Shown: positions 1 to 64,000 of the stretch, piece after piece
Layout: every line of letters begins with the position of its first letter
How positions within the stretch are numbered: the stretch's first letter is position 1
Assembly (NCBI GenBank): GCA_017395685.1
Contig: JAFQOD010000013.1
Location: 62,001-126,000, forward strand
Origin: Clostridia bacterium
GTDB lineage: Bacteria; Bacillota; Clostridia; Christensenellales; Aristaeellaceae
Reading direction: 5' to 3'
Length of the DNA: 64,000 nt
Program-made: the position numbers and the translations under genes
Notes under the pieces: generated by a model
Told to the model about the DNA's origin: nothing
Seen by the model: only the letters and a program-made list of their open reading frames with translations
The model's database searches: none

Positions 1-93
1 GGAGTAATGCACGACTACCACGGACTGGGCATTCTGAAGCTTATTCAGAATTTCAGACACGACGACCTTTTTGTTTTCCAGATTCTTGCTCAT
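1..93 (-). CDS. rplJ: Ribosomal protein L10, N-terminal 31 residues (cut by window edge)
   Basis: The minus-strand reading frame from the ATG at 91-93 gives MSKNLENKKVVVSEILNK followed by LQNAQSVVVVHYS, which is the typical N-terminus of L10, the stalk-base protein that binds 23S rRNA and the L7/L12 dimers. A Shine-Dalgarno AAGGAAGGTGA lies just upstream. The gene runs off the left edge. It follows a recognisable L10 leader and a strong promoter, so it heads its own transcript, probably with rplL next. Identification rests on the N-terminus plus the leader, which agree. Confidence 0.9.
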   Translation of the reverse strand, partial: MSKNLENKKVVVSEILNKLQNAQSVVVVHYS

Positions 94-122
94 GTGTTCA
101 TTCACCTTCCTTGCGGCTGTGA

Positions 123-245
123 ATAAAAGAAACCCCTGTGCATGGGCACAAGGGCATTGTAATCACAAAGCTTCCTCGCACCTCGGCTGGCGGGCGAACC
201 CTTTACGCGTTTCAAACGCACCGGCTGTCTATGGCACAGGCTCTT
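123..245 (-). promoter_or_regulatory. L10 leader with transcription attenuator
   Basis: Between the promoter and rplJ, the transcript carries a structured leader ending in a hairpin (arms 133-141 and 146-154, CCCTTGTGC / GCACAGGGG) followed by TTTCTTTT, i.e. an intrinsic terminator. The upstream part contains AGCCGAGGTGCGAGGAAGC, resembling the conserved part of the Firmicute ribosomal protein L10 leader. In that family, L10 (with L7/L12) binds its own leader to shut off expression; I infer the same here. Confidence 0.8.
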
Positions 246-259
246 TCAAGCCGAAGATG

Positions 260-288
260 ATTATAGCACAAGGATGCTTTTTCGTCAA
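260..288 (-). promoter_or_regulatory. Sigma-A promoter for rplJ
   Basis: Minus strand: -35 TTGACG (283-288), 17-bp spacer, -10 TATAAT (260-265), about 15 bp before the leader. This is a near-perfect consensus and shows that rplJ is transcribed separately from the GH53 gene upstream. Confidence 0.9.
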
Positions 289-311
289 GGATTATTTTTT
301 AATTTTTTTCA

Positions 312-2186
312 TTATTCCTTGATCAGTTTCCAATCGTCCAGCTTGCCCCAGGGCCCCTTGCCCTGGCAGGTGATCCGGGCGCCCACGGTGATGATATCCC
401 CTTCATTTACAGGAATGGAGGAGATGGTGGGATGCTGCCATTCCTGCCACTTGGTGACGGACATGGGGGCAGAGGCATATTTTTCCCCGTTGATGAGCAC
501 AAAAATTTCCATATCGGATGCATTGACGTCCCCGCCATGGATATACAGGCTGAACTGATACAGGCCGGATGCCAGATTGGAAACGGACTGGGCGATGGTG
601 AAATCCACGCTGCCATCCCCGTCATAGAAATGGAAAAGGCCCTTGCCGGATTTACAGTCATTGATGCTGGTGGAACGGTACACCTCCCCGCCGGAGCGGT
701 TTTCAATGGTGTACATGGCGATATCTTCGCTTTCAAAGCCGGGATTCTGCAGGCAGTTGGTGATCAGCAGCCTGATCTGGCAGGTGACCGGATCGCCGTA
801 GATGGTTTTGCCGGATACCTGATAATCATCTTCCAGCTTTTCCAGGGTAGCGGTATCCCAGATGACGGGCATGGCATTGGTGGAACCGTCATTATAGAGC
901 GCCACGATGGCGGCAGGCAGCCGCAGATCGTCCAGGGATTCGGTGGTGATGCTGCAGGGCCTGAAGCCGGTGCGCTGCTTGACGGTGGCTGCGCCGGTGC
1001 GCAGGAAGCGAGGCATGGAAAGGGTGGGCAGCGCCCTGTGATCGAAACCGAACAGCGCCTGATTATCCCAGGAAGACCCGCCGTAATATTTCCCGGCGTC
1101 ATTGGGATCATAGCTTCCCGCATAGGAGGAGGCCCAGCCGGAGCCGTATTTTTCCCACAGTATGGCATTATCTTCCCAGCTGCCGCCTGGCACGGAAAGC
1201 CAGGCAGGCTCCCAGTAGGCCACGCCCAGGGCCCCGGCCTCTTTTGCCGCCGCCGTCACTGCCCGCAGGGCGTCTGCCTGGCCCTGAACGGTAAGGGGCC
1301 AATCCATGGTCACCCCGTCTCCTGGCACGGAATTGCCGTTAAAATCGCTGTCATCCATGGTAAAAGGATAGGCGGTTTCGGCGATCATGACCTGCTTTCC
1401 GTAGGTTTTTTGAACCTGGGTGAGGACGGAAATCAGATTTTCCAGGGAGCCGTGCCAGTAGGGATAGTAGGAGGTGCAATAGACGTCAAATTCCGCCCCG
1501 AAGGCAATGATTTCCCGGGGAAAATTGAACTGGGGCTTGGAAAAATGAACGGCACGGAGGGCGTCGGGATATACTTCCTTTACCGCTTTTCCGCCGGCAT
1601 TGATGAGGGCGGCCAGGGCGGTATAGCTGGTTTCCCCGGCCATGCCGGCATCCGTTTCATTGCCCATCTGCACCATTTTTACCTGGGCGCCGGTGGCCCG
1701 GATACGGGAAAGGGCATCCAGGGTGAATTGATAGAGCGCCTCTTCTTTCTGGGCAAGGGTCATATTCTTCCAGGCCTTGGGGGCAAATTGCTTGCCGGGA
1801 TCGGCCCAGAAATCGCTATAATGGAAATCCACCATCAGGGAAAGGTCATTTTTCGCCGCCCGCTTTGCAATTTCACAGGCAATATCCACATCGCAGATGC
1901 CGCCCCCGTAAGGATGGCCCTCGGCATCAAAGGGATCATTCCAGATGCGGATGCGCACCATATTCCATCCTCCCTCCTTCAGCAGGGCGAACAGATCCTT
2001 TTGCGTGCCATCGGCATCGTAGAATTTTACACCGCTGCGCTCCAGAGCAATCACGCTGGAAATATCGGCAGCGAAATAAAAATCCTGGGGCAAATCCTCA
2101 ATGGGCTTCACAAAAATGCCGTCATCTGCCAGGGCGCAGGGTATCGCAAGGCAGAGGCACAGGGCAAATACACAGAATGCTTTCAT
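312..2186 (-). CDS. Secreted GH53 endo-beta-1,4-galactanase with C-terminal accessory modules
   Basis: Predicted to cut beta-1,4-galactan (pectin side chains) outside the cell. The 624-residue protein has a signal peptide (cleavage near ALA-DDG, about residue 20), then a GH53 TIM barrel (about 35-390). It carries MVRIRIWNDP, DFHYSDFWADPGKQ, the acid/base Glu177 in QMGNETD and the nucleophile Glu270 in IAETAYPF. Residues about 395-480 look like a bacterial Ig-like linker. The C-terminal 150 residues (NPGFE start, GDGSVDFTI) look like a galactose-binding-fold CBM, possibly CBM61, which often accompanies GH53; that part is inference. No membrane or sortase anchor is seen. The start is fixed by GGAGGAAAGCCT before ATG. 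The gene stands alone behind its own promoter. Confidence 0.93.
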   Translation of the reverse strand: MKAFCVFALCLCLAIPCALADDGIFVKPIEDLPQDFYFAADISSVIALERSGVKFYDADGTQKDLFALLKEGGWNMVRIRIWNDPFDAEGHPYGGGICDVDIACEIAKRAAKNDLSLMVDFHYSDFWADPGKQFAPKAWKNMTLAQKEEALYQFTLDALSRIRATGAQVKMVQMGNETDAGMAGETSYTALAALINAGGKAVKEVYPDALRAVHFSKPQFNFPREIIAFGAEFDVYCTSYYPYWHGSLENLISVLTQVQKTYGKQVMIAETAYPFTMDDSDFNGNSVPGDGVTMDWPLTVQGQADALRAVTAAAKEAGALGVAYWEPAWLSVPGGSWEDNAILWEKYGSGWASSYAGSYDPNDAGKYYGGSSWDNQALFGFDHRALPTLSMPRFLRTGAATVKQRTGFRPCSITTESLDDLRLPAAIVALYNDGSTNAMPVIWDTATLEKLEDDYQVSGKTIYGDPVTCQIRLLITNCLQNPGFESEDIAMYTIENRSGGEVYRSTSINDCKSGKGLFHFYDGDGSVDFTIAQSVSNLASGLYQFSLYIHGGDVNASDMEIFVLINGEKYASAPMSVTKWQEWQHPTISSIPVNEGDIITVGARITCQGKGPWGKLDDWKLIKE

Positions 2187-2210
2187 AGGCTTTCCTCCGG
2201 TTTTTCTTTT

Positions 2211-2240
2211 ATTTTACCTGTTTTTTATTTTCCTTGTCAA
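2211..2240 (-). promoter_or_regulatory. Promoter of the GH53 gene
   Basis: Minus strand: -35 TTGACA (2235-2240), 18-bp spacer, -10 TAAAAT (2211-2216). It lies in the 121-bp divergent gap shared with the phosphatase gene. Confidence 0.75.
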
Positions 2241-2307
2241 GCAAGGAAAAACTTGCTATTTGCAGGAAATTTTGATAGACTTTTGACTAAGAAGGGAAGG
2301 ATGCATA

Positions 2308-2772
2308 TTGATCAAAATTTTATTCGTTTGCCACGGCAATATCTGCCGAAGTCCCATGGCGGAATTCATTTTTCGGGATATGGTGATAAAGCAGGGCCGG
2401 GAGAAAGAGATTATCTGCGCTTCTGCCGCTGTCAGCGATGAGGAATGGGGCAATCCCGTTCATCCGGGCACCCGGCGCGTCTTGAATGAAATGGGGATTT
2501 CCTGCAGGGAGAAACGTGCCCGGAAGATGAGCAGGGTGGATTATCAGGAATATGATCTGCTGATTGGCATGGAGCAGAGGAACTGCATCCATATGCAGCG
2601 CATCTGCGGCGGCGATCCGGAGGGGAAAATCAGAAGGCTGCTGGATTACGGGAAAAATCCCCGGGATATCGCCGATCCCTGGTATACAGGGAATTTTGAT
2701 GTGACCAGGCAGGATGTGATTGAAGGCTGCGAAGCGCTGCTGGATGCGATAAAAGCAATGGTAAAAATATGA
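2308..2772 (+). CDS. Low-molecular-weight protein-tyrosine phosphatase
   Basis: Dephosphorylates phosphotyrosine (or phosphoarginine) proteins in the cytoplasm. The N-terminus carries the family P-loop C8-HGNIC-R14-S, and the general acid Asp123 sits in ADPWYTGNF; the length of 154 residues is normal. The start is a TTG at 2308, with GAAGGGAAGG 7 bases upstream; the nearby ATG at 2301 is out of frame. The gene is monocistronic, divergent from the galactanase, and followed by the Cys-rich protein gene. Whether it acts on phosphotyrosine or, like YwlE, on phosphoarginine cannot be settled by eye. Confidence 0.93.
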   Translation: MIKILFVCHGNICRSPMAEFIFRDMVIKQGREKEIICASAAVSDEEWGNPVHPGTRRVLNEMGISCREKRARKMSRVDYQEYDLLIGMEQRNCIHMQRICGGDPEGKIRRLLDYGKNPRDIADPWYTGNFDVTRQDVIEGCEALLDAIKAMVKI

Positions 2773-2834
2773 TATAAGTTTCGATATTCAAATATGTTTT
2801 GGTAAGATGAAAAATGAGATGGGAGAGAATTTAC

Positions 2835-4964
2835 GTGAAATACAGTGCTTCTTTGAACAAATGCATCAAATATTTTGTTTTATGTGGTATTGCATTATGC
2901 GTTGTTCTTTTGGTATTGCCGCTTTCAGCAAAGGCGGAGACCCATGGTAAATCCCTCAGAAATGGCAGCGGATGTGGTTACAAATGGCAATATTCCTATT
3001 CTTCGGATCAGACAGTCTATGTTTGTGATGGCCCGTGCTATAACTATTATACGAATTACGGTTACTATAAGCATTGTACGTCCATTTTGCATTCGAATGC
3101 TGCATCCGGAAATACGTATGAACAGGTGCTTGTTTATTGGGATCCCTGCACACCTGCATACACCGTGGATCCTACCTGTACGGAAGATGGATATTCCCAA
3201 GGATGCCTGTATTGCGGATTGAGTATTAATTGTTCGCCCTATAAAAGGACGCCCGCCACCGGGCATACTGAAGAAACCATCCCCGGCAAGGAACCAACCT
3301 GCACCGAAACAGGCCTGACCGAGGGCAAGAAGTGTTCTTCTTGTGGCGAGATAATTGTTGCGCAGCAGGAAATTCCTGCATTGGGGCATGTTTCTTGTGG
3401 TTATTACCCCAGTGATGATTCCAAGCATTACCAGCAGTGCGGCAGATGCTCCTGGTTCATAGATGGTACAGAAGGTTTCCATGCGTACAATAGCTGCGTT
3501 GCAACCCATTGCAGTATCTGCAATTATGAGAGAGATTCCTCCGCAGCAACTCACACTCCTGGCATGATCGAATCTACCGAAGATATGCATACTGTGTATT
3601 GCGCTTTGTGCCATGAGGCATACTTAACCGGGGTGCATTCGCATGTTAACTGCGGTGCTGCGTGCAGCGTGTGTGGTACTTATGATTCGATTCATCGCCC
3701 GGAACATAATATGGCATACGTAACTTGGGGAGTTAATTTGTTTCATTACTATGAATGTGTCAATTGCGGAACGAGAGAGGGCGACCGGATCGTTTGTACA
3801 GCGGCTTGCACGAGGCCAGGGGTATGCACATATTGCGGTGGTCCGACAGGGCCGGCATTTTTCCATCCGTATACTTTCATACAATGGGATAGCGAAACGC
3901 ATTGGGATTATTGTCAGTTTTGCGATACGAAGCTGAACGTAAAAGCCCATAAAGTTTCTTGTGGGAATTTGGGAGTATGTACTGTCTGTGGTGCGGAGTG
4001 TTCCGTTTCGCCGGACAATTGCAAAAATATTGTTTATACCGGTGACGAGGCACGGCACTGGAAGGTTTGCGCTGATTGTGGTAGTATCAAGGAAGGCTCC
4101 GATGGCGATCACTATGTCGCTTGCTGGAATAATGGTACATGCGGGATATGCAATCAGACCGGTCTCACGCCGCAGCCCCATGATTTATACTATATCACAT
4201 GGATTGATTCAAAGACTCATAAGCATTCCTGCCGTCATACGCAGTGTAGATATTATGAGATCAAGGATCATACCGTCTATTGTAATTCTACTGTTTGCAC
4301 TGTCTGTCGGCTTCCTGCCGATAATGAGCCCATACACCGCAGCGAAGAAATCCTCCCCGGGAAGGAGCCTACCTGCACTGAAACCGGCCTGACAGAGGGG
4401 AAGAAATGCACTTCCTGCGGGGAAACGCTGGTGGAGCAGCAGGTGATTCCCGTGGTGGATCACGATTATTCCGGGCTTTGGCAGCCGGCAGGGGATCATC
4501 ACATCATTCCCTGCAGCGATGGCTGCGGGCGGCGGCTGCGGGCAGATTGCGAGCTGCTGAGCGCCGTGGTTGACGGAGAAATTCTGACGGTTTGCCCGGT
4601 ATGCGGGCGCAATAATCTGGATGAAAGCTTCAAGCAGCTTCCCATTGCGGTCATTGTAGATCCGGAAGCGGGTCAGCCTGGGGATTTCCTGGTATGGCAT
4701 ATCCTCCATCCCTTTGGCGAAGAAACGGGCGTGCGGGCAGCCTTTACGGCGGTTTACGAAAGCCATGGGCAGGTGGTTCCTCCCAAGGAAAGCCATCTGC
4801 CGCTGAAAATCCGGATCCGGCTGCCCATCGATGATTCCTGCGTTCTTGTACGGGCGGATGATGCGGAAGGGAAGAACTATACGGAAATGGATTATACCGT
4901 CATCGGCGATTTTATCTGCTTTGATACCGATGCATTGGGGCTTTTCCTGATCCGGACAAAATAA
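2835..4964 (+). CDS. Secreted Cys-rich repeat protein of unknown function
   Basis: A 709-residue exported protein. I prefer the GTG at 2835, because TGGGAGAG lies 7 bases upstream and the product then starts with a clean signal peptide (VKYSASLNK, hydrophobic core, cleavage near AKA-ETHG). An in-frame ATG at 2814 is possible but lacks a ribosome site. The body is built of many short units with CxxC pairs and conserved His residues. Two units (nt about 3270-3390 and 4345-4470) are nearly identical, with PGKEPTCTETGLTEGKKC and SCGE, a unit common in secreted proteins of gut Firmicutes. The paired CxxC motifs look zinc-ribbon-like. The C-terminal 110 residues form a separate beta-rich domain. 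No LPxTG or membrane anchor. The middle has lower GC than the ends. Function not known; surface adhesion is one guess. Confidence 0.75.
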   Translation: MKYSASLNKCIKYFVLCGIALCVVLLVLPLSAKAETHGKSLRNGSGCGYKWQYSYSSDQTVYVCDGPCYNYYTNYGYYKHCTSILHSNAASGNTYEQVLVYWDPCTPAYTVDPTCTEDGYSQGCLYCGLSINCSPYKRTPATGHTEETIPGKEPTCTETGLTEGKKCSSCGEIIVAQQEIPALGHVSCGYYPSDDSKHYQQCGRCSWFIDGTEGFHAYNSCVATHCSICNYERDSSAATHTPGMIESTEDMHTVYCALCHEAYLTGVHSHVNCGAACSVCGTYDSIHRPEHNMAYVTWGVNLFHYYECVNCGTREGDRIVCTAACTRPGVCTYCGGPTGPAFFHPYTFIQWDSETHWDYCQFCDTKLNVKAHKVSCGNLGVCTVCGAECSVSPDNCKNIVYTGDEARHWKVCADCGSIKEGSDGDHYVACWNNGTCGICNQTGLTPQPHDLYYITWIDSKTHKHSCRHTQCRYYEIKDHTVYCNSTVCTVCRLPADNEPIHRSEEILPGKEPTCTETGLTEGKKCTSCGETLVEQQVIPVVDHDYSGLWQPAGDHHIIPCSDGCGRRLRADCELLSAVVDGEILTVCPVCGRNNLDESFKQLPIAVIVDPEAGQPGDFLVWHILHPFGEETGVRAAFTAVYESHGQVVPPKESHLPLKIRIRLPIDDSCVLVRADDAEGKNYTEMDYTVIGDFICFDTDALGLFLIRTK

Positions 4965-4978
4965 AAATCAAATAAAAA

Positions 4979-5007
4979 TACATCCACCGGCTTGGCTGGT
5001 GGATGTA
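4979..5007. terminator. Bidirectional terminator
   Basis: Hairpin with 10-bp arms TACATCCACC / GGTGGATGTA. An A-rich run on the left gives a U-tract for minus-strand transcription. It separates the converging Cys-rich gene and the YjbR-family gene. Confidence 0.75.
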
Positions 5008-5012
5008 TTCAT

Positions 5013-5381
5013 TCAGGGATGCATGAGAATTTCTTTCTGCTTTTTCTTGCTGAAGCTGTGCAGCACGGTATCGTAAGCCAGATCGATCATGCGCTGAAGC
5101 TCATGATTCGGGAAATCGGCCAGAAAAATCGTATTCCAATAGGGTTGCTGCACTGGCGGGCAATGGTATCCCCGAACGACTTGGCCTGGATATATTTGAC
5201 GATAGAAATCTCCCAGATCGGCAGGGCATTTCAGGGTGATCTTATAGTCTTGTGCAAAGGGATAAAGCTGGGCAAAAATTTTTCCGTTCAGCTTATAGCA
5301 TATGGGAACCGGACCGAAGGGGAATGTTTCTTCTGCCTTGCACTTGCTTAAGCAGTATTTCCTGATTTCATCCGCTTTCAT
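5013..5381 (-). CDS. MmcQ/YjbR family protein
   Basis: A 122-residue cytoplasmic protein of the MmcQ/YjbR (DUF419) family, which has a CyaY-like fold and is called DNA-binding in some databases without a firm role. Family features are the short N-terminal helix, ETFPFGPVPICYKLNGKIFA, and the C-terminal MIDLAYDTVLHSFSKKKQK. Length is normal. ATG at 5379-5381 with GAGGCGG about 10 bases upstream. Single gene; the 185-bp gap to fhs holds only the palindromic repeat. Confidence 0.85.
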   Translation of the reverse strand: MKADEIRKYCLSKCKAEETFPFGPVPICYKLNGKIFAQLYPFAQDYKITLKCPADLGDFYRQIYPGQVVRGYHCPPVQQPYWNTIFLADFPNHELQRMIDLAYDTVLHSFSKKKQKEILMHP

Positions 5382-5477
5382 GATGTATGTACCGCCTCAT
5401 GTTTATGGGAAAATTTCAAACATATCTTTATAGACAATGGCTGCACTGGCACACTGCTGATAGAGAAAAGCTCCGTT

Positions 5478-5550
5478 ATATCCAGTAATAGTTTTCTTTG
5501 GGAGATTGCGAGAGGGACTTCCTTTTTCAAAAGAAAGCCCCTCTCGCAAT
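5478..5550. repeat. Dispersed 70-bp palindromic element, copy 1
   Basis: Begins ATATCCAGTAATAGTTTTC, then TTTGGGAGA, then a long hairpin with arms ATTGCGAGAGGG (5505-5516) and CCCTCTCGCAAT (5539-5550). A near-identical copy lies at 34249-34318. Both copies sit immediately after the stop codon of a minus-strand gene (here fhs) in the same orientation, so the hairpin may act as a terminator. The conserved single-stranded flank goes beyond what a terminator needs. Confidence 0.75.
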
Positions 5551-5566
5551 ATTTATCTATCTACCA

Positions 5567-7234
5567 TTAGAATAAACCCGTAATCTTGCCTTCTGCGTCG
5601 ATATCGATCTTTTCGGCGGCGGGAACCCGGGGGAGGCCGGGCATAGTCATGATATCCCCTGTGAGGGCCACGATAAAGCCGGCGCCGGCGGATACCCGCA
5701 GATTGCGTACCGTAACGGTGAAGCCCTTGGGAGCGCCCAGCAGCCCGGGATCATCGGAGAAGGAATACTGGGTCTTGGCCATGCAGATGGGAAGCTTGCC
5801 AAAGCCCAGCTTTTCCAGCTGCGCTGCCTGCTTTTTGGCATTCGGGGTGAGCAGCACGCCGTCGCCGTGATAGACATTCTTGACGATCATATCGATCTTT
5901 TCTTCGATGGAGGCGTCCAGCGGATAGCTGAAGGAAAATTCGTTGGGCAGCTCGCACAGGCGCACCACCTCTTCTGCCAGGGCCTTGCCGCCTTCGCCAC
6001 CCTTGGCCCACACCTCGGACAGGGCCACATTGACGCCCAGGGCCTTGCATTCATCCTCCACCAGCTTCAGTTCCCCTTCGGTATCGGTGGGGAAGCGATT
6101 GATGGCCACAACGCAGGGCAGTTTATATACAGTGGTCATATTTTCTACATGCTGGAGCAGGTTGGGCAGGCCCTTCCGGAGGGCATCCAGATTTTCCTGG
6201 CCCAGATCGGTTTTCGGCAGGCCGCCATGCATCTTCAGCGCCCGGACAGTGGCCACCACCACTACGGCGTCGGGGGTAAGGCCGTTCACCCGGCACTTGA
6301 TATCCAGGAATTTTTCAGCCCCCAGATCGGCGCCGAAGCCTGCTTCGGTGATGATGTAATCCCCCAGCTTCAGGGCGGTGCGGGTGGCGATAACGGAATT
6401 GCAGCCGTGGGCAATATTGGCGAAGGGGCCGCCGTGAACGATGGCCGGGGTACCCTCCAGGGTTTGCACCAGGTTGGGCTTGATGGCATCTTTGAGCAAA
6501 GCGGCCATGGCGCCAGCTGCCTTCAGCTGGCCGCAGGTAACGGGCTCTTCGCTATAGGTATAGGCCACCACCATCCGGGCAAGCCGTTCCTTCAGATCGG
6601 TAAGATTATCCGCCAGGCACAAAACGGCCATGATTTCAGAGGCTACGGTGATATCATAGCCATCCTCCCGGGGAACGCCGTTGACACGGCCGCCCAGACC
6701 ATCCACTACATTGCGCAGCTGACGGTCATTCATATCCACGCAGCGGCGCCATACGATGCGCCGGGGATCGATATTCAGGGAATTGCCCTGATGAATGTGA
6801 TTATCCAGCATGGCGGCCAAGAGGTTATTGGCAGCGCCGATGGCATGGAAATCACCGGTAAAATGCAGATTGATATCTTCCATGGGCACTACCTGGGCAT
6901 AGCCGCCGCCGGCAGCGCCGCCCTTGATGCCGAATACCGGGCCCAGGGAAGGCTCCCGGAGGGCCACGATGGATTTTTTGCCGATCTTACGCAGCCCGTC
7001 TGCCAGGCCGATGGTGGTGGTGGTTTTGCCTTCCCCGGCGGGAGTGGGGGTAATAGCAGTAACCAGGATCAGCTTACCGTCCTTCTGATCTTTTTCACGG
7101 ATGGCGTGCTGATCCAGCTTGGCTTTGTAATGACCGTAGGGCTCCAGCAGATTTTCATCAATGCCGGCATTCCGGGCGATTTCATAAATGGGATGCATGG
7201 GCGTGCTCTGGGCAATCTCGATATCGGTCAGCAT
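5567..7234 (-). CDS. fhs: Formate--tetrahydrofolate ligase
   Basis: ATP-dependent formation of 10-formyl-THF from formate and THF, the entry of formate into one-carbon metabolism. The 555-residue length is standard. A P-loop-like [15 protein letters not shown] lies near residues 62-76, followed by [31 protein letters not shown] and the C-terminal [11 protein letters not shown], all hallmarks. I choose the ATG at 7232-7234 because GGAGGA is 6 bases upstream; an ATG 6 bases earlier abuts the ribosome site. It is transcribed alone, divergent from spoIIAA. Formate could come from a formate-lyase elsewhere; the nearby GRE is not a clear PFL. Confidence 0.97.
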
Positions 7235-7271
7235 GATCATTCCTCCATCTGAAATATTCGGAAACTTCTAC

Positions 7272-7300
7272 ATTATAGAATATATTAAGCCAAAATACAA
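7272..7300 (-). promoter_or_regulatory. Promoter of fhs
   Basis: Minus strand: perfect -10 TATAAT (7272-7277), 17-bp spacer, weak -35 TTGTAT (7295-7300). Confidence 0.6.
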
Positions 7301-7375
7301 GCCTGAAATAAAAAATATGTGGAATAAAGACGAACGATTTATATAAAAAAGATAAAAATATACATAATTCGAGAG

Positions 7376-7401
7376 AGGGAACAGCCTTTCCTTCCGTGAA
7401 T
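7376..7401 (+). promoter_or_regulatory. Candidate sigma-H promoter of the spoIIA operon
   Basis: AGGGAA (7376-7381) and GTGAATAC with core GAAT (7398-7401) resemble the sigma-H -35 (AGGA) and -10 (GAAT) elements. They lie about 35 bp before the spoIIAA start. In Bacillus this operon is sigma-H dependent. The -35 match is partial. Confidence 0.4.
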
Positions 7402-7436
7402 ACATTCATTCGATGTGTTCAGGAAGGGTGAATGAA

Positions 7437-7736
7437 ATGGAATGGATAAAGCAGCGGGACCGGGCGGAGGTTTATCTGGAGGGCGAACTGGATCATTGCA
7501 GTGCCCAGAGCATCCGGCGGGAATTGGATCGGGTGCTGGAGGATCAATCAATACGCCATCTGATTCTGGATATGGGAAAGATGAGCTTTATGGATTCATC
7601 AGGGATCGGCGTGATATTGGGCAGATACCGCATCCTGGCAGCCCGGGGAGGAACGGTGGCCGTGCGGAATATGAATGCCCATGTGGAGCGGATTTTTATT
7701 TTGTCCGGAATGCACCAGATCATCCGGATTCTCTGA
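7437..7736 (+). CDS. spoIIAA: Anti-sigma F factor antagonist SpoIIAA
   Basis: A STAS-domain protein of 99 residues. When unphosphorylated it binds SpoIIAB and frees sigma F in the forespore. The phosphorylated-serine motif is present as SFMDSSGIGVILGRY (residues about 50-64), and the C-terminal helix contains HVERIFILSGM. The start at 7437 is chosen because AGGAAGGGTG lies 6 bases upstream and gives the usual length. First gene of the spoIIA operon; 15 bp separate it from spoIIAB. Confidence 0.96.
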   Translation: MEWIKQRDRAEVYLEGELDHCSAQSIRRELDRVLEDQSIRHLILDMGKMSFMDSSGIGVILGRYRILAARGGTVAVRNMNAHVERIFILSGMHQIIRIL

Positions 7737-7751
7737 TGGAGGGATAAAGCA

Positions 7752-8183
7752 ATGCAGATTAAAAATCAGATGCGGCTGGAATTTTTGAGCGTGCCGGAGA
7801 ATGAGGGCTTTGCCCGGGTGGCGGTGAGCGCCTTTGCGGTGCAATTGGATCCCACGCTGGATATCCTGGCGGATATCAAAACGGCGGTGAGCGAGGCGGT
7901 GACCAATGCCATTGTGCACGGATATGGGGAACGGAAGGGGCTGGTGGCCATCACGGCGCTGATGCGGGAGGATGGCCTGTTGGAAATTGCTGTCAGCGAT
8001 CAGGGGAGGGGCATTGCGGATATCGATCAGGCGATGCAGCCCTTTTTTACCACCCAGCCGGATAAAGAACGATCGGGCATGGGCTTTTCCGTGATGCAGA
8101 CCTTCATGGATAAAATCCAGGTGGAATCCATTCTTGGGGCCGGCACCACCGTGCGCATGGAAAAGCGCCTGAAGGAGAAATAG
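7752..8183 (+). CDS. spoIIAB: Anti-sigma F factor / serine kinase SpoIIAB
   Basis: GHKL-type ATPase of 143 residues that holds sigma F inactive and phosphorylates SpoIIAA. The N box is visible as VSEAVTNAIVHGY (about 45-57), the G1 box as VSDQGRGI (about 86-93) and the G2 box as ERSGMGFSVMQTFMD (about 110-124). GGAGGG precedes the ATG. Middle gene of the operon; sigF starts one base after its stop, implying translational coupling. Confidence 0.96.
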   Translation: MQIKNQMRLEFLSVPENEGFARVAVSAFAVQLDPTLDILADIKTAVSEAVTNAIVHGYGERKGLVAITALMREDGLLEIAVSDQGRGIADIDQAMQPFFTTQPDKERSGMGFSVMQTFMDKIQVESILGAGTTVRMEKRLKEK

Positions 8184-8184
8184 A

Positions 8185-8838
8185 ATGGGTGTATATGCCC
8201 TGGCCCAGGCAGGGGACTGCCAGGCCCTCAGTGCCCTGGTGAGGCAGCATATGCCCTTGGTGCAGGCCCTGGCCCGCCGGTTTTCTGCCTGTGAGGATGC
8301 TTTTCAGCAGGGCTGCATGGGATTGGTTGCTGCAATCCGTCATTTCAGAGAGGAATTGGGCCATCAGTTTTCCACCTATGCTGTGCCCTGGATTCTGGGG
8401 GAGATGCGCAGGGGCCTTTCTCATACTTTGGGCTGGCGATCCCGGGCGGCGCTGAAAAAAGCGCTTGCCTTTCAGCAGCGGATGCTGGATCGGGGAGAGG
8501 AGCCCACCATCGGCCAGATGGCAGATGCTGCCGGCATAGCCAGAGAAGAACTGATCCTGCTGATGGAGCGATCCCAGCCTCATATATACGATGAAACAGG
8601 GCTGCTTTTGCCTTCTCTGCCCGATCCTGAGGGGGAAAGGTGGCTGGTACGGCTGTGCATCCGGGATATTCTGGGCAGAATGCCTGGGGAAGAGGCATGG
8701 ATGCTTGCCCAGCGGTTCATCCATGGAAAAAGCCAGAGGGAACTGGCAGCCCTGCTGCATACCACCCAATCCAGTATATCCAGGAGGGAAAAACAGGCCC
8801 GGCTGCATTTTCAATGGGCATGGATGGAATGCACATGA
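8185..8838 (+). CDS. sigF: RNA polymerase sigma factor F (SpoIIAC)
   Basis: Forespore-specific sigma factor of 217 residues. Region 2 is recognisable (LVRQHMPLVQALARRF, QGCMGLVAAIRHF, FSTYAVPWILGEMRR), region 3 follows (TIGQMADAAGIAREEL) and region 4 ends with a helix-turn-helix (SQRELAALLHTTQSSISRREKQA). The sequence is somewhat diverged (LSHTLGWRSRAALKK in the linker), but the operon context settles identity over sigma G. There is no spoVA or sigG gene directly downstream. Confidence 0.93.
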   Translation: MGVYALAQAGDCQALSALVRQHMPLVQALARRFSACEDAFQQGCMGLVAAIRHFREELGHQFSTYAVPWILGEMRRGLSHTLGWRSRAALKKALAFQQRMLDRGEEPTIGQMADAAGIAREELILLMERSQPHIYDETGLLLPSLPDPEGERWLVRLCIRDILGRMPGEEAWMLAQRFIHGKSQRELAALLHTTQSSISRREKQARLHFQWAWMECT

Positions 8839-8913
8839 TATTGTCGCCTGTCTGTCGATTGCTGGAATGGGGAAGCATTGTATACTTCAGATACAGAAAA
8901 AGGAGGAATGGAT

Positions 8914-9129
8914 ATGCTGCAGAGGATTGCAAAAATGGAATTCGGATTTTCGGAGGCGCTGGCGCTGCTGAATGAAAAATTGCCCCATGTTTCTTCGGAG
9001 ATGATTGGGGAAGGGGCCAGATTTTGTATGCAGCAAAGCAAAAACGCAGTAAAGAAATGGATCAATGGCTTGGGGAAAAATGAAATGGAGCAAGGAATCC
9101 ATGCGCCCGAAGAGGGAATTGCCGAATAA
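8914..9129 (+). CDS. Small protein of unknown function after sigF
   Basis: A 71-residue soluble, helix-rich protein (MLQRIAKMEFGFSEALALLN...) with an acidic tail and no signal or membrane segment. AGGAGG at 8901-8906 fixes the start at 8914; an ATG two codons earlier is too close. It lies 75 bp after sigF. A -10-like TATACT near 8879 suggests it may have its own promoter. I recognise no family. Position suggests, but does not prove, a sporulation role. Confidence 0.6.
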   Translation: MLQRIAKMEFGFSEALALLNEKLPHVSSEMIGEGARFCMQQSKNAVKKWINGLGKNEMEQGIHAPEEGIAE

Positions 9130-9180
9130 AATCAGGAAGCGATATTGTGAAATAGAAGCAGGCCAATATTCATGATTTAC

Positions 9181-9209
9181 TTGCCATTCTTATGAAAGGA
9201 TGATGGAAT
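9181..9209 (+). promoter_or_regulatory. Possible promoter of the serine hydrolase gene
   Basis: TTGCCA (9181-9186), 17-bp spacer, TGGAAT (9204-9209), about 37 bp before the start codon. Moderate match. Confidence 0.4.
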
Positions 9210-9245
9210 AAACTGGAATTCAGAGATGTACGGAGGATAAGGAAA

Positions 9246-10379
9246 ATGCGTCGAATTCTCAGCCTTATTTTATTGATGGCGCTCTTGAGTGTTTCGGTAT
9301 GTTCCCATGCCGAAACCATGGAAGAGTATGCGGCGGCCCGTTTCCGGGGCCGCAAAATCGTTGGCGGGGCCGTGATTATTTCCCGGAATGGCGAAACGCT
9401 TTTCAGTACGACCTATGGCTACAAGAATGCCCGGAAGAATCAGCCCGTCACACTGGATACCTGCTTCCGTATTGCCTCTGTTACCAAGCTGGTCAGTGCT
9501 GTCGGGCTGATGCAGCTGATCGAAGAAAAGGGGATTTCTCTGGAAACTCCTGTTAAGGATATTGTGGGATTCCAGGTCATCATTCCCGCTTTTCCGGATA
9601 CCCCCATTACCATCCGCCAGGTGATGAGCCATACCTCCGGTCTGGTTCAGACCCAGTATTATTTCCCCAACTGGGAAAAGCTACCCCGTGAAAACCGCTA
9701 TTTCTCCGTAAAAAATGCACCGGGTGCAAAATATACCTATTCCAATCTCAACGGCGGCCTGGTCGGCGCCATGATCGAGGCGCTGAGCGGCCAGAGCGTG
9801 AACAGCTATATGCAGGAGCATGTATTTGAACCCCTGGGCATCAATGCGGCCTATCATCCTGCATTGCTCAAGGATCAATCGGATGTTGCCGATATGATGA
9901 CCAAGGCCGGCGGCCTTTCTACTTCTGCATCCCGCGCCATCGCCAATATCAAAGACTATACGGATACCTGTGAGCCCAGGGCCCATACCAATATTACTTC
10001 CGGCAGGCTTTATATCAGCGCTAATGGGCTCAACCGCATTATCAGCATGCTGCAGCGGGGCGGTGAATTGGATGGCGTCCGCATTCTGAAGAAGGAAACG
10101 ATTGAGCAAATGATGCTGCCCCAGCATACGGTGGAAGGCTCATCCGTTGTGGGCGAAAGCCCCTATGGGCTGTGCCTGTATCGGGAAGAGAATATGCCCG
10201 GCGGCACCTGGTATGGTCATCAGGGACGGTATGACGGCCTCACTTCCAATATTTATTTCCAGCCGGATACGGGGCTGAGCGTTGCAGTGATTGCCAATGG
10301 CTATAAAGGCCATGCGGTGGATGATATCGTCACCATCGCCCGTGTGTTCATGGAAAGGGCCCAGGAATATCTGGATTGA
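9246..10379 (+). CDS. Secreted serine hydrolase, class C beta-lactamase / penicillin-binding family
   Basis: A 377-residue exported protein with a signal peptide (cleavage near SHA-ETM, about residue 22) and a beta-lactamase-fold domain. The catalytic motifs are S78-V-T-K81 (in FRIASVTKLVS), Y165-S-N167, and a late H-Q-G in WYGHQGRYDG, which stands in for the KTG box. The set is typical of D-Ala-D-Ala carboxypeptidase/esterase-like members, not of true AmpC enzymes. Likely acts on peptidoglycan or an ester or peptide substrate outside the membrane; substrate not predictable. Single gene ended by a strong hairpin terminator. Confidence 0.88.
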   Translation: MRRILSLILLMALLSVSVCSHAETMEEYAAARFRGRKIVGGAVIISRNGETLFSTTYGYKNARKNQPVTLDTCFRIASVTKLVSAVGLMQLIEEKGISLETPVKDIVGFQVIIPAFPDTPITIRQVMSHTSGLVQTQYYFPNWEKLPRENRYFSVKNAPGAKYTYSNLNGGLVGAMIEALSGQSVNSYMQEHVFEPLGINAAYHPALLKDQSDVADMMTKAGGLSTSASRAIANIKDYTDTCEPRAHTNITSGRLYISANGLNRIISMLQRGGELDGVRILKKETIEQMMLPQHTVEGSSVVGESPYGLCLYREENMPGGTWYGHQGRYDGLTSNIYFQPDTGLSVAVIANGYKGHAVDDIVTIARVFMERAQEYLD

Positions 10380-10398
10380 TTCGTGTTGTATAAAAAGC

Positions 10399-10435
10399 AA
10401 GGCTGCTGCAGTTTTATGCTGCGGCAGCCTTTTTA
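10399..10435. terminator. Bidirectional terminator
   Basis: Stem AAGGCTGC / GCAGCCTT extended by TGCAG / CTGCG, followed by TTTTT on the plus strand and preceded by an A-run that serves the minus strand. Shared by the serine hydrolase and the converging GRE-activase operon. Confidence 0.8.
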
Positions 10436-10438
10436 CGT

Positions 10439-11296
10439 TCATTTGAATTTTTTCCAGGGAATCCCGGCCGCATCAAAGGGGGCAGGGAAAAAACGGGGGG
10501 GAATATCTTCATCAAATTCCGGCACATAGGCACGCCCTACCATCTGATATTTGGCACCGGCAGCCCTCTGATAGGGCAGAAATTCCACCCGGATCAGGGA
10601 TTTGGAACCTGCCACCAACCGTGCAGCCGTCTCAAAATGAGCAGCATTATCATTGACTCCAGGGATGATGGGCATCCGCAGGATAAAGGGGGTATTCCCC
10701 GCTGCCAGCATTTCCAGATGCCGCCGGATGGCCCCTTGATCCACGCCGGTAAAATGCCTATGCGCTTCAGGATCGCTTACCTTCCAATCCATCATAATCA
10801 GGGAACAGGTATCCATGGCTGCCTGAAATACTTTATCGGATGCATAGGCGCTGGTCTCGATGGCGGTATGAATGCCGGGAAGATGCTGGATCACTTCCGC
10901 CACAAAGGGCCACTGCATCAGCGGCTCTCCGCCGGAAAAGGTGATCCCACCCCCGGAGGAAAGGTAAACATCCTGATCCTTCATCAATCGTTTGGCCAGA
11001 TCCTGGGCCTGCCAGACTTCGCCCACAATCCTGCGGAAGCCGCCCCTGCATTTGGGAATGCATTTTCCGCAGGCGATGCATTGCCCGGGATGCTCACATA
11101 CCTTTTCGCATTCCCCGCATTTGCGGCAGGCGGCCTGGCTGACCATCAGCTGAGGCTGGGGGCTGAGTCCCTCCGGATTATGGCACCATTGGCACCGGAG
11201 GGGGCAGCCCTTCATAAACACCGTTGTGCGGATACCAGGGCCGTCAAAAACGGCAAATTCCTTGATATCAAATACAACGCCGGTTTTCTGATCCAT
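10439..11296 (-). CDS. Glycyl-radical enzyme activating protein (radical SAM)
   Basis: Uses SAM and a [4Fe-4S] cluster to place the glycyl radical on the enzyme encoded just upstream. The 285-residue protein has the radical-SAM triad C-PLR-C-QW-C near residues 31-38 and the GGITFSGGEPLMQ motif. It also has a ferredoxin-like insertion with two C-x2-C-x2-C-x3-C sets (CRKCGECEKVC and CIACGKCIPKC). The extra clusters are usual for activases of dehydratase, lyase or decarboxylase GREs and absent from classical PFL activase. The start lies 3 bases after the GRE stop, so the pair is co-transcribed and coupled. Confidence 0.93.
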   Translation of the reverse strand: MDQKTGVVFDIKEFAVFDGPGIRTTVFMKGCPLRCQWCHNPEGLSPQPQLMVSQAACRKCGECEKVCEHPGQCIACGKCIPKCRGGFRRIVGEVWQAQDLAKRLMKDQDVYLSSGGGITFSGGEPLMQWPFVAEVIQHLPGIHTAIETSAYASDKVFQAAMDTCSLIMMDWKVSDPEAHRHFTGVDQGAIRRHLEMLAAGNTPFILRMPIIPGVNDNAAHFETAARLVAGSKSLIRVEFLPYQRAAGAKYQMVGRAYVPEFDEDIPPRFFPAPFDAAGIPWKKFK

Positions 11297-11299
11297 TTT

Positions 11300-13324
11300 T
11301 TACACCAACAATTCTGCGCGGCGGATGATGTGATCCTGATAGCACTTATCCAGCTCGATGAAATAGCCGCTCCAGCCCCATACGCGAACGATCAGATTGC
11401 GGTAATTTTCGGGATGAGCCTGGGCGTCCAGCAGCCGTTCCCGGTTTACGGTATTCAGCTGCAGTTCATGGCCGCCCCGCTGAATGAACAACTGCACCAG
11501 CTGGGCCACCTTGGTGATGGATTCCTCCTGGGTGAATACGCTTTCAGAGAATTCGATGGTCAAGGGGCCGCCGTTGATCACCCGGCCAAGATCGGGTTTG
11601 GTGAAGGATTTGATCAGGGATACGGGGCCGTTGAGCCGGATATTGAGGGAGGGGGCATAATTGGCAGGCAGGGGCACGCCGGCCTCGCGCCCATCGGCGG
11701 TGGCGCCCATTTCATTGGCATGGAAAATATAATACATGGCAGATCCGGTGCCGGCACGGACGATGCCGCCCCGTTCATTCTTCAGGGGGGCCACTGCATC
11801 GGCAAAGGTATTCAGCAGCCATACAGCGTGCTGATCCGCCCGATCATCATCATTGCCCATTTTGGGGGACTGATGCACCAGCAGATCCCGCAGCTCATCG
11901 TGGCCATGGAAATTATCCTCAAGGGCTTTGAGCAGCGCTTCCTTTTCGATCTTACCGGTGAATACCATTTCTTCCACTGCGGCCATCATATCGGCTGCAG
12001 CGGCTACGCCGGTGCCGTGCAGGCCCCAGTTATTATACTTGTTGCCCAGGGAAATATCCTTTTCATTTTCCAGGCAGCCGTCAAAGAACAGGGAAAGGTA
12101 AGGAGAAGGAATAAAGTAAAGATTCTTTTTCGCTGCCACTTCTTCTGCGACCCGCTTGAAGATATCTTTTTTGATTTCTTCCCGGAAAGCGGCCATATCG
12201 GGGCAATCCATCAGCTTCTGACGGATGATGCCATCCACCGTATTGGCAAAGGGAAGGGCGCCGATATTGGGAATTTCCATGCCCCGGCCGGGGATGATGA
12301 ATTCCCAGCAGGCAGCCATGGTATAATTGCGGGCATCCGCCTCTTCGTAGCCAAGCTGCATCAGGGCAGGAACGGCCACATCATCATTCTCATACTGGGG
12401 GAAGCCCAGGCCCAGTTTGGTCAGCTGGGTGCCCAGCTCGTAGATTTCCAGAGGGGTATTCTTATTAACGCGGAGATTGATCTTGGGATCAATCAGGCGC
12501 AGCTCTGCAGAGGCCTTCAGGCACATGGCAGATAAGATGTTATAGCCATCCTTGCCGTCGGGGGTGATGCCGCCCAGCACCATACTCTGGCCGTTATCGC
12601 CCTGCTGCATGCCAGGATAAAGATCGCTGTCCCGGTTGCAGGAGAGGAAGAAGGCTTCCAGCAGCTCAAAGGCGCTTTCTTCCGTTTCCCGGCCTTCTGC
12701 CAGATCCTTGGCAAGATAGGGGAACATATACTGGTCGAAGCGGCCCAGGGTGTTATGATAATCCCCTTCGCACCACAGGGTATAGTGCAGGATGCGCAGG
12801 GATTGCAGCGCCTCACGGAAGGAACGGGCGCCATTGGCGGGCACATGGGAAAGGGTATCAGCCAGATCATTCATGCCCATCTCCCGGGCGGCCTTTTCAT
12901 ATCGGGCGGTAAGGGCAAGCAGGGCATCGATGGATTGGGCCATGGCCTGGTGATAAGGGCTGCCGGTCAGTTTTTCCTTCTGGGCCAGCAGGCCTTCCCC
13001 AATCATTTTGCCGTAATCGGGGGTAAGATTGCTGATATTGCCCATTTCATGGATGTAATGGGCGTCCTTGATTTCTTCCCATTCAGCATCGGTGAAGATG
13101 AGGGGAAGACCGGGAAGGGTACGAGTAAAGGCGATGATTTCGTTCGGGAAGATCACCGGCATTTCCAGATCCAATGCCGTCTTCAGCCGGAGCGCGGTAC
13201 GCTGAAAATCGGAAAGGGATTCTTTGCGGTAGGTATTTTCTATCCCTGCGGGTACTTCCTTGCGGAAGGCATGATGATTCCGATCCCATTGATACTGCTT
13301 TAACTGTGCGATTCTTTCAGTCAT
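11300..13324 (-). CDS. Glycyl-radical enzyme of unassigned substrate
   Basis: A 674-residue cytoplasmic PFL-superfamily enzyme, shorter than PFL or the diol dehydratases (about 760-790). The radical site is Gly650 in R-V-W-G-W-S-G-Y-F near the C-terminus. The thiyl site is probably Cys339 in MAACWEFIIPG, with Glu341 giving the C-x-E pattern of eliminases and decarboxylases instead of the Cys-Cys of PFL. Trp next to both catalytic residues is unusual in the members I know. A -10 TATAAT lies at 13371-13376 (weak -35), and AGGGGGT precedes the ATG. Its activase follows in the same operon; an MFS carrier lies upstream behind a terminator. Formate-lyase activity is unlikely; substrate unknown. Confidence 0.9.
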   Translation of the reverse strand: MTERIAQLKQYQWDRNHHAFRKEVPAGIENTYRKESLSDFQRTALRLKTALDLEMPVIFPNEIIAFTRTLPGLPLIFTDAEWEEIKDAHYIHEMGNISNLTPDYGKMIGEGLLAQKEKLTGSPYHQAMAQSIDALLALTARYEKAAREMGMNDLADTLSHVPANGARSFREALQSLRILHYTLWCEGDYHNTLGRFDQYMFPYLAKDLAEGRETEESAFELLEAFFLSCNRDSDLYPGMQQGDNGQSMVLGGITPDGKDGYNILSAMCLKASAELRLIDPKINLRVNKNTPLEIYELGTQLTKLGLGFPQYENDDVAVPALMQLGYEEADARNYTMAACWEFIIPGRGMEIPNIGALPFANTVDGIIRQKLMDCPDMAAFREEIKKDIFKRVAEEVAAKKNLYFIPSPYLSLFFDGCLENEKDISLGNKYNNWGLHGTGVAAAADMMAAVEEMVFTGKIEKEALLKALEDNFHGHDELRDLLVHQSPKMGNDDDRADQHAVWLLNTFADAVAPLKNERGGIVRAGTGSAMYYIFHANEMGATADGREAGVPLPANYAPSLNIRLNGPVSLIKSFTKPDLGRVINGGPLTIEFSESVFTQEESITKVAQLVQLFIQRGGHELQLNTVNRERLLDAQAHPENYRNLIVRVWGWSGYFIELDKCYQDHIIRRAELLV

Positions 13325-13418
13325 GATGTAGTAACCCCCTGAAAAAGTGATAAAGAATTGCCTTGGTAAGATTATACCCGGTCAAAGAGCAGATGGATGG
13401 GAAATGCGGAAAATTCTG

Positions 13419-13449
13419 AAAAAAATCGGGAATGCCATCCGGCATCCCC
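13419..13449 (-). terminator. Terminator after the UMF1-type carrier
   Basis: Arms GGGGATGCC / GGCATTCCC with a 4-base loop, followed on the minus strand by GATTTTTTT. Separates the carrier from the GRE operon. Confidence 0.8.
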
Positions 13450-13459
13450 GATGCATTCA

Positions 13460-14992
13460 TCAGGCGTCCGTCTGCATGGCATCCAGCTGCTTTTTGCCAA
13501 AGATCATGATGCAGAGCCCTATCAGGAACAGGGCGATCAGGCAAAGCACGCCATAGCTGGAGCGGCCCGTCCACACGCCCACGGTGGAATAGAGGAAGGG
13601 GCCCAGTACGGAGGCGAATTTGCCGAAAATATCAAAGAAACCAAAGAATTCATTGGAGCGTTCCTTGGGAATCAGCTTGCCGAAATAGGAACGGGATACG
13701 GCCTGGATGCCGCCCTGCACCGTGCCCACCAGGAAAGCCATGGCCCAGAACAGAATGCTGGAGAAGGATACCGCTTCGTTAAGGGCGATAGTAAGGTTAT
13801 TCCCCTTGGCGTAATAGGCGGAGGCGGCCTGCTTCATATTTTCCAGCAGGGCATTTTCGGCATGATCCGCCTCCAGGGCGGCATGGGCCGCATCCAGGTT
13901 TTCTGCGCGGAAGGCTTCCAGGCAGGCCTCCTCCAGGGCGGCACTGTCATCGCTGCTCAGGGAAGAAGCGGTGCTGACGGCGGTGCATTCCGCCTTGACG
14001 GCCGCTTCATAGGCCTCCTGATGGGGCTCCAGAGAAGCGCCCATATAGAAGCCCACCACGCAGATGCCGATATACACGCAAATGGCGCCGATCAGTGCCT
14101 TGCGGGCAGAGATCCTGGCGGAGATCTTGGGGAAGATGATGGAGCAGGGCATGGCCACAACCTGGGTAACCAGCAGCGCCAGAATCATGCCCACCGTGCC
14201 CAGCCCCAGGGCGGAGCCGTAGGCAGTGGATACGCTGATGATGGTGCCCACGCCGTCGATATAGAAGAAATAAGCGATGGTGAAGAGCAGCAGCCCCTTC
14301 TGGCTGATCAGATCCCGGAAGGTGTGCAGAAGATTTTTGAAGGCCAGGGAAAGGGTGGATTTCCCGGTGCGCTCAATATAATGCTCCTGCTGCACATTCT
14401 TCAGGAAGGGGATGGAGAAGATGATCCACCAGACGCTGACGATGATTACCGAGAATTTCTGGGCAATGGGGCTGCCGTAGCCCAGCACCAGCAGCATGCC
14501 GATGGAAATCAGGAAGGGAATGGTGCTGCCGCCGATATAGCCCATGGCGTAGCCCCAGGAGGATACTTTGTCCATCCGGTTCTTATCGGTGACGTCGGTG
14601 AGGAAGGAATCATAGAAAAGATTGGATCCGGAAAAGCCGATGCGGCTGATCACATAGCCCACCAGCATGATCCGCCAGTCATTGGTCACCGCAATCAGGG
14701 CGGTAAAGATAACGCCCACCAGCATGAAAGCGGTGAACAGCTTTTTCTTCATGCCCTTGAAATCGGCCACGGCACCTAAGATCGGGGCCAGGATGGCGAT
14801 CAGGAAGGTGGCCACAGAGGTGGCATAGCCCCACCAGATGTCCCCTGCAGCCCCGGCAATATTGACGAAGATGGTGGGGAAGATGGCGGCCATGATGTTG
14901 GTGGCATAGATGGAGTTGGCCCAGTCATACATGATCCAGCTCCATTCCTTTTTTGTAAACCGTTTTTTCTTTTCAGGCATGGTATTTTCCAT
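13460..14992 (-). CDS. MFS transporter, UMF1 / Atg22-like family
   Basis: A 510-residue inner-membrane carrier with about 11-12 membrane segments. UMF1-type features are the N-terminal KEWSWIMYDWANSIYATNI, the LLFTIAYFFYIDGVGTI segment and QAVSRSYFGKLIPKERSNEFFGFF near the end. Between two membrane segments (about residues 321-408) is an Ala/Glu-rich soluble insertion of some 85 residues, not usual in the family. I place the start at 14990-14992 (MENTMPEKKK), because GGGAGG lies 7 bases upstream; longer in-frame starts lack a ribosome site. Its neighbour downstream is the GRE operon, so it may import that substrate, but each has its own promoter. Substrate unknown. Confidence 0.88.
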   Translation of the reverse strand: MENTMPEKKKRFTKKEWSWIMYDWANSIYATNIMAAIFPTIFVNIAGAAGDIWWGYATSVATFLIAILAPILGAVADFKGMKKKLFTAFMLVGVIFTALIAVTNDWRIMLVGYVISRIGFSGSNLFYDSFLTDVTDKNRMDKVSSWGYAMGYIGGSTIPFLISIGMLLVLGYGSPIAQKFSVIIVSVWWIIFSIPFLKNVQQEHYIERTGKSTLSLAFKNLLHTFRDLISQKGLLLFTIAYFFYIDGVGTIISVSTAYGSALGLGTVGMILALLVTQVVAMPCSIIFPKISARISARKALIGAICVYIGICVVGFYMGASLEPHQEAYEAAVKAECTAVSTASSLSSDDSAALEEACLEAFRAENLDAAHAALEADHAENALLENMKQAASAYYAKGNNLTIALNEAVSFSSILFWAMAFLVGTVQGGIQAVSRSYFGKLIPKERSNEFFGFFDIFGKFASVLGPFLYSTVGVWTGRSSYGVLCLIALFLIGLCIMIFGKKQLDAMQTDA

Positions 14993-15031
14993 AGGAAAGC
15001 CTCCCTCTTTTTTCTCATGTCTGTTTTTTCC

Positions 15032-15060
15032 ATTATAATGGAAAAACAAGGCTTTTGCAA
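15032..15060 (-). promoter_or_regulatory. Promoter of the UMF1-type carrier
   Basis: Minus strand: -35 TTGCAA (15055-15060), 17-bp spacer, -10 TATAAT (15032-15037). Confidence 0.75.
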
Positions 15061-15114
15061 GAAAAAAGCGATATTCCCTCTCCCTGTGAATAGGATAGAA
15101 AAGAGGGGGAGACT

Positions 15115-15525
15115 ATGAAGGAATTTTTCGGTCATGCCTGGGATATTCTGATCCGTTTTACCGGGGCGGCAGCCGGGCTGCTGGGGGGTGGAAACGGCCG
15201 GGTGCTGTGCATTCTGATGGCGCTGGATTATGCCTCCGGCCTGGCCCTTGGCTGCCTGGGAAAAAGCAAAAAGACCAGGGATGGCCGCCTGTCCGCCCGG
15301 GCCAGCTTTCAGGGACTGCTGAAAAAGGGAATGATGCTCTCGGTGATCCTGCTGGCTGCTTTTCTGGATCGCCTGGCAGGGCAGGATGATCTGCTCTACC
15401 GGGCGGCTACCGGCTTTTATATCTGCAATGAGGGGATCAGCCTGCTGGAAAATGCGGCGCTGCTGGGGGTGCCGGTGCCGGGAAAAATCCGAAAAGCATT
15501 GAGCGCCCTGCAGGAGGAAGCGTGA
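15115..15525 (+). CDS. Phage holin / toxin-secretion holin family protein
   Basis: A 136-residue small membrane protein. It matches the holin family used by phages and by clostridial toxin export, with the conserved LCILMALDYASGLALG segment and the C-terminal FYICNEGISLLENAALLG plus VPVPGKIRKAL. GAGGGGGAGAC precedes the ATG. There are no phage genes around it: neighbours are a carrier (divergent) and an SH3b protein, with a terminator directly after. It may be a domesticated holin for export or autolysis. Confidence 0.85.
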   Translation: MKEFFGHAWDILIRFTGAAAGLLGGGNGRVLCILMALDYASGLALGCLGKSKKTRDGRLSARASFQGLLKKGMMLSVILLAAFLDRLAGQDDLLYRAATGFYICNEGISLLENAALLGVPVPGKIRKALSALQEEA

Positions 15526-15534
15526 AGCGGAGAT

Positions 15535-15568
15535 GGGAATGCTTGGAAATATCCGGCGTTCCCTTTTT
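15535..15568 (+). terminator. Terminator after the holin gene
   Basis: Arms GGGAATGC / GCGTTCCC followed by TTTTT. The rest of the gap to 15766 holds no gene; I see only AT-rich sequence and the next ribosome site. Confidence 0.7.
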
Positions 15569-15765
15569 GCCCAAAACGCAGCTTTCAAGGGAGAAAACGA
15601 AAGTAGCACTCATTTTTTATGTGGAAAAATGTAGAAAATGGATGGAATAATGCCAAAACATACCATGAAAACGGACGGTTTTTCAGGAACAAAGGGGCGG
15701 CTTCTTCCGTAATTGCTGTGTACGGCGATTGCCGGAACACATATCACCAAAGGAGGAATCTCCCC

Positions 15766-16464
15766 ATGAAAAGTGAAAAGGTAAAGAAAATTCTCTCTTC
15801 TGCCCTGGTTGCCGCCATGTGCATGGCCCCTGGCTTTGCCCTGGCCGGCGAATATGCCACCGTCAAGGGCGGCGGCCTGAACCTGCGGCAGACCGCTTCC
15901 CTGGAGGCCACGGTGCTGGGCCAGTACGGCACAGGCACCTGGGTGGAAATCCTGGAGGAAGGGGATACCTGGTGCAAGGTGCAGGTGGCAGGCAAGACCG
16001 GCTACATGATGAAGAAATACCTGAATAAGGGTGCCACTTCCGATATCCTGTACGTGCGCACCAATACGGGCATTGGCCTGAATCTGCGCTACGGCCCTTC
16101 CACCGCCTCCGGCATCATCACCTCTTTCCCCATTGATACCCCTGTGACCATTCTGCAGCGGGGCAACGGCTGGCATAAGGTATCCGTAAACGGCCAGCAG
16201 GGCTACATGAGCAGCAAATACCTTGTTGCCAGGAAGGCCCCCCAGTATACCAAGCCTGTGCCCAGCCCCTTCACCGCTTCCCTGAAGAATATCAATGGCG
16301 GCAGCGTGGTGAATTTCCGTCTCTATCCTGGTATGAAAACCAAGATCCTGAAGGTGGTGCCCGTCGGCACTCAGGTAACCGTTATTGAAATGGGTGAAAA
16401 CTGGAGCAAGGTCATCCTGGATGGTCAGGAGGGCTATGTGAGCACCTATTTCCTCAAGTATTGA
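15766..16464 (+). CDS. Secreted protein with three SH3b domains
   Basis: A 232-residue exported protein with a signal peptide (MKSEKVKKILSS..., cleavage near ALA-GEYA, residue 25) and three bacterial SH3 domains at about 27-85, 92-148 and 165-230. Each has the LNLR or VNFR start, a GTWVEILEEG / TPVTILQRGNGW / TQVTVIEMGENW core and a final GYM/V...KYL. SH3b domains bind cell-wall peptides. No catalytic domain is attached, so it may be a wall-binding partner or regulator of a separate hydrolase. AGGAGG at 15751-15756 fixes the start; longer in-frame starts would bury the signal peptide. Confidence 0.88.
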   Translation: MKSEKVKKILSSALVAAMCMAPGFALAGEYATVKGGGLNLRQTASLEATVLGQYGTGTWVEILEEGDTWCKVQVAGKTGYMMKKYLNKGATSDILYVRTNTGIGLNLRYGPSTASGIITSFPIDTPVTILQRGNGWHKVSVNGQQGYMSSKYLVARKAPQYTKPVPSPFTASLKNINGGSVVNFRLYPGMKTKILKVVPVGTQVTVIEMGENWSKVILDGQEGYVSTYFLKY

Positions 16465-16481
16465 TCCTAAAAAACCAGAAG

Positions 16482-16505
16482 GGGAGGGCAAGCCATTGCC
16501 CTCCC
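16482..16505. terminator. Terminator between SH3b gene and abfA
   Basis: Perfect 10-bp stem GGGAGGGCAA / TTGCCCTCCC with 4-base loop. A T-run follows on the plus strand, and a T-rich stretch lies further out on the minus strand, so it can serve both converging genes. Confidence 0.75.
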
Positions 16506-16518
16506 TTTACGTATTGGA

Positions 16519-18027
16519 TTATTCGGCGTCCAGCTTGATGGAAAGCTTCACGATGGCATGGGGAGGCAGGGTAATGGTATCATCTCCGTGCAGGGTGATG
16601 CTCTTTTCCGTGGGCAGCACGGCAAAGGGATTTTCGAAGGTATTGCAGGTCATGGGATCATCCGCAGTCAGGATGGTCATGGTGCCCTGGCCCTTGATGG
16701 TGCGGCCAATGCTTTCCAGCTTTACATCCTTGGATGCGGCCAGATCCAGATTGCCCAGGGTGATGGTCAGGGTATCGCCTTTCAGAGAGGAGGAGGCAGA
16801 CAGGGTGCTCAGATTGTCAAAGCCTTCCTTTTCCAGCTCGGGAGCGGTGACGGCGGTTTCCACATGCTTGCCGCCCTGATGATCCTTGAACATGGCGAAT
16901 ACGTGATAATTGGGGGTTTCCACAAAATTCTCGCCGCCGGCCAGATACAGAGAATGCAGATTATTGCACAACTGGGCCACATTGGCCATGCCCACCACGT
17001 CGCAGCGGTTATTGAAGAAATTAAGCGTTATGGCGGCCACCATGGCATCACGGATATTGCTCTGCTGTTCGAAGAGGTTATAGCCCTTGCTGGGGCCGGT
17101 GCCGTCAATATGCCAGTTGCCCCATTCGTCCACGACCACTTTCAGCTGCCGTTCGGGATCATATTCATCCATGATTTCCCGGTGATCATCCACAATGCGG
17201 CGCATATAATCGGCCTTGAACAATTCCTCATACCAGCCTGCTTCATCGAAATTCACGTCATCCTTGCCATTGAGGGCGAAGGTATAATAATGCACGCTGA
17301 CGCCCCAGGCGGGGGTTTCGTGGAATGTGCGGGAGGACCACTGCTTCATCAGGCGGCGTGTCCATTCCAGATCATGGGCATTGGCGCCGCACATGATAAA
17401 TTTCAGATCCTTGGTGCCCAGGCTGCGGCAGATGGTGGTGTAGCGAATGAATTCATCGGCGCAGCGCTCAGGGGTCATTTGGCCACCGCCGCCCCAGTTT
17501 TCATTGCCGATGCCCCAATACTGCACGTTGAAAGGATCGGGGCTACCGTTGGCGGCACGCTCATCAGAAAGCGTGGTGAGACCGGCGGGAAAGTTGCAGT
17601 ATTCAATCCAGTCACGGACATGCAGGGGAGAGACGGAGGTCATATTGGCGGCGATATAGGGCTTGGCGCCTACCATGCCGCACAGATCCATGAATTCATG
17701 GGTGCCCACCTGATTGGATTCTACCCGGCCATCGCAGTAATACCACCAGTTGACCCTGCGGGGGCGCTTTTCGCGGGGGCCGATGCCATCCCGCCAGTCA
17801 TAGATCTCCGCAAAGCAGCCGCCCGGCCAGCGGAGCACAGGGGGAGCAATCTTTTTGAAGCTGTCCACCAGGCTTTTGCGGAAGCCGCGGATGTTTTCCA
17901 CCTTGCTGTCTTCCCCGACCCACAGGCCGTCATAAAATACGCCGCCGATGTGCTCGGAAAAATGGCCGTAGATTTCCGGAGCGATAATGCCCTTGGACTG
18001 ATTGAAATTCAATGTGATCTTGTTCAT
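16519..18027 (-). CDS. abfA: Intracellular alpha-L-arabinofuranosidase, GH51
   Basis: Releases terminal L-arabinofuranose from arabino-oligosaccharides. The 502-residue protein has no signal peptide, so it acts in the cytoplasm on imported oligomers. GH51 marks are LRWPGGCFAEIYDWRDGIGP (about 65-84), acid/base Glu176 in GIGNENWGGGG and nucleophile Glu301 in VVVDEWGNWH, followed by a C-terminal beta domain. GGAGGCG lies 10 bases before the ATG. It is the last gene of the arabinan-type locus and begins 2 bases after the GH43 stop. Confidence 0.95.
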   Translation of the reverse strand: MNKITLNFNQSKGIIAPEIYGHFSEHIGGVFYDGLWVGEDSKVENIRGFRKSLVDSFKKIAPPVLRWPGGCFAEIYDWRDGIGPREKRPRRVNWWYYCDGRVESNQVGTHEFMDLCGMVGAKPYIAANMTSVSPLHVRDWIEYCNFPAGLTTLSDERAANGSPDPFNVQYWGIGNENWGGGGQMTPERCADEFIRYTTICRSLGTKDLKFIMCGANAHDLEWTRRLMKQWSSRTFHETPAWGVSVHYYTFALNGKDDVNFDEAGWYEELFKADYMRRIVDDHREIMDEYDPERQLKVVVDEWGNWHIDGTGPSKGYNLFEQQSNIRDAMVAAITLNFFNNRCDVVGMANVAQLCNNLHSLYLAGGENFVETPNYHVFAMFKDHQGGKHVETAVTAPELEKEGFDNLSTLSASSSLKGDTLTITLGNLDLAASKDVKLESIGRTIKGQGTMTILTADDPMTCNTFENPFAVLPTEKSITLHGDDTITLPPHAIVKLSIKLDAE

Positions 18028-18029
18028 GG

Positions 18030-19523
18030 TTATTTCGCCTCCACATGCAAATTCTTGAACCATCCCAGATCCCCATCCGCCACCATGCCAATTCGGCCGG
18101 AGGCATAGGTATCATCCTGAATGGCAATGGTTACATCATCTACGGATGCCGTGATGGCATTGCCCTGCATGCTGACTTTCAGGGTGAGCCAATCCCCATG
18201 CAGCTTCCGCAGGGGGGCATAGGCCAGCCGTACCGGATCGCTGCCCCCATCCAGGCGCAGAATTTCCAGCCCGAACCGGGGAGAGACGGCGGCCACATAC
18301 CCTTCCATCAGGAATTTCCGGGCGCCCACATTCCGTGCCCGCAGCATCAGGCCGGCGCATTCCCCGGCGGGCATCCGCAGATCCACGGAAAGATCAGCGT
18401 CATCCCAGCAAAGCCCGGTGATGACGGCCTTGCAGCCGTATTCCGGCCGGAATGTTCCATCCAGATAGAGTACGTCTTCCACGATGTTCAGGTATTCCCT
18501 GGCACTGTGGGAAATAAGAAGATGATTATCAGTCCGGATGGCATTTTCCAGGAAGGTGCCCTTTTCGTCTTCTTTTTCGCCCTCAGGGAGGGGGAGGGGA
18601 TTGCCCAGGGGCAGGGGCTCCCCGAAATCGGGGGTGCCGTCTTCATTCCAGCCGAAGGGCTGTACGCAGATCATGCGGAACATGCTGCCCATGACGCCGA
18701 AATGGCTGTTATCATTGGATTTGCAATGATAGACCAGATAGGGGGTGGTGCCGTCGGGGGAGACGGTCATGCTGGCATGGCCGGGACCGATGACGCCATT
18801 GCCTTTTTTGAAGGAAGGCACATCGTATTTTTTCCAGGAAGCGGGGTTCAGCATATCCTGGGGATTTTCGCATACCAGCAGGGCCAGGCAGTATTCCGGA
18901 GTGTGAGCGGCATGGGCGGAATAGACGATCATGATTTTTCCATCATGGATCAGTGCTTCAGGCCCTTCATTCACATATTCTTCCCAGGGATATTGGGGAT
19001 AGGTAAGCAGTACAGGCTTCCCGGAGATCCTGGTGGGGGATTCCATGGGGGCGATGCACAGGGTATTGAGGGAATCGTCAAAGCGCAGATTGCGCATATA
19101 GACAAAATACAGCTTCCCATCCGGGGCTTCCAGCACCGTGCCGTCAATGGACATTTCTTCGCCCAGCTCCAGCCGGCCCATATCCTTGTAGGGCCCCAGG
19201 GGATTTTCCGCTTCCAGCACGCCCAGGCGGCGGGTGGCCCAGCCGGGCACACCGCAATCCATCACGGCGGAGGTGTAATAGATATAATACTTACCCCGCA
19301 GATAATGGATTTCAGGGGCCCAGATGTTGGCGGAATTCCATTGGCCGTCCACGGCGGTCCATACACGATGGGCCACGCCCGGCTCGCTGAGCCTGGGGGA
19401 AACCGCCACAAACAGGCTGGAACCGGCGTTACCGCCATTGAATACGCTGTAATACAGCCCGTCCGGGCCTTTCATGAAATAAGGATCCTGGCCGCCGCAA
19501 AGGGGATTCACATACGTTTGCAT
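18030..19523 (-). CDS. Intracellular GH43 glycosidase with C-terminal lectin-like domain
   Basis: Probable arabinosidase or beta-xylosidase. About 497 residues and no signal peptide. The five-bladed propeller starts with NPLCGGQDPYF (catalytic base Asp near residue 13), has MSIDGTVLE (second Asp) and EYVNEGPEAL (general acid Glu). The C-terminal 150 residues form a concanavalin-like domain ending YASGRIGMVADGDLGWF, resembling the separate lectin-like gene at 25923-26561. Two starts are possible: the ATG at 19523 (9 bases from AAAGGA) is preferred over the one at 19529 (3 bases). It is tightly coupled to abfA, suggesting the two enzymes finish the same oligosaccharide. Confidence 0.9.
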   Translation of the reverse strand: MQTYVNPLCGGQDPYFMKGPDGLYYSVFNGGNAGSSLFVAVSPRLSEPGVAHRVWTAVDGQWNSANIWAPEIHYLRGKYYIYYTSAVMDCGVPGWATRRLGVLEAENPLGPYKDMGRLELGEEMSIDGTVLEAPDGKLYFVYMRNLRFDDSLNTLCIAPMESPTRISGKPVLLTYPQYPWEEYVNEGPEALIHDGKIMIVYSAHAAHTPEYCLALLVCENPQDMLNPASWKKYDVPSFKKGNGVIGPGHASMTVSPDGTTPYLVYHCKSNDNSHFGVMGSMFRMICVQPFGWNEDGTPDFGEPLPLGNPLPLPEGEKEDEKGTFLENAIRTDNHLLISHSAREYLNIVEDVLYLDGTFRPEYGCKAVITGLCWDDADLSVDLRMPAGECAGLMLRARNVGARKFLMEGYVAAVSPRFGLEILRLDGGSDPVRLAYAPLRKLHGDWLTLKVSMQGNAITASVDDVTIAIQDDTYASGRIGMVADGDLGWFKNLHVEAK

Positions 19524-19571
19524 GTTCATTGTTCCTTTCGCTGCGCCCGGGCAATGCCGGGCGGGTTGTGA

Positions 19572-21176
19572 TCAGGGATTTGCGATTTTGAAATCGATTT
19601 TCAGCAGGGAAACGGGCTTGGCAGTTACGGTGAGATGGCCGCCCTCCACCGGGCCGCAGGCGTCGGGATAGAGGGTGGGCTTTACCATGGTAGGCCGGGC
19701 ATGATTGTTATACATGGTATTGTTGGGGGTGAAAAGCTCGGTTACGGCGGTGATTTCCATTTTTTCAAAGGGCAGGGTAATATCAAATACCGTATTTTCC
19801 TTGTATGCCTTGTTCAGCACGAACAGGGTGCCTTCCTTTGTTTCCCGGTCAAGATATACTGCTGCAGCGCCTTCCGATACGCCCCGGGTAGCGGGCACCA
19901 GGCCCACGCCGGTGGAGGCGAAGGTCTTGGCGCCGGTGACCTGGGTGGAAAGCACATCCCTGCCGATCTGATCGGAATACATCCTGAATACCATGGAAAC
20001 CACGTTATCCCAGGAAATATTTTCGCCCAGTTCATTGTAATATCCCAGCAGATTGTTGGAGGCGGGATGATTGGTCATGGGCAGATAATCGGTGCTGATT
20101 ACTTTTTCTTCTGCCAGCACAACCTGGAAGAAGGAGGCCAGATACATGCCGCCGGCAACTCCGGAAGTATAGGGGGTGGCCCCCAGGGGGGCATGCTCAG
20201 AAATGGCAATCTTCATTTCCGGAGCGTGCTTTTCAATGGTGCTGATTTCCACATCCAGATGCTTGCGCACCCGATCGGCGCTGGCAAGCAGGCATTTGAT
20301 GATCTGCTCGTTATTCTGGCCGCTTACATAGAGGGGCGAATAGCCGATATGGATATCGATAAAATCGCTCTTGTCCTTCAGGGCGGCAAGCACGGTTTTA
20401 TCCCATTCCTTGTACTTGCACAGGGGATGGGACATAGGGATGCCGATGCAGCCGAAGGGGATGTTGCGATCCTTCAGCTCCTGCTTCATTTCATCACTCA
20501 TCAGATCCCATACCTGATTATAGAAGGCTACATATTCTTCCGGGGTTTTGGTGACGCGGATGCCCTCCACCCGCTCTTCCGCCATGCATACTTCATTGCC
20601 CACGGCGATATCATCAATTCTTACGCCGCTGTCCAGGCAATAGCGGATAAAATCCACCGCTTCCTGGGGCGTGCCGTTGCCGGCATTGAGCTGAACAGCC
20701 AGGGCGGTATCGGTGAGCCGGCAAAGCTCAAACCATTCATCGGGCCCGAAACCGACCACATAGGGGGCACCATCTTTCAGGGTATAGGTGGGATAATCCC
20801 GGGAGAAAGGATCGATCTGGGCAATGCGGTTTTCAACCGGGCCTACCGATTCGTGCCAGTGGAAATAATCCCCTTCGATGCCGCCGGGAAGACGCACGGC
20901 AGTAACGCCGCTGTCCCGCAGAAGCTGGAGCATGGTCTCATTGAAAACCCGATCCTCTTCGTTGTAGATGCCGTAGCCGCCGCCCCGGTAGCTGGTATTG
21001 CCGCCGAAGATGCCGGCCTTCACATCATTGATTACCTCATCGGTGACAACTACGGTTGCTATCTGATCACTGGTTTCATAGCGGGTGTAGGGGATATCAA
21101 TGATCGTATCTGCTTGCGCCGGTAGGCAGGGCAGAATGAGGGTGATGAGAAGCAGCCAGATCAATCCTTTTTTCAT
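19572..21176 (-). CDS. Secreted GH51-like glycosidase, paralog A
   Basis: A 534-residue exported enzyme (signal peptide, cleavage near AQA-DTI). The TIM barrel looks like a distant GH51 or clan GH-A arabinofuranosidase: LPGGIEGDYFHWHESVGP parallels the WPGGCF...DWRDGIGP of the neighbouring true GH51. The acid/base would be Glu195 in AVGNEVCM and the nucleophile Glu327 in AISEHAPLG. It ends in a beta domain with LTVTAKPVSLLKIDF. Two further paralogs lie at 21218-22801 and 23993-25603; this copy most resembles the former. Likely role: removing arabinosyl side chains outside the cell. The exact family and substrate are inference. Confidence 0.8.
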   Translation of the reverse strand: MKKGLIWLLLITLILPCLPAQADTIIDIPYTRYETSDQIATVVVTDEVINDVKAGIFGGNTSYRGGGYGIYNEEDRVFNETMLQLLRDSGVTAVRLPGGIEGDYFHWHESVGPVENRIAQIDPFSRDYPTYTLKDGAPYVVGFGPDEWFELCRLTDTALAVQLNAGNGTPQEAVDFIRYCLDSGVRIDDIAVGNEVCMAEERVEGIRVTKTPEEYVAFYNQVWDLMSDEMKQELKDRNIPFGCIGIPMSHPLCKYKEWDKTVLAALKDKSDFIDIHIGYSPLYVSGQNNEQIIKCLLASADRVRKHLDVEISTIEKHAPEMKIAISEHAPLGATPYTSGVAGGMYLASFFQVVLAEEKVISTDYLPMTNHPASNNLLGYYNELGENISWDNVVSMVFRMYSDQIGRDVLSTQVTGAKTFASTGVGLVPATRGVSEGAAAVYLDRETKEGTLFVLNKAYKENTVFDITLPFEKMEITAVTELFTPNNTMYNNHARPTMVKPTLYPDACGPVEGGHLTVTAKPVSLLKIDFKIANP

Positions 21177-21217
21177 GGTTTCTCTCTCCTTTGGATCCCT
21201 TTAAGAATGCAGGCAGA

Positions 21218-22801
21218 TTATTCTGCAAAAAAATCAATTTTCAGCAGGGAAACGGGCTTTAATGTAATCTGGAATTGGCCGGGGATCATGCCGCACAATT
21301 GGGAATGATCGATGGGGGATACCAGATCATTGCGGGTGGAGCTGTTATGCATGGTTTTGTTAGGGGTGAATAATTCGGTGGCCTTGATAATCTCTATATT
21401 CTCAAAGGGGAGAGATACCTGGAAGGCCGTATTTTCTTCATATGCCTTATTGATCAGGAAGAGGGTGCCGCATTTTGTTTCCTGATCAAAATAGCAGGCC
21501 GCATCCCCTTCCGATACCCCCCGCGTGGGGGCCATCAGGCCCACAGCAGTGGAGGAAAAGGTTTTGGCACCGGTGACCTGGGTGGAAAGCACATCCCGAC
21601 CGATCTGTTCCGTATACATGCGGAAAACGAATGTTACCACATTATCCCAGTAGATGTGCTTGCCGTTCACTTCATGATGCCCCAGAATATTATTGGCGGC
21701 GGGATGATTGGTCAGCGGCAGATAATCGGCGCTGATCACCTTTTCCTCTGCCAGCACCACCTGGAAGAAAGAGGCCAGAAAGATGCCGCCGGCAACCCCG
21801 GCTGAATAGGGCAGGCCCCGGAGCGGCCCATGCTCAGAAATGGAGATTTTTACGTCAGGGGCATAGCGTTCGATGGAGGAAACCTCCACATCCAGATGCT
21901 TGCGCACCCGATCGGCGCTGGCCAGCAGGCATTTGATGATCTGTTCGTTGGTATTGCTGTTGTCCGTAAAATAGGGGGAATAGCCGATGTGGATATCAAT
22001 GAAATCCAATTGATCCCCCAGGGAAGACAGCACCTTTTTATCCCAATCCCGGTAGGCGTGGAGGGGGTGGGACATGGGAAGCCCGATGCAGCCAAAGGGG
22101 ATGCTCTTATCATCCAACTCTTTGCACATCTCTTCCCCCATCAGATCCCATACCTGCTGGTAGAATGCAATATATTCTTCCGGGGTTTTATCCACATTTA
22201 CGCCGAATACTTCCCCGGCCTTCATGCATACTTCGTTGCCAACGGTGATATCATCGATTTTGATGCCGCTATCCAGGCTGTAGCGGATGAATTCCACTGC
22301 CTGCTCCGGGGTTCCATTGCCGGCATTGAGCTGAATGGAGAGGGAAACATCGGCCGTCTTGCAAAGCTGAAACCATTCATCAGGGCCGAAACGTACATCA
22401 TAATAAGGGCTGCTGCCATCGGATGTATCAGAAAAGGGATTGAGCTGGGGAATGCGGCTTTCCACCGGGCCCACGGTCTGATGCCAGAGGAAAAAATCCC
22501 CCTCGGTGCCGCCGGGAATCCGGAGGCTGGTGACAGCGCTGTCCTTCAGCTTCTGGATCATGATTTCATCAAAGACGCCCGTTTCCTCATCATAGATCTG
22601 GGCGCCGTCAATATAACTGCAATTGGCCCCGAAAATGCTGGGCTTCACATCATTGATAACTTCAGTCGTTACAGTGACGGAGGCGATTTTTTCGCTGATG
22701 CCATAGCGGGAATAGGACAGATCGATGGTGGTTTCTGCGCAGACGGAAAGAATCGGGAAGAGCATTGTCGCCACCATCAACCATAAGTAGTATTTCCTCA
22801 T
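21218..22801 (-). CDS. Secreted GH51-like glycosidase, paralog B
   Basis: A 527-residue paralog of the gene downstream. It has a signal peptide (cleavage near CAE-TTID), RIPGGTEGDFFLWHQTVGP, a putative acid/base Glu190 in TVGNEVCM and nucleophile Glu323 in SISEHGPLR, and a C-terminal TLKPVSLLKIDFFAE. It differs from A in a shorter, Ser-rich loop near residues 124-136 (DTSDGSSPYYD), which could alter the substrate cleft. 41 bp separate it from paralog A, and 90 bp from the upstream esterase, with no clear promoter, so it is probably co-transcribed with them. Confidence 0.8.
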   Translation of the reverse strand: MRKYYLWLMVATMLFPILSVCAETTIDLSYSRYGISEKIASVTVTTEVINDVKPSIFGANCSYIDGAQIYDEETGVFDEIMIQKLKDSAVTSLRIPGGTEGDFFLWHQTVGPVESRIPQLNPFSDTSDGSSPYYDVRFGPDEWFQLCKTADVSLSIQLNAGNGTPEQAVEFIRYSLDSGIKIDDITVGNEVCMKAGEVFGVNVDKTPEEYIAFYQQVWDLMGEEMCKELDDKSIPFGCIGLPMSHPLHAYRDWDKKVLSSLGDQLDFIDIHIGYSPYFTDNSNTNEQIIKCLLASADRVRKHLDVEVSSIERYAPDVKISISEHGPLRGLPYSAGVAGGIFLASFFQVVLAEEKVISADYLPLTNHPAANNILGHHEVNGKHIYWDNVVTFVFRMYTEQIGRDVLSTQVTGAKTFSSTAVGLMAPTRGVSEGDAACYFDQETKCGTLFLINKAYEENTAFQVSLPFENIEIIKATELFTPNKTMHNSSTRNDLVSPIDHSQLCGMIPGQFQITLKPVSLLKIDFFAE

Positions 22802-22891
22802 GGCGTTTCCTCTCTTTTATCTGATGCACTCTGTATTATCTGGGCAGTGTATGATCAATGCCACACAATTCATCAATAACCACCAGCAAAA

Positions 22892-23923
22892 TCACTCTTT
22901 AGTGGCTTTCAGAACGTCTTTCAGAAAAATATCACCCACATTTTTACCGATCTGGATCATATCATCCTGATTCCAATGGTATTGATCGCTGCCAAGGATA
23001 TCCACCTTGTTGGTTTCCGGATTCCATTTGGTAATGAGGAATTGGGAATTATCCACGAAATAGCAGTTTTCAATGGTCTCGGCCAGGCTTTTCTGCAGTT
23101 CGATGAAGGGACGGTTTACCCGTTTGGCTGTTTGAGAATTATAGACGGCGAAACCTTCTGAAATGGCGCCGATGAGGATGGGCATATCGGATGCGCCGCA
23201 ATCGCTTTCACCACCGGTGAATTCCAGCATGATCTGCGCCAGATCCCTGCGGATATCCTGAGCGAAGTAGGAAAAAGAGATTTCATATTTTTTCCGGTCG
23301 TATATATCTGTTTCACCCTGCATCCAATAGAGCCCCACAAGATTGATTTTCGTATGCCCGCTGTATTCCTTGATCTGCTGGATATTCTTTTTTACCTGGG
23401 CAAGGAATAATCTGTAATATCCGCCGGTGATATCATCAGCAGCATACGAAGTATTGAGGTAAGCCGCATAAGAGGGGGAAACCCAATTGCCGGTGGCATT
23501 CTCGCCGGAGGAGATATCCAGCAGGGAAGATCCGCCATGGGCGAATTTGATGATGCCCGCATGCCGGCCGGTTTCGGCATTATAGTACTGGGAAAGGGAT
23601 TGGGCCATGCCAAGCTCGGGGCCAATATACCTGCCTGTTGCACCGCAGCCGGTATTGGCTTTTCCCCAAGCCTTTTCATTGCTGGCAACAGGGATCCCGC
23701 CATACCGGGAACTGCCTGCATAATGAACATGGGCAAAACCCCCTGCGGCCAGTTCGGGCATCTGTTCTTTGATAGCTTTCATGCTCCGGACCGATGAAAA
23801 ACCAACGGCATTGGATTGACCGGCGATCAGATAAATATCCATGGTATCATTCTCTGCTTGTACGCAGGGCATCATGGAGAGGAGCAGCAAAGCTGCCATA
23901 AGGATTGAAATGGACTGTTTCAT
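22892..23923 (-). CDS. Secreted carbohydrate esterase, CE6 / sialate O-acetylesterase-like SGNH hydrolase
   Basis: A 343-residue exported SGNH-type esterase (signal peptide cleavage near VQA-END). The nucleophile is Ser37 in YLIAGQSNAVG, followed by FAHGGSSLLD and YWMQGETD blocks. The catalytic Asp/His pair is in SDQYHWNQ near residue 318. The closest described families are CE6 acetyl-xylan esterases and sialate O-acetylesterases. Inside a glycosidase locus it most likely removes acetyl groups from xylan or pectin so that the neighbouring enzymes can act. It sits between GH51-like paralogs B and C. Confidence 0.85.
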   Translation of the reverse strand: MKQSISILMAALLLLSMMPCVQAENDTMDIYLIAGQSNAVGFSSVRSMKAIKEQMPELAAGGFAHVHYAGSSRYGGIPVASNEKAWGKANTGCGATGRYIGPELGMAQSLSQYYNAETGRHAGIIKFAHGGSSLLDISSGENATGNWVSPSYAAYLNTSYAADDITGGYYRLFLAQVKKNIQQIKEYSGHTKINLVGLYWMQGETDIYDRKKYEISFSYFAQDIRRDLAQIMLEFTGGESDCGASDMPILIGAISEGFAVYNSQTAKRVNRPFIELQKSLAETIENCYFVDNSQFLITKWNPETNKVDILGSDQYHWNQDDMIQIGKNVGDIFLKDVLKATKE

Positions 23924-23992
23924 CGCTGTTTTCTCCTTTTGAAAGCATTTCTATAGACGATACTCTGTTTGCCGCGGGTGCGAAATCAATCG

Positions 23993-25603
23993 TCATTCAG
24001 CAATGAAATCGATTTTTACCAGGGATACGGGCTTGGCCGTTACGGTAAGGCGGCCGTTTTCCATCTGGGCCTGGAAGGGCACTTCCATGGGCACCACAGC
24101 ATTGGGCTCTGCCTGGGTGTTGCACTTGGAATAATCCTCGTTCCACAGTTCGGTTACCTTGACCATTTTGGCGTTTTCAAAGGGCAGAGTGATATCGAAG
24201 GCGGTGTTTTGCTTATAGGCACGGTTGATCAGGAAGATGCTGCCTTCTTTGGTTTCTTCATTGTAATAGACAGCACCGTCCCCTTCGGCCACCTTCAGCT
24301 GGCGGGGGATCAGGCCGGTGGCCTGGGCCTTGAACAGCTGGCTGTTTTCACAAGTGGTGGAAAGCACGCTGCGACCGGTCATTTCGGCATACATCTTGAA
24401 TACATGGCCCACGGTATTAACCCAGTACTCATCCCGGGCAACATTGGCGCCAATCAACGTATTCTTGGAGGTATAGGAATAGCACAGGGGCAGATAATCG
24501 GCGCTGAATACCTTGGCTTCATTGAGCACCACCTGGAAGAAGGAAGCCAGATACAGGGAACCGGCGGTGCCGTAGCAATAGCCGTTGCCCAGCGGGCCGA
24601 ATTCGCTCATCTTGATCTGGGTATCAGGGGAAACCTTGTTGATGGATTTCACTTCCATCTTCAGCAGGGAACTTACATAATTATGGGTGGCCAGCAGGGT
24701 GAGATGGATCTGTTCTTCCGTGGCATCCGTGAGATTGACGCTGAAGGGGGAATAGCCGATGTGAATATCGATGAAATCTGCGGGCACATGGATGCCGGAA
24801 AGCACGGTATCATCCCATTTGCGGTGGATGGAAAGCGCATGGGAGCCGGGCAGGCCGATGCAGCCGAAGGGAATACCCTTTTCATCCAGCTCGGCAAGCA
24901 TTTCTTCGCCCATCAGGGTGAGCATTTCATTATAGAACAGAATATAATCTTCCGGGCCGCAGGTAACAGTGATGCCCTCTACCCGTTCTTCTTCCATGCA
25001 TACTTCGTTGCCTACGGCAATGGATTCGATTTCCACGCCCTTATCCAGGCAGTAGCGGATGAAATCCACGGCTTCCTGAGGGGTGCCGGTGCCGGCATTG
25101 AGCTGAATGGTCAGGCCGATACCGGTCTTGTTGCACAGCTCAATCCATTCATCAGGCCCGAAGATTACGTGATAGGGTTCGCCCTCTTTTTCAGTATAGG
25201 TGGGATAACCAGTGGAGAAGGGATTGATCTGGGGAATGCGGTTTTCCACGGGGCCCACGGTTTCATACCAATGGAAATAATCGCCCTCGATGCCGCCGGG
25301 TTCGCGGATGTGGGTAATGCCGCTGTTTTTGATAGCTTCCAGCATACCTTCGTTAAAGGTGCGGCTTTCTTCATCATAAATGCCGTAGCCGCCGGCGCGG
25401 TAGCCATTGTTCACACCGAAAATGCCGCCTTTTACGGTGTTGACAGCATCGGCAGAAACGGTCATTTTTACCACCTGGGGGCTGGTTTCGTAACGGTCAT
25501 CCTGGAGGGAAAGGGTGCTTTCACTCAGGGCGGAAACGGAAAACAGGCTCATGATGATCGACATCATCAATAGGCAGCCGATGATTCTTATGCTTTTTTT
25601 CAT
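23993..25603 (-). CDS. Secreted GH51-like glycosidase, paralog C
   Basis: A 536-residue paralog, the most diverged of the three by eye. It has a signal peptide (cleavage near ALS-EST), REPGGIEGDYFHWYETVGP, acid/base Glu200 in AVGNEVCM, nucleophile Glu334 in KMSEFGPLG (Phe instead of His after Glu) and C-terminal LTVTAKPVSLVKIDF. It is first of the enzyme block, after a 319-bp gap that contains a terminator. The His-to-Phe change beside the nucleophile hints at a different specificity; that is inference. Confidence 0.8.
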   Translation of the reverse strand: MKKSIRIIGCLLMMSIIMSLFSVSALSESTLSLQDDRYETSPQVVKMTVSADAVNTVKGGIFGVNNGYRAGGYGIYDEESRTFNEGMLEAIKNSGITHIREPGGIEGDYFHWYETVGPVENRIPQINPFSTGYPTYTEKEGEPYHVIFGPDEWIELCNKTGIGLTIQLNAGTGTPQEAVDFIRYCLDKGVEIESIAVGNEVCMEEERVEGITVTCGPEDYILFYNEMLTLMGEEMLAELDEKGIPFGCIGLPGSHALSIHRKWDDTVLSGIHVPADFIDIHIGYSPFSVNLTDATEEQIHLTLLATHNYVSSLLKMEVKSINKVSPDTQIKMSEFGPLGNGYCYGTAGSLYLASFFQVVLNEAKVFSADYLPLCYSYTSKNTLIGANVARDEYWVNTVGHVFKMYAEMTGRSVLSTTCENSQLFKAQATGLIPRQLKVAEGDGAVYYNEETKEGSIFLINRAYKQNTAFDITLPFENAKMVKVTELWNEDYSKCNTQAEPNAVVPMEVPFQAQMENGRLTVTAKPVSLVKIDFIAE

Positions 25604-25818
25604 GTTTCATTCTCCTTATAAAACGATTCGGATGATGCGCGTGAAAAATTTTCAAATCAGTAAGACGGATTTTATTATGTAGAAGGCGTTCGCCTGGGAT
25701 TTCGAATCTTATATCATGCTAAAGGAAGATCAAAGAAGTATTTTATAGGATAAAGGGGAAACGGCTTAAATAGGTTATTTTGCTTGAAATTTCAAAAAGA
25801 AGAAATGCCCATGAAGAA
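25604..25818. other. AT-rich gap upstream of GH51-like paralog C
   Basis: No gene is seen. On the minus strand a TATAAA (near 25744) and AT-rich stretches could hold a promoter for the downstream enzymes, but no convincing -35/-10 pair was found. AAGGAGAA is the ribosome site of paralog C. Confidence 0.4.
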
Positions 25819-25852
25819 AGGATCCGTCCCCTGCCTGCAGGGGATGGATCCT
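25819..25852 (-). terminator. Terminator after the lectin-like gene
   Basis: Long stem with arms AGGATCC...CCCCTGC and its complement, followed on the minus strand by TTTCTTC. It would let the transporter and lectin genes be expressed more than the enzymes downstream. Confidence 0.7.
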
Positions 25853-25922
25853 CGTTGCCATCCATCCCACAGGCAGGGAAAATCAGGTTACTTTAAGGTT
25901 GATCCGATAGCTGAAAGGAAAA

Positions 25923-26561
25923 TTATTCAGCGATGGGATACACGGTCAGGTTCTTGAAGTAGCAGGGATCGTCGCCGGCAATGGCCTTCACGCGGATGCC
26001 CACGCCGCCAGCGGTGTAGGTATCATCCATCATGGACATGTAGGGAACTTCCATGTCATCGATGTACAGGGTGGCGGTGTTGCCCTTTACAACCAGCTTC
26101 CAATGCATTTCATCGGCATAGGGGGTGGGAGCGGCGGAGGGAGCATCGGGGCCGGCGGCGGTAACGGTCAGCCAGCCATCGTTGTTATCCATGCCGAAGA
26201 AGCCCCAAGCGGAGTCATAGCCAGCATAGTAGCCGCCGAAGGTGTCGATGCCGGGGGCGGGATCAGTTACGCGGAACAGGATGCCGCCTTCCATGCACCA
26301 CTGCATGTCCATTTCGACCACATAATCGGTCCAGCCTTCTTCAACGCCAATGAAAGCAAAATACCATACGTCGTTGCCGTCATTTTCGCAGGTGATGCCT
26401 TCTTCGGTGAAGGACCAGGTGCCGGTGAAGCTCTTCCAAACATCAGCGGCGGTGGCAGCATCGTACACGTAGAGGGGTTCCACGGCGGGAGCTTCAGCCA
26501 GAGCGGAGAAGGAAACGGACAGCATCAGGATGGCCAGGATCATAGCGAAAAACTTCTTCAT
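25923..26561 (-). CDS. Secreted concanavalin-like (DUF1080-type) carbohydrate-binding protein
   Basis: A 212-residue exported protein (signal peptide cleavage near ALA-EAP) that is essentially one jelly-roll domain: WKSFTGTWSFTEEGITCEN start, YVVEMDMQW, GGILFRVTDPAPG, GGYYAGYD, WKLVVKGNTATLYIDD and TYTAGGVGIRVK. It resembles the C-terminal domain of the GH43 protein of the same locus, but as a free-standing secreted form. No catalytic residues recognised and no anchor. Its place directly after the transporter genes suggests glycan capture or presentation. Role is inference. Confidence 0.75.
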   Translation of the reverse strand: MKKFFAMILAILMLSVSFSALAEAPAVEPLYVYDAATAADVWKSFTGTWSFTEEGITCENDGNDVWYFAFIGVEEGWTDYVVEMDMQWCMEGGILFRVTDPAPGIDTFGGYYAGYDSAWGFFGMDNNDGWLTVTAAGPDAPSAAPTPYADEMHWKLVVKGNTATLYIDDMEVPYMSMMDDTYTAGGVGIRVKAIAGDDPCYFKNLTVYPIAE

Positions 26562-26581
26562 GATGTTACACTCCTTTTTTA

Positions 26582-26612
26582 TTAACGGGCCCGAGGATTA
26601 GCCCGCTGTTAA
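26582..26612 (-). other. Hairpin just upstream of the lectin-like gene
   Basis: TTAAC-GGGC / GCCC-GTTAA with a 3-base bulge. On the minus strand it lies just before the ribosome site and has an A-run, not a U-run, after it. It may be an mRNA-stabilising or processing hairpin that raises expression of the lectin-like gene relative to the permeases. The rest of the 195-bp gap shows nothing else. Confidence 0.4.
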
Positions 26613-26756
26613 CAGAGGATGGGGATGCGTGGCGATGAGGTTTTGAAAGCGGTCTTTTCCAGGGATATCGGTCTGGCAGAGAAGGGGATGGGCATGCGGG
26701 ATGAAAGCAGTAATAGCGCCATTAGAAATACGATCTGCTTTTTCTCTCTTTTCGCC

Positions 26757-27635
26757 TTATCCCTTCACAGAGCCCAGCACCAGGCCGCTCTTGATATGCT
26801 TGGAAAGGATGGGGAATACCAGCATGATGGGGATACAAGAGAGGGCGATGTAGGCATACATCAGGCTGCGGTCGCTGACCAGCAGCATTTGTTCCACCTT
26901 TTGTTGGCTCTTGATATTGCTGATGGAGGCAATCTTGGCCTGCAGGAAAGTCTGCAGGGGATAAAGATCCACATTGCGCATGTACAGCATGCCGTCAAAC
27001 CAGGCATTCCAATGGCCGATGATGCAGAAGGTGATCAGGGTGGCAAAGCAGGGGAGGGACAAGGGGGCGTAGATCCGAAGCAGCAGCTTGAAATCGTTGG
27101 CCCCGTCGATCATTCCTGCCTCCCGGATAGAAGAAGGCAAATTTCGGAAGAAGTTCATGATCACGATCACATTGAAGGTGGGAATGGCGCCGGGCACCAC
27201 CAACACCCAGATCTTATTGATCAGGCCAAGCCGGGAATTGAGGATGTAGCAGGGAATCAGACCACCGCCGAACATCATGGTGATCACCATGAAGGTAACG
27301 TAGAATTTCCGGGCGCCGAATTCCTGGGCAGAGAAGGAAACTGGATAGGCAGTCAGGATGGTGAGCACCATGGTAATCACCGTGCCCAGAAACACGCGCT
27401 TTACAGAAACCCAGGTGGCAGTGAGCATCCGGTTATCCTGGAATACTTCCTTGAAAGCTTCAATGGAAAATTCCTTGGGATAGATGGATACCAAATACTG
27501 GGAGGTCATATTTCCACTGCTGAAAGCTACGGAAAGCAGATGCAGAAAGGGACAAATACCGATGATTGCGATCAGAATCAGCAGGGCAGAATTGATATAA
27601 TCGAAGGTGGTTTTTCGTTTCAAATTGCTTTTCAT
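26757..27635 (-). CDS. Carbohydrate ABC transporter permease (LplC/AraQ type)
   Basis: A 292-residue inner-membrane permease with six predicted membrane segments and the cytoplasmic EAA-like loop SIREAGMIDGANDFKLLLRI (about 192-211). The N-terminus (DYINSALLILIAIIGICPFLHLLSVAFS) and C-terminus (KHIKSGLVLGSVKG) are typical of the CUT1/LplC subgroup that pairs with large solute-binding proteins. Third gene of the import operon. No ATPase is encoded here, so a shared MsmK-type ATPase elsewhere is expected. Confidence 0.93.
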   Translation of the reverse strand: MKSNLKRKTTFDYINSALLILIAIIGICPFLHLLSVAFSSGNMTSQYLVSIYPKEFSIEAFKEVFQDNRMLTATWVSVKRVFLGTVITMVLTILTAYPVSFSAQEFGARKFYVTFMVITMMFGGGLIPCYILNSRLGLINKIWVLVVPGAIPTFNVIVIMNFFRNLPSSIREAGMIDGANDFKLLLRIYAPLSLPCFATLITFCIIGHWNAWFDGMLYMRNVDLYPLQTFLQAKIASISNIKSQQKVEQMLLVSDRSLMYAYIALSCIPIMLVFPILSKHIKSGLVLGSVKG

Positions 27636-27650
27636 ATCTTTTCACCTGCC

Positions 27651-28571
27651 TCAGAAAATCTGGTAACCGGCATATTTCTTTGCCGCCCAATGAGACAACA
27701 GCAGCAGCACTGCGCCCACAGCTGATTTGAACAGACCCACGGCGGTACCCAGGGAATACATGCCGCTGTTCACACCCATACGATACACATAAGTATCGAT
27801 GATTTCAGAGGAAGAGCGCACTGTGGCGTTATACATATTCCAGATCTGATCGAAGCCGCCGCTCATCACGCCGCCCAGGGCCAGAATGGTCAGCATGGCT
27901 ACGATTTGGCTGATGCCAGGCAGGGTGACATAGCGCATCTTCTGCATCCGGGTGGCACCGTCGATATCCGCCGCTTCATACAGATTGGGATCGATACCGG
28001 CCAGAGCAGCCATGATGATGACGGCGTTATAACCGGCATCCTTCCATACATTGGTAATCACCAGCAGCACAATGAACCAGCTGGGATTGGTGAGGAAAGA
28101 AATGTTAGTGCCTGATACGGCATGGATTATCTGATTGAGCATGCCATCCTGGGCTACTACGTCGGTGATGATGCCGGCGCATACAACCCAGGAAAGGAAA
28201 TTGGGGAAGATGGCCGCGCCCTGCACCAGGCTGCGGGTACGGGGCATCTTCATTTCATGAAGCATCAGGGCAAAGATAACGGAGGCCAGCTGCAGAGAAA
28301 CGATTTTCAGGATGGAGATGAACAGGGTATTCCAGATAACGGAAGAGAAATTGCTCATGTTGAACATGAACTTGAACCAATCCAGCCCCACCCAGGGAGA
28401 ACCAAAGAAGCCCTTGGAGGGAGAATAATTCTGGAATCCCATGACGATGCCCACCATGGGCACGTAATTGAACAGGATCAGAATGCCCAGGCAGGGAATC
28501 ATCATCAGATGCTTTTGCCAATGCCGCCGGATATGATTGCCCAGCCGAACGGATATGCTTGCGTTTTTCAT
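27651..28571 (-). CDS. Carbohydrate ABC transporter permease (LplB type)
   Basis: A 306-residue partner permease: HWQKHLMMIPCLGILILFNYVPMVGIVMGFQNY at the N-terminus, an EAA-like loop LYEAADIDGATRMQKMRYV (about 214-232), and the C-terminal LFKSAVGAVLLLLSHWAAKKY segment, all characteristic of LplB-type proteins. It is 15 bp from the second permease gene and follows the binding-protein gene. Together they import an oligosaccharide, here most likely arabinan- or xylan-derived from context. Confidence 0.93.
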   Translation of the reverse strand: MKNASISVRLGNHIRRHWQKHLMMIPCLGILILFNYVPMVGIVMGFQNYSPSKGFFGSPWVGLDWFKFMFNMSNFSSVIWNTLFISILKIVSLQLASVIFALMLHEMKMPRTRSLVQGAAIFPNFLSWVVCAGIITDVVAQDGMLNQIIHAVSGTNISFLTNPSWFIVLLVITNVWKDAGYNAVIIMAALAGIDPNLYEAADIDGATRMQKMRYVTLPGISQIVAMLTILALGGVMSGGFDQIWNMYNATVRSSSEIIDTYVYRMGVNSGMYSLGTAVGLFKSAVGAVLLLLSHWAAKKYAGYQIF

Positions 28572-28645
28572 TATGAAAGACCGCCCTTATGATACATTCT
28601 CAAAAGGGGAGGGGAGATGCTTCATCCCCTCCCCGGAGCTGCTAT

Positions 28646-30256
28646 TTACTGGTTTTCCATGTACCAGTCATTGACCATGGTGGTCAGGTAGGTGCCGCCA
28701 TCGGCGTACCATTCTTTTACAAACTGATCGAAGAGGGAAATATCTTCACCCATAATGATGCGAACGAAGGTGTTGATTTCCTTTTCATCCAGCGTAGCTT
28801 CTACAGCAGAGAACATGGCGTCCGTGGGGCCGCGGAACTTGGTATATACGAAGGTATCGTAGGTTTCATTGAGAAGCTTGAAGCTGCCGTACCAGGTGAG
28901 GTAGCTGGCCTTGTAGCTGGCTTCGGAGATGGGATTGGTCATCTTGGTGTAAGCATTCATTTCTTCGGGATTCAGCTTGCTGGTATCACCGGTGGCAAAC
29001 GCTTCGCGCAGATGCAGGCCAACGCCGCAGTTCTTCAGCGGAGGATCGAAGAAGATGGGAGAATAGTATTTCAGGTCGGTATCGTAGTATTCATCGCTCA
29101 TAGCCAGGCCCCAATACCAGTCGGCCATGTTACCCTGCCACATTTCATACCACAGGTTCATGGTCTTTACCACGGCCTCGGGATGCTCGCAGTCGGCGCT
29201 GACGGCCAGCCAGCGATAAGTGGTATTCCAGGCGCGGGAAGCGATGGTGTCGCCTTCGTTCAGGCACAGGTTGTTGATAACGATCCATTCAGCCTCGGGA
29301 TTGGCCTTAAAGCTGGAGGAAATGTAGAGATTATTATACCAGAAGGGGCCGATCAGGATGCCCAGATTGCCGCGGGCTACATAGCCGCCCAGACGGGTGA
29401 TGTCCTGGGCTGCGAATTCCTTATGGATCAGATTGCGCTTGTACAGATCCTGGGCGGCCAGCAGGGCTTCACGCACCTGGGGCTGCACACTGCCGTAAAC
29501 CAGTTCGCCGTTTTCATCTTCCAGCCACAGATCGGGATAGGCGCCGTAGGCATTGGCGATTACGTCCCAGGAGAAGCCCAGGTCACGGGCCATGGAAATG
29601 CCCATGGTGCTGCTGCGGCCGGACATGTTGTTTTCCACAAAGGCTTCAGCAACGGTGATCAGTTCGCTCAGGGTGGAGGGGACTTCCAGATTCAGGGCGT
29701 CCAGCCAGTCCTTGCGCAGGAAGATCAGAGAGGCACCGTCGCCAACGTCGTTGGTCAGGGGCAGGCCGTAGAGGCCGCCGTCGATCATGCCGGATTCGAT
29801 ACCTTCATTGTCATTGAAGCCCAGCACGGATTTCAGCCCATCAGAGGCATATTCTTCATAGTAGGGCATCATATCCACCAGCTTACCATCCTGGGCCAGC
29901 TGATACATCTGACGCTTGTTCAGCATGAACATATCGGGCAGATCGACATTGGAGCCGATGGCCTGGTCCAGCTGACTGGAATAGGAGCCGCTATCCACCT
30001 GCCAGCTCAGGTCATAGTTGATGCCCAGCATTTCGGTATACTTGCGGGTGATGACGTTATTGTCGATGGTGTCGCCTTCGGGGAAGGTAACGCCCACGTC
30101 AATTTCATAAATCATGCTCAGCGTAATGGGATCGGCATAGGGCTCCAGCGCCTTATCATTCTCCGCCATGGCAGGGAAAGAAAAGAGCATGGCCAGGATC
30201 AACGCCAGGGAAAGAATCCGCCAAGCCGCTTTTTTGGGTGATTGCATGTGTTTCAT
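28646..30256 (-). CDS. ABC transporter extracellular solute-binding protein (LplA-like)
   Basis: A 536-residue family 1 substrate-binding protein; the large size is typical for LplA-type oligosaccharide binders. The N-terminus is MKHMQSPKKAAWRILSLALI then a hydrophobic core ending PAMA-END, a normal type I signal peptide. There is no lipobox cysteine, so it lacks the lipid anchor usual for Gram-positive binding proteins. AGGAGG lies 7 bases before the ATG. It is first gene of the operon, behind a strong promoter with a LacI-type operator just downstream. Ligand not deducible. Confidence 0.92.
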   Translation of the reverse strand: MKHMQSPKKAAWRILSLALILAMLFSFPAMAENDKALEPYADPITLSMIYEIDVGVTFPEGDTIDNNVITRKYTEMLGINYDLSWQVDSGSYSSQLDQAIGSNVDLPDMFMLNKRQMYQLAQDGKLVDMMPYYEEYASDGLKSVLGFNDNEGIESGMIDGGLYGLPLTNDVGDGASLIFLRKDWLDALNLEVPSTLSELITVAEAFVENNMSGRSSTMGISMARDLGFSWDVIANAYGAYPDLWLEDENGELVYGSVQPQVREALLAAQDLYKRNLIHKEFAAQDITRLGGYVARGNLGILIGPFWYNNLYISSSFKANPEAEWIVINNLCLNEGDTIASRAWNTTYRWLAVSADCEHPEAVVKTMNLWYEMWQGNMADWYWGLAMSDEYYDTDLKYYSPIFFDPPLKNCGVGLHLREAFATGDTSKLNPEEMNAYTKMTNPISEASYKASYLTWYGSFKLLNETYDTFVYTKFRGPTDAMFSAVEATLDEKEINTFVRIIMGEDISLFDQFVKEWYADGGTYLTTMVNDWYMENQ

Positions 30257-30297
30257 GATGCATCCTCCTTTGTTATTTGGTTGAAAAATGGATACTA

Positions 30298-30344
30298 TAA
30301 CGTTAAAGCTATTTCAGTATAGCACGTTGGAGGCGTTATTGCAA
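30298..30344 (-). promoter_or_regulatory. Promoter and LacI-type operator of the glycan-import operon
   Basis: Minus strand: -35 TTGCAA (30339-30344), 17-bp spacer, -10 TATACT (30316-30321). About 10 bp downstream lies a palindrome with core TAACGTTA (30298-30305), extended to CTnTAACGTTAnAG. A central CG palindrome in this position is typical of LacI-family operators; binding here would block initiation or early elongation. The divergent LacI gene is the likely regulator. Confidence 0.7.
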
Positions 30345-30477
30345 TTAATGCAAAAAAATTAAAGCAGATTTGAATATAATGTATAAAAATCAAAAATAAA
30401 TTTGTTTATTATAACTTTAATAAAAATAGTAAATTTAAAATAATTTAAGAAAACCCCTTTTATTCAGTGGAAAAAAC

Positions 30478-30486
30478 TGATATAAT
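30478..30486 (+). promoter_or_regulatory. Extended -10 promoter of the LacI regulator
   Basis: TGATATAAT, a perfect extended -10, with a poor -35. A degenerate operator-like TATAACTTTAA lies about 70 bp upstream, near 30409, within the divergent 257-bp gap, which otherwise is very AT-rich and gene-free. Confidence 0.6.
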
Positions 30487-30513
30487 CCAAATATGAAGAA
30501 AGGGGAAGGAAAA

Positions 30514-31530
30514 ATGCCCAGAATCCGCAAGGCAAGGGTGACATTAAGAGATATTGCCGAAGATACCGGCTATTCCATAACGGCGGTTTCCCATGCCCTC
30601 AATGACCGGTCGGATATTTCGCCGGCCGCCAAGGAAAAAATCATGGAAAGTGCATCGCGGCTGGGCTATATCGTCAACCGGGCCGCAGCATCCCTGCAAT
30701 CGGGGAAAACCAAGATCATCGCTGTGATCGTGGGGGATACCGCCAATCCCCATTTTGCTTTTATGACCAAGATTATTGAAAATCTGCTGCGCAATGCCGG
30801 ATACTTTTCCTTTTTTATGAATACCGATGAGAATGAGGCGATTGAACGGCAGTGCCTGATGCTGGCTGCCCAGCAGAATGTGGATGGTATCATCTGGTGC
30901 CCTGTGCAGTCTTCCACAAAAAATCTGCAGTTTCTGGAAGGCACCCGCATTCCCTTCGTGCTCATCGGCCGCTATTTTCCCCATCATTCCACCAACTATG
31001 TTACGCTGGATGATACCAAATCCGGCCGGCTGGTGGCGGAGCATCTGATTGAGAAGGGGATTTATAAGACCATTTATATCGATACGGCCCAGCAGAATTC
31101 TTCTTCCCGTGAGCGTTACGGTGGGTTTATCTCTGCCTATCGGGATTGCCTCAGGCCTTTCCAGAATGAAGTGGTTTATTTTGATACGGAGGGGGATTAT
31201 TTCCGGCAGATGATTACAGAGGACGGCATCTGGAAGGCGGATGCATTTGTGGCCTATAACGATGTGATTGCCTGGGATGTGATCACCAGAACCCGTGCGC
31301 ATTATAAGCCCCGGTCGCCCCTTTCCATTGCCGGGTTTGATAATCTGCATTCCTTCCTGCCGCTGCCCTTTCCGCTGACTTCGGTATCATCATCCAAGGT
31401 TGCCATGCCCCACCGCGCGGTGGATATTCTGCTTCGCCAGATCGATCATCCCGATACCCCGCTTTCCCATCTGACGCTGGATGTGCAGCTGATTGACCGG
31501 CACAGCATTTATGCTGTTGGTGATCCATAA
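30514..31530 (+). CDS. LacI-family transcriptional regulator of the glycan locus
   Basis: A 338-residue repressor: N-terminal helix-turn-helix VTLRDIAEDTGYSITAVSHALN with the hinge region LGYIVNRAAASLQSGKTKIIAVIVGD, then a periplasmic-binding-type sensor domain (about 60-335) with VDGIIWCPVQ and LSIAGFDNL. The start at 30514 is chosen from AGGGGAAGG just upstream; an ATG seven codons earlier lacks a ribosome site. It is divergent from the binding-protein gene, whose promoter carries a matching type of operator. The inducer is probably an arabino- or xylo-oligosaccharide. Confidence 0.92.
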   Translation: MPRIRKARVTLRDIAEDTGYSITAVSHALNDRSDISPAAKEKIMESASRLGYIVNRAAASLQSGKTKIIAVIVGDTANPHFAFMTKIIENLLRNAGYFSFFMNTDENEAIERQCLMLAAQQNVDGIIWCPVQSSTKNLQFLEGTRIPFVLIGRYFPHHSTNYVTLDDTKSGRLVAEHLIEKGIYKTIYIDTAQQNSSSRERYGGFISAYRDCLRPFQNEVVYFDTEGDYFRQMITEDGIWKADAFVAYNDVIAWDVITRTRAHYKPRSPLSIAGFDNLHSFLPLPFPLTSVSSSKVAMPHRAVDILLRQIDHPDTPLSHLTLDVQLIDRHSIYAVGDP

Positions 31531-31540
31531 TGAAATGAAA

Positions 31541-31617
31541 AAAAGCATCCCGTAGGATGCTTTTATTCTATATGGAAGAAAAGGGATTTTTCCGGGCCGA
31601 ATCAGGCCCGTTTTTTT
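31541..31617 (+). terminator. Two consecutive terminators after the LacI gene
   Basis: First hairpin AAAAGCATCC / GGATGCTTTT (31541-31564); second CGGGCC / GGCCCG followed by seven T (31593-31617). The second overlaps the last codons of the converging ABC permease gene, whose Lys codons supply the T-run on the other strand. Confidence 0.75.
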
Positions 31618-32495
31618 CTTTTGCAGATCAGGATATAGATTGTCAGCAGCAGCGCCACCGTTCCTCCCAGGATCAGATACATTACAGGGATGCTCACTGG
31701 CCGGGAGAAAAAATACAGATTGCAGTCCATGGCATCCCTGAATTCCTGGATGGCCGTCTGGGGCATGCCGTAATTGCTCATTTCCTGCAGGGCCCCCTGC
31801 ATGGAATGATTGCGCACCAGGGAGGTGCCGTAGGTGCCCGGCAGGAAGGAAATCACCTTCTGCAGCCCTTCCCCAAAGGAGGAAATGGGCATATATGCCC
31901 CGCAGATGAATCCATAGCCGGAACTGACGATGGAGCCTACTGCTGAAATCTGGCCCTGAGTGGAAAGAAAATGATTGATAATGGAGGAAAGGGCGGTGCC
32001 AAAGAGGGTAAGCAAAATGACATCCATCAGCAGGCACAGCACATCGGTAAAGGATAAATACCAGCCGATGACCGCCAGATATCCAAAGCAGAGCACCATG
32101 GCGGCCAGGCAAATCAGCAGGGTGGAAAGCAGGCTGGCAATATAATAGCTGATGGCCAGGGCAGAGCCTTTCACTGGGGCAATGGTCAGATCCCGGATGG
32201 AGCCGGTGGCCTTATCCTGCACCATCAGAAAATTGGAGCAGAAGGAAATGGTCACGCAGGATACTGCCAGAATGGAGGAAATCAATTGCCCGCCCACCAG
32301 GCTATTGAGCAGCTTTTCGGGCAGCTGGAATCCTTCCGGAAGATTGGTTACAAACGAATCCCGGTATACATTGCCAAGGAAGGAAATATACAGCACCAGC
32401 AGAATGGCCGGGGTGATCAGGGCGGTGAAAAACATGCCCTTATCCCGGAAAAAGAGCTTCATATTGCGTTTGATCAGGGCTTTGATGACGGTCAT
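31602..32495 (-). CDS. ABC-2 type transporter permease
   Basis: A 297-residue membrane protein with an N-terminal cytoplasmic start (MTVIKALIKRNMKLFFRDKG), a first membrane segment, a large loop, then five more segments. The family motif is LTIAPVKGSALAISYYIASL and the core contains GYGFICGAYMPISSFGEGLQ. It is the membrane half of a drug or lipid exporter. Its start overlaps the ATPase stop by 4 bases, so the two are translationally coupled in a TetR-ATPase-permease operon. Substrate unknown. Confidence 0.92.
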   Translation of the reverse strand: MTVIKALIKRNMKLFFRDKGMFFTALITPAILLVLYISFLGNVYRDSFVTNLPEGFQLPEKLLNSLVGGQLISSILAVSCVTISFCSNFLMVQDKATGSIRDLTIAPVKGSALAISYYIASLLSTLLICLAAMVLCFGYLAVIGWYLSFTDVLCLLMDVILLTLFGTALSSIINHFLSTQGQISAVGSIVSSGYGFICGAYMPISSFGEGLQKVISFLPGTYGTSLVRNHSMQGALQEMSNYGMPQTAIQEFRDAMDCNLYFFSRPVSIPVMYLILGGTVALLLTIYILICKRKKRA

Positions 32496-33406
32496 TTTTC
32501 TGCGCCTCCTTCCAGCTTTTTGCCGGTTGCCTGCAGGAATACATCATCCATCTTGCCTTTGGTGATTTCATAATCCCGGAAGATGCCGGGATGCTTCAGG
32601 ATCAACTGGGTGGCCGCCGCCGTATCGGGGACGGACAGGCGGAAGGCATCCCGGATGGCTTCGTATTCCACGTTCATGGCTTTTACGGCTTGCTCTTCCA
32701 CGCCGTAGAGGGTGATATAATCGCCGCTGTAGGTATTTTTCAGTTCCAGAGGGGTCCCCTGGGCGGCAATTTTTCCGCTATCCAGAATGACCACATAATC
32801 CGCTTCTGCGGCTTCCTCCATATAGTGGGTGGTGAGGAAGACGGTCATCTGTTCCTTTTTCCTCAGATCGGTGATTACATTCCAAAGCAGCTTCCTGGTC
32901 TGGGGATCCAGGCCGGTGGTGGGCTCATCCAGGATGAGGATCCGGGGCTGATGCAGCAGCGCCCGGGCGATATCGATCCTGCGCCGCTGGCCGCCGGATA
33001 ATTTGCCCACAGGGCGCTTCAGCAGATCCTCAAAATCCAGCAGCCTGGCAAGCGCTGAAAGCCTGCTTTTGAAATTCTGCCCGGCAATGCCGTAGAGGGC
33101 GGCCCGGCTTTCCAGATTATCCTGCACGGTGAGGGCGCTGTCCAGTACGGAGGATTGAAAAACCACTCCCAGGCTGCGCTTGATGTGATCGGGATTGTGA
33201 TCCAGATCGGCGCCGTCAATGGTGACGCTTCCTTGATCCTTGCCCAGCTGACCGCACATGATATTGATGGTGGTGGATTTACCGGCCCCGTTAATGCCCA
33301 GGAAGGCAAAAAGTTCCCCTTCCCTTACCTTCAGATTCAGATCCTGTACCGCCTGGATATCGCCAAAGCGCTTGCACAGGCCCTGAATTTCAATGATATT
33401 ATTCAT
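32492..33406 (-). CDS. ABC transporter ATP-binding protein (export type)
   Basis: A 304-residue ATPase with Walker A GINGAGKST (about 37-45), signature LSGGQRRRIDIARAL (about 137-151), Walker B RILILDEPTTGLDP (about 154-167) and an H-loop in LTTHYMEEAAEAD. The C-terminal 80-residue extension is typical of DrrA-like exporters. It pairs with the ABC-2 permease and lies 26 bp after the TetR gene. Confidence 0.95.
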   Translation of the reverse strand: MNNIIEIQGLCKRFGDIQAVQDLNLKVREGELFAFLGINGAGKSTTINIMCGQLGKDQGSVTIDGADLDHNPDHIKRSLGVVFQSSVLDSALTVQDNLESRAALYGIAGQNFKSRLSALARLLDFEDLLKRPVGKLSGGQRRRIDIARALLHQPRILILDEPTTGLDPQTRKLLWNVITDLRKKEQMTVFLTTHYMEEAAEADYVVILDSGKIAAQGTPLELKNTYSGDYITLYGVEEQAVKAMNVEYEAIRDAFRLSVPDTAAATQLILKHPGIFRDYEITKGKMDDVFLQATGKKLEGGAEK

Positions 33407-33432
33407 ACAGTGCCTCCTTCATGCGTTAAATA

Positions 33433-33993
33433 TTATAGATTGTGCCGGGCTTTCAGCCCCTGGAAGGCATCGGTGAGCATGCGGCTGGTCAGTTTCTCAT
33501 CCAGAGGATAAAACTGCGTGGCACACAGCACCGCCATGCCGTGAACAAAGGCCCACATTTCCAGATGCATCAGCTCGGCCTGATTCTGATCTGCTCCGGT
33601 GCCGTTCTGAATCAGGCGGACCATCTTCTGGGTGAGCTGATCCTCCGGGGGAGCGGGCTCATCCTTGCGGCTGCGCATATACAGCAGCCTGAATAGCTGG
33701 GATTCTTCCCGGGCAAAGCGGATGTAGGCCATACCGCTGGCCTTGTAGGGGGGATATAGATTTTTTTCCATTTCCTGAGCAATGCATGCCTGGTATACCT
33801 TTTCTGCTTCCTGTACCAGCGAAAGCCGCAGGGCATCCATGGAGGGGAAATTGGAAAAAATGGGCTGGGTGGAGCATTTCAGCCGGGCAGCCAGCGCCCG
33901 GGCATTCAGGGCATCCGGCCCCTGATCCCGGAGCAGGGAAAGACCGGCTTCCAGAATGGCTTCCTTTGTGATTCTGATGATTGCCGGGGACAT
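33433..33993 (-). CDS. TetR-family repressor of the ABC exporter operon
   Basis: A 186-residue regulator: N-terminal HTH (ITKEAILEAGLSLLRDQGPDALNARALAARLKCS, then FSNFPSMDALRLSLVQ) and a TetR C-terminal domain of the WHG type (MEKNLYPPYKASGMAYIRFARE). The start at 33993 follows GAGGAGG by 4 bases. Two identical-type palindromes overlap and follow its promoter, indicating autoregulation and control of the exporter genes downstream. The inducer is presumably the exported compound. Confidence 0.9.
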   Translation of the reverse strand: MSPAIIRITKEAILEAGLSLLRDQGPDALNARALAARLKCSTQPIFSNFPSMDALRLSLVQEAEKVYQACIAQEMEKNLYPPYKASGMAYIRFAREESQLFRLLYMRSRKDEPAPPEDQLTQKMVRLIQNGTGADQNQAELMHLEMWAFVHGMAVLCATQFYPLDEKLTSRMLTDAFQGLKARHNL

Positions 33994-34007
33994 AATGCCT
34001 CCTCGAA

Positions 34008-34062
34008 ATAACAATTGTTATATAACATATGTTATTTTATATCATATCAATCCTTTTGTCAA
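34008..34062 (-). promoter_or_regulatory. TetR promoter with two adjacent operators
   Basis: Minus strand: -35 TTGACA (34057-34062), 17-bp spacer, -10 TAAAAT (34034-34039). Directly after come two perfect 14-bp palindromes, ATAACATATGTTAT (34022-34035) and ATAACAATTGTTAT (34008-34021), sharing ATAACAnnTGTTAT and lying 14 bp apart centre to centre, the first overlapping the -10. Confidence 0.85.
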
Positions 34063-34071
34063 TAAAAAAAT

Positions 34072-34248
34072 AAGATGCTTTCGCATCTTCAGGATTTTAT
34101 GTGTGCCCTGCGCCCAAAGGATTGTGCATATTCCGCCGTTTCTGTTTCCTGCACGCCGCTTATACGTCTCTCCGGACGCAATGAAACAGGGGGCTCTTTC
34201 AGGTCTCAAGCCTCACTGGGAAAACAGATGATTGCCTAAGCCTGAGAA
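34072..34248 (-). ncRNA. Candidate structured small RNA (possibly 6S-like)
   Basis: A 177-bp gene-free stretch ends, on the minus strand, in a strong terminator: AAGATGC / GCATCTT (34072-34089) then ATTTTTTTATT. Inside it a stable hairpin is visible: CTGTTTC / GAAACAG enclosing GCGTC-CGGAGA-GACGT. A second, imperfect pairing joins CAGGCTT near the 5' end with GAGACCTG. The GC-rich, structured sequence contrasts with its AT-rich surroundings. Size and stand-alone position fit a 6S-type RNA, but I cannot confirm the family; a nrdD 3'-UTR product is another option. Confidence 0.45.
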
Positions 34249-34318
34249 ATATCCAGTAACAGTTTTCTTTGGGAGAGCGCGAGAGGGAGTTTCTTTTTTA
34301 AAAGAAACTCCCTCTCGC
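34249..34318. repeat. Dispersed 70-bp palindromic element, copy 2
   Basis: Same order as copy 1 at 5478-5550: ATATCCAGTAACAGTTTTC, TTTGGGAGA, then a perfect 19-bp inverted repeat GCGAGAGGGAGTTTCTTTT (34279-34297) and its complement (34300-34318). It lies 14 bp after the nrdD stop codon, where copy 1 lies after fhs. It may terminate nrdD transcripts and set the 5' edge of the small RNA. Confidence 0.75.
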
Positions 34319-34332
34319 ATAAATCTTATAAT

Positions 34333-36651
34333 TTACATGCTGTGCTTGACGCGCTGGCTTTCTTCGGCCCGCTTGGCATTGTTGAAGCGATCCAGGGTGC
34401 CCACCAGATAGCCGGTGATGCGGCGGATGCGCTCGAAGGGACGGCCGCCCTCTTCACGGCCGCAGCAGGGGCAGGTATCGCCGATGATGCCGTTGAAGCC
34501 GCAGATGGGATCCCGGTCCACAGGATGATTGATGGAGCCGTAGCCTACGCCGCAGTCATGCATGTGGCGGACGATCTTTTCAAAGGCTTCCAGATTCTTG
34601 GAAGGATCGCCGTCCATTTCCACATAGCTGATGTGACCGGCATTGGTCAGGGCATGATAGGGGCCTTCCTTGCTGATCTTATCAAAGGCACTGATGGGAT
34701 AATAAACCGGCACATGGAAGGAATTGGTGTAGTATTCCCGGTCGGTTACGCCTTCGATTACGCCGAAGCGTTCACGGTCCATGCGGACGAAGCGGCCGGA
34801 GAGGCCTTCTGCGGGAGTGGCCAGCAGGGTGTAATTGAGCTTGCGTTCCTGAGAAATCTTATCCAGGAAGGAACGCATGAAGCCGATGATTTCCAGGCCC
34901 AGATTCTGGCTTTCTTCGCTTTCACCGTGATGCTTGCCGCGCAGGGCCTTGAGGCATTCGGCCAGGCCGATGAAGCCCACAGAGAAGGTGCCGTGCTTGA
35001 GCACTTCGCGCACTTCGCTGTTCCAATCCAGGTTTTCAGAATCGATCCAGACGCCCTGGCCCATCAGGAAGGGGAAATTATAAACCTTCTTGCGGGCGAT
35101 GATTTCAAAGCGTTCATCCAGCTGCTCCACAACCAGCTTCATCTTGGCTTCCAGTTCGTCGAAGAACAGGGAAATATCGCCGGCGGATTTGATGGCCAGA
35201 CGGGGCAGATTGATGGAGGTGAAGGAAAGATTGCCCCGGCGGGGGGCGATTTCCCGATCCCGATCGAAGGCATTGCCCATTACGCGGGTACGGCAGCCCA
35301 TGTAGCCCACTTCCGTTTCGGGATGGCCGGGCTTGTAATACTGCAGATTATAGGGAGCATCCAGGAAGGAGAAATTGGGGAAGAGCCGCTTGGCGCTGAC
35401 CCGGATGGCCAGATGATACAGATCATAATTAGGATCACCGGGATTGTAATTGACGCCTTCCTTGACGCGGAAAATCTGGATGGGGAAGATGGGGGTTTCG
35501 CCCCGGCCCAGGCCGGATTCAGTGGCCAGCAGCACCTGTTCAATGATCAGGCGGCCTTCGGGGGTGGTATCGGTGCCGTAGTTGATGGAGGAGAAGGGCA
35601 CCTGGGCGCCGGCACGGGAATTCATGGTGTTGAGATTGTGCACCAGGGCTTCCATGGCCTGATAGGTGGCCCGGCGGGTTTCCTTGACGGCATAGGCCTG
35701 GGCAAAAGAAATGATTTCCTTGGCGACCTTTTCATCACAATAAGCACACAGCTTTTCCTGGATGGCGGCATTGAAGGCTTCTGTAGCTTCCAAAGAAGGC
35801 GTGAGGCCCTGTTCCTTTTCGATCTGGGCAATCATTTCCTTGGCGATGGCGTCGCAATCCTCCGCCTGGCTGCGCAGGCACAGGGCGCGGGAAATGTTAT
35901 CCCGGTAGCGCTTGATAAAGGTCTTTTTGACGCCGGGGGTCATGCCGTAGTCAAAGTCCACAATGGATTGGCCGCCGTGCTGATCATTCTGGTTGGCCTG
36001 GATGGCAATGCAGGCAAGGGCAGAATAGCTGGCGATATCGTTGGGCTCACGGAGCACGCCGTGGCCGGTGGAGAAGCCGTTCTTGAACAGGGTGGAAAGC
36101 TCAATCTGGCAGCAGGTGGTGGTCAGGGTGAGGAAATCCAGATCATGGATGTGGATATCCCCTTCCCGGTGGGCCTGGGCATGCTTGGGATTGAGCACGT
36201 ACATATCATAGAACTGCTTGGCGCCTTCGGAGCCGAATTTCAGCATGCTGCCCATGGCGGTATCGCCGTTGATGTTGGCGTTTTCGCGCTTGATATCGCT
36301 GTCCACGGCATCCTTGTAAACGATATCCTCGAATACCTTCATCAGGCGGGTATTCATTTCGCGGACGCGGCTGCGCTCAGCGCGGTAGAGAATGTAGGCC
36401 TTGGCGGTACGCACAAAGCCCTTTTCGATCAGCACCCGTTCAACGGCATCCTGCACCTCTTCCACGGAAGGGGTGCTGCTGATGCTTTCATTGTTTTCCA
36501 GGGATGCTTCCACCAGAGAGGTGATAGCCCGGGCGGTTTCTTCGCCTTTGGCGCTGCCGGAGGCCTCAAAGGCCTTCAGGATGGCGCTGCAGATCTTCTC
36601 ATTGTCATAGGGTACGATTCGGCCGTCTCTTTTGCGGATTGAAACAATCAC
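34333..36651 (-). CDS. nrdD: Anaerobic (class III) ribonucleoside-triphosphate reductase
   Basis: Reduces NTPs to dNTPs under anoxia with a glycyl radical. An ATP-cone starts the protein (RKRDGRIVPYDNEKICSAIL), the core contains HIHDLDFLTLTTTCCQI, and the C-terminus has the zinc-binding CGFNG...CPCCGRE and the glycyl site Gly747 in RITGYLVGT. I choose the GTG at 36651 (772 residues) because GGAGGA lies 7 bases upstream; the ATG five codons earlier has no ribosome site, and still longer frames read into the promoter. No nrdG activase lies beside it within the window, so it must be elsewhere. Confidence 0.96.
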   Translation of the reverse strand: MIVSIRKRDGRIVPYDNEKICSAILKAFEASGSAKGEETARAITSLVEASLENNESISSTPSVEEVQDAVERVLIEKGFVRTAKAYILYRAERSRVREMNTRLMKVFEDIVYKDAVDSDIKRENANINGDTAMGSMLKFGSEGAKQFYDMYVLNPKHAQAHREGDIHIHDLDFLTLTTTCCQIELSTLFKNGFSTGHGVLREPNDIASYSALACIAIQANQNDQHGGQSIVDFDYGMTPGVKKTFIKRYRDNISRALCLRSQAEDCDAIAKEMIAQIEKEQGLTPSLEATEAFNAAIQEKLCAYCDEKVAKEIISFAQAYAVKETRRATYQAMEALVHNLNTMNSRAGAQVPFSSINYGTDTTPEGRLIIEQVLLATESGLGRGETPIFPIQIFRVKEGVNYNPGDPNYDLYHLAIRVSAKRLFPNFSFLDAPYNLQYYKPGHPETEVGYMGCRTRVMGNAFDRDREIAPRRGNLSFTSINLPRLAIKSAGDISLFFDELEAKMKLVVEQLDERFEIIARKKVYNFPFLMGQGVWIDSENLDWNSEVREVLKHGTFSVGFIGLAECLKALRGKHHGESEESQNLGLEIIGFMRSFLDKISQERKLNYTLLATPAEGLSGRFVRMDRERFGVIEGVTDREYYTNSFHVPVYYPISAFDKISKEGPYHALTNAGHISYVEMDGDPSKNLEAFEKIVRHMHDCGVGYGSINHPVDRDPICGFNGIIGDTCPCCGREEGGRPFERIRRITGYLVGTLDRFNNAKRAEESQRVKHSM

Positions 36652-36720
36652 GGTGTTATCCTCCATCGTGTATCTAAGTGATGTATTCTTCACTTGCTTT
36701 CGCTCATCGGAACAGCACCC

Positions 36721-36765
36721 ATTATATAGGTTAACTGTTGCCTTGTCAATACTAAATATTGCACA
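36721..36765 (-). promoter_or_regulatory. Promoter of nrdD with possible NrdR box
   Basis: Minus strand: -35 TTGACA (36744-36749), 17-bp spacer, -10 TATAAT (36721-36726), a perfect consensus. Directly upstream, GCAATATTTAGTA (about 36750-36763) is a degenerate match to the NrdR box. Confidence 0.85.
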
Positions 36766-36784
36766 AAAATGAAGAAAAAAAGAA

Positions 36785-36808
36785 GGAACCACAATATATT
36801 GTGGTTCC
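36785..36808 (-). terminator. Perfect 24-bp palindrome: obgE-yhbY terminator and possible NrdR box
   Basis: GGAACCACAATA and its exact complement, followed on the minus strand by TTCTTTTTTTC, so it works as the terminator of the yhbY operon. Its centre CACAATATATTGTG is also close to the NrdR consensus and lies 40 bp from the weaker box at the nrdD promoter. Confidence 0.7.
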
Positions 36809-36838
36809 AGATAATGGACATATGTGCGCGAGAAGCCC

Positions 36839-37138
36839 TTAAAGCAAGGTAATTACTGGGTTTTCCCGGCTTTCGCGATAAATGGAAAATTTATTTCCAA
36901 TACACTGTACAGGGGCGGCGTGCACCTGATCGCACAATTCCTGGCAGGCCTCCCTGGCGGTGAGGGGGCAGCCCCGCTGTACGGAGCATTTGATCAATTC
37001 CCGGGCTTCCAGGGCATCCCAGGCTTCCTTCACGGTGCCTTCGGTGATGCCTTCCTTGCCGATGTAGAGGATGACGGGGAGGGTGTTGCACATGGAGCGC
37101 AGCTGGGAGCGCTGCTTGCTGGTGATTTCGAGCATCAT
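36839..37138 (-). CDS. yhbY: CRM-domain RNA-binding protein YhbY
   Basis: A 99-residue RNA-binding protein associated with 50S ribosome assembly. It shows the CRM pattern: LEITSKQRSQLRSMCNTLPVILYIGKEGIT, then a EARELIKCSVQRGC block and IGNKFSIYRESRENPVITL at the end. AAGGAGAT lies about 11 bases before the ATG. It follows obgE by 15 bp in the same operon, a common pairing of ribosome-assembly genes in Firmicutes. Confidence 0.92.
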   Translation of the reverse strand: MMLEITSKQRSQLRSMCNTLPVILYIGKEGITEGTVKEAWDALEARELIKCSVQRGCPLTAREACQELCDQVHAAPVQCIGNKFSIYRESRENPVITLL

Positions 37139-37153
37139 ATATTTTCTATCTCC

Positions 37154-38422
<1,269 letters not shown>

Positions 38423-38451
38423 TTACCTCCTGAGGTGTGGTTAAGCAATTC

Positions 38452-38480
38452 AGTATACCACGGCGACCATGGAAAAGCAA
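38452..38480 (-). promoter_or_regulatory. Promoter of obgE
   Basis: Minus strand: -35 TTGCTT (38475-38480), 17-bp spacer, -10 TATACT (38452-38457). Confidence 0.7.
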
Positions 38481-38567
38481 TGGAAATTTTTATCCTCCGG
38501 ATTTCTTCTTTTGAATGAACAGGGAAAATATGGTGCATACTGAAAGAGAGAAAGGGGGGGAGACGCC

Positions 38568-39002
38568 ATGGGGAAGCGCATGCTGATCGGGATGCTGCTG
38601 CTCTGCCTGTGCGTTTCCGCCCGCTGCGAAGATGCTGCTTATATCCGGGTGGTAAGCCGGGATGATTCCCCGGCGGCGCAGAAGGAAAAATTCCGGGTCC
38701 GGGATGCAATTTTGCCCCTGCTGACGGAGGAGTGTGATACGATCGCAGATCTTCTTGCAGCAATTGAGGCGGCCGCTGATGAAATCGCCCCCTGTAGTGC
38801 GCAGATCCGCCCCTGGGCGCCGGAAGGATATCCGGTGCGTTCCACTGTTTATGTGACCATTGGCGATGGAAAAGGGCCCAACTGGTGGGGCATTCTGTAT
38901 GATGGGGGCATAGGATTATTTGCAGTGGATGACGGGGGAGAAAAGGTAACATTCGACTGGCCTTGGATCAGATGGATGCTGAATGCAATCGGAATAAAAT
39001 AA
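38568..39002 (+). CDS. Short SpoIIR-like secreted protein
   Basis: A 144-residue exported protein (signal peptide cleavage near SARC/CED). It keeps the two conserved ends of SpoIIR, the forespore-made signal that activates SpoIIGA and hence sigma E. These are an IRVVSRDDSPAAQKEKFRVRDAILPLL block after the signal peptide and VYVTIGDGKGPNWWGILYD at the C-terminus. The family is usually about 200 residues with NWWCVLFPPLC; here the Cys after NWW is Gly and the PPLC part is lost. It is either a shortened functional SpoIIR or a diverging paralog. Single gene, divergent from obgE. Confidence 0.75.
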   Translation: MGKRMLIGMLLLCLCVSARCEDAAYIRVVSRDDSPAAQKEKFRVRDAILPLLTEECDTIADLLAAIEAAADEIAPCSAQIRPWAPEGYPVRSTVYVTIGDGKGPNWWGILYDGGIGLFAVDDGGEKVTFDWPWIRWMLNAIGIK

Positions 39003-39015
39003 GCTGCACAGAAAA

Positions 39016-39043
39016 AAGCGCCCATGATTGCTCACGGGCGCTT
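39016..39043. terminator. Terminator of the infC-rpmI-rplT operon
   Basis: Arms AAGCGCCC / GGGCGCTT; on the minus strand the hairpin is followed by TTTTTTC. Also serves the converging SpoIIR-like gene. Confidence 0.8.
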
Positions 39044-39065
39044 CATTTCGCATTCAGGGCCTTAA

Positions 39066-39416
39066 TCAGGCTTCCTTGGCGATTTCAACCAGCTGGGCGA
39101 AAGCGGCGGCATCATTGACGGCCAGATCAGCCAGCATCTTGCGGTTGACTTCGATATTCTTCTTCTTCAGGCCGTTGATGAAGGCAGAATAGCTCATGCC
39201 ATTCAGACGGCAGGCAGCGTTGATACGGACGATCCACAGGCGGCGGAAATCGCGCTTGCGCAGCTTACGGCCAGTGTAAGCATAACGCAGGGAGCGGCGC
39301 ACCTGTTCGCTGGCGGTGCGGTACTGCTTGGACTTGGAACCCCAGTAGCCTTTCGCCAGCTTGAATACCTTGCGGCGTTTCTTATGGGCATTAACGGCCC
39401 TCTTAATACGTGCCAT
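39066..39416 (-). CDS. rplT: Ribosomal protein L20
   Basis: A 116-residue 23S rRNA-binding protein needed early in 50S assembly. Family sequence throughout: [54 protein letters not shown] and the C-terminal half that, in Bacillus and E. coli, represses the operon by binding its leader. Last gene of infC-rpmI-rplT; normal length. Confidence 0.98.
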
Positions 39417-39447
39417 GTTTATGTTCCTCCTTCAGACGGGCGATGGC

Positions 39448-39648
39448 TTATTTGTAGGGAATCAGGGAGCGGATGGTAGCGGCTTCAGCCTTGTTCTGCA
39501 GGGTGCCGCCGGCGCGCAGATGACGGATGCGCTTGGTGGTCTTCTTGTTAAGAATGTGGTTCACATTCATTTTCTTGTGCTTTACCTTGCCGGTCTTGGT
39601 CAGGGAAAAGCGCTTCGCGGCGCCGCGATGAGTCTTTTGCTTGGGCAT
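39448..39648 (-). CDS. rpmI: Ribosomal protein L35
   Basis: A 66-residue protein starting MPKQKTHRGAAKRFSLTKTG and ending in SLIPYK, the usual L35. The ATG at 39646-39648 has AAGGAGG upstream; longer in-frame starts are not credible. Middle gene of the infC operon. Confidence 0.97.
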   Translation of the reverse strand: MPKQKTHRGAAKRFSLTKTGKVKHKKMNVNHILNKKTTKRIRHLRAGGTLQNKAEAATIRSLIPYK

Positions 39649-39680
39649 GGATTGTTTCCTCCTTCCGGAAAGTAGTGGGG

Positions 39681-40244
39681 TTATGCCTGCTGGGGCTTGG
39701 GCTGCTTGGCAGCCTTTTCCGCCTTGCCGGCTTTTTCCGCCTTGGGTGCAAGAATCATGATCATATTGCGCCCTTCGATGAGGGGACGACGCTCGACGGT
39801 ACACACGTCTTTCGTGCGCTCAATGAAATCCTGCATCACCTTCATGCCGATATCGGCATGGGCGATCTGACGGCCGCGGAAGCGGATGGACACCTTCACC
39901 TTATCGCCGTCCTGCAGAAAGCGGATAGCATTCTTGGCTTTGATGGCCACGTCATTTTCTTCGATGGTGGCAGACAATTGCACTTCCTTGAGCGAAATTA
40001 CCTTTTGATTCTTGCGCATTTCGCGCTCACGCTTGGATTGCTCAAAGCGATGCTTGTCATAATCCATCAGCTTGCAAACGGGGGGCTGGGCATTGGGAAC
40101 AATCTTGACCAGATCCAGTTCAGCCTCTTCGGCCAATTCCAGTGCCTTGCGGGTGGGCATGATACCCAATTGCGCTCCGTCCGCACCGATGACGCGCACC
40201 TCGCGATCCCGGATTTCTTCATTGATGAGCAGTTCAGCGGCTAT
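39681..40244 (-). CDS. infC: Translation initiation factor IF-3 with a probable non-AUG start
   Basis: Checks initiator-tRNA pairing on the 30S subunit. Both IF3 domains are present: LLINEEIRDREVRVIGADGAQLG and, after the Lys-rich linker, VQLSATIEENDVAIKAKN then VKVSIRFRGRQIAHADIGM. The family normally starts just before LLINEEIR. The only well-spaced codon after the GGGAGGTG at 40252-40259 is an AUA (40242-40244), giving 187 residues; there is no ATG, GTG or TTG there. Rare start codons are a known self-control device of infC. A Lys/Ala/Gln-rich C-terminal tail of about 15 residues extends the protein. Confidence 0.93.
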   Translation of the reverse strand: MAAELLINEEIRDREVRVIGADGAQLGIMPTRKALELAEEAELDLVKIVPNAQPPVCKLMDYDKHRFEQSKREREMRKNQKVISLKEVQLSATIEENDVAIKAKNAIRFLQDGDKVKVSIRFRGRQIAHADIGMKVMQDFIERTKDVCTVERRPLIEGRNMIMILAPKAEKAGKAEKAAKQPKPQQA

Positions 40245-40396
40245 GTCGATGCACCTCCCAGTCTTCTTTACCAAATAAAAATTGGCGGATGAAACCACCC
40301 GCCAATTGCATACTTTCTCTAAAGAAAATGCCACAACCCGTGCAAAACATGATTCGCATCGGAGAGAAGCGGGCAGCTTCTGCTTACAACATTGGT
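40245..40396 (-). promoter_or_regulatory. infC leader with attenuator (L20-leader-like)
   Basis: A leader of about 150 bases precedes infC. It ends in an intrinsic terminator, AATTGGCGG / CCGCCAATT (40280-40307) followed by TTTTATTT, so transcription can stop before the genes. Position and layout match the L20-autoregulated leader of Firmicutes; upstream paired segments (AAGCAGAAGCTGCCCGCTTC) could form the alternative structure. Confidence 0.75.
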
Positions 40397-40425
40397 ATTA
40401 TAGGGGATAACGATGATTTTGTCAA
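40397..40425 (-). promoter_or_regulatory. Promoter of infC-rpmI-rplT
   Basis: Minus strand: -35 TTGACA (40420-40425), 17-bp spacer, -10 TATAAT (40397-40402); perfect consensus. Confidence 0.92.
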
Positions 40426-40544
40426 TCCTTTTTTGAAAATTTTTCTGGAATCATCATAATCCCGGATTTGTATATTATAAAAGGATAAAACGCCAAACTG
40501 ATATAAAAACGAAATATATTCGTGATAAATAATCGTGGAAATTA

Positions 40545-40553
40545 TGCTACAAT
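40545..40553 (+). promoter_or_regulatory. Extended -10 promoter of the surface lipase gene
   Basis: TGCTACAAT, 45 bp before the start codon, without a clear -35. Confidence 0.5.
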
Positions 40554-40597
40554 TATCTTGGTATGGAATTTTCTGAACAGGGAAAGAGGGGAATTGC

Positions 40598-43500
40598 ATG
40601 AACATGCAATGGATGAAGCGCTTCGGGATGCTTCTGTGCATTGTTTGCCTGCTGGGCACAACGATCGCAGCGGCAGATGCAAGCGAAAAGAATTACACTT
40701 TTCATGTCGATGAAAGCTGGAGCGATGAGGAATACGCCCTGCAAAAGCAGGCATTCATCGATCGTCTGGCTGGCAGGACCGCTGCGCCCATGATGCTGCG
40801 CGCCAGCATCAACGGGAATACCATGTATAACGAATATGTGGAAGTGGCCGTAGACAGCAGCGAATGCCGCTTCTCCATCGGCACCCGAGGGGGCGATCCC
40901 GGCCTTGCTTCCGATGATAATCAGAAGCTGCTCTTTGGCCATCCCTTTCCCGGGACCTCCTATACCACGGTGGTTGTCAATGGCACGGAGTACATCTATG
41001 GTGAAGAGCAGATGATCACCATGCCCGTCTTTTCTGAGAATTCCAATAAATCTCAGGGCCGGTTCGGAAATGTGGTCGTCACCCAGGAAATCAGCATTGT
41101 GAAAAACAGCGCCACCCTGCGGGATGACGTGGTGGAAATCAAATATACTGCGAAAAATACCGGCAATTCCTCTGCCAGCTTTGGCCTGCGCATCATGATG
41201 GATACCATGCTGGGGGATAACGATCATGCGCCTTTCCGGGTGCCTCTGGTGGGGAATCTGACCACTGAACGGGAATTCAGCGGCAGCAGCATCCCCCAGT
41301 ACTGGCAGGCATTTGACAGCCTGAATAATCCCCGGGTTATTTCCTGCGGCAATTTCCTGTGCGGCGCCATTGCGCCCACCAAGGTGCAGTTTGCCAATTG
41401 GGGCAGGGTTTATGATCAGCCCTGGAATTATCAGGTGAAGACCGGCACCGCTAATGGGGACAGCGCCGTATGCATCATCTGGGAACGGAACCTGGCTGCC
41501 GGCCAGCAGGAAGAGTATGTGACCCGGTACGGCCTGAGCGAACTGCTGCAGGATCTGCAGCCTCCCCTGGGCCTGACCATTGCATCCGGCTCCAGCGTGC
41601 AGGTGGATAAGAGCCAGAAAGTGGCCTATCAGCCCTATACCATTACTGCCTATGTGCAGAATCTGGGCAATGCCGCAGCAAAGAATGTGGTATGCCGCAT
41701 CACCCTGCCAGATGAGCTGGAATTTGCCCAGAGCACGGATACGGGCATCATTTCCCTGGGGGATATCGCCGTTGGGGAAACGAAGATCGTGGAAAAAACC
41801 GTGCAGGTAAAAACGGTGCACAGCGAAGAAATCCAGGTGGAATATCAGGTGACCGTGGATGCCTCCAACTGCCAGTCCAAGCAGCTGAAAAAGCGCATTG
41901 TGATTCCCAAGCTGGAAAACAAGGCCATCATCATCGTGCCCGGCATCTGCGGCTCCCGGTTGTATGCCAATGAAAAAGTGAACACGGTGAATTACCTGAA
42001 ACGCTTTGAAAAGGATTTCATGCCCAGCAATCCCCAGTATTACACTTTCAATAAAAGCCACCTGCTGTGGGAACCCAACACCATGAAGGTGGATGGAGCG
42101 GCTGCTGCCGGCACAACCAAGCAGAATAAAGCGCAGTCCGAAATCATGATGCTGCTGTGCAATGAAAGCGGCGAATCCCGGATCAAAATCAAAACCGATG
42201 GGCCCGGAACGGATGTATACGGCGCCCTGGATACTTATGAGAATCTGGTAACTTCCCTGGTGAACGCCTATGATGGGAGGGGGTATACCGTCCGTTTCTT
42301 CTCCTACGATTGGCGGATGAGCAATAAGGTCAGCGCCCAGAAGCTGGAAAAGTATATCGAAGATCAGAAATTCACCGATGTGATTCTGGTCTGCCACAGC
42401 ATGGGCGGCCTGGTGGCCTCTGAATACCTCAATCGCTCCGATGACAATGTGAAAAAGGTGGATAAACTGATCACCCTGGGTACGCCCTACCTGGGTGCGC
42501 CCAAGGCCTTGTATGTTATGGAAACGGGCAATTTCCTGGGCTGGCTGCAGAATACATTCTGCATTTCCACGCCCCTCAAGCTGATTGCCAATAATGTTCA
42601 CGGCATTTATCAGCTGCTGCCGCCGGAGCAGTATTTCGATCTGAATGACACCACCTATGTGGAATATTATAACAACAACGGTGCATTCGGCGTTCATTAT
42701 GATTATAATGCAACGTACGATCAGACCAAGAAACTGCTGAAGGGCCGCAGCTGGGGCAAAACTTCATCCGGCAGCGCCAAAGGCATGTTCGCAACGGCAG
42801 AAAGCTTCTATGACGATCTGTTTATCAGCAAATCCAAGCATGTCATCGAACAGGTGGATTACTATGTCATGATCGGGTACGGCCAGGATACCCTCATGGA
42901 AGTGCGTTTGGAATACAATAAGGACGGCTCCTTCAATAAATGCAAGGATATTACCACCCTCAATGGCGGCGACGGCACGGTGCCCATCATCAGCGCCAAT
43001 GCCGGCGGCATTCTTTCCGAAAGCCGGATCTATTACATCAGCGAAGAACACAGCGATTTGGCCAAGAACGCCAATGTAATCAGCTTTGTAAAGAGTGCGA
43101 TTGACGGCAAGCTTTCTTCCTTCAGTAATTCCGAGGTTAAAAAGACGCTGCCGGAAAAGAACGGCTCCGGCTGGTTTGCCAAAAAGATCAAATTGAAGAT
43201 TGCCTGCCCCGTCACCCTTTCCCTGGTGGATGAAAACGGGGATGCCTGGGCCTATACCGACGGTAACCTGCTGTGGAATAATCAGCCCGATACAGCTTCT
43301 CTCTATGTGCTGGGCGAAAACAATGATACCAAGATTGCCCATCTGACGGACAGCGGGGCAAAGGTGCTGCTCACCGGCACCGATGAAGGCACCATGGATT
43401 ACACCGTATCCTTGTTTGAAGATGAGAAGGAAATCAAGCGCATCCTGTTTGAGGATGTGGCCATTTCCAAGGGCACACTGATCCATACCCAGGCCGAGGC

Positions 43501-43927
43501 AGACGATCATGTGACGCTGCAGGTGGACCAGGATGGGGACGGGGATGTGGATCTGGTGCTGGAGCCCAGCCAGATCATTAACGGAACCGATCTGGAAAAG
43601 GAACTGGATGAACATGCCATTGTGCCGGAAAATCCTGTTTTCACCTGGGATGAGGATCTGGACGCCTGCGTATTGACGCTGACCTGCGCCGATTGCGGCA
43701 ATTTTGTCAATCTGCAGTGCACCATTACCGCCAAGCGGGTGGATAAGCAGATGTGCTATACCGCCAGTGCCGTCTGCGAAGGCCAGACCTTCAGCGATTC
43801 TGTATATGCGGATCTGCCCCCTCAGACGGGCGATGACAGCCATGTGGAATGGTATGCCGCCCTGATGCTGGTTTCCTTTGCAGGGATTATGGTGATATCG
43901 CTGCTTCGGAAGAAAGCGATGCGCTGA
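40598..43927 (+). CDS. Large cell-wall-anchored LCAT-like alpha/beta hydrolase
   Basis: A 1109-residue surface protein. In order: signal peptide (cleavage near ADA-SEK); N-terminal domain to about residue 310; a CARDB-like beta domain (about 325-440, ITAYVQNLGNAAAKNVVCRITLP); and an alpha/beta-hydrolase of the lecithin:cholesterol acyltransferase type (about 445-850). The predicted triad is Ser601 in VCHSMGGL, Asp792 in GGDGTVPI and His818 in EEHSDL. A beta-rich part follows, with DQDGDGDVDLVLE, a calcium-loop-like sequence. The C-terminus has LPPQTG near residue 1074, a membrane segment and RKKAMR, a sortase signal with an extra proline. Likely a lipid or ester hydrolase on the wall; substrate unknown. 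Monocistronic. Confidence 0.85.
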   Translation: MNMQWMKRFGMLLCIVCLLGTTIAAADASEKNYTFHVDESWSDEEYALQKQAFIDRLAGRTAAPMMLRASINGNTMYNEYVEVAVDSSECRFSIGTRGGDPGLASDDNQKLLFGHPFPGTSYTTVVVNGTEYIYGEEQMITMPVFSENSNKSQGRFGNVVVTQEISIVKNSATLRDDVVEIKYTAKNTGNSSASFGLRIMMDTMLGDNDHAPFRVPLVGNLTTEREFSGSSIPQYWQAFDSLNNPRVISCGNFLCGAIAPTKVQFANWGRVYDQPWNYQVKTGTANGDSAVCIIWERNLAAGQQEEYVTRYGLSELLQDLQPPLGLTIASGSSVQVDKSQKVAYQPYTITAYVQNLGNAAAKNVVCRITLPDELEFAQSTDTGIISLGDIAVGETKIVEKTVQVKTVHSEEIQVEYQVTVDASNCQSKQLKKRIVIPKLENKAIIIVPGICGSRLYANEKVNTVNYLKRFEKDFMPSNPQYYTFNKSHLLWEPNTMKVDGAAAAGTTKQNKAQSEIMMLLCNESGESRIKIKTDGPGTDVYGALDTYENLVTSLVNAYDGRGYTVRFFSYDWRMSNKVSAQKLEKYIEDQKFTDVILVCHSMGGLVASEYLNRSDDNVKKVDKLITLGTPYLGAPKALYVMETGNFLGWLQNTFCISTPLKLIANNVHGIYQLLPPEQYFDLNDTTYVEYYNNNGAFGVHYDYNATYDQTKKLLKGRSWGKTSSGSAKGMFATAESFYDDLFISKSKHVIEQVDYYVMIGYGQDTLMEVRLEYNKDGSFNKCKDITTLNGGDGTVPIISANAGGILSESRIYYISEEHSDLAKNANVISFVKSAIDGKLSSFSNSEVKKTLPEKNGSGWFAKKIKLKIACPVTLSLVDENGDAWAYTDGNLLWNNQPDTASLYVLGENNDTKIAHLTDSGAKVLLTGTDEGTMDYTVSLFEDEKEIKRILFEDVAISKGTLIHTQAEADDHVTLQVDQDGDGDVDLVLEPSQIINGTDLEKELDEHAIVPENPVFTWDEDLDACVLTLTCADCGNFVNLQCTITAKRVDKQMCYTASAVCEGQTFSDSVYADLPPQTGDDSHVEWYAALMLVSFAGIMVISLLRKKAMR

Positions 43928-43942
43928 TAAAAAAATGCCTCC

Positions 43943-43978
43943 GGCCGTATTGCGATTGATTTGCAATACGGCCTTTTT
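43943..43978 (+). terminator. Terminator of the surface lipase gene
   Basis: 11-bp perfect stem GGCCGTATTGC / GCAATACGGCC followed by TTTTT. Confidence 0.9.
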
Positions 43979-44034
43979 GCATGGATTGAAGCGGCAGATT
44001 TATTGTATCGAACCTGTATTTTTCGGGAATTATG

Positions 44035-44101
44035 TTGACTAAAATTCAATTATGTTCTATACTTAAAGTAGCAAAAACGTTTGTAGTCAGACAAAACGTT
44101 T
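44035..44101 (+). promoter_or_regulatory. Promoter with tandem AAACGTTT operators
   Basis: -35 TTGACT (44035-44040), 17-bp spacer, -10 TATACT (44058-44063). Just downstream of the expected start lie two AAACGTTT palindromes (44075-44082 and 44094-44101), 19 bp centre to centre, each preceded by CA or CAA. The form is typical of LacI-family operators and differs from the TAACGTTA site at 30298 in its outer bases. Confidence 0.75.
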
Positions 44102-44122
44102 ATATGGAAGGAGATTGTTCCT

Positions 44123-45916
44123 GTGAAGAAAATGCTGAAAATCATGCTGCTGGCCATGGCTATGGTGCTTGCCCTGTCCATGGGTCTGGCCGCCCATGCC
44201 GAGGAAACCGCTGCGGAAACCGAAGCGGCGGTGAGCACGCCTGCCTATATCTTCTGGCAGGATAATGACTGGTGGCCTGCTGCCTGGGCTGAGGAAGATG
44301 ATTACTGGACGCCCGTTCCTGCCATGGTAACCGGCGAAGGCTGGTATACCGTGAAGCTGGAAGGCCATATGCCCAGCTGGTTCTATTCCGGCGGCAACAG
44401 CAATATCGGCGCCCAGAAGCTGGCCATCGTCATCAAGGACGGCCATGATCTGTTCCCCGGCCTGTACATGAATATCACGGATATCCGCGTGGACGGCGTA
44501 TCCTATCCCTGCGGCGCGGTCACCTACGGCCAGACCGGCTATGATAACATCAACGATCAGGAAGGCGGCAAGGTATATTGGGACGCCAATGATACCTACG
44601 GCCTGATCTGGGATCAGTGGATGATCGACAACGGCGGCACTGTGGATACCGGTGTGACCTGGGACAGCACGGCGGCCCCCCAGAAATTCGACGTATTTGA
44701 TGTGAGCGTGCTGAAGAATCCCGGCTCCATCGAAATTGATTTCTTCCTCTCCGCCCAGCCTGATGTGAAGCCCGAAGGCGGCCCCGCCCTGCGTGTGCTG
44801 GGCGAAGGCCCCGCTATGTTTGGCAAGCGGGTGGCGCTGAGCGGCCTGTCTGACATCCAGACTCAGGCGTGGCTGTACTTCTGTGATGCTTCTTGGTGGC
44901 CCAGCCATGATAATGCTGAAAGTGGCAACGGCTTCAAAATGAGCAATGCTGAAGTGACTGGTCAGGGCAGTTATACGGTTGGCTTCGACCTTGAATGGGC
45001 GAAAGATTGGCAAACTGGCTTGATCAATCCCGAAAATGCGGCCAATGGTGTTGTGAATGCGTCCATCATTATCGAGAATGGTGAGAATCTGCTGCCTGAC
45101 CACTACGTTCAGATTACGGATGTTCGAGTTGATGGTACTTCTGTTGCATTTAATAACAATGTGGCGATGCCTTGGACGTATGATGCTGCAGATACCAGCG
45201 ATACTGCTGTTCCGTTGTACTCCAATTGGATGTCTGACGGATGGTTGGACAGTACCCATAAAGATGGCAATACTGTTCGTCGCTGGGAGGAAGATGGTAG
45301 CTGGAAGGTGCTTGATCCTGACACCATCGTGAATGCGAGCAATATCTACATCGACTTCATCGTCACCGACAAAGCCGGCGAACAGCCAACTGCCCCCGTG
45401 CTGAAGTATGATTACAAGTGGTATCCCAACAACACCATGGGCGTTGCCGGTATCAGCCTGCGGGATAAGGGCATTACCAACAAGTGGTATAATGTATGCC
45501 CTGTGGACCTGACCAGGAACGGTATCTATAAGATTCCTCTGGTGGCCTCCAATATGTATGTGATCGGCAATGCCATTGTTGCCGTGGAAGGCGATCAGGT
45601 TACCGTAACCTATGAAACCCGCAATTCCACCCCTGGCAATCTGGTCATCAAGGGCGAATGCCTCAAGTGGTTTGCCAGCCTGGAAGAAGTAACTGATGAA
45701 TTCTGCCAGAATCCCGAAAGCGATCTGGCCTTCGGTCAGGCCTTCAGCAAGGCTGAACTGGGCAATGTGGGCTATCTGTTCATCTGCAACCAGCTGACCT
45801 ATAGCCAGCCCATCCATGATAAGGGTATTTTCCTGGATCGTTATTTGCCCAAGGATAAGGAATGGGTGGATTATCGTGCCGCTCTGGATGCCATGGTTGC
45901 CGCAATCGGCGAATAA
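44123..45916 (+). CDS. Secreted protein with two tryptophan-rich beta modules, function unknown
   Basis: A 597-residue exported protein (signal peptide cleavage near AHA-EET). Two related modules of about 200 residues can be seen, at about 40-225 and 250-420. Each begins AYIFWQDNDWWP or AWLYFCDASWWP, then GEGWYTVKLE / GQGSYTVGFD, then LFPGLYMNITDIRVDGV / LLPDHYVQITDVRVDGT. A different C-terminal part has GISLRDKGITNKWYNV. The repeats look like carbohydrate-binding beta-sandwiches; no catalytic residues are evident and there is no anchor. The start is GTG at 44123 (AAGGAG 9 bases upstream). Codon use drops in GC from about 44880 to 45345, within the second module. Expression is probably under a LacI-type regulator. 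Confidence 0.72.
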   Translation: MKKMLKIMLLAMAMVLALSMGLAAHAEETAAETEAAVSTPAYIFWQDNDWWPAAWAEEDDYWTPVPAMVTGEGWYTVKLEGHMPSWFYSGGNSNIGAQKLAIVIKDGHDLFPGLYMNITDIRVDGVSYPCGAVTYGQTGYDNINDQEGGKVYWDANDTYGLIWDQWMIDNGGTVDTGVTWDSTAAPQKFDVFDVSVLKNPGSIEIDFFLSAQPDVKPEGGPALRVLGEGPAMFGKRVALSGLSDIQTQAWLYFCDASWWPSHDNAESGNGFKMSNAEVTGQGSYTVGFDLEWAKDWQTGLINPENAANGVVNASIIIENGENLLPDHYVQITDVRVDGTSVAFNNNVAMPWTYDAADTSDTAVPLYSNWMSDGWLDSTHKDGNTVRRWEEDGSWKVLDPDTIVNASNIYIDFIVTDKAGEQPTAPVLKYDYKWYPNNTMGVAGISLRDKGITNKWYNVCPVDLTRNGIYKIPLVASNMYVIGNAIVAVEGDQVTVTYETRNSTPGNLVIKGECLKWFASLEEVTDEFCQNPESDLAFGQAFSKAELGNVGYLFICNQLTYSQPIHDKGIFLDRYLPKDKEWVDYRAALDAMVAAIGE

Positions 45917-45934
45917 TCAGAACTGTTTTCTCTG

Positions 45935-45967
45935 CCGGGGCTTCCTATCGAAGCCCCGGTTTTTTTC
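45935..45967 (+). terminator. Terminator of the two-module secreted protein gene
   Basis: Arms CCGGGGCTTC / GAAGCCCCGG followed by a run of T. Confidence 0.9.
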
Positions 45968-46034
45968 TTGCATGTGGCGTGGGTAAATTGCATTTGACCA
46001 ACAGGGAAAAAGGAAGAATCTTTCCTTTTTTACC

Positions 46035-46063
46035 TTGCCAAATAAAGGGCGATCCTGTATAAT
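46035..46063 (+). promoter_or_regulatory. Promoter of ackA
   Basis: -35 TTGCCA (46035-46040), 17-bp spacer, -10 TATAAT (46058-46063). Confidence 0.85.
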
Positions 46064-46113
46064 AAAGAGGATGTGTGTATCCACACGAAATATGAGGAAG
46101 AAGGTTTTGGATT

Positions 46114-47328
46114 ATGAAGATTCTGATTGTGAATGCTGGTTCCTCTTCTCTTAAGTATCAGCTGATCGATATGGATAATGAAGCCACCCTGGCCAAGGGC
46201 CTGGTGGAGCGCATCGGCATGGCTGAAAACGGCCATCACGAATGCAAGGTAAATGGTGAAAAGATTGTGGATTGGGCCGAAAGCAAGATCGCTGATCACG
46301 TGCAGGCCTGCCATATGATGCTGGATGCCCTCACCGATTCCGAAAAGGGCTGCGTCAAATCCATGGATGAAATCAGCGCCGTTGGCCATCGCGTGCTCCA
46401 TGGCGGCAGCAAGTTCTCCGAATCCATGATCATCAATGATGAGGTTATCGCCGCTATCGAAGAGAATATCCCCCTGGGCCCCCTGCATAACCCCGCCAAC
46501 CTGATGGGCATCAAGGCCTGCCAGGAAGTTATGCCCACTACCCCCATGGTGGCCGTATTCGATACCGCTTTCCATCAGACCATGCCCCCCAAGGCCTATA
46601 TGTATGGCGTGCCCTATGAATATTATGAAAAGCTGCATGTGCGCCGCTATGGCTTCCACGGCACTTCTCACCGCTATGTAAGCAAGCGCACCGCCGAATT
46701 CCTGGGCAAGAAGCCTGAAGACGTGCGTATCATCACCTGCCACCTGGGCAACGGCTCCTCTCTGGCCGCTGTGGAATATGGCAAGTGCGTGGATACCTCC
46801 ATGGGCATCACCCCCCTGGAAGGCGTGCTGATGGGCACCCGCTCCGGCAGCATGGATCCCGCCGTTGTGGAATTCATCTGCAATAATGAGAATCTGACCG
46901 TCAGCGAAATGCTGAATATCTGCAATAAGAAGAGCGGCCTGCTGGGCATCAGCGGCATCTCCAACGACATGCGTGATGTGGATAATGCTGCCAAGGCCGG
47001 CAATCCCCGTGCTCAGCTGGCCCGGGATATGCTGGTATACGGCATCCGCAAGTATATCGGTTCCTATGCCGCCGCCATGAATGGCGTGGATGTGATTGTG
47101 TTCACTGCCGGCATCGGCGAAAACAATTATGGCCTGCGTGAAGATATCATGGCCGGTTTCGAATTCATGGGCGCCAAGCTGGATAAGGAAAAGAATGCCG
47201 AACTGGCCTGGCCCAATGTGCATGAAGCCGTCATCTCCGCTGAGGACAGCAAGGTTGTCATCTGCGTCATCCCCACCAATGAAGAAATCGCCATCGCCCG
47301 GGATACCCTGGAACTGGTGCAGAAATAA
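46114..47328 (+). CDS. ackA: Acetate kinase
   Basis: Converts acetyl phosphate and ADP to acetate and ATP, the last step of acetate fermentation. The 404-residue sequence shows the ASKHA signatures: VNAGSSSLKYQL at the start, VGHRVLHGGSKFSES, VFDTAFHQTMPPKAY, RRYGFHGTSHRYV, ITCHLGNGSSLAAV and VFTAGIGENNY near the end. Normal length. No pta gene is adjacent, so phosphotransacetylase lies elsewhere. It has its own strong promoter; codon use is strongly biased, as for a highly expressed gene. Confidence 0.98.
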   Translation: MKILIVNAGSSSLKYQLIDMDNEATLAKGLVERIGMAENGHHECKVNGEKIVDWAESKIADHVQACHMMLDALTDSEKGCVKSMDEISAVGHRVLHGGSKFSESMIINDEVIAAIEENIPLGPLHNPANLMGIKACQEVMPTTPMVAVFDTAFHQTMPPKAYMYGVPYEYYEKLHVRRYGFHGTSHRYVSKRTAEFLGKKPEDVRIITCHLGNGSSLAAVEYGKCVDTSMGITPLEGVLMGTRSGSMDPAVVEFICNNENLTVSEMLNICNKKSGLLGISGISNDMRDVDNAAKAGNPRAQLARDMLVYGIRKYIGSYAAAMNGVDVIVFTAGIGENNYGLREDIMAGFEFMGAKLDKEKNAELAWPNVHEAVISAEDSKVVICVIPTNEEIAIARDTLELVQK

Positions 47329-47390
47329 AATTCGTTCCGCATTTTCTTCTGCGGTATCATCTTCATCCGTTCGTGTAAAGGGAGAGCATT

Positions 47391-48566
47391 ATGCGTAGGA
47401 TTGTGCCAATTCTGATGATATTTATGTTGCTTTTTGTGCCTGCATTGGCAGAGGAAGCACAGGATATTACCGGTGAATGCACATTTGTGCGTAAGACTTC
47501 CCAGGTGGATTTCAAGCCCATTCTGGATCGAAATTACGCTTCCTTTTTCACCATGAATCCAAACCGGGTTGTGGAGGTTCGTGCTGAGGAGGATATCTCC
47601 GGCGTATATCTGCAGTTTTTCCGCTATGCCTACCCGTTGAATATCCAGTATGAACAGGATGGGGAGTGGATCTTTCACAATACTACCGACGGCACATACT
47701 TGACCGCTTATGTTCCTTTACCTGAGGGGACAAGGAAGATACAGATCATCAACAAAAGCGGAAAGAAAGTGGATCTTGCAGAGGTTTCCATCTTTGGCGC
47801 AGGCGATAAGCCGGGGCATATTCCTGAATGGGAGGCGCCGGCCAAAGCGGATTTGCTGCTTGTATCTACCCATCCGGATGATGAATTGCTCTGGTTTGGC
47901 GGTTTACTGCCTACCTATGCAGGTGAAAAGGATTTGGCGGTTCAGGTGGCGTATCTGGTGCCTTCTATAGGCTATCGGCGGTTGGAACTGCTGGATGGAT
48001 TATGGCACTGCGGTGTGGAGCGTTATCCGCTCTTTTTGGAGATGCTGGATAAACGGGCGCCTAACCTGAAGAAGCAGTATGAGCTGTGGAATCGCAATAC
48101 CCTTCTGGAAAAGGTAGTTACGGCAATCCGGCAGGTGCAGCCGGAGGTCATTGTGACTCAGGATGAGCGTGGAGAATACGGCCACGGCGCCCATCGTGCC
48201 TGTGCGGATGTCTGCAAGCAAGCGATTATTGATGCAGCGGACGCAGCGAAATATAAAAAATCCGTTCAGGAATATGGCGTATGGCAGGCAAAAAAGCTCT
48301 ATCTGCATCTTTATGGAGAGAATCAGATCCGTTTTAACTGGCGTGAGCCCCTATCTGTCTTTGAGGGCAAGGATGGTTTAACCGTTGCAGCAGAAGCCCT
48401 TGCCTTTCATAAGAGCCAGACAATGGGCGGATGGGCCATGGAAGAGGGCGGACAATACGATAATGCGCTCTTCGGCTTATTCTTTTCAACCGTGGGAGAG
48501 GATATTGAAAAAAACGATCTGATGGAGAATATTCCGGAGGAATGGTTGGCCGGGACGGCTGACTGA
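47391..48566 (+). CDS. Secreted PIG-L / LmbE-type deacetylase
   Basis: A 391-residue exported zinc hydrolase (signal peptide cleavage near ALA-EEA). Residues about 25-140 form a beta-rich, galactose-binding-like domain. The PIG-L domain follows with the zinc and base motif H161-P-D-D-E165 (in STHPDDELLWFGG) and H265-GAH268 in GEYGHGAHR. Enzymes of this family remove N-acetyl groups from sugars such as GlcNAc conjugates. The export signal suggests action on wall or external glycans. Located 62 bp after ackA without a terminator between them, so partial co-transcription is possible. Lower GC than ackA. Confidence 0.87.
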   Translation: MRRIVPILMIFMLLFVPALAEEAQDITGECTFVRKTSQVDFKPILDRNYASFFTMNPNRVVEVRAEEDISGVYLQFFRYAYPLNIQYEQDGEWIFHNTTDGTYLTAYVPLPEGTRKIQIINKSGKKVDLAEVSIFGAGDKPGHIPEWEAPAKADLLLVSTHPDDELLWFGGLLPTYAGEKDLAVQVAYLVPSIGYRRLELLDGLWHCGVERYPLFLEMLDKRAPNLKKQYELWNRNTLLEKVVTAIRQVQPEVIVTQDERGEYGHGAHRACADVCKQAIIDAADAAKYKKSVQEYGVWQAKKLYLHLYGENQIRFNWREPLSVFEGKDGLTVAAEALAFHKSQTMGGWAMEEGGQYDNALFGLFFSTVGEDIEKNDLMENIPEEWLAGTAD

Positions 48567-48706
48567 TGATGGACGGGCATTTGATTTTCTAAATCGCTCT
48601 ACACTTCATCCGATTTTTCCAATTTCTTTTGATTAACGATGCATTTGGTTGATTTGGAAACGTGGTAGTTTCTGCATAAATTGAATGCAGAATGAATAAG
48701 AAATAA

Positions 48707-48755
48707 AGCAGTTATGCCTGGAAGGAAAATCTTCCTGGACATAACTGCTTTTTTG
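48707..48755 (+). terminator. Terminator after the PIG-L gene
   Basis: Long stem with outer arms AGCAGTTATG / CATAACTGCT and inner GGAAG / CTTCC, followed by TTTTTT. The 140 bp before it show no gene. Confidence 0.8.
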
Positions 48756-48785
48756 CTGAAGGCAGAAGGGTAATGTGAAAAAATG

Positions 48786-48827
48786 AACTGCCACTGTTTA
48801 TGCGGCCAGGGCAGAACGGTGGCAGTT
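48786..48827. terminator. Bidirectional terminator before the YwlG gene end
   Basis: Arms AACTGCCAC / GTGGCAGTT around a GC-rich loop, with T-rich runs on both sides. Serves mainly the minus-strand YwlG-TrmH transcript. Confidence 0.65.
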
Positions 48828-48847
48828 TATATTTTTCAAAGGAATCT

Positions 48848-49396
48848 TTATTCCTGATATACCGCCCGTTCGCCGCCGATATAGGGCAGACGGGAGTAAG
48901 CGGCGGTTACGTGGGCATTGCCTACCTTGGTGATCTCGCCCCGGACGGGAACGGCCACGGGCTTTAAATGCATGCCGATCAGGGTATCGCCCATGTCAAT
49001 ACCGGCATTCGCCTGGACGGCGATTACCAGGCAGGGCTTTTCCATCAGCTTCCAGGCGGCGGCGGGCACGCTGCCCCCGGCCTTGGGCTGGGGAATGGCA
49101 TGCACCCGGGTGTAGCCCAGGGCCTTTGCTGCATCCAGGGGCATCACCAGCGCCCGGTTCAGATGCTCGCAGCATTGGAAGATGGGGATCAGGCCCTTGG
49201 CTTCGCAGGTACGGAGAGCGGCGGCGGCCACCCATTCCCCGATTTCGGGCACGCTGGCCTTGCCGATTTTGCCGCCTGCAATTTCACTGGTGGAACAGCC
49301 GATCACCAATTGATCGCCTTTTTGCAATTTGCCCGCCACAGCCAGATCCAGAATGGCCTTGGTTACCTGGGCGGAAATGATTTCACGATCGGTCAT
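48848..49396 (-). CDS. UPF0340 / TIGR01440 family protein (YwlG-like)
   Basis: A 182-residue cytoplasmic protein matching the YwlG family, whose function is not known. Recognisable blocks are LVIGCSTSEIAGGKIGKASVPEIG, IPIFQCCEHLNRALV, AIPQPKAGGSVPAAAW and NAGIDMGDTLIGMHLKPVAVPVR. Normal length. Its start overlaps the TrmH stop by 4 bases, so they are coupled. Confidence 0.9.
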   Translation of the reverse strand: MTDREIISAQVTKAILDLAVAGKLQKGDQLVIGCSTSEIAGGKIGKASVPEIGEWVAAAALRTCEAKGLIPIFQCCEHLNRALVMPLDAAKALGYTRVHAIPQPKAGGSVPAAAWKLMEKPCLVIAVQANAGIDMGDTLIGMHLKPVAVPVRGEITKVGNAHVTAAYSRLPYIGGERAVYQE

Positions 49397-50118
49397 TTTT
49401 CTTGCCTCCTGAATGCATACATGCCGATGGCCGCAGCCACGGATAAATTGAGTGAATCGATGGCGTTGCTGTGGGGGATGCGCACCGGCTGGCCCAGACG
49501 GGAGAATTCCGGGGGTAGCCCCGCCCCTTCGTTGCCGAAAATCAGGGCACAGGGATGATGGGCGGTGCGCATTGCGTCATCCATCATCACCGATCCATCC
49601 AGCATGAAGGGATAGGGGGAATGGGCAGGATATTCCGCCCTGTAGCTCTCAAAATCATCATATTCCTTCACGTGGAGGGAAAAGATGGCCCCCATGCTGG
49701 CCCGCACCACCTTGGGATCATATACATCGGTGGCGGGGCGGATGATAGCGATATTCAGATAGCCAAAGCCAAGGGCAGCCCGCAGAATGGTGCCTAAGTT
49801 CCCGGCATCCGAAATATGATGGAGCACGATATGATCCCCTTCGCTGAAGGTGGCGGCCTGCTTTTCAAATACGGCGGCGGCAAAGCAATTATCCTTGCCG
49901 GAGATACGGGAAAGGGCCTTATCGGCGGTCTCTATCCGGATATGATTCTTTTCTGCCAGGGCACAAAGCTTTCTGACGCCTTCGCTTTCCTGGCCCCTGG
50001 AGGATATCAGCAGCCGCCGTACCAGTTCGGGGCGCTTTTGCATGGCTTCCATGCTGGGAAATACGCCGGGTGCATAGGAATAGGAAAGATCCCGGCGATA
50101 GGCTTCCAATGCAGGCAT
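49393..50118 (-). CDS. TrmH (SpoU)-family RNA methyltransferase
   Basis: A 241-residue SPOUT-class enzyme that would 2'-O-methylate a ribose in tRNA or rRNA using SAM. The three SpoU motifs are visible: HHISDAGNLGTILRAALGFG (about 99-118), ALIFGNEGAGLP (about 189-200) and IPHSNAIDSLNLSVAAAIGMYAF (about 212-234). The N-terminal 90 residues are a substrate-binding domain. Target not predictable. It follows the aldehyde dehydrogenase gene by 12 bp in the same direction. Confidence 0.92.
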   Translation of the reverse strand: MPALEAYRRDLSYSYAPGVFPSMEAMQKRPELVRRLLISSRGQESEGVRKLCALAEKNHIRIETADKALSRISGKDNCFAAAVFEKQAATFSEGDHIVLHHISDAGNLGTILRAALGFGYLNIAIIRPATDVYDPKVVRASMGAIFSLHVKEYDDFESYRAEYPAHSPYPFMLDGSVMMDDAMRTAHHPCALIFGNEGAGLPPEFSRLGQPVRIPHSNAIDSLNLSVAAAIGMYAFRRQEK

Positions 50119-50130
50119 AGTGGCCTCCTG

Positions 50131-51492
50131 TTATTTCATCAGCTTTTTGATCAGCTTGGTTTTCTTATCGGTGAAGGGGGCATAACGGGCCCGGATATCC
50201 AGCCAGTTGCCCTTTTTTACGATGGATTTTTCATGGGTGAAGGTATCAAAGGAATGCTTGCCGTGATATCCGCCCATGCCGCTTTGGCCCACTCCTCCAA
50301 AGGGCAGGCGATGATTGGAAAGATGCACCACCGTATCATTGATGCAGCCGCCGCCGAAGGGCACCTTCTGCAGGATTTTTTCCTGAACGGAGGGACGCTT
50401 GGAAAACAGATACAGGGCCAGGGGCTTTTCCCGCTGATTGATCATTTCAATGGCGTCATCCAGGCTGTGATAGGTGATCACCGGCAGCACCGGGCCGAAG
50501 ATCTCCTCCTGCATGATGGGGGCATTCCAGGTAACGTTGGTAAGAATGGTGGGGGCAATCCGCTCCCCGTCCCCCTGACCGCCGTAATAAATCTGCTGCC
50601 CGTCCATCAGGCACATCACCCGGTCATAATGGCGCCGGCTGATCATTTTGGGCCATTGGGGACTGGAGAGGGGATCGCCGTAGAATTGCCGCCAGCAGCT
50701 GATGATACCGTTCAGTAGCTTTTCCTGCACATCCTCATGCACCAGCAGGTAATCGGGGGCCACGCAGGTCTGGCCGGAATTGAGGGCCTTGCCAAAGGCA
50801 ATGCGCCGGGCGGCGGTGGGAATGTGAGCCGATTCATCCACAATGCAGGGGCTTTTCCCGCCCAATTCCAGGGTGACGGGGGTCAGATGCCTGGCCGCTT
50901 TTTCCAATACCAGTTTTCCCACCGTTACCCCGCCGGTAAAGAAAATATAGTCAAAACGTTCTTCCAGCAGGGCTTGGTTTTCATTGCGCCCGCCCAGCAC
51001 CACCGCTGCAATCTCCTGGGGAAAGCAATCGGAAATCAGATCGAAAATTACCCGGGAAGTGGCAGGGGAATAATTGCTGGGCTTTAAGATGCAATGATTG
51101 CCTGCCGCCAGCGCCCCGACCAGGGGAGCCATGGTCAGCTGGAAGGGATAATTCCAAGGCGCCATGATCAGCACCACGCCGTAGGGCTCCCGGAGGATAT
51201 AGCTGCGTGCAGGGAAGAGCACCAGGGGGGTGCGCACCCGTTTAGGGGCCGCCCATCGGCGCAGATGGGCCACAGCGCAGGAAATTTCGGAAAGCACAAT
51301 GCCGATTTCCGCCATGTAGGCTTCCCCGGGGCTTTTGCCCAGATCACTTTCCAGGGCGGCGCAGATGGCCTGTTCCCTATCCAGAATGGCGCTGCGCAGC
51401 ACCTCCAGCATCTCAATCCGGTCATCCACCGAATAGGGGTGATTGATCCTGTGGGCTGCACGCTGCATTTCAACCAGGTCATGGATGGTCAT
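50131..51492 (-). CDS. NAD(P)-dependent aldehyde dehydrogenase
   Basis: Oxidises an aldehyde to the acid in the cytoplasm. The 453-residue protein resembles the class 3 (fatty or aromatic aldehyde) branch: short N-terminus, IMAPWNYPFQLTMAPLVGALAAGN, FTGGVTVGKLVLEKAA, Glu209 in TLELGGKSPCIVD and catalytic Cys243 in NSGQTCVAPDY. A basic C-terminus (KKTKLIKKLMK) could touch the membrane, as in related enzymes. The start overlaps the helicase stop by 14 bases, with GGAGGATTTG before the ATG. Confidence 0.95.
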   Translation of the reverse strand: MTIHDLVEMQRAAHRINHPYSVDDRIEMLEVLRSAILDREQAICAALESDLGKSPGEAYMAEIGIVLSEISCAVAHLRRWAAPKRVRTPLVLFPARSYILREPYGVVLIMAPWNYPFQLTMAPLVGALAAGNHCILKPSNYSPATSRVIFDLISDCFPQEIAAVVLGGRNENQALLEERFDYIFFTGGVTVGKLVLEKAARHLTPVTLELGGKSPCIVDESAHIPTAARRIAFGKALNSGQTCVAPDYLLVHEDVQEKLLNGIISCWRQFYGDPLSSPQWPKMISRRHYDRVMCLMDGQQIYYGGQGDGERIAPTILTNVTWNAPIMQEEIFGPVLPVITYHSLDDAIEMINQREKPLALYLFSKRPSVQEKILQKVPFGGGCINDTVVHLSNHRLPFGGVGQSGMGGYHGKHSFDTFTHEKSIVKKGNWLDIRARYAPFTDKKTKLIKKLMK

Positions 51493-53743
51493 TGAGCAAA
51501 TCCTCCAATAAAGCCTTGGCCATTTGCTTGCCCCGGACGCCTACCTCGCCAACCGGGCCGACGCAGGACGGGCAGCCCGCCGGGCAATCGCAATCCTGCA
51601 CCAGGGTGAGGGCGTGGGTCAGCAGGATATCCCGCATGCGGAAGGCCTTTTCTGAAAGGCCTACACCGCCGGGGCAGTTATCATAGAGAATCAGGGTGGG
51701 CTTTTCTGTGAAGGGGCACTTCACCTGATAGGATACCGCAATATCCCGGGGGGAGCACATCAGATACAGGGGGGCCAGGATGCGCATCAGATTAGCAATG
51801 CCCAGCATGCCGCTCTGCAGATCATCCTTTTCATATTTCTTCGCAATATGATCGGGGATGGTGCGCCAGGTAGCGGTGGTATGCATATCCGTTTCCGGCA
51901 GCCTTACTGGCCCGAAGCCCAGATTTTCCCCGGTATCGAACCGCATTTTTTTGAAGATTTTGACCAGCGCCGTCACCTTCACTTCACCGTAGGCCGCATT
52001 CTTTTCTTTTTTTTCGATATCCAGCAGACTTAAGGAGACATTCAGATCAGCGTCGGTATAATAATCCACATTTACCTTGCGAATGAAGGCCTTGCAGGCG
52101 TCAAAATCCAGCTTTTCCACCTGGTAGGTTTGCCCTTCATGCATATAGATGGCGTTTTCATGGAGCAGCATGGGCACTGTGAACCGATCCATTTCGCCCA
52201 CCATCCGGGGCCGGGCGGGATCGGTGATATCCATGATCAGATAATTTTCCGTCATGGCTGTGCGCAGGCTCATTTCGCTGGCGGGGAAATCCTCTGCCAT
52301 CCAGTGGTAGGTGTTGCCCACATGGCACAGGATGTTGCTTTCCTCCAGATAATCCAGCATTTCCTCACCGCCCACTGCATTGCCCAGGGATTCGCCATCC
52401 TTGAAGGGCAGTTCGTATGCGGCGCACTTGAAATGGCTCAGCAGAATATACAGGTTATCCGGATTCAGCAGGGCATTTTCTGCCGGCTGCTGGAAGAAAT
52501 AATCGGGATGGGTGACGATAAACTGATCCAGGGCATTGGAAGAGGCCACCATGATGGTAAGGGAGGTGCCGTGCCGCCGGCCGGCCCGGCCCGATTGCTG
52601 CCAGGTGCTGGCGATGGTGCCGGGATAGCCGCAGAGCACGCAGGCCTCCAGGGCACCGATATCGATGCCCAGTTCCAGGGCGTTGGTGGATACCACAGCC
52701 TGGATATGCCCGGCCCGCAGCCCCTTTTCAATCTCTCTTCGTTCGCTGGGAAGATAGCCGCCCCGGTATCCCCGCACCTTTCCGCTGTTGCCGATAGGAT
52801 CGGATACCAGTTCCTTCAGCTGCCGGGTGAGCACCTCTACCTGCAGCCGGGATTTGGCGAATACGATGCTTTGCACTTCATTATGCACCAGCATGGAGGC
52901 GATCTTCCGGGTTTCCGGCAATACGCCCTTGCGGATGCCCAATTGCTGATTGACCACCGGGGGATTATAGAAGATATAATGCTTTTCCCCGGCAGGGGCG
53001 CCGTTATTATCGATCAGCTTTATCGGCCGGCCAATCAGCGTTTCTGCCAGTTCTTTGGGATTCTGGATGGTGGCGGAGCAGAGGATGAATTGGGGCTTGC
53101 TTCCGTAAAATTCGCACAGGCGGATAAGCCGGCGCAGCACATTGGCCAGGTTGCTGCCGAATACGCCCCGGTAGGTATGGATTTCGTCAATGACGATGTA
53201 TTTCAGATTTTCAAATAATTTCACCCATTTGGTATGCTGGGGCAGGATGCCGCTGTGCAGCATATCGGGATTGGTCACCACCACATGCCCGGCCTGACGC
53301 ACGGCCCGGCGGGCAGCGCCGGGGGTATCCCCGTCGTAGGTGAAGGTTTTGATATCCACCTGCATTTCCTCAATCAGCTCATATAATTCGCTGACCTGAT
53401 CGGCGGAGAGGGCCTTGGTGGGGAAGAGATAGAGGGCCCGGGCATCCTCATTTTTCAGGATTTCGGAAATGACGGGCAGATTATAGCACATGGTTTTGCC
53501 GGAAGCGGTGGGGGTAACCACCACATAATCCTGCCCGGCAAGGGCGGCAGAAAAGCATTCCGCCTGATGGGTATACAATTGCTGTACCCCCCGGCGCTGG
53601 AGGGCCCGGGGAAGGCGGGGATCGATATTTTCCGGCCAGGGAGCAAAACGGGCTGCCCTGGGCGGAATGGTACGCCAGGCAGTCACATTTTCCATAAAGC
53701 CGGGATTGGATTTCAGCCGGTCCAGAAGCTGAGGCAAATTCAC
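51479..53743 (-). CDS. DEAD/DEAH-box helicase with DUF1998 zinc-binding C-terminus (MrfA-like)
   Basis: A 754-residue superfamily 2 helicase. Walker A TPTASGKT (about 81-88), DEIH box, SAT motif, and motif VI QSGRAGRRHGTS are present. The C-terminal DUF1998 region holds the Cys cluster CDCPAGCPSCVG and an LYDNCPGGVGLS motif. The layout matches YprA/MrfA of Bacillus, a 3'-5' helicase in mitomycin-type damage repair, whose partner exonuclease MrfB is not beside it here. The start is GTG, with GGAGGGG 7 bases upstream. It heads the helicase-ALDH-TrmH-YwlG set. Confidence 0.9.
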   Translation of the reverse strand: MNLPQLLDRLKSNPGFMENVTAWRTIPPRAARFAPWPENIDPRLPRALQRRGVQQLYTHQAECFSAALAGQDYVVVTPTASGKTMCYNLPVISEILKNEDARALYLFPTKALSADQVSELYELIEEMQVDIKTFTYDGDTPGAARRAVRQAGHVVVTNPDMLHSGILPQHTKWVKLFENLKYIVIDEIHTYRGVFGSNLANVLRRLIRLCEFYGSKPQFILCSATIQNPKELAETLIGRPIKLIDNNGAPAGEKHYIFYNPPVVNQQLGIRKGVLPETRKIASMLVHNEVQSIVFAKSRLQVEVLTRQLKELVSDPIGNSGKVRGYRGGYLPSERREIEKGLRAGHIQAVVSTNALELGIDIGALEACVLCGYPGTIASTWQQSGRAGRRHGTSLTIMVASSNALDQFIVTHPDYFFQQPAENALLNPDNLYILLSHFKCAAYELPFKDGESLGNAVGGEEMLDYLEESNILCHVGNTYHWMAEDFPASEMSLRTAMTENYLIMDITDPARPRMVGEMDRFTVPMLLHENAIYMHEGQTYQVEKLDFDACKAFIRKVNVDYYTDADLNVSLSLLDIEKKEKNAAYGEVKVTALVKIFKKMRFDTGENLGFGPVRLPETDMHTTATWRTIPDHIAKKYEKDDLQSGMLGIANLMRILAPLYLMCSPRDIAVSYQVKCPFTEKPTLILYDNCPGGVGLSEKAFRMRDILLTHALTLVQDCDCPAGCPSCVGPVGEVGVRGKQMAKALLEDLLNDHP

Positions 53744-53794
53744 GCAGGATCCCCTCCTTTTCTACAGATACTATTATACATTTTCTGTGCCCGC

Positions 53795-53823
53795 TTGACA
53801 AGGCGGGAAAAGTGCCCTATAGT
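53795..53823 (+). promoter_or_regulatory. Promoter of the MFS carrier gene
   Basis: -35 TTGACA (53795-53800), 17-bp spacer, -10 TATAGT (53818-53823). Confidence 0.85.
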
Positions 53824-53856
53824 GTGGAAGAATCATTTTTTCCAGGGGGAGAAAGT

Positions 53857-55137
53857 ATGAAACGCCTGATTGGCTGGATGCGGAAAAATCCGATGGTGGA
53901 TATCCTGTTCACAGCCCGGGGAAATGAATTGCCCTGCATGCTGACGGAGCCGTTATGGGGCATTCCCTATAATCTGTATGTGCCCTTTGCCTCCATGTAT
54001 ATGGTAGCTTTGGGGGTAGGCCCCTTGCAGATCGGGGTGACCCAGACGGTATTTTTGTTATCCCAGGTCATCTTCGCCATCCTGTCCGGGGTGCTGACAG
54101 ATAAGCTGGGCAGAAGATGGTGCACCCTGATCTTTGATACCCTTTCCTGGAGCGTGCCCGCCCTTTTGTGGGCCTGCGCCCAGAGCTATGAATGGTTTCT
54201 GGTGGCAGCGGTATTCAATGGGGCCTGGCGTGTTACGGAAAACAGCTGGTATCTGCTCTTTATAGAGGATTCGGCGGAGGACAGGCTGGTGCGCCTCTTT
54301 TCCGTTACCCATATTGCTGGGCTGATTGCGGGTTTTATTTCGCCCCTTGCCTTCGGTTTTGTGCAGCGGTATGGGCTGGTGCCCACCATGCGGGTGCTGT
54401 ATGCCATCACCTTTGTGATGATGACCGCCAAATTTGTGATTCTGCATATTTATTGTAAAGAAACCAGGATCGGCCTGCGCAGAAAGCAGGAATGCAGGCA
54501 TGTATCCATCCTGCGTCATCTGTGGGACAGCCGCCGGGTATTTGTGGATATGCTCAGGAATAAGCGGATTATGATGGCCATCGGCTTGATTGCCTGCTAT
54601 ATGACCATGCGTAACACCCTGGAAACCTTCTGGCCCCTGCTGGTCACCGAACGGCTGCAGATTCCGGAAGAGAATCTTTCCATCTTTGCTACCATCAAAT
54701 CCCTGATCATGCTGGCCAGCTATTTTGTGATTGTGCCCCATGTGAATGCAGATAAATTCAAGCATCCCATGCTGCTGGCTTTGGGGTTGATGATCGCTCA
54801 GCATGTGATTACCATGCTTCTGCCCCCCGGTGCTTATGCCCTGGTAGTGGTAGGCGCAGTGATGGAGGCGGTGGCCCTTTCTCTGCTGTCTCCCCTTACC
54901 ACCACATTGCAGACCATGGCCATTCCTCCCGAGGAGCGGGCCAGGATGCAGGGCTTCTTCTTTACCATCTGCCTGTTTGTCACTTCCCCCTTCGGCATGA
55001 TTGCAGGGGCGCTTTCCGATCTGAATCGGGTGCTGCCCATGGTGCTCAGCCTGGCGCTGCTGGGGGGCTGCATTCTGTTTACCCTGCTGCTGCATCGTGA
55101 TACCATAAAGATAGATCAGGCCGCTGCAGCTGCCTGA
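53857..55137 (+). CDS. Major facilitator superfamily transporter
   Basis: A 426-residue inner-membrane carrier with about 12 membrane segments. The loop 2-3 signature is recognisable as SGVLTDKLGRRWC, and ENSWYLLFIEDSAEDRLVRLFS marks a central loop. No close subfamily is recognised, so the substrate is unknown. The start at 53857 is fixed by AGGGGGAG 7 bases upstream; an in-frame ATG 15 codons earlier would place hydrophilic sequence before it. Single gene with a strong promoter and terminator. Confidence 0.88.
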   Translation: MKRLIGWMRKNPMVDILFTARGNELPCMLTEPLWGIPYNLYVPFASMYMVALGVGPLQIGVTQTVFLLSQVIFAILSGVLTDKLGRRWCTLIFDTLSWSVPALLWACAQSYEWFLVAAVFNGAWRVTENSWYLLFIEDSAEDRLVRLFSVTHIAGLIAGFISPLAFGFVQRYGLVPTMRVLYAITFVMMTAKFVILHIYCKETRIGLRRKQECRHVSILRHLWDSRRVFVDMLRNKRIMMAIGLIACYMTMRNTLETFWPLLVTERLQIPEENLSIFATIKSLIMLASYFVIVPHVNADKFKHPMLLALGLMIAQHVITMLLPPGAYALVVVGAVMEAVALSLLSPLTTTLQTMAIPPEERARMQGFFFTICLFVTSPFGMIAGALSDLNRVLPMVLSLALLGGCILFTLLLHRDTIKIDQAAAAA

Positions 55138-55143
55138 GAATTT

Positions 55144-55177
55144 AAAAAGGCTTCCCTCAACGAGGGAAGCCTTTTTT
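55144..55177. terminator. Bidirectional terminator
   Basis: 15-bp perfect stem AAAAAGGCTTCCCTC / GAGGGAAGCCTTTTT with a 3-base loop, shared by the MFS gene and the Gld-type operon. Confidence 0.92.
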
Positions 55178-56639
55178 ACGGTGCGGCCATGATTTTATCC
55201 AGCCAGGAATTTTCCACATAGTACAGGGCCACCCCATTCACCGAAAGGGCATGATAGAAGGGATCGTAGGGATACAGGGCGAGGCTCCGTGTAATGGATT
55301 GGCTCTGCAGGGTGATTTCTGCCAGTGGTGCGCCGCCGGGCTGCCAGTTTTCCGGCAGCTTACCGGACGGGGTAAGCCCGGAGAGGGACGCATACCAATT
55401 GAGGAAGGCTTCGGCATTCATGGGCATCTTTTCACCCGACCGGGTGATTTCGGCATCATAGAGAATCTGGCCGTATTCGTCGGTGGCGATCTGATTATTC
55501 TTCGTGATGCTTTCCACCATGCTGATGCTGTAGGAAACGGAACGGGCGTCCGTTTTTACGGAAAGGGTATTTAAATCATTGATCAGGATGTTAACGGGGG
55601 TGGCAAGCAGATAATCCTCAATCTGCAGCTCTTTCCAGAAGCCCAGCAGGAAATTGCTGGCCTTGTAGATCATGCCTTCCCATTGCAGATAAACGCCGCT
55701 TTTTCCTGTTTCATGGCCGATGAGCAGGGTATACTGCCGGGCGGGCAGATTGAGGGAAAGGAATTCGTTATTTTCATCCAGGCCGGAAAGAAGGGTAGGG
55801 GCTTGAGTAAGACGGATGGTAAGGGCGGGAGGTGCCAGCCCCAGGGCCTCCATATCCACATTCTCCGGATAGCCCAGGCAGCTTTCAAAGGCCATAGATT
55901 CGATTTTTGAAAGCAGGGAATTGGTGCGCAAAGGATTGAGGGGATAGGCATAGGGGTGGGTCATCTGCCATCCGCTGGGGGTATAGGAAAGAGAAAACTG
56001 AAGATCCCCGGTGATATCAATCTGATCCAGCAAATCCCCGGAAAGATCCGGCTGATCAAAGGCACGGAGATAATCCTTTTCATAGAACAGGGGATAGCAT
56101 ACATCCGCATACACGGTATAAATGTGATCATCGCCAGTGATCATGCAATAATACTGGGCGGCATCGGCTGGCACATCGCCGCCGATCATCAGCTCTGCCG
56201 TCTGCCCATCCTGATAGGTGAGGCTGATCATCAGACGGGCAGGGGAGAGGCCAAAGGATGCCGGATCCATTTCATCCTCATGAAGATGACCGGCGATCTG
56301 GACAGCCTCCATTTTGCCAAGGGCAGCGGCAAGGGCATCCACAGCGTCTGTGCGCAGGGGGATATCCTCTTCATTTTCCAGGAGGAAGCCCTGGCCTGCT
56401 TTTCGGATCAGGGTGTAGCTTTGCCCATTCTGATGCACCATTCTTACGGCGGCGATTTCATCACTGCTCCGGGCAAGCAGATAGAGCGGCTCTGTATCCT
56501 GGGGCATTTCGGGCATGGGCTGCGTGGCCTTCAGCAGCCATGTGCCCCCCAGGCACAGCAACGCAAACAGAATCAATCCCAGCAGGATTGCCGGCTTTTT
56601 CAGGACTTTTTTCGTCTTTCTATGCGGTACTTTATCCAT
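55176..56639 (-). CDS. DUF4340 membrane-anchored protein of a Gld-type ABC system
   Basis: A 487-residue protein: basic N-terminus, one membrane segment (AILLGLILFALLCLGGTWLL, about 18-37), then a large extracytoplasmic region with repeated beta units typical of DUF4340 (EIAAVRMVHQNGQSYTLIRKAG, SFGLSPARLMISLTYQDGQTAELMIGG). Such proteins occur next to GldG-like ABC components. Last gene of four; 4 bp after the GldG-like gene. Biochemical role not known. Confidence 0.85.
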   Translation of the reverse strand: MDKVPHRKTKKVLKKPAILLGLILFALLCLGGTWLLKATQPMPEMPQDTEPLYLLARSSDEIAAVRMVHQNGQSYTLIRKAGQGFLLENEEDIPLRTDAVDALAAALGKMEAVQIAGHLHEDEMDPASFGLSPARLMISLTYQDGQTAELMIGGDVPADAAQYYCMITGDDHIYTVYADVCYPLFYEKDYLRAFDQPDLSGDLLDQIDITGDLQFSLSYTPSGWQMTHPYAYPLNPLRTNSLLSKIESMAFESCLGYPENVDMEALGLAPPALTIRLTQAPTLLSGLDENNEFLSLNLPARQYTLLIGHETGKSGVYLQWEGMIYKASNFLLGFWKELQIEDYLLATPVNILINDLNTLSVKTDARSVSYSISMVESITKNNQIATDEYGQILYDAEITRSGEKMPMNAEAFLNWYASLSGLTPSGKLPENWQPGGAPLAEITLQSQSITRSLALYPYDPFYHALSVNGVALYYVENSWLDKIMAAP

Positions 56640-56643
56640 ATGC

Positions 56644-58110
56644 TCACAAATTCTTTCTGGGCAGCAATACCAGCGCCGCCCCCAGGATGACCAGCAGCGG
56701 CAGCAGAATGATCACGATGACAGCAGGGGTGATGGAACCAAGATACAGCCCGCTGCGTACCCCGGCCTTGGGCATGATATCCAGATTCACAGGGGCCTGG
56801 CCGTGAAGGGAGCGCACCATCTGCAGCAGAAATGCCTTGGAATCGGTATTGGTCAGCTGATAATAATCCAGGAAGGACGCCTCTTCACCCATGACAAACG
56901 CATGGGATTGGACGCCGTCTTCAAACATTTTATCCGCCCACAAGGCGACGGGGAAGCGCCCTGTCAGATCATCGGGCTGCTGTTCGGAGGTGGCCAGCCC
57001 ATCCAGGAAATTACGGATATAGGCTTCGCCGGTAACCAGAAGGGGGGACAGGGCAACACCCTCGGGCAGGATATCGGGCATGTAGAAGGCCCGGGCGCCG
57101 GTGAGCACCAGAATATTCTTTCCTGCTTCCATCAGGGTACGGGTCACATCCGTTTCCTGCATGTAGGGCATCAGCAGCACAGGGGAATCAGCGAAATAAC
57201 TGTCGGTATCGCTTTCCTGGGCGATGACCAGGCCGGGATGGAAATTGACCCCGTAGGAGCGCAGCAGCGCATTCAGATTGGTCAGATTGGCAGGGGTATC
57301 ATAGGTGGTAATAACGAAGAAATTGCCCCCTGCCCGGGCGAAATCGCTGATGAGGGCAAGCTCCTGATCGGTTAGATCATATTGGGGGCACAGGATCATC
57401 AGCAGGCATTCCGGGTTCAGCTTGCCGCCGGCAGAAAGATTCACCCTTTCCAATACATAATTGGCCGCCGTCAGGGTATTTTCCATGTTTGCGGCCTGGG
57501 AGGCGGTCAATTCGCCGTGGCCGGTAAGAATCTGAATGACCGGCAGTTCATCCTGGGTCACATAGACGATGGCTTCCGTGATGCATTTTTCATAATTGAT
57601 GTAGCCCTGGGTATAATAGCCGGTTGCCGGATCATAATCGTAGGTATAATAATCGTTTTCTGACAGTATCCGCACCCGGTTGGTTGCAGGGCAATGGACG
57701 ATCAGGCAATCGGTGCTCACCTCATTTTCGCCAAGGGCATCGGAAAACTGATTGAGAAGAACGGGATTTTGCACCAGGCTCTCTTCGGATACGCTAATAT
57801 GCTGGGTGGCGGCATAGCGATCCAACAGGGAAAGCAAGGTAGTATTCCTTCCGTCCTCTGAGATCAGGGAATAGATATGCACATCTTTTTCCAACTGCTG
57901 GAGCACGGCATCCGTTACTTCCCCCTGGGAGGTGGCCTGATTAAAGGAGCAGTCGATGGTCAGGGCAAAGCGTTTTTCCAGAACGTCGGCAAGGATGCCT
58001 GCCAGCAGCACGCACAGGATGACCCCGGCCGTCAGCAGGATGGAAAAGCTGCCGCAGCGCAGCTTGGGATTCTTTTTCAATTGCTGAACAAAATTTTTGC
58101 ATTTTTTCAT
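56644..58110 (-). CDS. GldG-like ABC transporter auxiliary protein
   Basis: A 488-residue protein with membrane segments at both ends (about 23-45 and 460-482). Between them is a Gldg/IFT52-like extracytoplasmic domain with ALTIDCSFNQATSQGEVTDAVLQQL at the start, PVIQILTGHGELTAS and a LLMILCPQYDLTDQELALISDFARAGGNFFVIT block. In Bacteroidota GldG joins GldA/F; in Firmicutes, related sets are annotated as export ABC systems of unknown cargo. Third gene of the operon. Confidence 0.85.
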   Translation of the reverse strand: MKKCKNFVQQLKKNPKLRCGSFSILLTAGVILCVLLAGILADVLEKRFALTIDCSFNQATSQGEVTDAVLQQLEKDVHIYSLISEDGRNTTLLSLLDRYAATQHISVSEESLVQNPVLLNQFSDALGENEVSTDCLIVHCPATNRVRILSENDYYTYDYDPATGYYTQGYINYEKCITEAIVYVTQDELPVIQILTGHGELTASQAANMENTLTAANYVLERVNLSAGGKLNPECLLMILCPQYDLTDQELALISDFARAGGNFFVITTYDTPANLTNLNALLRSYGVNFHPGLVIAQESDTDSYFADSPVLLMPYMQETDVTRTLMEAGKNILVLTGARAFYMPDILPEGVALSPLLVTGEAYIRNFLDGLATSEQQPDDLTGRFPVALWADKMFEDGVQSHAFVMGEEASFLDYYQLTNTDSKAFLLQMVRSLHGQAPVNLDIMPKAGVRSGLYLGSITPAVIVIILLPLLVILGAALVLLPRKNL

Positions 58111-58113
58111 GGC

Positions 58114-58824
58114 TCAGGCCTCGCTCCAGCGCCGGGCATCCAATACCCTTACGCTTAAAAACAACATGATAAAAATGAAGGCAAGATTGAAAAATACATT
58201 GGACAGGCTCAATTGCCCCTGAGTGAAGGGAGCAAAGCGCTGATAGAGGCTGATAAACTGCAGGGCAGAGCTGATGGCCTTCACAGAAATGGCGCTGGCC
58301 GCCACATCCGCAAACCAGACCAGCAGATTGACCCCCATCCCTGCCACTGCTGCCGTCATCTGATTGCGGGAAAAACAGGAGATGAAAAGATCCAGTGCAA
58401 TGAAGGCGCAGCCCTGCAAAAGCAGGCCTAAAAAGCCAACCAGCGTTTCAGCCAGGTATAAGGTGCCATAGATGGCCACGATCAGGGCATAGATGAAGCA
58501 GGAAGCAACTGCTGCCGTCAGCACAGTGCAGGCGGCAAAGAATTTCCCCGTTACCAGCGCCGTCAGCGAACAGGGGGAGGAATAGAGCATCTGATCGGTA
58601 TGCTGCCGCTTTTCCCCGGCAATGAGCCGCATGGTAAGAACGGGGGAAAGCAGCATCCATACATAGCTCATCTGGGAAAGAAAGCTCAGCATATTCCCCG
58701 AACGGGCAGCCAGATTACCTACCCCGAAAAAGATGCTGGCCAGGGAGAGAAAAACGCCCATGAATACATAGGCAGCGGGCGTATAGAAATAACTCTGGAT
58801 TTCACGCCGATAAATGGCTTTCAT
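58114..58824 (-). CDS. ABC-2 permease, GldF-like
   Basis: A 236-residue membrane protein with six segments and the GldF/NosY-like start YRREIQSYFYTPAAYVFMGVF, followed by LSPVLTMRLIAGEKRQHTDQMLYSSPCSLTALVTGKF. It is the membrane channel partner of the upstream ATPase and lies 3 bp from the GldG-like gene. Confidence 0.9.
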   Translation of the reverse strand: MKAIYRREIQSYFYTPAAYVFMGVFLSLASIFFGVGNLAARSGNMLSFLSQMSYVWMLLSPVLTMRLIAGEKRQHTDQMLYSSPCSLTALVTGKFFAACTVLTAAVASCFIYALIVAIYGTLYLAETLVGFLGLLLQGCAFIALDLFISCFSRNQMTAAVAGMGVNLLVWFADVAASAISVKAISSALQFISLYQRFAPFTQGQLSLSNVFFNLAFIFIMLFLSVRVLDARRWSEA

Positions 58825-58855
58825 AGGCCCGCCTCCTTTCTGGAATCATTTGAGG

Positions 58856-59785
58856 TCAGCCTTCCCGGCCGGTTGCCTGCAGGAAAATATCCTCCAGGCT
58901 GTCTTCCACCGGGGTCAGGCGCAGCAGGGGATACTGCAGGGCGGAAAGCAGGGTAAATAATTCCCGTTCCGCCGGGGCATCCCCCGATACATGCAGGATC
59001 ACCTGGGTGGTGCCGGGATCACTGCCCCGTTCTACAGTAACACGCTGTACGGATTTTAAAGAATGCAGGGCGGGCAGCAGCGCCCCTTCCCCGCAGGCAA
59101 TCAGCGCCCGCAGCCGTCTTTCACCGCATTGCAGGGCCCTGAGGGCACTGTCACAGATGATTTTACCGTGATGGAGAATAATGATTCGGTCGCAGAGGGA
59201 TTGCACCTCGCTGAGAATATGGGAGGAGAATAATACGGTATGCTCCCCGGCCAGGGAGCGGACCAGACTGCGCATTTCGCTGCTTTGCCGGGGATCCAGG
59301 CCAGCTGTGGGCTCATCCAGGATGATTACTTCCGGGCTTCCGCACAATGCCTGGGCCACCCCCACCCGCTGCCGGTAGCCCTTGGAAAGATTGCCGATCT
59401 TGCGGTGCATCACATCGGTAAGCCCGGTACGCAGGGCGACTTTTTCAATGTGATCGGGAATGGCACTCTTTTCCACTTCTTTTAATTCACAGGCGAATCG
59501 AAGATAGGATCGGATGGTCATTTCATCATACAGTGGAGCCTGCTCCGGCAGATAACCGATCAGGCGCTTGGCCAGCCGGGGATCGGTCATCACATTATGG
59601 CCGCCGATGGAAACACTGCCGCCGGAGGGGGCAAGGCAGCCGGTCAGGATATTCATAGCGGTGGTTTTGCCGGCGCCATTCTGGCCCAGCAAGCCCAGAA
59701 TCTGGCCTTTAGGCACCGTAAAGGATACATCGCGCAGCGCCTGATGCACGCCATACCGCTTGGATACCCCATCAAAGGTGATCAT
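58856..59785 (-). CDS. ABC ATP-binding protein, GldA-like
   Basis: A 309-residue ATPase. Walker A is GQNGAGKTT (about 34-42), the signature is LSKGYRQRVGVAQAL, Walker B is VIILDEPTAGLDP and the H-loop is in FSSHILSEVQ. A C-terminal domain of about 90 residues follows. First gene of the four-gene operon, behind an extended -10 promoter at 59842-59847. Confidence 0.93.
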   Translation of the reverse strand: MITFDGVSKRYGVHQALRDVSFTVPKGQILGLLGQNGAGKTTAMNILTGCLAPSGGSVSIGGHNVMTDPRLAKRLIGYLPEQAPLYDEMTIRSYLRFACELKEVEKSAIPDHIEKVALRTGLTDVMHRKIGNLSKGYRQRVGVAQALCGSPEVIILDEPTAGLDPRQSSEMRSLVRSLAGEHTVLFSSHILSEVQSLCDRIIILHHGKIICDSALRALQCGERRLRALIACGEGALLPALHSLKSVQRVTVERGSDPGTTQVILHVSGDAPAERELFTLLSALQYPLLRLTPVEDSLEDIFLQATGREG

Positions 59786-59841
59786 ACGGGTATTTCCTCC
59801 CTGGTGGATTACAATAAAGCGGCCGCTTCCGGCCCGAATCT

Positions 59842-59847
59842 ATTATA
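59842..59847 (-). promoter_or_regulatory. Promoter (-10) of the Gld-type operon
   Basis: Minus strand: TGC-TATAAT, an extended -10; no good -35. The leader of about 50 bases contains a GC-rich hairpin (GCCGGAAGCGGC). Confidence 0.6.
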
Positions 59848-59960
59848 GCATAGGTACAGCCGGATTGCATGAACAATTTGTTAAGGTAAACCATATTGCC
59901 TGTGAAAAATACTGGATAATTGCAAAAAAAAGATTTAATGAGAACATTTGATCCCGATAC

Positions 59961-59989
59961 TTTACGAATTCAGGAGAATATGCTATAAT
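59961..59989 (+). promoter_or_regulatory. Promoter of the orphan membrane protein gene
   Basis: -35 TTTACG (59961-59966), 17-bp spacer, -10 TATAAT (59984-59989) with an extended TGC before it. Confidence 0.8.
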
Positions 59990-60065
59990 ATGCAAGCCCC
60001 TTTTTCCCACAGGGAAAAGCAGGATGAATTTTCTCCTGCTGACAGGATGGCACGAGGATAAGCAT

Positions 60066-60554
60066 ATGATGTATCATAACAAATCTGTAAAAATGAACAT
60101 GAACGTCAATGATCTGAAGATTCAGCGGCGGGTGCTATGCTTTTTGTGTGTGGCATTGCTGGTGGGCTGCGTGGTGATGGGCACGCTGATGGGGCGCAAC
60201 AGCGCCTATCGCAATCAGGCCAAACAGCAGTTTTCCCAGCGGATGATCAGTGCTGTTGCCAGCGCCATAGATGAGGTCAACCGTATGTCCGGCGTGGCGG
60301 CGTCCAATACCACCGCACGGCTTGCCAGGGTGCGCCAATATGTTTATCATATGGATCAGCTCAATGAACTGAGCATCCAGCTTGCAGGCGGTGAAAGCGG
60401 CCGGTTGATTTCTGCCAATGCCCTTAATACGCTCTTCAATGATCTGGATGCATTTGAGGCGCTGGTGCAGGGCAGCAAATCTTCCACCATGGATATCCGT
60501 ACCCAGCTGCTGGATCATCTGACCATGCTTCAGACCGCACTGATTGGCAACTAA
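60066..60554 (+). CDS. Single-pass membrane protein of unknown function
   Basis: A 162-residue protein with a basic cytoplasmic N-terminus (about 1-22), one membrane segment (VLCFLCVALLVGCVVMGTLMG) and a helical extracytoplasmic part rich in Gln, Asn and Ala that may form a coiled coil or helical bundle. GAGGAT lies 6 bases before the ATG at 60066. The layout recalls the extracellular sensor part of chemoreceptors, but no signalling domain follows. Strong promoter and terminator, no operon partners. No family recognised. Confidence 0.7.
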   Translation: MMYHNKSVKMNMNVNDLKIQRRVLCFLCVALLVGCVVMGTLMGRNSAYRNQAKQQFSQRMISAVASAIDEVNRMSGVAASNTTARLARVRQYVYHMDQLNELSIQLAGGESGRLISANALNTLFNDLDAFEALVQGSKSSTMDIRTQLLDHLTMLQTALIGN

Positions 60555-60566
60555 AAAAGCAAGAAA

Positions 60567-60606
60567 CCCCGCCTTTCCATTATTTTGGACAGGCGGGGAT
60601 TTTTTA
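60567..60606. terminator. Bidirectional terminator
   Basis: Arms CCCCGCCT / AGGCGGGG with TTTTTT after it on the plus strand and an A-run before it for the minus strand. Confidence 0.85.
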
Positions 60607-61896
60607 TGGCAATTGCATATCGGGAAGATCAATCAGCCATTGCAGCATGCGCACATTGGTATCGAAAATATCCTGATATTTCTGCACGTCTTCAAAGGCG
60701 GCAATGCAGATCATTTCAATGCCCAGGGCGATGAGGGGGGCGGCCTGCTTTTCCTGATTGGTCAGGGGATGTACTGCGTCATAACCCAGCAGAATTCCCT
60801 GGAAAAAGGAAAGCCAGCATTCCTTTTCATCAAAGCATTCGGATAGCACTGCCGTAGCGGCATAGCAGGGATCATAAAGGCGGATGTTGTTTTCTGCCAG
60901 ATCAAAATCGATGAAGCCGATACGTCCGTCTGCAATGCCGATCAGATTGCTGGGATTGGGGTCCCTGTGGATGGGCCCCCGGGGAAGATGGGGAAGAAGG
61001 GCGGTAATGGCTTCTTCATACTGCAGCAGCCAGGCAGGATCCACAATCTGGTGCTTCCGCACCTTGGGCAGTGCCCAGTTTTTCAGGGCGGAAAGCAGAT
61101 CCTGCTGATCCACGACAGGACAGGGATCCATCCGATCCAGCGCCTGATGCAGATAATGCAGGGCGCTGCCGACAGCCTGACCGGAAGATAGGGGATGGGA
61201 CGCAATCAGATTCCTTGCCTGAAGGGGCTCTCCCGGGATGGCCCGGCTTAGCACAAAATACAATCCTTTGCATTCGAAAATGTATTCTCCCTGGGCATCC
61301 GGAAGGGGTATGGCGGCAGGCAAGCCTTGGGCGTCCAGTGCCATGGCCAGATCCACCTGCATTTTGCAGGGGGCAAAATCGGTATAGGCCTTGAGCAGGT
61401 ATTCATTTCCTGCTTTTTTGCAGGCCTCGTGCATTCTGCCGCTGCCGGGGAAAATAATGGGGGAAAGGGGCAGATCCATCCCCCAGTGGCTGAGGGCCTG
61501 CTTCCATTGTACGTTGGAGATCATGGGGTATTTTTCCTCCTTTAGGATCAGGGCGCTGGGGGCGATCACCCGGTAACGCCTGATATATTCGGAGGGGGAG
61601 CAGCCGTAGGCCTGCTGAAAAGCCTTGAAAAATCCGGCGTGGGTATCAAATCCGTAGCGCAGGGCGGCGTCGATGATGGATTCCCCGCAGCTGATGGCAT
61701 ACAAGGCGTGCATCAGCCGCCGCCGGGTACGATATTGCATCAGGGGCATGCCCACAATTCTTTGGAACAAACGTGCAAAATGCCAGGGGGAATAGCCGTA
61801 TTGCCCGGCCCACTCCTCCAGGGATATATCGGCGCACAGGGTGTTTTCCATTTCGTGAAGCAATTTCTGTATGCATTCTACAGCATTGTTTTCCAC
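60604..61896 (-). CDS. AraC-type regulator fused to an APH/choline-kinase-like phosphotransferase
   Basis: A 430-residue two-part protein. Residues 8-108 are an AraC-type double helix-turn-helix (ISLEEWAGQYGYSPWHFARLFQ, then DAALRYGFDTHAGFFKAFQQAYGCSPSEY). Residues about 150-425 look like an aminoglycoside/choline/homoserine-kinase-type phosphotransferase: NEYLLKAYTDF as the ATP-site Lys strand, catalytic H310-R-D-PNPSN, and GFIDFDLAE with Asp330 as metal ligand. The reading frame is continuous, so the fusion is real in this sequence. GTG start with GGGAGG 7 bases upstream. It may sense a small hydroxylated compound, phosphorylate it, or both. No target gene is evident nearby. Confidence 0.85.
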   Translation of the reverse strand: MENNAVECIQKLLHEMENTLCADISLEEWAGQYGYSPWHFARLFQRIVGMPLMQYRTRRRLMHALYAISCGESIIDAALRYGFDTHAGFFKAFQQAYGCSPSEYIRRYRVIAPSALILKEEKYPMISNVQWKQALSHWGMDLPLSPIIFPGSGRMHEACKKAGNEYLLKAYTDFAPCKMQVDLAMALDAQGLPAAIPLPDAQGEYIFECKGLYFVLSRAIPGEPLQARNLIASHPLSSGQAVGSALHYLHQALDRMDPCPVVDQQDLLSALKNWALPKVRKHQIVDPAWLLQYEEAITALLPHLPRGPIHRDPNPSNLIGIADGRIGFIDFDLAENNIRLYDPCYAATAVLSECFDEKECWLSFFQGILLGYDAVHPLTNQEKQAAPLIALGIEMICIAAFEDVQKYQDIFDTNVRMLQWLIDLPDMQLP

Positions 61897-61969
61897 GGCG
61901 CTGCCTCCCTTCCGGCACCATCATATCAGGAAATGCTGCCTTTTCCCTTTCCTTCCTTGCTTAATTCAA

Positions 61970-61997
61970 GAAAAAACCCCAGGCATGTGCCTGGGGT
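61970..61997 (-). terminator. Terminator of the rnf operon
   Basis: Perfect stem ACCCCAGGCA / TGCCTGGGGT followed on the minus strand by TTTTTTC, right after rnfB. Confidence 0.9.
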
Positions 61998-62011
61998 ATA
62001 TTGTGATAGGA

Positions 62012-62800
62012 TTATTCCACCGTGATGCAGTTGCAGGGGCAGACGGCAGCGCATTCGCCGCAGCCGGTGCATTTTTCGGGCAGGATGCGGGCATAGCCGT
62101 TTTCTACCACGATGGCATCATGCTGGCAGGTCTTCTTGCAGCGGCCGCAGCCGATGCATGCATCCATGCAGGAGGCCTTGGCAACCCGTGCCACGTCGCT
62201 ATTGCGGCAGCGCACGATCACTTTTTGGGACAGGGGCATCAGCTTGATAACGCTGCGGGGGCAGGCCTTTACGCAGGCACCGCAGGAGGTGCACTTGTCG
62301 GGATCGATCACGGCAATGCCGTTCTTCATGGTGATGGCATCGAAGGCACACTTATCCTGGCAATCGCCCAGGCCAATGCAGGCAAAGCGGCAATCCTTGG
62401 GGCCGCCGGCAAGACCGGCAGCGCTGGCGCAGCTCTTGTATCCGTCATAGAGATAGCGATCCTTGGCAATGCCTTTTTCGCCCTGGCACAGCACACGGGC
62501 AACCAGCTTTTCAGATACCTCAGCTTCCTGTCCCATGATTTTACCGATTTCCCTGGCGCCCTTGGCACCAGCAGGGGAACAGCCGTTGATGGGGGCCTTG
62601 CCGTCCACTACGGCCTGGGCAAAGCCATCGCAGCCGGGATAGCCGCAGGCGCCGCAGTTGGCGCCGGCGACGCAGGCACGTACCTGTTCCACCCGTTCAT
62701 CCACTTCCACATGGAATTTCTTGCTGGCAAAGGAGAGAACCGCACCGAAGATCAGCCCGAGGCCGCCCAGCAGCACGACAGCATAGACAATGGTCATCAT
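62012..62800 (-). CDS. rnfB: Rnf complex subunit B, multi-cluster ferredoxin
   Basis: Electron-entry subunit of the Rnf ferredoxin:NAD+ oxidoreductase that pumps Na+ or H+. 262 residues: one N-terminal membrane anchor (IVYAVVLLGGLGLIFGAVLSFA), a 4Fe-4S domain (VAGANCGACGYPGCDGFA) and several ferredoxin-type cluster motifs (CTSCGACVKACP, CIGCGRCKKTC, CTGCGECAAVCPC). AGGAGG lies 8 bases before the chosen ATG at 62800. Last gene of the operon; 13 bp after rnfA. Confidence 0.96.
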   Translation of the reverse strand: MMTIVYAVVLLGGLGLIFGAVLSFASKKFHVEVDERVEQVRACVAGANCGACGYPGCDGFAQAVVDGKAPINGCSPAGAKGAREIGKIMGQEAEVSEKLVARVLCQGEKGIAKDRYLYDGYKSCASAAGLAGGPKDCRFACIGLGDCQDKCAFDAITMKNGIAVIDPDKCTSCGACVKACPRSVIKLMPLSQKVIVRCRNSDVARVAKASCMDACIGCGRCKKTCQHDAIVVENGYARILPEKCTGCGECAAVCPCNCITVE

Positions 62801-62813
62801 ATCATTTTCCTCC

Positions 62814-63398
62814 TTACACCAGGCCGCTGAAGCCCATGAAGGCAACTGCCATCAGCCCGGCAGAGACCAGGGTGATGGGGAAGCCCTTCATGCAGGCGGG
62901 GATATCCGCATTTTCCAGCCGTTCCCGTACGCCCGCCATCAGCACGATGGCCAGGGTGAAGCCCAGGGCGGAGAAGGTGCCGTTCAGCACGGAATAGAGC
63001 ATATTGTAGCCGCTGTTGACATTCAGGGTGGCTACGCCCAGTACGGCGCAGTTGGTGGTGATCAGGGGCAGATAAATGCCCAGGGCGCTGTAGAGGGTGG
63101 GGCTGGATTTCTTCAGGAACATTTCCACGAATTGCACCAGCGCAGCAATCACCAGAATGAAGGCGATGGTATTCATGAAGGTAATACCCAGGGGAACCAG
63201 CAGCCAATGATAGATCATGTAGCAGAAGAAGGAGGCAATGGTCATTACGAAGGTAACTGCCAGGCCCATGCTGACCGAGGTGCCTACCTTATTGGATACA
63301 CCCAGGAAGGGGCAGCAGCCCAGGAACCGGGAGAAGATGAAGTTATTGGTCAGAATGCAGCTGACCATAAACAGCAGGATATTTACGATCTCGTTCAT
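62814..63398 (-). CDS. rnfA: Rnf complex subunit A
   Basis: A 194-residue inner-membrane protein with six segments, the usual length. Typical sequence: ILTNNFIFSRFLGCCPFLGVSNKV, SALGIYLPLITTNCAVLGVA and LAIVLMAGVRERLE. In related complexes RnfA and RnfE form a pair binding a shared iron-sulfur cluster through such cysteines. Its start overlaps the rnfE stop by 4 bases. Confidence 0.97.
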   Translation of the reverse strand: MNEIVNILLFMVSCILTNNFIFSRFLGCCPFLGVSNKVGTSVSMGLAVTFVMTIASFFCYMIYHWLLVPLGITFMNTIAFILVIAALVQFVEMFLKKSSPTLYSALGIYLPLITTNCAVLGVATLNVNSGYNMLYSVLNGTFSALGFTLAIVLMAGVRERLENADIPACMKGFPITLVSAGLMAVAFMGFSGLV

Positions 63399-64000
63399 GC
63401 CGCCTGTTCCTCCTCATGCTTCTTTTTGGTTTCCAGTTTCTTAACGATCAGATTGAACAGCCCCAGCATCAGCCCGAAGGTGAGGAAGCCGCCGGAGGCC
63501 AGCACGATCAGCAGCATAGGCTGATAGGAAGCGCCCAGAATGTTGACGCCGAACACGGAGCCATTACCAATCAGCTCGCGGATGGAGCCCATCAGCATCA
63601 GGGCCAGGGTAAAGCCGATCCCCATGCCCAAGCCGTCCACGGCGGAGGATACGGGGGTATTCTTGCTGGCAAATGCTTCGGCACGGGCCAGAATGATGCA
63701 GTTTACCACGATCAGGGGAATGAAGATGCCAAGGGCATCATACAAAGAGGGGATGAAGGCCTGCATCAGCAATTGTACCATGGTAACGAAGGTGCAGATA
63801 ACCACGATGAAAGCAGGGATGCGCACCCTATCGGGAATGAAATTGCGCAGCAGGGAAATCACGAAATTGGAACAGATCAGCACGAAGGTGGCCGCGGCGC
63901 CCATGCCCAGGCCGTTGATGGCGCTGGTGGTTACGGCCAGGGTGGGGCAGGCGCCCAGCACCAGGCGGAAGGTGGGATTTTCGGTGATGATGCCGTTAAA
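63395..64000 (-). CDS. rnfE: Rnf complex subunit E (5' end outside window)
   Basis: The frame stays open to the right edge; the first visible residues are FNGIITENPTFRLVLGACPTLAVTT, matching the N-terminal part of RnfE with only some ten residues missing. Further marks are YDALGIFIPLIVVNCIILARAEAFA and a basic, charged C-terminus (KKLETKKKHEEEQ). Membrane-embedded partner of RnfA. Order E-A-B fits the clostridial rnfCDGEAB operon, with C, D and G beyond the edge. Confidence 0.96.
   Translation of the reverse strand, partial: FNGIITENPTFRLVLGACPTLAVTTSAINGLGMGAAATFVLICSNFVISLLRNFIPDRVRIPAFIVVICTFVTMVQLLMQAFIPSLYDALGIFIPLIVVNCIILARAEAFASKNTPVSSAVDGLGMGIGFTLALMLMGSIRELIGNGSVFGVNILGASYQPMLLIVLASGGFLTFGLMLGLFNLIVKKLETKKKHEEEQAA

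Follow-up and report, generated by a model that had tools for sequence, protein, structure and literature searches.

Among the reactions of gut anaerobes, some of the most difficult are carried out by glycyl radical enzymes (GREs), and the characterisation of new GRE families has repeatedly exposed unexpected nutrient routes. The closest described systems act on hydroxylated substrates. PflD and YbiW are presented in parts of PMC12441222 as ring-opening lyases of 1,5-anhydrohexitol-6-phosphates (1,5-anhydromannitol- and 1,5-anhydroglucitol-6-phosphate lyase, respectively); their substrates are phosphorylated and PflD is located among PTS genes. For the eliminases, sections of PMC8473560 describe substrate-packing aromatic residues, namely Phe395 of CutC, Phe340 of HypD and Trp374 of IslA, and the GRE fingerprint and its aminoacyl radical variants are described in part of PMC11528403. 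Here, a GRE-activase gene pair was analysed that lies beside plant-sugar genes in a window of 64,000 nucleotides, the whole stretch of DNA examined, from a Clostridia bacterium. The pair apparently represents a distinct eliminase family.

Materials and methods

Relatives of the GRE were sought by a scan of GTDB contigs, from which the best 80 of 198 loci were taken; together with the window these formed a set of 81 loci. The family alignment comprised 94 distinct rows including the window protein, each scoring above 400 BLAST bits and no shorter than 600 aa. The tree contained 35 rows, among them E. coli PflD, YbiW and PflB, the HypD of locus L031 (which passes the curated cut-off) and other GREs. 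NCBIfam and curated profile cut-offs were applied to the window GRE and five other members. The flanks of the 81 loci (up to 10 kb) were searched by tblastn for 25 context genes. Longest-ORF gene calling errs (antisense or wrong frame) in G+C-rich stretches, e.g. in L037, and key neighbours were rechecked by tblastn. Additionally, 395 genomes of the same order as that of the window were scanned, with 20 carriers including the window's genome; matches at E 1e-60 occurred in 36 of the 395, 16 of which had only more distant GREs.

The GRE and its activase

The GRE, an oxygen-sensitive radical enzyme of eliminase type, is encoded on the reverse strand by an ORF of 674 aa with an ATG start (11300..13324), and its stop is 3 bases from the start of the gene for a radical-SAM activase of 285 aa (10439..11296, reverse strand). 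Both the PFL-like (293.8 bits) and the Gly_radical (71.4 bits) Pfam domains score over the cut-off, and with the RVxG[FWY] loop, a mid-protein Cys and the adjacent activase the protein belongs to the GRE superfamily. The codons of the glycyl radical loop RVWGWSGYF, which matches the GRE fingerprint, begin at Arg647 and include Gly650 (11360..11386, reverse strand). Cys339-Trp340-Glu341 (12302..12310, reverse strand), the C-x-E motif of GRE eliminases with the putative thiyl site and general base, is found in all 94 alignment rows, and Asp243-Asn244-Gly245-Gln246-Ser247 (12584..12598, reverse strand) is likewise invariant in 94 of 94. The latter stretch lies close to the place where several other GREs have a substrate-packing aromatic residue.

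The activase exceeds the cut-off of TIGR02494 (PFLE_PFLC; 264.8 against 174.35 bits) and reaches no cut-off of the activase equivalog models. It contains the CX3CX2C motif of the SAM-binding 4Fe-4S cluster (CPLRCQWC, residues 31-38, 11183..11206, reverse strand) and two CX2CX2CX3C motifs (residues 57-67 and 73-83, 11048..11128, reverse strand), one for each of two additional 4Fe-4S clusters. Thus, the 674-residue GRE with RVWGWSGYF/Gly650 and C339-W-E341, as well as the coupled activase with two extra 4Fe-4S motifs, were confirmed where the original prediction had placed them.

The predicted GRE barrel fold covers the whole chain. The best structural matches of the model are PflD, glycerol dehydratase and propanediol dehydratase, all of which use hydroxylated substrates; by Z, PflD structures take ranks 1 and 2 with glycerol dehydratase tied. 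Against both PflD (764 residues) and glycerol dehydratase (786 residues) the alignment of the model spans 663 residues, so that the 674-aa protein lacks no domain.

A distinct family within the eliminases

The relatives form one group with 43-78% identity (43-76% for full-length sequences), the next GREs reaching at most 33%. Cys339, Trp340 and Glu341 are each invariant in the 94 rows, Trp649 and Trp651 are present in all 92 rows that reach the loop, and Gly650 is present in 91 of these 92; the single exception, an Asp in L058, was set aside as a contig-edge sequence. A sequencing artefact or a degenerate GRE is ruled out by this signature holding across the 94-row alignment, and an aminoacyl radical enzyme with Ala, Ser or Thr at the radical site was rejected, given Gly in 91 of 92 rows and Asp in the exception. 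The called ORFs of the members span 618-802 aa with a median of 689 (some starts or ends are truncated by the contig or extended too far), and the short length is a family trait. Both the short length and the Trp residues, which had been noticed as not fitting the characterised groups, hold across the family.

In the tree, the family forms a clade of its own with 100/100 support and a stem of 1.37 changes per column, rather than clustering inside a characterised GRE family; its sister group is unsure because of long-branch warnings for PflB, L111b and the second GRE of the window's genome. Identical in 21 of 21 family members and found in none of the 14 other GREs of the tree are 23 residues, including H190, N244, D279, K281, W340, N432, H436, E591 and W651, which to judge from the alignment are a specialised, largely polar set. 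Gly245 and Asn353 were rejected as family-specific: both occur in non-family GREs of the tree, the former in PflD, L025, L029, L030 and L032, the latter in L025, L029 and the second GRE.

None of the GRE subfamily or equivalog NCBIfam cut-offs is reached by the window protein or the five other members. The best profile match is glycerol dehydratase (6.2e-109), and the PFL2/glycerol dehydratase model TIGR01774 gives 321.5 bits against a cut-off of 678.2 (325-365 bits for the five other members). Scores for PflD (PRK09983, 264.1 against 1109), CutC (TIGR04394, 233.6 against 1050) and the sulfopropanediol dehydratases HpfG and HpsG (NF048009 and NF048011, 252.8 and 213.7 against 1000 each) are likewise below the cut-offs.

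By record titles, the members listed come from Clostridia, Bacteroidales, one Spirochaetia and one Verrucomicrobiota bacterium, and the cultured carriers among them are Bacteroides fragilis, Parabacteroides, Hungatella, Eisenbergiella, Robinsoniella and Diplocloster. In the order of Bacteroides fragilis the family was found in only 2 of 295 genomes, and no new loci were gained. The GRE and its activase thus apparently represent a distinct family from gut and rumen bacteria that is apparently uncharacterised. No description of it was found in the titles and abstract openings of the papers listed by the literature searches, and a published GRE network may already contain it as a cluster without a label; the eliminase family is apparently new within a known kind of enzyme.

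Three proteins were obtained from the window's genome in a Gly_radical (PF01228) search: the present GRE, a second PFL-like GRE on contig C64 (L149), and a third with its match at 34402-34695 of the window, within an 819-aa ORF that reads by eye as NrdD-like.

Gene context

In the window, genes for an ABC importer and a 9-kb set of genes of the arabinofuranosidase type lie upstream of the pair on the same strand; all features given with coordinates below are on the reverse strand. The arabinofuranoside utilisation genes (16519..25603, by Pfam) encode a GH51-type protein (16519-18063), a GH43 protein (18030-19529), two related proteins of 527-534 aa (19572-22801; the one at 19572-21176, which has no Pfam match, is grouped with the one at 21218-22801 by similarity only), a SASA esterase (22892-23923) and an Alpha-L-AF_C protein (23993-25603). 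The importer comprises two permeases and a solute-binding protein (26757..30256; PF00528 twice, PF01547). Between this set and the pair lie an opposite-strand SH3-like ORF, the gene of an Atg22-like MFS transporter as the upstream neighbour (13460..15049; PF11700, PF07690) and a terminator-like stem of 12 pairs with a T-run (13425..13452), a consensus match only, of a kind seen 11 times in the stretch against 6.1 in shuffles. An ORF resembling formate-tetrahydrofolate ligase by eye is located 3.2 kb away.

Among the 81 loci (best 80 of 198 plus the window), flanks contained an arabinofuranosidase-type glycoside hydrolase (GH51, GH43 or GH127) in 21, a PF00083 sugar porter in 23, a LacI regulator in 14, a mutarotase in 13 and an ABC sugar ATPase in 12. 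In 8 of 36 genomes a GH127 gene lies close to the GRE, compared with an expectation of 0.77 from their own GH127 density (Poisson p 1.5e-6, for genomes that were chosen from the best 80 of 198 loci and are, being related, not independent). A Pfam scan of 86 neighbours, hand-picked from 148 candidates and tallied without a control set, was headed by GH127 and alpha-L-arabinofuranosidase domains (4 members each), followed by DUF6805, methyltransferase and lactamase-fold families (3 each). In L047 and L051 an FGGY kinase, AraA and AraD are encoded beside the GRE (tblastn), and the tested AraA of L051 and AraD of L047 pass the NCBIfam cut-offs.

Of 96 loci, 7 have a linked SftI-like sugar isomerase and 8 a linked class II aldolase. 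Relatives of the isomerase at E 1e-20 or better, many only 23-30% identical, are present in 11 of the 20 carriers and 46 of the 375 other genomes (p 1.4e-5), and at 1e-70, a limit chosen after viewing the list, in 5 of 20 against 21 of 375 (p 0.0065); these p-values overstate independence because the genomes are related. AraA is not enriched in carriers (3 of 20 against 46 of 375, p 0.46), and none was found in the search of the window's genome, where the SftI-like isomerase is present. A role of the GRE as a substitute for L-arabinose isomerase was therefore rejected, AraA being neither enriched nor depleted in carriers and the SftI-like isomerase being encoded in the same genome. An SMP-30-like protein is encoded by 2 of the 20 carriers and 5 of the 375 other genomes (p 0.044), which is too weak for reliance. 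Since the catabolic partners vary between loci, no single downstream route is forced.

Proposed reaction

The GRE-activase unit belongs to a distinct eliminase family. While plant glycans are used, it probably catalyses a radical 1,2-elimination that cleaves a C-O bond, most likely as a dehydration; the substrate would be an unphosphorylated sugar or sugar alcohol, most likely one of the pentose (arabinose) type. C-O elimination on a sugar or polyol is favoured because the C-x-E motif is invariant, the homologues use hydroxylated substrates, the family-specific residues are largely polar, sugar genes often flank the pair and GH127 is in excess near it. Against this, none of the 25 context genes was found in 24 of the 81 loci (best 80 of 198 plus the window; some contigs are short), AraA shows no enrichment in carriers, and the terminator-like stem separates the pair from the transporter. 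The original prediction had considered a sugar-derived or an aromatic compound, and the former agrees with the sugar-gene context.

From sequence, family, predicted fold and gene context we infer the substrate class and the following chemical steps, with the characterised GRE eliminases treated in parts of PMC8473560 as mechanistic analogy. The activase would use SAM and its 4Fe-4S clusters to generate a radical on Gly650, which would be passed on as a thiyl radical to Cys339. Cys339 would then abstract a hydrogen atom from a carbinol carbon, Glu341 accepting the proton of the hydroxyl on that carbon, and the resulting ketyl radical would lose the neighbouring hydroxyl or ring oxygen. Finally, the product radical would regain hydrogen from Cys339.

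More specific or different reactions were weighed against this assignment. A pentitol dehydratase is possible, although rather unlikely: a pentose would be reduced to the pentitol, which the GRE would dehydrate at C1/C2 to a 2-deoxypentose, and after phosphorylation by an FGGY kinase deoxyribose-phosphate aldolase (DERA) would cleave the product to acetaldehyde and triose phosphate. If the sugar were of the L-series, the triose phosphate formed would be L-glyceraldehyde-3-phosphate, for whose detoxification a YghZ-type reductase could serve. In keeping with this, glycerol dehydratase is among the nearest relatives, and L037, L070 and L108, whose GREs are 73, 52 and 53% identical to that of the window, have in common a gene set of GRE, activase, sugar ABC ATPase, LacI-family regulator, GH88-like protein, Zn-ADH, SMP-30-like protein and DeoC. 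An aldo-keto reductase also occurs in all three (only 24% identical in L037) and an FGGY kinase in L037 and L108, with none found in the L070 stretch. The DeoC of L108 passes TIGR00126 (230 against 117.3), and the reductase of this locus narrowly misses the cut-off of its closest model, YghZ (L-glyceraldehyde-3-phosphate reductase; 411.1 against 448). Moreover, five DERA genes of the window's genome exceed the cut-off; one is found with a sugar isomerase and a Zn-ADH-like gene in a second arabinofuranosidase locus, and another lies beside the second GRE. These observations suggest that DERA may be supplied with 2-deoxypentoses by sugar-linked GREs. These findings are offset by DERA (DeoC) being linked in only 3 of 96 loci, by its not being found in 3 of the 20 carrier genomes (94-97% complete), by the commoner sets of isomerase and class II aldolase, which need no 2-deoxypentose, and by a similar gene set elsewhere in the window's genome without a GRE. 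It is doubtful that the family acts as a radical dehydratase of pentitols (or free pentoses) and thereby opens a hitherto unrecorded pentose route of anaerobes, from arabinose via the pentitol and the 2-deoxypentose to phosphorylation and the DERA split. If true, it would provide a phosphoketolase-like 2+3 split without the classical arabinose isomerase, AraA not having been found in the window's genome, and would link the five DERA genes of that genome with its two sugar-linked GREs.

A ring-opening lyase resembling PflD/YbiW, which would take hydrogen from C4 of a free pentopyranose or anhydro-sugar and break C5-O5 to give a deoxy-ulose, is also unlikely. It is favoured by the Z ranking of the PflD structures, by the Gly that PflD also has at 245, by the mutarotase linkage in 13 of 81 loci (best 80 of 198 plus the window) and by the aldopentopyranose, which viewed from C5 should have the same local CH2-O/CH-OH arrangement; conversely, PflD has Asp at 353 and Tyr at 246 where the family has Asn and Gln, no PTS genes were noticed nearby, and no aldolase for the deoxy-ulose product is consistently linked. 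Fucose and rhamnose operons with propanediol dehydratase offer an analogy for a small-diol dehydratase (ethylene glycol to acetaldehyde) acting after the release of glycolaldehyde by a pentulose-1-phosphate aldolase. Genes for isomerase, kinase and class II aldolase are indeed linked with one another in L072, L098 and L063 (the kinase of L098 being contig-cut), but most Bacteroidales loci have a sugar porter with mutarotase or glycosidases, such an aldolase was not found there, and the many family-specific polar residues would suit a larger substrate; this reaction is quite improbable. Very improbable is a dehydratase of the hydroxyproline type or of another amino acid, or an arylacetate decarboxylase. 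GH127 beta-L-arabinofuranosidases can act on hydroxyproline-linked arabinose, and HypD is the best-scoring equivalog model (NF043068, 287.9 bits), but its cut-off is 1100, HypD has Phe in place of Gly245 and no proC was noticed nearby; indoleacetate decarboxylase (NF033718) and 4-hydroxyphenylacetate decarboxylase (NF033715) score 188.6 against 1100 and 144 against 1150. A pyruvate or 2-ketoacid formate-lyase, already disfavoured, is barely conceivable, even with no PFL found in the window's genome by the PF01228 search and the formate-tetrahydrofolate-ligase-like ORF nearby: TIGR01255 gives 64.7 bits against 994.2, the adjacent catalytic Cys pair of PFL is replaced by Ala338-Cys339, and the structural matches are to eliminases. 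PFL identity was thus ruled out, in agreement with the non-PFL reaction originally predicted.

The proposed sugar or polyol eliminase is a coherent family, in which Trp flanks the radical Gly on either side and adjoins the catalytic Cys, with about 20 more residues unique in the tree. Plant-sugar genes, mostly of the arabinose type, often accompany it and do so in more than one phylum, and named cultured species are among its carriers. With the distinctive site, the plant-sugar link and cultured carriers, the substrate is therefore searchable among pentoses, pentitols and anhydro-sugars.

Comparison with known systems

The second GRE of the window's genome, itself uncharacterised, is sugar-linked with DeoC and FGGY neighbours and has Trp before the radical Gly (RVWGYS) as well as Asp243 and Asn353 in common with the family; it differs in its identity of 27% to the window GRE, a C-T-E motif, Tyr after the radical Gly and a long branch of unsure place. 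HypD is of the eliminase class, but its residues differ at the compared positions, and L031 falls outside the family clade. The B12-independent glycerol dehydratase (1r8w) and 1,2-propanediol dehydratase (5i2g, 9rco) are about 29-30% identical to the window GRE, which is about 110 residues shorter; the family has Asn353 in place of their Asp447 and no counterpart of Tyr339, the stretch being two residues shorter. PflD and YbiW, with about 26-28% identity, have Val/Ile in place of Trp340 and Ala-Gly-Tyr in place of Trp-Gly-Trp, and at 353 Asp and Gly, respectively. Where the family has Gln246, PflD has Tyr. Pocket residues being assigned by sequence alignment only, Gly245 aligns with the site of the packing aromatic of eliminases; an aromatic residue (Tyr, Phe or Trp) stands there in YbiW, HypD and PflB, and Gly in PflD and the other non-family GREs named above (five in total). 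In the present family, Trp340, Trp649 and Trp651 might replace this packing aromatic.

A second GRE linked to deoxyribose-phosphate aldolase

A second sugar-linked glycyl-radical enzyme (GRE) locus was found on another contig of the window's genome, C64 (L149:7995-14301, minus strand). The GRE encoded there has 666 aa, the Cys motif C-T-E and the radical loop RVWGYSARF, and its gene is accompanied by those for an activase, an Fe-ADH-like protein, an FGGY kinase, DeoC, a GntR-like regulator and ABC transporter-like proteins. The DeoC scores over its cut-off, and the locus is a further case of an uncharacterised GRE joined to deoxyribose-phosphate aldolase (DERA). Five DERA genes above the TIGR00126 cut-off were counted in the window's genome (contigs C11, C24, C25, C34 and C64), whereas each of the other 19 searched genomes carrying a GRE of the window's family has 0 to 2.

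Other genes of the window

An ORF read by eye as resembling formate-tetrahydrofolate ligase (5567-7240, minus strand) lies 3.2 kb from the GRE-activase pair; relatives close to the GRE in two further loci, L035 and L039, probably reflect plain synteny. Because three successive ORFs (7413-8838, plus strand) resemble by eye an anti-sigma antagonist, anti-sigma factor and sigma factor of spoIIA/sigF type, a spore-former lineage is suggested.

Among secreted-looking products, a 716-aa protein (2814-4964, plus strand) has numerous CxxC repeats with the pattern CTETGLTEGKKCTSCG. Two related proteins of 527-534 aa (19572-22801, minus strand), likewise secreted-looking, are flanked by glycosidases; the one scanned (19572-21176) gave no Pfam match.

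Variant radical loops

One family GRE (L058:8504-10504) carries Asp in place of the radical Gly (RVWDWSCYF), probably a sequence error; the variant loop is situated at the extreme end of its contig. At L111:572-5879 (plus strand) another activase and another GRE, the latter of 793 aa, come immediately after a family GRE; the loop of this additional GRE, RIHGTF, departs from the usual RVxG[FWY] fingerprint.
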